Positions 1-23,096 of a stretch of DNA of 23,096 bases are shown in pieces. This DNA comes from Calditrichota bacterium (GTDB lineage Bacteria; Calditrichota; Calditrichia; RBG-13-44-9; J042). Below the pieces are notes generated by a model. It was not told the origin of the DNA and did not search any database. It saw nothing but the letters and a program-made list of their open reading frames with translations. The translations under genes and the position numbers were made by a program. Location of the stretch: assembly GCA_013150955.1 (NCBI GenBank), contig JAADJD010000033.1, forward strand, positions 1 to 23,096. Direction: 5' to 3'. The first letter of the stretch is position 1. Every line of letters begins with the position of its first letter.

Positions 1-1407
1 AAACCGTTGAGCATAAATATCACCTTCATCATTTCTTTTATCCTCCCATGCTACGATAAATTCTCCTGAATTTCCAACCCCAATGGTAGGATAATTCTGG
101 TCAAAGTTGCCATCATCAATGTTAGCTTGAAAATTACTTCCTAAAGGTACACCGTCAGCGGTAAACCTTTGAAGATAAATATCAGGATTATTGTTTCTCC
201 AGTCTTCCCATGCGACAATGAACTGACCTGAATCATTTATATCGACCGATGGATAAGACTCGCTGTGAAAATCACTATCATTATCTACTAGAAAATTGCT
301 ACCTAATGGGCCCCCATCAGTTGAATAAATTTGGGCGTAAATTTTGCTACCATTTCTGCGTTTATCTGCCCACACCACAACAAAGCGTCCTGAACCGTTA
401 ATACACAAAAAGGGACTTGTTTGATTGGCATCACTGGTGTCGTCATTCACTTTGAAATTATTACCAATAGGTAAACCATCAATTGTATATAATTGACTGT
501 ATATATCGGAATTTTTATTACGCCAATCCACCCACACTATAACGCAATGTCCATAATTATCTATGCCCACTGATGGATTTTTTTGTGCGGCATTAAGACT
601 ATCGTCATTTACTCTAAAATTGCTACCCACTGGGTTTCCGTCAGCATCATATTGTTGGGCGTAAATATCCCAATTTCCATTACGTTTATCTACCCATGCA
701 ATAATAATTTCACCTGAATCGTTTATCCCTACAGAGGGATATATCTGGGTTGCACTCCCGCTATCATCATTGACCTTAAAATTGTTCCCAATTGGAGTTC
801 CATCTGAAGCATAGCGCTGAGCATAAATATCTCGATTTCCTTCGCGGTTATCAGTCCAAACAACTACAAAATTCCCTCTACTATTCGTTGCAACGGAAGG
901 ATATTTCTGAGCAGTAAAATTTTCATCGTCATTAACACGAAAATTATCCCCCAATGGAGTAGCTTGCGCAGTATATCGCTGTGCATAAATATCCCAATCA
1001 CCGTTGCGCCAATCGGCCCACACGATAATTGTACCTCCCGATTCTTGCATTGCAATTGAAGGATTCCATTGCACCGTACCTTTTGGCCCTGCATTTTCAT
1101 TTACTTGGAAATCTTCAATTATCGTTTTTGGAGTTTGTATTTCTGTTGAAACGGTATGCCGACCACTTACCTCTCTAAGCATTGTATTGAAGCGAAGAAA
1201 AAATAATTTATCATATTCTTCATGAATCTCCCTGGACTTCTTATCGAAAATTATTTCATCATAATCATCATAGTCATCATAATAATGTTGCCACTCAATT
1301 GGTCTCTTTTGGACAAGCTCAATGGCTTTTCCTTGATGATTATCTTGTGCTATTGCAAAATAAAGCATTCCAAGTATTGAAGCACATATTGACAGCTGTT
1401 TTCTCAT
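1..1407 (-). CDS. Secreted 54-residue-repeat propeller-like protein (partial, C-terminus beyond window)
   Basis: An open frame of 469 codons starts with ATG at 1407 and stays open to base 1, so the C-terminus is missing. AGGAG lies about 8 bases before the ATG. The first ~20 residues form a signal peptide (MRKQLSICASILGMLYFAIA). An acidic, Tyr-rich stretch (YYDDYDDYDE) follows. From about residue 105 the protein is a tandem array with a 54-residue (162-nt) period and consensus DIYAQRY..DG.P.G.NF.VNDD, then YPSV....SG.FVVVW.D.RN. Six full units and the start of a seventh are visible. The Trp and Asp-rich spacing suggests beta-propeller blades, and such repeats are common in exported surface proteins of FCB-group bacteria; a sorting domain could lie past the edge. 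Function unknown. AT-richer than the genes from thyX onward. Confidence 0.85.
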   Translation of the reverse strand, partial: MRKQLSICASILGMLYFAIAQDNHQGKAIELVQKRPIEWQHYYDDYDDYDEIIFDKKSREIHEEYDKLFFLRFNTMLREVSGRHTVSTEIQTPKTIIEDFQVNENAGPKGTVQWNPSIAMQESGGTIIVWADWRNGDWDIYAQRYTAQATPLGDNFRVNDDENFTAQKYPSVATNSRGNFVVVWTDNREGNRDIYAQRYASDGTPIGNNFKVNDDSGSATQIYPSVGINDSGEIIIAWVDKRNGNWDIYAQQYDADGNPVGSNFRVNDDSLNAAQKNPSVGIDNYGHCVIVWVDWRNKNSDIYSQLYTIDGLPIGNNFKVNDDTSDANQTSPFLCINGSGRFVVVWADKRRNGSKIYAQIYSTDGGPLGSNFLVDNDSDFHSESYPSVDINDSGQFIVAWEDWRNNNPDIYLQRFTADGVPLGSNFQANIDDGNFDQNYPTIGVGNSGEFIVAWEDKRNDEGDIYAQRF

Positions 1408-1565
1408 TTTGAAATCTCCTGTAATTTTTTGTGTTGCGATGGTATCAACACTGAATGAGCAAATCTAAATTACGCATTAATTTTTTCAAAAAAAATGCCA
1501 GTCCTGCTAATCGGTTAATTTTCTTTGAGTTGCTTCTATAGAAATAATTTTATACACAAGGGAGA

Positions 1566-1583
1566 TGTCAAATATATTTGACA
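1566..1583. promoter_or_regulatory. 18-bp perfect palindrome, possible operator
   Basis: TGTCAAATATATTTGACA reads identically on both strands. It lies about 160 bases upstream of the minus-strand repeat protein start at 1407. The TGTCAA/TTGACA half-sites with an AT-rich centre look like a site for a dimeric regulator. No terminator-like T-run follows. Apart from this, 1408-1710 holds nothing recognisable. Confidence 0.35.
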
Positions 1584-1710
1584 CCTTCTCATGGAGGATG
1601 CATCGAGACGGTTGTGTGCTTAATGTTGGATCCCAAGATAGAGAGACATTTTCATCCCAGATTTTGCATTCGCCTCCAAGTTCCATGAATTCACACGAAA
1701 AAAATAGTTA

Positions 1711-1876
1711 AACCTGGATTATGCTTTGGACCATGAATTACACGAATTAACACAAATAAAATTAATAAAATACCTTGGATTAGATTTGGAGGAAAATATG
1801 TTCAGGGGTTTATTCGCGATTTTATGGATCATTTTGGATTCATGCGCATGATTCGCGGTTTAATGCATCATTTGCC
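1711..1876 (+). repeat. Interspersed MITE-like element, copy 1
   Basis: About 166 bp. The left end is a CTGGATTATGC..-type end followed by a run of CACGAATT motifs; the right end is GATTCGCGGTTTAATGCAT. The middle carries GGGTTTATTCGCGATTTT, shared with the other copies. The ends are imperfect inverted repeats of about 45 bp. A stray left-end fragment (ccatgaattcacacgaa) sits just before it at about 1683-1700. Confidence 0.75.
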
Positions 1877-1974
1877 ATTAATCATTTGTTAGCCTGGAAT
1901 ATCAGCACCACCAACCATTGCTATTTTGCCAGATAAATGAAACAATTCTGTTAATATTTGAAACCTGCGTGTTA

Positions 1975-2140
1975 GCGGAAAGAAGGTGCGTTTTGGTATA
2001 TTGGATGTAGAAACCATCAGGGAGTACCGGATCGGTTTTGCCCCACGCCGATCCGGTGGGGAACGAGAGGGTGAGAGTCCGGTTTCACCTGCCTACCACC
2101 ACACAGCCCCTGCCATTGGAGTGGGAGGGGGCTTTATTTT
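1975..2140 (+). ncRNA. Putative structured RNA with pseudoknot and 3' terminator
   Basis: A GC-rich island between two AT-rich repeat copies. ACCGGATCGG (2026-2035) pairs perfectly over 10 bp with CCGATCCGGT (2048-2057). The CCCC of its 12-base loop (2041-2044) can pair with GGGG just after the stem (2058-2061), giving an H-type pseudoknot. GGTGA (2070-2074) then pairs with TCACC (2085-2089). An intrinsic terminator follows at 2105-2140. Motifs such as GGTGAGAGTCCGG recall riboswitches or group II intron 3' regions, but I cannot match the whole to a known class. No gene follows downstream, so a stand-alone small RNA or a riboswitch relic are both possible. The 5' end is a guess. Confidence 0.45.
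2105..2140 (+). terminator. Intrinsic terminator of the putative RNA
   Basis: AGCCCC (2105-2110) pairs with GGGGCT (2128-2133), with partial pairing further in (CCA/TGG), followed by TTTATTTT. The tract suits rho-independent termination on the plus strand. Confidence 0.6.
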
Positions 2141-2160
2141 CAATCCAGATTGTGTATTTA

Positions 2161-2330
2161 TCCCAAATAATGCAATAAACCGCGAATCACACGAATGAAA
2201 CCAAAAAATATCTACAAAATCGCGAATAAACCCTGGAACACATTTTCATCCAGACACAATCCAATGTACTTTATTTGTTTTATTTGAGTTAATTCGTGTA
2301 ACTCGTAGGCTAATGCATAATCTGGGTTTA
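2161..2330 (-). repeat. Interspersed MITE-like element, copy 2 (inverted)
   Basis: A near full-length copy, about 170 bp, in reverse orientation to copy 1. It begins CCCAAATAATGCAATAAACC and ends with the complement of the CCCAGATTATGCATTAGCC-type end. The core on the minus strand has CTGGA and TCCAG arms flanking GAAAATGTG, then GGGTTTATTCGCGATTTT. Copies 1 and 2 bracket the structured RNA. Confidence 0.8.
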
Positions 2331-2662
2331 TAACCGGCTTATTTGTGGAAATCAATTATTTAAATCAAAATGAATTGTTTAACTACCGGTAAGTTTTGCT
2401 TATGATAATATCGTTATGATCACAAAGTTGTTTTTGATGTGATCTTAAATTAGAAGAGGCTGTATTTTATAATTTTTTTAAGCTTTTGAATCACGCGCTT
2501 TCCAATTTCACCCAGGTTCCGATTACCTGTCTACCGGTGGGTTGCCATGTCAGGTTTTTTCCACAGAAATATGAAAATAGGTAGGTACTCCTTATCCGGG
2601 GATACTGTTTTTTACAAATCACAAACAAAAAGTCAATTTAGATTTTGCTGGGGCTGATTACC
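2331..2662. other. Intergenic stretch without recognisable features
   Basis: AT-rich sequence between the interspersed element and the tRNA-fragment array. No credible coding frame, RNA fold or promoter was seen. Confidence 0.5.
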
Positions 2663-2719
2663 GCTCCGGCGGCAGGACTCGAACCTGCATCCCGAGACTT
2701 CGGGATAACAGCCACCCGC
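2663..2719 (-). pseudogene. tRNA-Asn 3'-half fragment, copy 3 (distal)
   Basis: The minus strand has the tRNA-Asn 3' part: the anticodon 5' strand (GGGTGGCTGTTA), the intact T arm (GCAGG TTCGAGT CCTGC) and the acceptor 3' strand (CGCCGGAG). The 3' anticodon stem and variable loop are replaced by a 7-bp hairpin ATCCCGA-AGTC-TCGGGAT. There is no acceptor 5' strand or D arm. It is the last unit, and no terminator follows it. Confidence 0.75.
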
Positions 2720-2754
2720 TTTTTCTTTCCTACTAAACTTCATAAACCACAAAA

Positions 2755-2777
2755 GCCTCAGGCATCGTCCCTGAGGC
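2755..2777 (-). terminator. Intrinsic terminator after tRNA fragment copy 2
   Basis: The minus-strand hairpin has arms GCCTCAGG and CCTGAGGC around a 7-base loop and is followed by a short T run. Same arms as the tRNA-Asn terminator, with a variant loop. Confidence 0.75.
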
Positions 2778-2783
2778 GTATCC

Positions 2784-2840
2784 GCTCCGGCGGCAGGACT
2801 CGAACCTGCATCCCGAAGCCTCGGGATAACAGCCACCCGC
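2784..2840 (-). pseudogene. tRNA-Asn 3'-half fragment, copy 2
   Basis: Same make-up as the distal copy, with replacement hairpin ATCCCGA-GGCT-TCGGGAT. The hairpin arms are identical in all three fragments and only the loop and its flank vary. It begins about 120 bp from each neighbour and has a terminator on both sides. Confidence 0.75.
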
Positions 2841-2875
2841 TTTTTCCTTCCTACTAAACTTCATAAACCACAAAA

Positions 2876-2897
2876 GCCTCAGGCTCTTCCCTGAGGC
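2876..2897 (-). terminator. Intrinsic terminator after tRNA fragment copy 1
   Basis: 8-bp stem GCCTCAGG/CCTGAGGC with 6-base loop; TTTT follows on the minus strand. Identical in sequence to the terminator behind the intact tRNA. Confidence 0.8.
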
Positions 2898-2903
2898 TTA
2901 CCC

Positions 2904-2960
2904 GCTCCGGCGGCAGGACTCGAACCTGCATCCCGAAGCCTCGGGATAACAGCCACCCGC
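2904..2960 (-). pseudogene. tRNA-Asn 3'-half fragment, copy 1 (nearest the intact tRNA)
   Basis: Anticodon 5' strand, replacement hairpin (loop GGCT), T arm and acceptor 3' strand as in copy 2. The unit from terminator through an AAGTTTAGTGGGAAGG-type spacer to the tRNA end repeats at 120-121 bp, so the array looks like tandem duplication. No promoter is visible inside a unit. Confidence 0.75.
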
Positions 2961-2996
2961 CTTTTTCCTTCCCACTAAACTTCATAAAACAAAAAA

Positions 2997-3018
2997 GCCT
3001 CAGGCTCTTCCCTGAGGC
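2997..3018 (-). terminator. Intrinsic terminator of tRNA-Asn
   Basis: 8-bp stem GCCTCAGG/CCTGAGGC, 6-base loop, then six T on the minus strand, starting 8 bases past the mature tRNA 3' end. Confidence 0.9.
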
Positions 3019-3025
3019 GTATCCG

Positions 3026-3097
3026 CTCCGGCGGCAGGACTCGAACCTGCAACCTAGTGGTTAACAGCCACCCGCTCTACCATTGAGCTACGCCGGA
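3026..3097 (-). tRNA. tRNA-Asn (anticodon GTT)
   Basis: A 72-nt cloverleaf read on the minus strand. The acceptor TCCGGCG pairs with CGCCGGA, with discriminator G. The D arm is GCTC-AATGGTA-GAGC, the anticodon arm GGTGG-CTGTTAA-CCACT, the variable loop AGGTT, and the T arm GCAGG-TTCGAGT-CCTGC. The anticodon GTT reads AAC/AAT. CCA is not encoded (GCGG follows), so it must be added after transcription. It has its own promoter and terminator, and its 3' half is the source of the three downstream fragments. Confidence 0.96.
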
Positions 3098-3122
3098 GTA
3101 TGCATCGTTTTAAACGGCAACA

Positions 3123-3151
3123 AATATATAGTTCCTTCACCCGGCAGTCAA
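3123..3151 (-). promoter_or_regulatory. Sigma70-type promoter of tRNA-Asn
   Basis: On the minus strand, TTGACT (3146-3151), a 17-base spacer and TATATT (3123-3128). Predicted transcription start is near 3116, giving a leader of about 19 bases. It lies directly behind the thyX stop codon. Confidence 0.7.
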
Positions 3152-3159
3152 TAAAATTT

Positions 3160-4113
3160 TCATTTTTTGATCGCTGCTTCCCACGGTATGGGTAAACCCA
3201 GCTGCCTGAGTTTTTGTTCCAGTTCCTCCCGTTCGCGATTGCGCTTTAATTCGGCCCCCGGCTGGAAATCCTCAGGAAGCAAGCCAGACTGAATGGCGCT
3301 GGCAATGGCTTCGTTTACCTGTCCCACCGTCAGTTTTTGAATGATGTCCAGTTCCAGTCGGGAAAAGGAGATGGCATGCAACCGGTAATCCAGAAATGCC
3401 TCCCAGGTGAGGGGACACCAGCGACGCACGATTTCATTCCCGATGATGCTGGCGTACTGGCGGATCTCCCACTGGGCGTTTTCCGCCATGCGCAGTTCCA
3501 GAAAATGCAGCAGGTTGTGCAGATCGATTTTCCAGTAGGCCTCTGTGTAGGTCGAAAGAGGAAGATCTTTCCGCGCCTGCTCACGGGCGATGCCGGCCTC
3601 CAGGCGTTCGTTGTAAACGTCACGGGCCAGCTGGTGAAGCACTGCCTCCCGCTCGGACAGGCGTCGACCCAAGGCCTCGTCGGCGAAACCGGCACTGCCC
3701 TGACGGTTACCACTGGCCTGCAGACGCCACTGATCCGGGGCCGTCTGATAGGCCGCCTCGATGGCAATAGAATAACGGGTGGAATATTCATTCACATTGG
3801 CGGTGCGATGACGAATCCACTGCCGCCAGGTGTCCATGGGAACCCGCACGTGCAGCTTGATTTCGCACATTTCGAATGGGGTAGTGTGCCGATGGCGCAT
3901 CAGATATCGGATCAAACCCCGATCCTGATGAATTTTCTTGGTTCCCTTCCCATACGATACCCGTGCCGCCTGCACGATGGATGCATCGTTTCCCATATAA
4001 TCAATGACCCGTACAAACCCGTCGTCCAGCACTTTGAAGGGAACCCCCAGTATCGCATCCAGTTCCGGCACGGTAGGCCGTTCTAATTTCTCGAATTGCG
4101 CTTCCACGGTCAT
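3160..4113 (-). CDS. thyX: FAD-dependent thymidylate synthase ThyX
   Basis: Converts dUMP to dTMP using methylene-tetrahydrofolate, with NADPH reducing the flavin, so folate is released as THF rather than DHF. The ThyX signature RHRTANVNEYSTRYS is at residues 101-115. The preceding MRHRHTTPFEMCEIKLHV (72-89) and the later LPLSTYTEAYWKIDLHNLLH block are also typical of the family. The protein has 317 residues, longer than the usual 220-250; the extra length is an N-terminal lead of ~25 residues, a Gln/Gly/Ala-rich insert near 125-160 and a charged C-terminal tail. ATG at 4113 follows a weak GAGAG. It is co-oriented with tRNA-Asn but has no visible terminator. Divergent from serC across a 195-bp gap. 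Confidence 0.95.
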   Translation of the reverse strand: MTVEAQFEKLERPTVPELDAILGVPFKVLDDGFVRVIDYMGNDASIVQAARVSYGKGTKKIHQDRGLIRYLMRHRHTTPFEMCEIKLHVRVPMDTWRQWIRHRTANVNEYSTRYSIAIEAAYQTAPDQWRLQASGNRQGSAGFADEALGRRLSEREAVLHQLARDVYNERLEAGIAREQARKDLPLSTYTEAYWKIDLHNLLHFLELRMAENAQWEIRQYASIIGNEIVRRWCPLTWEAFLDYRLHAISFSRLELDIIQKLTVGQVNEAIASAIQSGLLPEDFQPGAELKRNREREELEQKLRQLGLPIPWEAAIKK

Positions 4114-4232
4114 TCTCTCACTTCGTTTTGTTCATTGAATTGGTCGGAAAATAGAAAGATTTGGGGACATACGCAACGGATTCTTCAGTCGATTAAAATC
4201 AGTGGGTGCCGGGTAAAAAAATCTCTTTTTCT

Positions 4233-4261
4233 TTGGTGCTTTATTCCAGTTTATGTAAATT
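4233..4261 (+). promoter_or_regulatory. Weak candidate promoter for serC
   Basis: TTGGTG (4233-4238), 17-base spacer, TAAATT (4256-4261). The -35 is a poor match. Placed about 48 bases before the serC ATG in the gap divergent from thyX. Confidence 0.25.
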
Positions 4262-4308
4262 AGCGACGAGGCAAAACATGTGAACCACCAAAGAGAAGGA
4301 GAGAGTAT

Positions 4309-5391
4309 ATGGCGCACCGTGTGATCAACTTTAATCCTGGCCCGGCAACCCTTCCTTTACCCGTCCTGGAAACGGTGCAGAAAGAATTGCTGGATTACCA
4401 CGGCGAAGGCATGTCCATCATGGAAATCAGCCATCGTTCCAAAACGTTTGACGATCTGGTGCAGGAAGCGGAGGTCCGTGTGAAGCAGATCATGGGGTTT
4501 TCCGATGATTATCGGGTTCTGTTTCTCCAGGGTGGTGCCACAGCCCAGTTTGCTGCCGTCCCATTGAATCTCATCACCGATGGAAAGACCGGGGAATACA
4601 TCAATACCGGTTCCTGGGCAACCAAAGCCATCAAAGAGGCCGAGAAGTTAGGCAAACCTTTTCGGGTCATCGCTTCTTCTGAAGACGACAACTTCACCTA
4701 CATTCCCACAGATTTTTCCGTGGGAACAGATGCGGCGTTTGTGCATATCACGTCGAATAATACCATTTTCGGGACGCAGTGGCAGGAATATCCAGACACA
4801 GGCGATGTGCCACTGGTTGCGGACATGTCCTCTGACCTGTATTGCCGCCGGTTCGATCCCAATCGATTTGCCCTGATTTATGCCGGTGCGCAGAAAAATG
4901 CCGGACCTTCCGGGGTGACCATCGTCATCATCCGAAAAGATTTGCTGGAACGGTCGCCCAAAAATATTCCATCCATTTTGAATTACAAATTGTTCGCCGA
5001 AAAAAATTCCCTGTACAATACCCCCAATACCTTCGGGATTTACGTGGTCAATCTGGTAATGAAGTGGATTCAGGATGAAGGGGGGATTGATGTTATTGAA
5101 GAGCGGAATCGGAAAAAGGCGCAGATGATTTACGAGGTGCTGGATGCGTCCGATTTTTATCGCCCCCATGCCCGCAAGGATAGCCGTTCCATTATGAATG
5201 TGACCTGGCGATTGCCCAGTGAGGAGCTGGAAAAGCAATTTGTGGCCGAAGCCAAAGAGCGCGAACTGGTAGGGCTTAAGGGACATCGTTCTGTGGGCGG
5301 TATTCGGGCATCGATTTACAATGCGATGACCATTGAAGGCGTTCAGCGGCTGGTTGAATTCATGAAGGAATTTGAGAAAAAACATGGATGA
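4309..5391 (+). CDS. serC: Phosphoserine aminotransferase SerC
   Basis: PLP enzyme that transaminates 3-phosphohydroxypyruvate with glutamate to O-phosphoserine in serine synthesis; it may also act in the PLP pathway. At 360 residues it has normal family length. The N-terminus INFNPGPATLP is the family hallmark. The PLP Schiff-base lysine is K196 in YAGAQKNAGPSG, the cofactor-contacting aspartate is D172 in ADMSSD, and SHRSKTF (41-47) and LKGHRSVGGIRASIYNA complete the active site. ATG at 4309 follows AAGGAGAG at good spacing. A GC-rich hairpin lies immediately after the stop and separates it from the amylase-type gene. The other serine-pathway genes are not in the window. Confidence 0.97.
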   Translation: MAHRVINFNPGPATLPLPVLETVQKELLDYHGEGMSIMEISHRSKTFDDLVQEAEVRVKQIMGFSDDYRVLFLQGGATAQFAAVPLNLITDGKTGEYINTGSWATKAIKEAEKLGKPFRVIASSEDDNFTYIPTDFSVGTDAAFVHITSNNTIFGTQWQEYPDTGDVPLVADMSSDLYCRRFDPNRFALIYAGAQKNAGPSGVTIVIIRKDLLERSPKNIPSILNYKLFAEKNSLYNTPNTFGIYVVNLVMKWIQDEGGIDVIEERNRKKAQMIYEVLDASDFYRPHARKDSRSIMNVTWRLPSEELEKQFVAEAKERELVGLKGHRSVGGIRASIYNAMTIEGVQRLVEFMKEFEKKHG

Positions 5392-5399
5392 AAATCCCC

Positions 5400-5433
5400 G
5401 TGGCCGATAGCCTCCCATTGGGGTATCGGCCGC
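5400..5433 (+). terminator. Hairpin after serC, terminator or attenuator
   Basis: GGCCGATA (5402-5409) pairs perfectly with TATCGGCC (5424-5431); the stem extends to 10 bp with a G-T pair, and CCC/GGG can pair inside the loop. No T run follows, so intrinsic termination is uncertain; it may instead protect the serC mRNA end. Confidence 0.45.
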
Positions 5434-5514
5434 TTCATAACGGAAGGAATGGACCCGCTTCGATAAGCATTTCCACTTAAACATTCCTGAAAATCATTGA
5501 TCCAGGAGGCCTGC

Positions 5515-7341
5515 ATGACAACAAAGCATATTTCACGAAACGCACTGGTGATGCTGTTGGCGCTATTTTTGATCTGGGGATGTGGGGAATCCACAGAGGA
5601 AACGTCCCAGCACCCCCTGAAATGGGCCGAAGGGCGCATCTGGTACCAGATTTTCCCGGAGCGATTCCGCAATGGGGATCCCTCCAATGATCCCACGGCA
5701 GAAGAGGTGCCCGAGGCCGATCTGGAGCCCGGCTGGCAGATTCATCCCTGGACCAGCGACTGGTACCTGATGCAACCCTGGGAATTGAAACGCTCCAGCT
5801 ATTTTTACGATGTGGTATTTACCCGGCGTTATGGCGGTGACCTGATCGGGGTTATCGAGAAGCTGGATTATTTAAAATCGCTGGGTGTGGAGGGGATCTA
5901 TTTTAATCCCATTTTCGAGGCGCCCAGTCTGCACAAATACGATGCCGCCAGCTACCATCACATTGATGATAATTTTGGCCCGGATCCTGCTGGAGATAAG
6001 GCCCGCATTGCAGCGGCCAACGAAACCGAAGACCCTTCGACCTGGATCTGGACCAAAGCGGACTCCACTTTCTTAAAGCTGATTAAAGAGGCCCATAAGC
6101 GGGGCATCAAGGTGGTGATTGATGGCGTATTCAATCACAGCGGCACCCAGTTTTTTGCTTTTCAGGATATTGTGAAAAACGGGAAGAATTCTCGCTACCT
6201 GGATTGGTACGATATTTTGTCCTGGGACGATCCCAACACGCCGGAAAACGAGTTTGATTACAAGGCCTGGTGGGGGGTGAAGTCCCTGCCGGAATTTGCA
6301 GAGGATGAGAACGGGTTGAAAGAAGGGCCCCGAAAATACATTTTTGCCATTACCCGTCGCTGGATGGATCCCAATGGGGATGGTAATCCCGAAGACGGCG
6401 TGGATGGCTGGCGTCTGGACGTCACCGAAGAGGTTTCGCCGGTGTTCTGGCGCGAATGGTACGCCTACGTCAAATCGATCAATCCCTCGGCCATTACCAT
6501 TTCGGAAATCTGGGGGGATGCTTCCGAGTGGGTTAAGGATCGTCGGGTGGATGGCACCATGAACTATCTGTTTGCCAAAGCGGTGGTGCGCTTTTTTATT
6601 GACAAAAAGCTGGCAATCTCCCCCGATGAGTTTGCTGCCCGACTACAGGAGATTCTGGATAAATATGGTCGCAATGCCTATTTGTTGTGGAATTTAATGG
6701 ATTCGCACGATACCGATCGACTGGCCTCGATGATCATTAATCCCGATCGGGAATACGATCGCATGTGCGATCCGCGCCACAATCCCGATTACGATGTGCG
6801 CAAACCCACGGAAGCCGAACGACGGGTGCAGAAACAGATTGCCGCCTTTCAGATGACCTTTGTGGGGGCTCCCATGATTTACTACGGCGATGAAGCGGGC
6901 ATGTGGGGCGCCGATGATCCCGACGACCGAAAACCGATGGTCTGGCCCGAAATGACCTTTGACGTGGAAAAAAGCCATCCGCTGGGCAAACCGCGTCCCG
7001 CCGATGAAAATGGTTTTGATGAGAAACTGTTCCGCTTTTATCAGAAGGTAATTCAGATCCGCAAGGACAATCCCGTGCTGCGTTATGGGGATTATGCCGT
7101 CATCCCCGAAGCCACCGCCGGGGACGGATTTGGTTTCAAACGGTGGGATGAGAAATCGGAAGTCCTGGCGCTGTTCAATCGGGCGGAATCGGAATTGTCT
7201 GTGACCATCCCTCAAAGCAGGCTTCAATTTCAGAAGTACCGGGATGCCATGAATGGGGAGGCGTTCTCCGCTGAGGAACAGTTGCAGGTAACCATCCCGG
7301 CAAAGGGATTCCGTATTCTGGTAGCAAACGGTAAGTCCTAA
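5515..7341 (+). CDS. GH13 alpha-amylase-family lipoprotein
   Basis: Glycoside hydrolase acting on alpha-glucans, probably maltodextrin or neopullulanase-like. I start it at ATG 5515, behind AGGAGG, and not at the TTG at 5497 that precedes this ribosome site; this gives 608 residues. The signal peptide ends at a lipobox-like IWGC, with lipid Cys23, so the enzyme is probably membrane-anchored outside the cytoplasm. The four GH13 regions are present: DGVFNH (203-208), GWRLDVTEE with nucleophile D302, SEIWGD with acid/base E331, and MDSHD (396-399) with the transition-state Asp. The N-terminal RIWYQIFPERFRNGDPSND is typical of this group. No CBM34-like N-domain is visible. A small beta C-domain ends the protein. 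Substrate specificity cannot be read from sequence alone. Confidence 0.93.
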   Translation: MTTKHISRNALVMLLALFLIWGCGESTEETSQHPLKWAEGRIWYQIFPERFRNGDPSNDPTAEEVPEADLEPGWQIHPWTSDWYLMQPWELKRSSYFYDVVFTRRYGGDLIGVIEKLDYLKSLGVEGIYFNPIFEAPSLHKYDAASYHHIDDNFGPDPAGDKARIAAANETEDPSTWIWTKADSTFLKLIKEAHKRGIKVVIDGVFNHSGTQFFAFQDIVKNGKNSRYLDWYDILSWDDPNTPENEFDYKAWWGVKSLPEFAEDENGLKEGPRKYIFAITRRWMDPNGDGNPEDGVDGWRLDVTEEVSPVFWREWYAYVKSINPSAITISEIWGDASEWVKDRRVDGTMNYLFAKAVVRFFIDKKLAISPDEFAARLQEILDKYGRNAYLLWNLMDSHDTDRLASMIINPDREYDRMCDPRHNPDYDVRKPTEAERRVQKQIAAFQMTFVGAPMIYYGDEAGMWGADDPDDRKPMVWPEMTFDVEKSHPLGKPRPADENGFDEKLFRFYQKVIQIRKDNPVLRYGDYAVIPEATAGDGFGFKRWDEKSEVLALFNRAESELSVTIPQSRLQFQKYRDAMNGEAFSAEEQLQVTIPAKGFRILVANGKS

Positions 7342-7348
7342 CCCGGTT

Positions 7349-7554
7349 AAACCCGGATTATGCAATAGACCACGAATTGCACGAATTAACACAAATTATG
7401 CAATAGCCTACGAATGACACGAATTAGCACAAATAAAACCAATAAAATACTTTGGATTGTGTCTGGATGAAAATGTGTTCCGGGGTTTATTCGCGATTTT
7501 GTAGATATTATTTGGTTTAATTCGTGTGATTCGCGGTTAAATGCATTTTTTGGG
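7349..7554 (+). repeat. Interspersed MITE-like element, copy 3 with duplicated left end
   Basis: The left end (ATTATGCAATAG..CCACGAATTGCACG) occurs twice in a row, at about 7356 and 7394, then a full core with CTGGA/TCCGG arms, GGGTTTATTCGCGATTTTGT and a right end GTGTGATTCGCGGTTAAATGCA. It starts 8 bases after the amylase-type stop codon. Confidence 0.78.
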
Positions 7555-7688
7555 ATTAACACAAATAAAAATAATCAAATACATTAGAACGGATCTGAAT
7601 GAAAATTTATTTCGGGGTATATTCGCGATTTTGTGGATATATCTTGGTTTCATTCGCGGGATTCGTGGTTTAACGCATTATTTGGTCT
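7555..7688 (+). repeat. Interspersed MITE-like element, copy 4 (left end truncated)
   Basis: Starts inside the left arm (ATTAACACAAATAAAA), abutting copy 3, and ends with a GATTCGTGGTTTAACGCATT right arm. The core hairpin arms are CTGAA and TTCGG, a paired change relative to the CTGGA/TCCAG of the other copies. With copy 3 it fills the whole gap between the amylase-type gene and dnaE. Confidence 0.72.
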
Positions 7689-7727
7689 AAATCGGGGACT
7701 CGTGCGGCAAACATTCGTGCAAGCGGA

Positions 7728-10700
7728 TTAGCCGTCCAGTTCGGGAAGGGAGGTGGGGAGCTGGCGGAGCCGGGCTTCCAGATCGGCCTTGCGCAGTTCC
7801 ACCACTTCCAGCTGTTCCACCAGCAGATTGGCCTCGCCGGGGAGGCGGGACTGGACGGTACCCACAATCCGGTAGGGGCCATACCCTTTGATCAGGTGGC
7901 CAAAACGGGCATACGTCTGAGGGAATAGCACCGCCTCGCACAGCCCGTACCGATCTTCCAGCGTGAGAAATTTCATGTATTCCTGGTTCCGTGTTTTAAC
8001 CCGCCGACTGGTCACCAGCCAGCCCACAAAAACTACCCGTTTCCCACGGGCTTGCTCCAGATCCACCGAAGGGGTGACTTCCTCCCAATCGATTTCTTCT
8101 TCGAAAAGAGCCAGGGGATGATCGGTAACCGCAAAATCCAGAATCTCCAGCTCATTTAGAATGCGCTGGTACTTGTTGTAAGGCGTCAGGTGAACATTCT
8201 CCAGCAGAGTTTCGGTCAGATTCCGATTGCGCTTGTGTTTAAAAAATAGTTTGTTTTTCAGCAGGCAGAGCGGTTCGTTGGGTTCCAGAGATCGCAGCGC
8301 GCCACATTTAATTAAATGGTACACCTCTTTTTCCCGTGGTTGTACCCGGCGGACAAAATCGTAGTAATCCCGATAGGGCCCGCTCTGGCGTTCGTTCAGA
8401 ATGCGCTGCAGGGTTTTTTCGGTCAATTCATACACCCGGGATAGTCCCACCTGGATGGCATTCCCGCGTGCCGTAAAATCTCTTTCGGAGCTGTTCACAT
8501 CCGGAGGCAGCAGGCGAATTCCCATGCGGCGGCATTCTTCCACGTAGGCCGCAGTGGAATAAAAACCGCCCTGATTGTTGAGCACCGCGGTCATATACTG
8601 CACGGGAAAATAGTATTTTAAATAGGCCGTCTGGTAGGCAATGGTGCCATAGGTAGCAGAATGGGCCTTGTTAAAGCCGTAGCCCACAAAATTGGCCAGG
8701 AATTGCCAGATGTTCTCGGCCTGCTGGCGGGTGAGCCCGTTGCCCATGGCCCCCTCGATGAAGGCGCGATGCATGCTCAGCAGCGTTTTGCGGTCGCGGG
8801 ATTTGGTCATGGCTTTGCGGAGAATATCCGCCTGCGCCAGGGTGAAGCCGGCCACCTCGGCGGCAACCTGCATCACCTGCTCCTGGTAAATGATGTTTCC
8901 GTAGGTGTCCTCCAGTACTTTCTTCAGGGCCGGATGCGGGTATTCCACGGGAGCCCGACCGGCGCGCCGCAGAATGTAGAGGTCTTTCATGCCGCTGTTG
9001 GCGGCTCCGGGGCGGATTAAGGCAACGGCGGTGATCACGTCGTCTACCCCGTCAATCTGCATCTTGCGCAGCAGCCCGCGCATGCCTGGACTTTCCGTCT
9101 GGAAACAACCCATACTCAGCCCTGCGCGCAGCAGGGCAATCACATTGGGGTCGTTTTCGGGAATGACCCGCAAATCCAGCGGCGACAGGTGACGCTTGCG
9201 GCTATCCAGAAATGGAAATCGGTGCGGAGTGAGGTAGGTTGCCGCTTCTTCCTTCACAATGCACTTTTGGGCCACGTCGAAGCGATAAACTTCCGCAGGT
9301 GGCGTGGGACGAGGCGGTAGAGGATGTGGCGTGGGAGCGGACGATCGAAATAACGGGAGATCCCCGGAAACAGTTGGGCCGTTATCTTCAGAGACCGGTG
9401 CCGAAGGGGCGGAGGAAATGCCCTGCAGCTGCTGGTAAAGTTGCCGTACCATGGTCAGGCAATCCGTGATAATGCTGAGGGATCGCACTCCCAGAAGATC
9501 CATCTTAACCAGGCCCAGGGGTTCAATGGAATACATGTCGTACTGGGACACCACAATGCCCTTTCCGGCCACCTGCAGCGGGGTGTAGCGGGTGATTCGA
9601 TCCGGCGCAATGATTACCCCTCCCGGATGGATGGACTGGTGCCGTGGAAAGTCTGCAATGCGCCGGGCCATTTCCAGCACCTGGCGGAACAGATCGGAGT
9701 GGTGGCGCAGATGTTTGCATTCCGGCAGTTGCTCGATGGCTTCCTGCAGTCGGGAAATGCCATAATGGGGCAAATACCGGGTGATGGCGCCGATCTCGTC
9801 TTCCGGTAACCCGTACACCCGTGCCACATCCCGAATGGAAGAGCGCAACTGAAAGGTGGTGAAGGTACAAATCATCGCGGTGCGCTCGGTGCCGTATTTC
9901 TGATAAACGTACTCCAGCACCCGGTCCCGGTTTTTCCAGCAGATGTCCAGATCGATGTCCGGTGGATCGGCACGGTCGGGGTTCAGGAACCGTTCAAAAT
10001 ACAGATGGTAGCGCATGGGATCAACCTGGGTGATGCCCAGAACGTAGGAGACCAGGCTATCCCCTGCGGAACCGCGTCCTACACAGGGAATGCCCTCCCG
10101 ATGGCAAAAATCCACAATATCCTTCACAATCAGAAAATAGTCTGAAAATCCCAGTCGATTGATGATGTGCAATTCGTAATTCAGGCGGTCGATCAGTGCC
10201 TGGGTCATGGACGGATACCGTTCTCGCGCGCCTTCAAAGGCCAGCTTCTTCAGGTAGGAAAAGGAAGTTTCCCCGGCGGGAAGATCAATCCGCGGGAAAA
10301 TGGGCTTTCCCAGCGAAAATTCAAACTGACATTGTCGGGCAACTTTGACCGTATTCTGCAGGGCGTCCGGGAATGCGGCAAACAGCCGGTGCATTTCTTC
10401 GGCCGTTTTTAAATATTGCTCTGGACTCCCAGCGGTGGTAACCTGAGGCAGCAGCGTGTTTTGATCGATGGCATGGAGTACCCTGCGCGTGGGGTGATCG
10501 TCGGGCGTTAGCAGGTGCACGTCGTTTGTGGCCACCAGAGGAATGCGGTGCTGAATGGCCAGATCGCGAAGGCGGAGGTTGGTGAGCCAGTCATCTTTGG
10601 AAAACATCTGAAGTTCAATCAGAAAGTAGGGGCCAAATACCCGCTTCATCTGGCGACAGTATTGCTGGGCTGCGGAAATGTTACGGGAATGGGCCATTTG

Positions 10701-11093
10701 CCACAGTGTGCCTTTCTGTCCACCGGACAGGACAAACAGCCCCTCCTTATGACGGAAGACATCGCGGAGTTGCAATTCAAAATGTAAGTGCCCGCCGCGT
10801 AAATGGCCCAGGGAGATCAATTCACAGAGGTTTTGATATCCTTCAGAATTCCGGACCAGCAACAGCAGCTGGCTACCATCCACCAGGCGGATTTCTGCCC
10901 CGATGATCGGGTGCAGGCCGGCTTCCTTTGCCAGACGGTAAAATTCCACCGCACCGTAAAGGCCATTATGATCGGTCAGTGCCAGGTGACGAAATCCCAG
11001 TTGCTTTGCCCGCTGAACCAGTTGTTCCGGGCTGGGGATGCCGTCCAGCAAGCTGTAGTAGCTATGTACGTGCAGATGAACAAATGCCGTCAT
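7728..11093 (-). CDS. dnaE: DNA polymerase III alpha-type (C-family) polymerase, possibly an accessory DnaE
   Basis: Template-directed DNA polymerase of 1121 residues. The PHP domain starts at residue 5 (HLHVHSYYSLLDG, LTDHNGLYG, TNDVHLL); its His/Asp metal ligands look intact, so it could have proofreading exonuclease activity. Palm: GRGSAGDSLVSY (339-350); catalytic Asp D379 and D381 in PPDIDLD and D532 in VKMDLLG. FQTESPGMRGLL and GYGFNKAHSATYG are conserved further on. The OB domain is near 1010-1090. A Pro/Ser-rich insert (about 558-601) contains DLPLF, resembling a clamp-binding peptide. The GDS in the palm motif (usually AGS/ANS) and the RPGAANSGM block depart from textbook DnaE1, so this may be a DnaE2/ImuC-like second polymerase; no imuA/imuB is adjacent. 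Starts ATG 11093. Confidence 0.9.
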   Translation of the reverse strand: MTAFVHLHVHSYYSLLDGIPSPEQLVQRAKQLGFRHLALTDHNGLYGAVEFYRLAKEAGLHPIIGAEIRLVDGSQLLLLVRNSEGYQNLCELISLGHLRGGHLHFELQLRDVFRHKEGLFVLSGGQKGTLWQMAHSRNISAAQQYCRQMKRVFGPYFLIELQMFSKDDWLTNLRLRDLAIQHRIPLVATNDVHLLTPDDHPTRRVLHAIDQNTLLPQVTTAGSPEQYLKTAEEMHRLFAAFPDALQNTVKVARQCQFEFSLGKPIFPRIDLPAGETSFSYLKKLAFEGARERYPSMTQALIDRLNYELHIINRLGFSDYFLIVKDIVDFCHREGIPCVGRGSAGDSLVSYVLGITQVDPMRYHLYFERFLNPDRADPPDIDLDICWKNRDRVLEYVYQKYGTERTAMICTFTTFQLRSSIRDVARVYGLPEDEIGAITRYLPHYGISRLQEAIEQLPECKHLRHHSDLFRQVLEMARRIADFPRHQSIHPGGVIIAPDRITRYTPLQVAGKGIVVSQYDMYSIEPLGLVKMDLLGVRSLSIITDCLTMVRQLYQQLQGISSAPSAPVSEDNGPTVSGDLPLFRSSAPTPHPLPPRPTPPAEVYRFDVAQKCIVKEEAATYLTPHRFPFLDSRKRHLSPLDLRVIPENDPNVIALLRAGLSMGCFQTESPGMRGLLRKMQIDGVDDVITAVALIRPGAANSGMKDLYILRRAGRAPVEYPHPALKKVLEDTYGNIIYQEQVMQVAAEVAGFTLAQADILRKAMTKSRDRKTLLSMHRAFIEGAMGNGLTRQQAENIWQFLANFVGYGFNKAHSATYGTIAYQTAYLKYYFPVQYMTAVLNNQGGFYSTAAYVEECRRMGIRLLPPDVNSSERDFTARGNAIQVGLSRVYELTEKTLQRILNERQSGPYRDYYDFVRRVQPREKEVYHLIKCGALRSLEPNEPLCLLKNKLFFKHKRNRNLTETLLENVHLTPYNKYQRILNELEILDFAVTDHPLALFEEEIDWEEVTPSVDLEQARGKRVVFVGWLVTSRRVKTRNQEYMKFLTLEDRYGLCEAVLFPQTYARFGHLIKGYGPYRIVGTVQSRLPGEANLLVEQLEVVELRKADLEARLRQLPTSLPELDG

Positions 11094-11109
11094 GCGGATC
11101 GTTCCCTAT

Positions 11110-11135
11110 TGCCCATTTACAAAACGTTTTGGGCA
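11110..11135. promoter_or_regulatory. Inverted repeat upstream of dnaE, possible operator
   Basis: TGCCCA (11110-11115) and TGGGCA (11130-11135) flank an AT-rich centre containing AAAACGTTTT. It lies 16-42 bases upstream of the dnaE start, where a repressor could block transcription. It could equally be part of a transcript hairpin. Confidence 0.25.
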
Positions 11136-11223
11136 GTCGTATGGTTCGCTTTCGTCCTTTGTGCAGCGAGTAAAATAAGGGATCAGAAGAGCGAAAGAAA
11201 ATTGTTGTTAAAGATTCCGGGAA

Positions 11224-12570
11224 TCAGTCCCGCTCGTAGGTCAGGGCCTCGTGGCAACCCGGCTGGCAGGTCCCCCCGTTCTTTTTAAACTGAAATTTGA
11301 TGGGCATCTCCCATTTACCGAAAGGCACGTGAGCCGGGATGAGCCTGGGACGTTCCGCTCCATGCACGTTGTGGCAATTGCGGCAGGTACGCCCTTTTTT
11401 CTGATTGATGTGCAGGTAGTGCAGGTTTCGCCGTCCGTCCCGAAAATCGGTGATGTCGGAATCCACGATGGGGGCCAGCATCATTTCAGAATCGTGGCAC
11501 CCGAAACACAATTCGTAATTTTCCACCCGCGGTTCGGCGTAATTTTTTCGGGGGAAGGTGCTTTCCAGCAGGGCCGCATAGGGGGCGCCATGGGGCTGGT
11601 GGCACACCACGCAGCCATCGGATTCCAGGGGTTCGTGCAAGTAATTGCTTTGCTCCACCACCTTTTGAATATTGGCAATTGTTCGTCCATCCACTTTGAT
11701 CTTCTGATTGTGACACTCGAAACACAGGTTTTTCTGGCTATTGGTCAGCAGGGTTTCCACGTTGCTGCTGTGGGGCGAATGGCAGTTTAAGCAGGATTTC
11801 TTATCAAACACCGGCGAATGCTTCACCGGGGACGTTTTGGCGGTTTCCTGCACATCGTCGTGGCAATCATAACACAGGGTGGGAACTTTTTCCACCAGCA
11901 GGGATGGGAAGGTGCTACCATGGGGTTCGTGGCAGTCCTGGCAATCCTCTTCGAAGGGCGGGTGCAGGGTGGCCATTCCCGCCTGTTCTTCGACTTCGGA
12001 ATGGCAACTGAAACACAAACCGGGTTTGGGTTCCTGCAACAGGGCCTGGGTGTCGGATTCGTGTGGATTGTGGCAGGAAGTACATTCTCCCGCTTTTACC
12101 GGTCCGTGCAATACCGGCAGTTCCTGAAAATCCAGGTCGTGACAGTCCTGACACAGACTATCGATAGAGGCGTAGGCCAGGAAGAACTTGTTGGGCGAGC
12201 CGTGGGGATCGTGACAGGTCAGGCAATCGCCATCTTCTACCGGAGAGTGCACTACCGATCTGGTATTGTTCTCGTCGTGGCAGGAATAGCACAGGTCCGG
12301 CGGGTCTTCCGAAAGGGAATATTCCGGGCCTTCGGCGGTTGGGTGCGGATTGCCATTGCTTTCGTGGCAGGTGGTGCAATCGTCTTCCAGTGCATCGTGC
12401 ACGTAACGACGTTCCAGAATGCTGGCATGGCACTGGGCATTGCCGCAGTCTTCGGGATCGATGGTCACTTCCTGCGCGGGTTCCTGGGAAAACAGAGGGG
12501 AGCCCAGCAGCATCACTCCCAGCCCGATGGCAAACAAAACGGTTTGTGCAAATGCCGGTTTATTTTTCAA
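11224..12570 (-). CDS. Large multiheme c-type cytochrome, up to 15 hemes
   Basis: Exported electron-transfer protein, 448 residues. The signal peptide ends near residue 28 (GSPLFSQ). Thirteen CXXCH motifs lie between 65 and 400, spaced as DPH/EPH/NPH-type doubled-CXXCH repeats (e.g. CLTCHDPHG, CTSCHNPHE). Two unusual sites flank them: CX4CH at 42-48 (CGNAQCH) and CX3CH at 435-440 (CQPGCH). The start is TTG at 12570, supported by GGAGG six bases upstream; its TTGA overlaps the stop of the barrel gene, implying translational coupling. Position last in the conduit operon, large size and high heme density fit the outer-face partner of a porin-cytochrome complex; that placement is inference. No lipobox is seen. 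No clear terminator follows. Confidence 0.92.
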   Translation of the reverse strand: MKNKPAFAQTVLFAIGLGVMLLGSPLFSQEPAQEVTIDPEDCGNAQCHASILERRYVHDALEDDCTTCHESNGNPHPTAEGPEYSLSEDPPDLCYSCHDENNTRSVVHSPVEDGDCLTCHDPHGSPNKFFLAYASIDSLCQDCHDLDFQELPVLHGPVKAGECTSCHNPHESDTQALLQEPKPGLCFSCHSEVEEQAGMATLHPPFEEDCQDCHEPHGSTFPSLLVEKVPTLCYDCHDDVQETAKTSPVKHSPVFDKKSCLNCHSPHSSNVETLLTNSQKNLCFECHNQKIKVDGRTIANIQKVVEQSNYLHEPLESDGCVVCHQPHGAPYAALLESTFPRKNYAEPRVENYELCFGCHDSEMMLAPIVDSDITDFRDGRRNLHYLHINQKKGRTCRNCHNVHGAERPRLIPAHVPFGKWEMPIKFQFKKNGGTCQPGCHEALTYERD

Positions 12571-14531
12571 AAGTCCCTCCGAATGCGTAAGTAAATGCCA
12601 TTGTAATCCGCCCGTTCACCAATGAAACGGCGTTTGTAAAATTCCACACCAAGGATGTAAGTCAGCTGGCGGTAGCGGGTGCGGAATTCCGCCCGCGCAC
12701 TGTACAGGTCCAGATCCAGGCCTTTGCCCCGATGGATCCGCAGGCCACCATCAAAATTCAGTGCCGTACGGACTCCCAGCCAGTAGGTCATCTTCCCGGA
12801 AATGTCCTTCATGGTCTGGCGTTCCTGCTCACGGGTCAGCAAATAATCCCGAAAATTCCCGGTAACGGCCAGATCAATTTTACTGAAAAAAGTGCCCATC
12901 AGGTTGACAAAAAACCGTTTTTCGATGTACGGCAGAATGTTACTCTGATAATCCTCGTATTCGTAACCTGCGGAGATAAACGCGAAATTGATCTGCCCGC
13001 CGTAACTCATTTGATCAATGTATTCCAGGATGCGCGGCGTTTCGATGCGGATATTGGAATGATCCTGCTTCAGGGTGGAATAGTGCAGTTCCAGCAAGTT
13101 GTAAAACAGGCTGATTTTGGCTCCAAAAAAGCGCGATTGGGTGTCGTAGCGATAAGAAACGGGCAATCGGGAAATATAGTCCACCAGCACGGTTGCCCCG
13201 TTGGGAATTTGTCCCCCCGGAATGCGCTGAATTTCCAGAAATTCCCCGCGGGGGATCAGGATGTAGTCCAATCCCTCCTGGTACAAAATGGTACCGCTGG
13301 CATCGGTGACCACCACGGAGGCCGGATCCACCAGGGGATTTTTCAGCAGGGTGGTTCGATCATCCCGCAGCACAATTTCCTCATCCACAATCCGCAGCAG
13401 GCCGGGTTCACCGCTGCGTTCATCCCGCCGCATTCGATATTCGTATTCCAGTTGCAGTTTGCCGGTGGGGATTTTCTTCTGGTAATTGAAAGATACGCCG
13501 GCCGTGGGCACCCGATCGCGATAATCGATATGATCGGCAGCAAAATAGCGAATGTACGCCTTGCTGATCAGGCTCAGGTAAAGCCGGTGTTGCAGCGAGG
13601 CATTGATCATATTCAAATCGGAATGGTAATTGGGCTGCTTGATGTGGGAATACTGATAGTTGGTGTTAAACGTGAAATTGTATTTTAATTCCAGATTCAG
13701 ATCCTGGAATGCCAGTAGCCGATCCAGCTCGGTAAAGCCGCGCTGTCGGTAGTACCAGATTGACGAGGTGTACAACGAGGGACGGGCCAGTTTGAATGGG
13801 ATGCGGCTGTTCAGCTTCAAATTATCGATACGGGAAGAAATGGTCAGGAAGCCGGTATAGTCCCGATCGTAAATTTCGTGGGTGTAGCGAATGACGTGGG
13901 CATCCTCTCCCTTAAACGATCGGCTGGCCTCGGCAAAATAGGTGGTTTTGTAATTGAGAAATGTGCGGCCGGTGTCGATTTCCTTCTGATCCCATTTGTC
14001 CTCGTAATATTTCAGTTGCAGGGGAAGCAGGGGATTCTGGATGAAAACCCCGGCAATTTTGGACCGCCGAATGGTTTCCACATTGGTTAACAATTCGCGA
14101 TTGATAAAATCGTGTTGAAACCGGTAGGAGCCGGTCAGACGAATGGGGGCACGGCGCAACAGCGTCATGTTAATGGAATACCGTTTGGCGGTGCGGGTTT
14201 CCGTGCGGTCGGGAAAGACCAGGAATTTATCCTCCTGGCTAATCGGTTGATAGCCCCCTTCCAGGTCCAGCAACAGGAAATTGGGATGAATGATGTAATT
14301 TTTGGCGCGAATGGAAAATTCCCCCAGCAATTTTTTACTCTGTTGTTCCTCAAAGCGGTTGGTTCGGAAGTACGATTCGCGCGTGCGGTAGAACCCCTCC
14401 ATCTGAAGGAATCCCCGCAGGGAGATAATCTTCCACCAGCTCAGGGAGTAGCGATAGGCCTGGGCAAACAACCCTTCGCAGAAAATCAGGACAATTAACA
14501 GGCCAATCGATGTCCGCAGTCGAGCGCTCAT
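12567..14531 (-). CDS. Outer-membrane beta-barrel protein, probable conduit porin
   Basis: 654 residues with a signal peptide ending near FAQA (residue 25) and a C-terminal Phe (RIRRDF), the usual Bam recognition ending. The body is a run of alternating polar/aromatic strands rich in Tyr, Arg and Phe (such as LEYEYRMRRDE and YGGQINFAFISAGYEY), as in large barrels. There is no CXXCH and no TonB box. A compact soluble segment at about 382-454 (VVVTDASGTILYQEG, LDYILIPRGEF, GGQIPNGATVLVDY) interrupts the strands and may be a plug or periplasmic domain. It overlaps its neighbours by 4 bases on both sides (ATGA upstream, TTGA downstream) and lies between two cytochrome genes. This is the arrangement expected of a porin that houses a heme wire. 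Not recognisable as a named porin family. Confidence 0.85.
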   Translation of the reverse strand: MSARLRTSIGLLIVLIFCEGLFAQAYRYSLSWWKIISLRGFLQMEGFYRTRESYFRTNRFEEQQSKKLLGEFSIRAKNYIIHPNFLLLDLEGGYQPISQEDKFLVFPDRTETRTAKRYSINMTLLRRAPIRLTGSYRFQHDFINRELLTNVETIRRSKIAGVFIQNPLLPLQLKYYEDKWDQKEIDTGRTFLNYKTTYFAEASRSFKGEDAHVIRYTHEIYDRDYTGFLTISSRIDNLKLNSRIPFKLARPSLYTSSIWYYRQRGFTELDRLLAFQDLNLELKYNFTFNTNYQYSHIKQPNYHSDLNMINASLQHRLYLSLISKAYIRYFAADHIDYRDRVPTAGVSFNYQKKIPTGKLQLEYEYRMRRDERSGEPGLLRIVDEEIVLRDDRTTLLKNPLVDPASVVVTDASGTILYQEGLDYILIPRGEFLEIQRIPGGQIPNGATVLVDYISRLPVSYRYDTQSRFFGAKISLFYNLLELHYSTLKQDHSNIRIETPRILEYIDQMSYGGQINFAFISAGYEYEDYQSNILPYIEKRFFVNLMGTFFSKIDLAVTGNFRDYLLTREQERQTMKDISGKMTYWLGVRTALNFDGGLRIHRGKGLDLDLYSARAEFRTRYRQLTYILGVEFYKRRFIGERADYNGIYLRIRRDF

Positions 14532-15112
14532 CGTTCAATCCGGGTTAAGTAAAATTTGTTGTTTTCGCCATGGGGATTGTGGCACACCTGACAATCCATT
14601 TCCATTTTATCCCGGTGCGCCTCGGTGGTGGCCAGACGATTTTGATCATGGCAGAACAGACAGAGCTCCTGTTTGACTCGCTTTAACAGTTGGGGATTTT
14701 TCGTCATGTGCGGATTGTGGCACGCGGTGCAATTGCCAGAGGCCACCGGGCCGTGTAAATAGTTAAATCCTTCGGAAAAGTCGTCGTGGCAGCCGTAGCA
14801 TAGGTCAGGTTGCGGTTCCAGCAGCCGGTTGCCCCGATCCAGGTCGTGGCAGCTATCGCATTCCTTGTCCCGATATGGGGGGTGAAAGGAGTACTCAATT
14901 TTAGGCCGGCGCATCTGGGCCAGCATTTCGCGCCGCTTGGCCAGGGTTAACGTGTCTGGAAGTTGAACCTGTTCTTGTTGGCCGGGTGGGGGAACCCCAT
15001 CGAAAAGGGTGGAAAGGATCTTGTAGCGCGTGTCAGGCGAACAGGCCACTAAGGAAGACAACAGCACTACCGTTAAAACACCGCAGAGCTGCCGGAAATA
15101 TCTTCCATTCAT
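14528..15112 (-). CDS. Pentaheme c-type cytochrome lipoprotein
   Basis: 194 residues with a lipoprotein signal ending SSLVAC, lipid Cys24. After a Pro/Gln-rich linker to about residue 75, five CXXCH sites follow: 85-89, 105-109, 128-132, 151-155 and 174-178. Three are followed by the NPH/DxH pattern of doubled-CXXCH cytochromes (CTACHNPHM, CQVCHNPHG). Starts 11 bases after the upstream NHL gene and ends overlapping the barrel ATG. Probable role: the periplasm-side (or inserted) electron donor to the barrel complex, by analogy with porin-cytochrome conduits where a smaller cytochrome partners the porin. Which membrane face it sits on is not determined by sequence. Confidence 0.92.
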   Translation of the reverse strand: MNGRYFRQLCGVLTVVLLSSLVACSPDTRYKILSTLFDGVPPPGQQEQVQLPDTLTLAKRREMLAQMRRPKIEYSFHPPYRDKECDSCHDLDRGNRLLEPQPDLCYGCHDDFSEGFNYLHGPVASGNCTACHNPHMTKNPQLLKRVKQELCLFCHDQNRLATTEAHRDKMEMDCQVCHNPHGENNKFYLTRIER

Positions 15113-15123
15113 TGATTTTCCGC

Positions 15124-16209
15124 TTATTCATTCTTCGGTTCAACAAATCCATAAATATTAATCTTATCCGGCCCATATTGGTTGGTAACAAGAACAAGGT
15201 ATTTCAAATTGAAATCCGGGTCCACGTACTTCTGAAAGTATTCCAGATTGTCGTAATCAATGACCACTTTGGCTGGCAGCCACATAAATCCCGGCCCCTT
15301 GTAGGGTCCGCCAAAAAACATCAACAGTTTGCCGTCCTTGTTAAAAATCTGAATGGTCTCAAAACCGGCGTCCACCACGTATAGGTTCAGATCCCGATCC
15401 ACTGCCACGCCTTTCGGTCGGACAAACTGTCCCAGGGCTTTTCCATAACTGCCCACGGAACCAATGTACTCTCCTTCCAGGGTGTAGATTTTTACTTTAA
15501 AATCCCCGAAATCCGATACATAAACCCGCCCGTCCTGAATGTCCAGGTTCGTGGGAGAAAATAAAAACTGCTTGGTACCCGGTTTGGCATCGGGAAAGGA
15601 GAAAATGAGCTTCCGCGTTTTTTTGCTGTAAACTTTTACTTTGTGTTGTTTAATGTCCACCACCCAGATGCGGTCATTAAAAATTTTTACATCCGAGGGC
15701 TTGGAGTTTCTTTCGCCCCCGATGGCCCCTGCGTATTTTAGATTGGGATCGTAAATAACCACCTGCCGGCGTTCCGAATCGGCCACGTAGAGGTAGCCAT
15801 CTTCGTCCAGAGTACAATTGATCGGTTTGCGAAGTTGTCCCCGTCCATGCGGTTTAAAATAGCGAAAAGTTGCTTTTTTTAAATCGATGATTTCCAGCCC
15901 CCGCAACATGGTGTCGCAGATGTAAATGACCCCATCCCGAATCGCAATGCCGTATGGTTTGATGATAGGCAATCCGGGATCTTCACCCAGGATGTACTTA
16001 ATAATCCCTTTGCGCTGTCCAACAATGTCGATGGAGTTGCTGATTTTGGTCAGGAATTGGATGCGAGCGGTATCGGGTGGGGGTGGGAATACAATACTTT
16101 CCTGATATTCCGGGAGTTTATGATAACGGGAAATACAACTACTGAAAAAGAATGCTGCCAGAATTCCAAGCAGAAGAAACCATGCCGTTTGCCGTTTCCG
16201 CGGTAACAA
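15124..16209 (-). CDS. NHL-repeat beta-propeller lipoprotein
   Basis: 361 residues from my preferred start, TTG at 16209, which follows GAGGAGAG by about 11 bases and gives a compact lipoprotein signal ending FFFSSC (Cys25). An in-frame ATG at 16263 would add 18 residues, but it lies inside a terminator hairpin and spoils the signal. About six NHL-type blades follow, each with a KP.G..-type start and a YV.D....IQIF-type end, for example RPKGVAVDRDLNLYVVDAG. It is paralogous to the NHL gene at the other end of the island. NHL propellers are interaction scaffolds; here one may bridge filament or cytochrome subunits to the conduit. First gene of the tight four-gene conduit set. Confidence 0.88.
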   Translation of the reverse strand: MLPRKRQTAWFLLLGILAAFFFSSCISRYHKLPEYQESIVFPPPPDTARIQFLTKISNSIDIVGQRKGIIKYILGEDPGLPIIKPYGIAIRDGVIYICDTMLRGLEIIDLKKATFRYFKPHGRGQLRKPINCTLDEDGYLYVADSERRQVVIYDPNLKYAGAIGGERNSKPSDVKIFNDRIWVVDIKQHKVKVYSKKTRKLIFSFPDAKPGTKQFLFSPTNLDIQDGRVYVSDFGDFKVKIYTLEGEYIGSVGSYGKALGQFVRPKGVAVDRDLNLYVVDAGFETIQIFNKDGKLLMFFGGPYKGPGFMWLPAKVVIDYDNLEYFQKYVDPDFNLKYLVLVTNQYGPDKINIYGFVEPKNE

Positions 16210-16240
16210 GGTTCTGTATCTCTCCTCTGTTTTGCGATTG

Positions 16241-16277
16241 AAAAATAGGGGACAATTGAACATTGCCCCCTATTTTT
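16241..16277 (-). terminator. Intrinsic terminator between the tetraheme gene and the NHL lipoprotein gene
   Basis: Perfect 11-bp inverted repeat AAAAATAGGGG / CCCCTATTTTT, with CAAT/ATTG pairing within the loop. A T run ends the arm on either strand, so it can act both ways. It starts 34 bases past the tetraheme stop codon. Partial read-through would give more tetraheme than conduit message. Confidence 0.85.
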
Positions 16278-16310
16278 GTCTGCTCATCCAGGCGCTGTGA
16301 GTATACTACG

Positions 16311-16934
16311 TTATTTCGCATGGCAAGTCAAGCACAAATCACTATTGGCGTTGGACTTGACTAACAGTTTTGCCACACCGCTGCCGTTGTGCACGTCATG
16401 GCAGGACGAGCATTCCAGCTTGTGGTTCACCAGCATGTCTTCGTCGATGGTGCCGCCCAGACCGGACTGCGCCGTGGTCGGATCATACAGTTCGCCGTCC
16501 GCGCTGGCCAGAGCTGCGTCATATACGAAGGAGACCGGATGGTCATCCCGCATATCGGTGCCTAAGTTCTCATCGCCTGTGATGTAAGTGGTACCGCTGG
16601 TCTTGCCACCGAAGTTGTCCAGAGCGACCGTGCCGTCATGGCAGCTCAAGCACAGCTTGGATACGCCATCAGGCTGACCCACCGTCGCGTCCAGAGTCGA
16701 GCTGGTATAGGGGGTGAAGGTTGCCGACGTCACTTCATGGTTCCACAGGGGTGCATCCGTCACCGTAATGTCTGCATGGTGCGGGGTGTGGCAAACCACG
16801 CAGATCTCACCGGTGGGGTTCCAGGTTTCACCGGAAAAGTCATGCGGAGAACCCACGATCGTTTGAGCATTCGCCATGAAAACGGAGAGGAAAAGTACCA
16901 GAAGACTGATTAAGAAGACCTTGGACAATTTCAT
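16311..16934 (-). CDS. Tetraheme c-type cytochrome, OmcE-like in size and heme count
   Basis: 207 residues with a clear Sec signal peptide cleaved after ANA (residue 23). Four CXXCH sites are at 45-49, 95-99, 175-179 and 201-205. Seven other His residues (H31, H52, H53, H66, H132, H171, H182) can supply the four distal ligands for bis-His hemes. The blocks TSSTLDATVGQPDG, LCLSCHDGT and DDHPVSFVYD recur in the N-terminal domain of the 12-heme protein of this island. ATG 16934 follows AAGGAGGAG. It has its own upstream sigma54-like element and downstream terminator, the pattern of a highly expressed structural subunit. Geobacter OmcE is also a tetraheme, filament-forming cytochrome; that this one polymerises is inference. 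Confidence 0.93.
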   Translation of the reverse strand: MKLSKVFLISLLVLFLSVFMANAQTIVGSPHDFSGETWNPTGEICVVCHTPHHADITVTDAPLWNHEVTSATFTPYTSSTLDATVGQPDGVSKLCLSCHDGTVALDNFGGKTSGTTYITGDENLGTDMRDDHPVSFVYDAALASADGELYDPTTAQSGLGGTIDEDMLVNHKLECSSCHDVHNGSGVAKLLVKSNANSDLCLTCHAK

Positions 16935-16979
16935 CTTGCTCCTCCTTGTTATTTAATTAAATGTTTCACAAATTTAAAA

Positions 16980-16996
16980 TACAATAATGATGCCAA
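16980..16996 (-). promoter_or_regulatory. Sigma54-like -24/-12 promoter of the tetraheme gene
   Basis: The minus strand reads TTGGCATCATTATTGTA. The -24 GG and -12 G are correctly 10 bases apart; the -12 is GT rather than GC. Predicted start near 16970 gives a 36-base leader carrying AAGGAGGAG. An NtrC-type sigma54 activator is encoded just upstream. Confidence 0.6.
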
Positions 16997-17110
16997 TAAT
17001 TGAATTCGGGAAACAATTTCCAAAATTGCACTTAATTGAGTGAAAATAATGAAGTTAAATAGGAGTGATGAGTCGCGGCCACCATGGAAATCCCCTCGGG
17101 TCAACCCCGG

Positions 17111-17150
17111 GTGGGTGATATTTCCCACCCGGGTGGGGAATATCACCCAC
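17111..17150. promoter_or_regulatory. 40-bp near-perfect palindrome, candidate enhancer for the sigma54 activator
   Basis: GTGGGTGATATTTCCCACCC (17111-17130) abuts its inverse at 17131-17150 with one mismatch. It resolves into two 18-bp dyads GGGTG-N8-CACCC, at 17113-17130 and 17131-17148. It starts about 115 bases upstream of the sigma54-like promoter, the usual distance for an activator site, and its edge overlaps the regulator's stop codon. No T run follows, so it is not a standard terminator. Confidence 0.55.
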
Positions 17151-18532
17151 TAACCGGCTTGAAGCTTGTATTTCTTAATCTTATACCGCAGCGTGTCTCT
17201 TGAAATTTTCAACAACTTTGCCGCGCGGGATTTGTTGAACTGGGTTTTCCGTAATGCTTCCTGAATGATGATCTTTTCCATTTCGGGCAGGGAAATGTCC
17301 GATTCCAGAATGGTGCGGATGCATTGGCTAACCCGCGAATCGTCCGTGGTCACGTGCTGTTTTAACTCCGCTGGAAGACTGTCCACCCCGATGTACTCAT
17401 CTTTTTCCAGGATCACCATGCGCTCGATGATGTTGCGCAGTTCCCGCACGTTTCCCGGCCAGTGATAATTTTGCAATACCTTGATGGCCTCGTCTGTCAA
17501 ACCTTTAATCTGTTTGCGGAACTGGTGGTTGAAGTAACGGATAAAATGATCGGCCAGCAGGGGGATGTCCTCCCGGCGTTCCCGAAGCGGCGGCAGGTTG
17601 ATCTGAAACACTTTCAGGCGGTAGTAGAGATCTTCCCGGAACGTGCGATTGCGCACCGCCTCTTCCAGATTTTTGTTGGTGGCGGCAATGATGCGCACAT
17701 CCACCTGCAAATCTTCGGTGCCGCCCACACGGCGGAAGGTTTTGTTTTCGATGAATTGCAACAGTTTGACCTGGGTGGATGGGTTAATCTCGCCAATCTC
17801 GTCCAGGAAGACGGTACCTCCGTCTGCAATCTCGAACAATCCCTTTTTTTGCTGTTTGGCGTCCGTGAAGGCACCTTTTTCGTGGCCGAACAGTTCGCTT
17901 TCCAGCAACGTTTCCGGCAGCAGGGAACAGTTGATCACCACGAACGGTTTGTCCCGGCGAGGGCTTTCACCATGAATGATCTTGGCCAGCAAGTCTTTTC
18001 CGGTGCCGCTTTCTCCCAGGAGAAGTACCGTGGTGGCCTGCGAGTGGGCAATCTCCCGCGCAAATCCCAAAATTTCCTGAATGACCTGTGATTTGCCAAT
18101 GAAGTGATCAAAGGTGAAATCCTGGGGATGCTGGCGCTTGAGAACCTGGATTTCCCGATCGAGTTGAATTTTTTTTTCGATGTTGTCCAGAATGACGTCG
18201 ATTTCGTCGAAGGTAAATGGTTTGTTGATGTATTCGTAGGCGCCCGATTTCATGGCCTGAATGGCGGTCTCGATCGTGCCGTAAGCCGTCATGAAAATGA
18301 TGAACGAATTGTCTGAAATATGCCGCAATTTCTTCAACACTTCCAGTCCCTGCATGCCCGGCAATTTGTTGTCCAGGAAAATGATCTCTGGCAGATGCTT
18401 TTCGAAGAGTTTGATCCCTGCCTCGCCGGTTTCGGCCAGGTACACCTGGTAACCTTTCTGGTCCAGATGTTTTTTAAAGGACCAGCGAATCAGATTTTCA
18501 TCGTCAATTACCAGGACTTTGAGTTTTGGCAT
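17150..18532 (-). CDS. NtrC-family sigma54-dependent response regulator
   Basis: 460 residues in three domains. The receiver (1-120) has the acid pocket D10/D11, phospho-acceptor D54, T82 and K104. The AAA+ sigma54-activation domain (about 140-380) has Walker A GESGTGKD (173-180), the sigma54-contacting loop GAFTDA (220-225; D in place of the usual G), Walker B VFLDEIGE (241-248) and WPGNVREL. The C-terminal Fis-type helix-turn-helix includes NKSRAAKLLKISRDTLRYKI. It starts 17 bases after the kinase stop, behind GGGGAGAG. It would open the sigma54-like promoter of the tetraheme gene after phosphorylation by the adjacent kinase; the 40-bp palindrome at its 3' end is the likely binding site. 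Both targets are inferred. Confidence 0.96.
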   Translation of the reverse strand: MPKLKVLVIDDENLIRWSFKKHLDQKGYQVYLAETGEAGIKLFEKHLPEIIFLDNKLPGMQGLEVLKKLRHISDNSFIIFMTAYGTIETAIQAMKSGAYEYINKPFTFDEIDVILDNIEKKIQLDREIQVLKRQHPQDFTFDHFIGKSQVIQEILGFAREIAHSQATTVLLLGESGTGKDLLAKIIHGESPRRDKPFVVINCSLLPETLLESELFGHEKGAFTDAKQQKKGLFEIADGGTVFLDEIGEINPSTQVKLLQFIENKTFRRVGGTEDLQVDVRIIAATNKNLEEAVRNRTFREDLYYRLKVFQINLPPLRERREDIPLLADHFIRYFNHQFRKQIKGLTDEAIKVLQNYHWPGNVRELRNIIERMVILEKDEYIGVDSLPAELKQHVTTDDSRVSQCIRTILESDISLPEMEKIIIQEALRKTQFNKSRAAKLLKISRDTLRYKIKKYKLQAG

Positions 18533-18549
18533 TGCTTGGTCTCTCCCCG

Positions 18550-20052
18550 CTAAATTTTGATTGGTATTTCGATCGTAAATCGGGTCCCCTTGTTTTTCTT
18601 GCTTTCTACCGAAATCGTTCCCCCATGCCGTTCAATGATATCCCGCGCAATGGCCAATCCCAGTCCCGTACCCTGATGCTTGGTGGTAAAGAATGGTTTA
18701 AAAATCTTGTCCAGATGTTCTTCCGAAATGCCCACCCCATTATCCTCGATGATAATGGCAACCCGATCTTTGGAGTCCGCCAGCCGGGTTTCCAGCACCA
18801 CCCGTCCCGTGGACGGAATGGCCTGAATGGCGTTGATCACAAAGTTGGAGATGGCGTTTTCCATCTGGTTGTAATCGAATTTGAATGCCGGGATCCGGTG
18901 GTCCAGCTTTAACACGAATTCTATCTGCTTGTCCTCGGCTTGCGTTTGAACGGTTCGCTTGATGGAAATGAGCAGCTGGTTAATATTATTGGTTTCCAGG
19001 CACAGTTTGATCGGTTTGGAAAACTGGAGCAAATCGTTAATCGCCTTGTTGACCCGAATGGTCTGGTACTGAATTTCCTTCAGAATCGTTTCCTTTTCAG
19101 GATCATCAATGTCCGATGCCAGGATGTTCAGCGCATTGACAATGCCCGTCAGGGGATTCTTGATTTCGTGGGCAAAGCTGGCGGCCATTTCTCCCACCGT
19201 GGCCAGCTTCTGGGTGTTCATCAATTCCCGACGATGGTAGTCTTCAATCTTGCTTTGATATTCCTGTAGCTTATCCAGCGTCTGATTGAACTGTCGGGCC
19301 AACAAACCCAGTTCGTTTTTCTCCGGAATGTCAATCCGGTGGGTCAAATCTCCCCGTTCAATATACTGAAAGGTTTCAATAAATCGATTCAATGCCAGTT
19401 TGATGTAGCGGTAGTGCAGAAATCCAATGGTGGTGAAAATGATGACCACCAGGGAAAAGGTAAACACCCGACCGAAGTTTTTTGTGTCCGCAATGTATTT
19501 TTCGATTTCCTCCGCAGAGAAATCGATGATTAAGTATCCCAGAACCGCGTTGTTGGGGGAATGGCAATCGTAACACACTTTGTCATTCTTGATTCGAATG
19601 GTGGTGCGGAAAAAATGGGAATCACTATTCCCCAGTTCCCGAATATCGATGGAATCCACATCCAGGACGTACTCCGGGATTTCGTTGATGGCCAATCGCT
19701 GAAAGTCCGTTCGATGGGGATAAACCGGATGTCCATTGCGGTCAATTAAATAAACGTTCAATACGTTGGGATTTTCACTGAGCTTATCCAGCAGGGAAAA
19801 GATGATTTTTGATTTTTCTTCATCCATCAAATAAAGGTATTGGTCTTTAAGAATCGAGACCAGAGACTTCAGATTGTTGGAATTGCACTGATGCAGCTGG
19901 CGGTCCAGGTGGGCGGTGAACAGTTGAAAGGCCACAAAGCCAATGATGGCCACAATAACTGTTACCGTCACCACAATTTTAAACCGAAAACTGTGGTACA
20001 GGGACAAAAACGGAAATCGTTTAATAAGATTTTGGACTATGTCTTTCGCCAT
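18550..20052 (-). CDS. Sensor histidine kinase with periplasmic c-heme (CXXCH) site
   Basis: 500 residues from ATG 20052, chosen because GGAG precedes it; an upstream TTG at 20097 is less likely. TM1 is at about 24-45 and TM2 at 195-215, with a periplasmic sensor of about 150 residues between. Near the end of the sensor is CYDCH (160-164), a c-type heme motif, within DKVCYDCHSPNN. A HAMP domain (216-268), the HisKA phospho-acceptor H295 in FAHEIKNPLTG, the N box NFVINAIQAI and ATPase boxes DNGVG, FKPFFTTK and GTGLGLA follow. NtrB-like catalytic core. The gene overlaps the upstream cytochrome by 32 bases and is followed by its NtrC-type partner. A covalently bound heme would make it a redox or gas/ligand sensor on the side of the membrane where the cytochromes work. 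Confidence 0.95.
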   Translation of the reverse strand: MAKDIVQNLIKRFPFLSLYHSFRFKIVVTVTVIVAIIGFVAFQLFTAHLDRQLHQCNSNNLKSLVSILKDQYLYLMDEEKSKIIFSLLDKLSENPNVLNVYLIDRNGHPVYPHRTDFQRLAINEIPEYVLDVDSIDIRELGNSDSHFFRTTIRIKNDKVCYDCHSPNNAVLGYLIIDFSAEEIEKYIADTKNFGRVFTFSLVVIIFTTIGFLHYRYIKLALNRFIETFQYIERGDLTHRIDIPEKNELGLLARQFNQTLDKLQEYQSKIEDYHRRELMNTQKLATVGEMAASFAHEIKNPLTGIVNALNILASDIDDPEKETILKEIQYQTIRVNKAINDLLQFSKPIKLCLETNNINQLLISIKRTVQTQAEDKQIEFVLKLDHRIPAFKFDYNQMENAISNFVINAIQAIPSTGRVVLETRLADSKDRVAIIIEDNGVGISEEHLDKIFKPFFTTKHQGTGLGLAIARDIIERHGGTISVESKKNKGTRFTIEIPIKI

Positions 20053-21739
20053 GGCACTCCAGATAACATTCTCCCCGAAAATCCCCTTTGTCGACAAATT
20101 CCAGTCGCCCGGTGCGTGGATCCGGGGAAACGACTGAAATGTCGAAATTAATTAAATGGGAATGATTGGTGCTGTTGCCCTGTGAGAAGCTAATCCCATG
20201 GGGATCGTGGCAAACATTACAGGGAACATCTTCTCCGACAATGTGTTTACGGTGAACCTTTTTGTAAAACTTGCCACTATTTCCACCCATGCCACCCATA
20301 TTTCCGATTACCGTGCTGCGATCATGGCACTGGTAGCACAGCTCATACGCCTGATATGATTCCTGGGTATAATCGGCGGTTTCGTAGCGATATTTCAAGA
20401 TTCGGGGGTAAACGGAGCCGTGGGGACCGGCCGGTGCTCCCGCACCATCGCTGGCATGGCAGTCGGTGCAATAGATGATGCTGGATTCGGTCAATGGTGA
20501 AATCAGGCTGGGGACGTTGTTGTTTTTCCCCGGCGCTTCGATGGGATGATAGGACGGGTTCGAAGGGTCGAATTCCAGTCGAACATTATCCTGTTCAATC
20601 TGCCGCTGGGTGGGACTGGCCGGTTTATCGGGACTGTCTGCATGACAGCGGTAACACAACTCATATTGAAACTGGATGTCAGAAACCGGATTTCCGTTGC
20701 TGTCCACGCCTTTTACGCCCATGATGAATCCATTGGCATTGGGTGCCGAAGCGCTGGCCTGTTGAACGGCATGAGGATTATGGCAGTCTTCGCACTCCAC
20801 ATGCCGAACCTGCACCACGGCTTCTTCCAGCTCATCATGCACCTGATTGTACGCCGAAACGTCGTGCCGATAGGGTTTATTCAACTGGGATTGAATATCC
20901 GTACTGGCCACATTGCCGTTGTGGCAGTTCAGGCAGTTTTGTTCTTCGGTCAGGTAGTTCAGCAGACGTTCACGGCCCTCCGCATTGTGGGGATTGTGGC
21001 AGTTTTCGCAGGCATTTTCCGAAACCGTGCTGTAGGGCGTGTGGAACCAGGGATCGTTTCCACTGCCATTCCAGGTGGCGCTGGAATTTTTATGGCTGCT
21101 ATTTTCCCAGTAATTCTTTTGATGGCAATACATGCACAGTTCGGAATATTTTGAGGGGGCCACCAGAAAATCTCCGTAAATATCATGATGCGGATCGTGA
21201 CAGGAATTGCACTGCAGGCGATCGTTTTCCAGCTGCACCGGACCGGTAAGCGTGGCCGGATCCACCAGTTCGCCATCGGATGTGGCCAGAGAAAGGTCGT
21301 AAACAAACGAGATGGGATGATCATCCGACAGATCCGTGGTGAGGTTGGTATTCCCGGGAGGCATGGTCGTCACCCCGCCCTGGAATGCGATGGGCTCGTC
21401 CCGGCTGAGCACGGCCCCCAGGGCAATGGTACCATCGTGGCAGGACAGGCACAGGAGCGATGCCCCATCCGGTTGACCGGGAACCGCCTGCAGGGTCGAG
21501 CTGGTGTACAGGGTGTAGTAACTGCCGGGATCCGGGCGATTCCACAAGGGCTGCCGGGGACTCTTCGAATGGGGAGTGTGGCAAAAAATGCAAATTTCGC
21601 TCTCGCTCTCCGCTTTGATGGTGCCCGGTCCGCTGACAGATAGATTGTGCACCGTGTTCACGATAGATTGAGACAAACCGGTCTGAAATAAGAACAACAG
21701 AAAGGTGCTCATGATTATGTCAATGTATTGTCTATTCAT
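20021..21739 (-). CDS. Multiheme c-type cytochrome, up to 12 hemes, with tetraheme-like N-domain
   Basis: 572 residues from ATG 21739, behind GGGAGGT; the frame extends upstream to 21796, but that start lacks a ribosome site and disrupts the signal peptide. The signal ends near GLSQ (residue 24). CXXCH sites are at 50, 97, 177, 202, 244, 269, 316, 362, 424, 468 and 507, plus a final CX3CH at 558-563 (CYLECH). Residues ~25-208 are homologous to the separate tetraheme cytochrome (TSSTLQAVPGQPDG, LCLSCHDGT, SDDHPISFVYD). The rest is a different eight-heme region with NPH motifs. It overlaps the NHL gene by 8 bases and the kinase by 32. Probable exported electron carrier or filament adaptor; no lipobox. 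Confidence 0.93.
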   Translation of the reverse strand: MNRQYIDIIMSTFLLFLFQTGLSQSIVNTVHNLSVSGPGTIKAESESEICIFCHTPHSKSPRQPLWNRPDPGSYYTLYTSSTLQAVPGQPDGASLLCLSCHDGTIALGAVLSRDEPIAFQGGVTTMPPGNTNLTTDLSDDHPISFVYDLSLATSDGELVDPATLTGPVQLENDRLQCNSCHDPHHDIYGDFLVAPSKYSELCMYCHQKNYWENSSHKNSSATWNGSGNDPWFHTPYSTVSENACENCHNPHNAEGRERLLNYLTEEQNCLNCHNGNVASTDIQSQLNKPYRHDVSAYNQVHDELEEAVVQVRHVECEDCHNPHAVQQASASAPNANGFIMGVKGVDSNGNPVSDIQFQYELCYRCHADSPDKPASPTQRQIEQDNVRLEFDPSNPSYHPIEAPGKNNNVPSLISPLTESSIIYCTDCHASDGAGAPAGPHGSVYPRILKYRYETADYTQESYQAYELCYQCHDRSTVIGNMGGMGGNSGKFYKKVHRKHIVGEDVPCNVCHDPHGISFSQGNSTNHSHLINFDISVVSPDPRTGRLEFVDKGDFRGECYLECHGERHSPKSY

Positions 21740-22754
21740 GGCTACCTCCCTGTAAAAATTCGAAGATTTGGATCCGTCCATTGTAAGAATCGGCAATATA
21801 AATCAGATCTTCGGAATCGATGTAAATGCCCAGGGGTAACCAGAACTGTCCCGCATCCCTGCCAGGTTCGCCAAAGTAAAAAAGAAAGTCTCCCTCTTTA
21901 TTGAATAATTGTATCGCGTTAAACAAGGCGTCAACAACATAAATGTGGCCATAGGAATCGGTCGCAATTCCTTTGGGCCTGGCGAAGTAACCGGTCGCGT
22001 CTCCTATGGAACCGAACATCGTAATCCATTCTCCACTGCTCTTAAATAATTGTACCCTAAAGTTCATAGAATCCACTACATAAACTGTGCCATTTTGGTC
22101 GATATGGATGAATGTGGGGAAGTTGAATTCGCCCGGCCCGTTACCGCGCTGTCCCAGATAGCGAATCAGCCGGCCATGGGTGTTAAAGATGGCGATGCGG
22201 TGTTTACCGGTCTCTACTACCCATATCTGTTTGTTTTTATTTGAATAAGCAATCCCGGTAGGGCGGACCAGCTGGAGTGTATCATTGAATAGCTGGAAAG
22301 AAAGTGCCCCGGAATCCAGAATCAGGATCTGGCCGGTGGCAGAATCGGTGATGTAAATCTGATTGTCCGGTCCCTGAGCAATGCCAATCGGCGAGGGGAG
22401 CCGAAGGGGGGCAGAGGGACGCAGGTGGGTGATTTCACCCACCTGCTGGTTGATTTTCACAATGCAGTGATCGCCAGGATCGGTTATCCAGAGGTTATTC
22501 ATGGAATCTTTGATTAAAGAAGACGGGCGGATAAATATCTGCTGAGGAGATCCGGTTAACAGATTCTTCAAGCGGGAAAATAACGATGGTTTTTTGATTA
22601 CATCACTGCGCAGGGCAATCTGCGATTTCCAGCGAATAATCGGAGCGTTGTCGCCCGGAAACGTCTGGTCGCCTGCAAAAATTGTTGGCGATCCAAGGAA
22701 GAACAGAAAAAAGATCAAGTAATGTAGAATTTTGGCATACATGATTGGCGCCAT
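21732..22754 (-). CDS. Secreted NHL-repeat beta-propeller protein
   Basis: 340 residues with a hydrophobic signal segment (YLIFFLFFLGSPTIFAG). The start is uncertain: ATG 22754 or ATG 22742, neither with a strong ribosome site. About six NHL blades are visible from residue 75 on (for example RPTGIAYSNKNKQIWVVETG and FARPKGIATDSYGHIYVVDA). The last two blades resemble those of the NHL lipoprotein of the conduit set (YVVDA.F..IQ.FNK.G, F.FGEP, WLP), so the two are paralogs, but this one lacks a lipobox. First gene of the NHL-cytochrome-kinase-regulator operon. The sequence of the fourth blade's neighbours is regular. Its role is likely structural or partner binding; no enzyme motif is seen. Confidence 0.88.
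   Translation of the reverse strand: MAPIMYAKILHYLIFFLFFLGSPTIFAGDQTFPGDNAPIIRWKSQIALRSDVIKKPSLFSRLKNLLTGSPQQIFIRPSSLIKDSMNNLWITDPGDHCIVKINQQVGEITHLRPSAPLRLPSPIGIAQGPDNQIYITDSATGQILILDSGALSFQLFNDTLQLVRPTGIAYSNKNKQIWVVETGKHRIAIFNTHGRLIRYLGQRGNGPGEFNFPTFIHIDQNGTVYVVDSMNFRVQLFKSSGEWITMFGSIGDATGYFARPKGIATDSYGHIYVVDALFNAIQLFNKEGDFLFYFGEPGRDAGQFWLPLGIYIDSEDLIYIADSYNGRIQIFEFLQGGSHE
22421..22446. promoter_or_regulatory. 26-bp perfect palindrome inside the NHL gene, sharing the regulator-site half
   Basis: Arms GCAGGTGGGTGA and its complement flank TT. The GTGGGTGAT half matches the ends of the 40-bp palindrome at 17111-17150. It lies in coding sequence, about 310 bases inside the gene, so it may be chance or a downstream site for the same regulator. 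Confidence 0.3.
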
Positions 22755-22832
22755 GGGTTATTGTCACAGAAATTTAAATTAGACAATTGTTTCCGAAAAA
22801 TCCAGCAGGGATAAATTCTACAAACAGAACCC

Positions 22833-22849
22833 TGCAATTTTTAACCCAG
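22833..22849 (-). promoter_or_regulatory. Possible sigma54-like promoter of the NHL-cytochrome-kinase operon
   Basis: The minus strand reads CTGGGTTAAAAATTGCA: GG and GC are 10 bases apart and TTGCA matches the -12 box, but the CACG part of the -24 box is absent. Predicted leader about 68 bases. The -24 half comes from the end of an interspersed repeat copy. Confidence 0.35.
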
Positions 22850-22999
22850 ATTAAGCAATCGCCTACGAATGACACGAATTCACACAAATAAAACCAATAT
22901 AATACATTGGATTGTATCTGGATGAAAATATGTTCCAGGGTTTATTCGCGATTTTGTGGATATGTTTTAGTTTCATTCGCGTGATTCGCGGTTTATCCC
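22841..22999 (+). repeat. Interspersed MITE-like element, copy 5
   Basis: A full copy, about 160 bp, from TTAACCCAGATTAAGCAATC to GTGATTCGCGGTTTA, with core arms CTGGA/TCCAG and the GGGTTTATTCGCGATTTTGT block. Confidence 0.8.
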
Positions 23000-23096
23000 A
23001 GATTATGCAATAGCCTACGAATTACACGAATTAAAACGAATAAAAATAATGAAATTCATTGGATGATATATGGATGAAAATGTGTTTTGTGGTTTA
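22996..23096 (+). repeat. Interspersed MITE-like element, copy 6 (cut by window end)
   Basis: A second left end (TCCCAGATTATGCAATAGCC) begins where copy 5 ends, in the same orientation. The core follows to the window edge; its hairpin arms are degraded. Confidence 0.72.

Follow-up and report, generated by a model that had tools for sequence, protein, structure and literature searches.

The question raised by this locus of a Calditrichota bacterium is what kind of extracellular electron transfer system its multiheme cytochromes and outer-membrane barrel belong to. The window analysed (23,096 nucleotides) is the entire contig, and NHL1 is the outermost locus gene on its side. An ORF check of the window placed nine ORFs between positions 11224 and 22754, all co-oriented on the minus strand and transcribed in the order NHL1, C12, HK, RR, C4, NHLlp, C5lp, barrel and C15 (Table 1). 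The four cytochromes contain 36 possible heme sites (33 CXXCH and three variant motifs), and the kinase adds one more; the nine co-oriented genes and about 36 cytochrome heme sites of the original prediction were thus confirmed by the ORF and motif check. The starts of C12 and HK are probably internal methionines (at about 21742 and 20052), the mechanical ORFs running to 21796 and 20097, respectively.

Genes from NHL1 to RR are closely spaced or overlapping, and those from C4 to C15 are also closely spaced. Since this tight packing is broken between RR and C4 by a 215-bp gap with promoter-like elements of its own, two operons are probable, NHL1-C12-HK-RR and C4-NHLlp-C5lp-barrel-C15. The 4-base overlaps described as chaining the pentaheme lipoprotein, the barrel and the 15-heme cytochrome proved exact at both junctions (ATGA for C5lp/barrel and TTGA for barrel/C15). 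The G+C content is 50.3% at the locus and 49.2% in the remaining window, and these near-equal values therefore give no sign of a compositional island. Ordinary neighbours were seen at window positions 3025-11093, namely a tRNA-Asn and, as read by eye, thyX, serC, an alpha-amylase-family lipoprotein and a DNA polymerase III alpha-type protein.

Table 1. Genes and control elements of the locus in transcription order (window positions).
Feature	Position	Strand	Basis or remark
NHL1, secreted NHL-repeat beta-propeller	21732..22754	-	Pfam NHL E 4.7e-35; recurrent C12 neighbour
C12, 12-heme cytochrome, OmcE-like N-domain and 8-heme C-part	20021..21742	-	7tfs_A match
HK, histidine kinase, CXXCH in periplasmic sensor region	18550..20052	-	HisKA, HATPase, HAMP
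RR, NtrC-type response regulator, sigma54 activator	17150..18532	-	Response_reg, Sigma54_activat, HTH_8
Tandem palindromes TGGGNNATATNNCCCA	17112-17127, 17134-17149	.	22 bp apart; probable RR enhancer sites
Sigma54-type promoter TGGCATCATTATTGTA	16980..16995	-	about 61 bp 5' of C4 start
C4, tetraheme OmcE-type nanowire subunit (by homology)	16311..16934	-	7tfs_A, 9yuq_N full-length homology
NHLlp, NHL propeller lipoprotein	15124..16263	-	Pfam NHL E 3.1e-14; lipobox FSSC
C5lp, pentaheme cytochrome lipoprotein	14528..15112	-	5 CXXCH, lipobox LVAC
Outer-membrane beta-barrel	12567..14531	-	AlphaFold2 pLDDT 92
C15, MtrA-like modular cytochrome	11224..12570	-	6r2q_A match, heme motifs

The identity of the locus is defined by C4. 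This protein, in which four CXXCH motifs and a hydrophobic N-terminal signal were read, matched the OmcE nanowire subunit over its full length (7tfs_A, residues 9-207, E 1.9e-26), as well as 9yuq_N, an entry annotated as putative multiheme cytochrome (full length, E 5e-24). In the alignment that includes OmcE (A1), all four CXXCH are invariant, and so are H31, H52, H132 and H182; hence, the four heme motifs and four further histidines of the Geobacter sulfurreducens protein (PDB 7TFS) are kept. This indicates that C4 is an OmcE-type nanowire subunit and, judging from the homology, that it would polymerise; the filament itself was shown in Geobacter and is predicted from homology for the Calditrichota locus. 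Between orders, C4 and C12 are also better conserved than any other protein of the cluster (67-76% and 60-71%, with 35-38% for the barrel). The original prediction had treated C4 as only one cytochrome among four. A role in Fe(III) oxide reduction is described for Geobacter OmcE (PMC12307469), and PMC11077965 presents the physiological roles of cytochrome filaments as contested even for Geobacter. Additional C4 paralogues were observed 3' of C15 in several loci (e.g. L017 14890, L021 712 and L022 6361), some of which have lost the CHTPH histidine (in the same three loci); these OmcE-like paralogues may be non-polymerising or capping variants.

The conservation of the gene order had been named beforehand as a check, and the order was kept across the class and the core across phyla. 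Relatives of C4 and C12 were present in 13 of the 39 genomes sampled and the barrel in 11 of 60 sampled relative genomes, the full gene order being repeated in several genera of the class; one genome has an extra copy devoid of HK-RR (L019), and the locus is likewise present in the Calditrichia genome G017 (L022), at 40% G+C. Searching named genomes with the OmcE alignment gave 80 loci, distributed over Calditrichota, Bacteroidota/Ignavibacteria, Desulfobacterota, Proteobacteria, Gemmatimonadota, Verrucomicrobiota and others. The barrel loci with enough flank (n=38) contained C4 in 37 cases, NHLlp in 36, C12 in 34, NHL1 in 30, C5lp in 29, C15 in 28 and HK-RR in 11, where the C4 count is biased upwards by the collection of loci through the OmcE alignment and the C12, C15 and NHL counts were not so chosen. 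A 15-heme relative near the barrel was not found in 10 of these 38 loci. The core, made up of OmcE, the two NHL propellers, the barrel and the 12-heme cytochrome, is also present in Bacteroidota, Desulfobacterota, Gamma- and Betaproteobacteria, where the 15-heme gene is often missing, and takes the lean form C4-NHLlp-barrel-NHL1-C12 in the last two groups. Together with the co-occurrence counts, this lean form indicates a primary tie of the barrel to the nanowire proteins and a secondary one to C15. The kinase-regulator pair is an insert, seen in Calditrichota and Bacteroidota/Chlorobiota loci.

This core make-up, including the lean form, matches the Uet pathway of Ca. Tenderia and Gallionella, which comprises a tetraheme and an 11-12-heme cytochrome, a beta-barrel and two NHL proteins (PMC10734462). 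The tetraheme protein, the 11-heme-class cytochrome, the barrel and both NHL proteins have counterparts in the Calditrichota locus, matched by composition alone, whereas the PPIase and triheme cytochromes of Uet have none among the nine genes, and the C5 lipoprotein, the MtrA-like C15 and HK-RR are additional. The OetABI conduit and the OmcS secretion block GSU2493-2500 (PMC10553843, PMC12977616) likewise place a porin and multiheme cytochromes beside a wire-forming cytochrome, but, compared by description, their wire subunit is OmcS-type and that of Calditrichota is OmcE-type. We therefore read the locus, with a probability of roughly 0.7, as an OmcE/Uet-type nanowire locus under inducible control by a heme-bearing two-component system, in which the filament is predicted from homology. 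Its components are already known from other bacteria, and the switch attached to them seems to have been added in this lineage.

The 12-heme count of C12 results from 11 CXXCH and one CX3CH (CYLECH), and the 15-heme count of C15 from 13 CXXCH, one CX4CH (CGNAQCH) and one CX3CH (CQPGCH). These three variant sites are invariant or nearly so in 32-42 orthologues, and both counts are therefore credible, as were the heme numbers originally given as 5 and up to 15. Residues 29-227 of C12 form a 4-heme OmcE-like N-domain (7tfs_A, E 1.4e-31); a structure model of only fair quality (pLDDT 66) matched 7tfs in the OmcE part only (Foldseek E 2.9e-6), and the Foldseek search with this model gave no usable match for the C-part. 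The heme cysteines and histidines and the distal histidines of C12 are invariant in 42 sequences. One tentative proposal, to which we give somewhat less than even odds, is that C12 acts as a nanowire adaptor that starts or ends the filament at the barrel, with the wire switched by the heme two-component system through a sigma54 promoter.

At the outer membrane, lipobox-like motifs were found in 42 of 66 NHLlp orthologues and in 28 of 42 C5lp orthologues. The barrel, modelled with high confidence as a single chain, is very large, with about 28 strands, counted from its DSSP string, and an insertion at about residues 389-459; a C-terminal Phe is present in 9 of 11 sequences. Its sequence gave zero matches in a search against the PDB. 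A specific assignment by structure (Foldseek/VIA) was discarded, many large barrels being tied at Z of about 16-18. C15 matched the MtrA chain of the Mtr complex by profile (6r2q_A, E 1.2e-29) and scored 177.3 bits against TIGR03508, below the cut-off of 192.2. Most of its orthologues have between 8 and 25 CXXCH, as expected for a modular wire.

The control elements lie in the gap before C4. The kinase has the heme motif CYDCH, and a CXXCH is retained by each of the 16 full-length kinases of the cluster, as is the GAFTDA loop by 17/17 of the cluster regulators listed. With rpoN encoded in the genome, the system has a receiver, an AAA+ sigma54 domain, an HTH, an adjoining kinase and a sigma54-type promoter, as in NtrC-type systems. 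The promoter element [TC]GGCAY-N5-TTGT[AT] stands 55-89 bp before the C4 start codon in 8/8 Calditrichia loci with an adjacent RR. A classical GG/GC sigma54 scan missed it because the clade has TTGTA where TTGCA is expected. Over the whole genome, YGGCAY-N5-TTGTW was counted 36 times (11 in the reversed control) and TGGCAY-N5-TTGCW 10 times (2 in the control); the sigma54 promoters of the clade may thus favour TTGTA at -12.

The palindromes follow the consensus TGGG-N8-CCCA and are usually in tandem at 22-24 bp spacing, one locus having three degenerate copies; in Calditrichia the first is separated from the downstream promoter element by 149-166 bp. With up to one mismatch, 0.07 occurrences are expected per window, and the exact ATAT form occurs at three places in the 4.07-Mb genome, two of them before C4; the third, inside an ORF, was set aside. 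Exact palindromes were found in 11/20 loci where RR adjoins C4 and in 0/50 loci where it does not (Fisher 8e-8), and the promoter element in 11/20 and 3/50, respectively (Fisher 2e-5), both values being optimistic since the loci are not phylogenetically independent; letter-shuffled control regions gave 0.03 and 0.01 expected loci. Because the Calditrichia loci in which the motif was first spotted also belong to the set counted, fully independent support comes from fewer loci (L047, L049, L055 and L076 on the Bacteroidota/Chlorobiota side, plus L034). Several Bacteroidota loci that have RR are missing the exact palindrome. In one genome with two copies of the locus, the copy with HK-RR (L018) has palindrome and promoter and the copy without HK-RR (L019) has neither. 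No consistently conserved promoter or palindrome was found before NHL1 in the cluster loci compared. The predicted electron transfer locus with its own sensor and sigma54 regulator is thus supported, its regulator part being strengthened by the conserved promoter and palindromes.

Two further observations concern regulation. A perfect inverted repeat inside NHL1 (GCAGGTGGGTGATTTCACCCACCTGC, window 22421-22446), one mismatch from the palindrome consensus, is possibly a further regulator site. A second locus of the same genome (L109, G000:C49, 1109-12857) encodes 19-, 17-, 17- and 4-heme cytochromes followed by a CXXCH histidine kinase and an NtrC-like regulator (42% to RR).

Could the locus instead encode an MtrCAB-like conduit only, with C15 passing through the barrel, C5lp serving as surface cytochrome, and C4 and C12 being soluble, non-polymerising extracellular cytochromes? 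The likeness of C15 to MtrA, the overlap of the C5lp, barrel and C15 genes, and the presence of MtrB among the tied top structural matches of the barrel (6r2q_B, Z 16.3 over 381 aligned residues, tied with unrelated barrels) speak for it, and MtrCAB (PDB 6R2Q) does share adjacent genes for an MtrA-like cytochrome and a large barrel. However, the barrel accompanies OmcE, NHL and C12 proteins more often than C15, it has no sequence match to MtrB, and C4 retains the OmcE ligand set. We consider this reading unlikely. Other differences from MtrCAB are that no decaheme MtrC-type surface protein was identified among the nine genes and that C15 has 15 hemes, not 10. A conduit of the MtrCAB or Omb/Oma/Omc type as the main identity, as originally predicted, is not supported as stated, the closest precedent being Uet/OmcE; a conduit role of barrel and C15, with a presumed contact between barrel and cytochrome, is plausible as one part of the system. 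For the control region, the alternative is that the palindromes form a terminating or attenuating hairpin downstream of the RR gene instead of regulator sites. They begin directly past the RR stop and the RNA fold is strong (region z -2.4), but no intrinsic terminator was called for the palindrome region, every copy is itself palindromic, the 22-24 bp spacing recurs in most loci (with three degenerate copies once), and the distance to the sigma54 element is near-constant. We consider the hairpin possible but unlikely.

As to the direction of electron flow, out or in, related systems have been proposed for both uptake and discharge. In an uptake version, compatible with the nanowire reading in all but direction, electrons would be drawn from minerals, electrodes or partner cells. 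Its core make-up is that of Uet in cathode- and iron-oxidising bacteria (PMC10734462), and the genome gave three heme-copper oxidase hits; on the other hand, these genes do not reveal direction, and Geobacter OmcE works in reduction of Fe(III) oxide (PMC12307469). Uptake is possible, and we put it at about one chance in three. An apparent Rieske/cytochrome b pair was observed next to 9-, 8(+3)- and 12-heme cytochromes in L108 (G000:C25, 7650-13253), and in L017 a comparable pair, accompanied by a 4-heme protein, is located directly upstream of NHL1 and could provide a quinol link to the nanowire locus.

Under the nanowire reading, C4 would be exported and polymerise into an extracellular wire, with C12 at the base or tip of the filament and its extra eight hemes coupling the wire to the cell. 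The barrel, the NHL propellers and the C5 lipoprotein would form an outer-membrane platform for export and anchoring, and the MtrA-like C15 would shuttle electrons between periplasm and barrel in the Calditrichota lineage. The kinase would sense through its periplasmic c-type heme, probably redox state or a ligand, and the phosphorylated RR would bind the TGGG-N8-CCCA pair and activate the sigma54 promoter of the C4-NHLlp-C5lp-barrel-C15 operon.

To our knowledge, the promoter and palindrome arrangement and the case for C12 as adaptor are new, as judged from a limited set of papers. Reviews regard it as unsolved how cytochrome nanowires are anchored and secreted and how electrons enter them (PMC12307469). 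If true, the adaptor role of C12 would address the question of how the filament is anchored and supplied with electrons. The core, held together over several phyla, provides a short and testable parts list with C12 as candidate adaptor, and the locus also contains a candidate on-switch whose DNA site is precisely defined.
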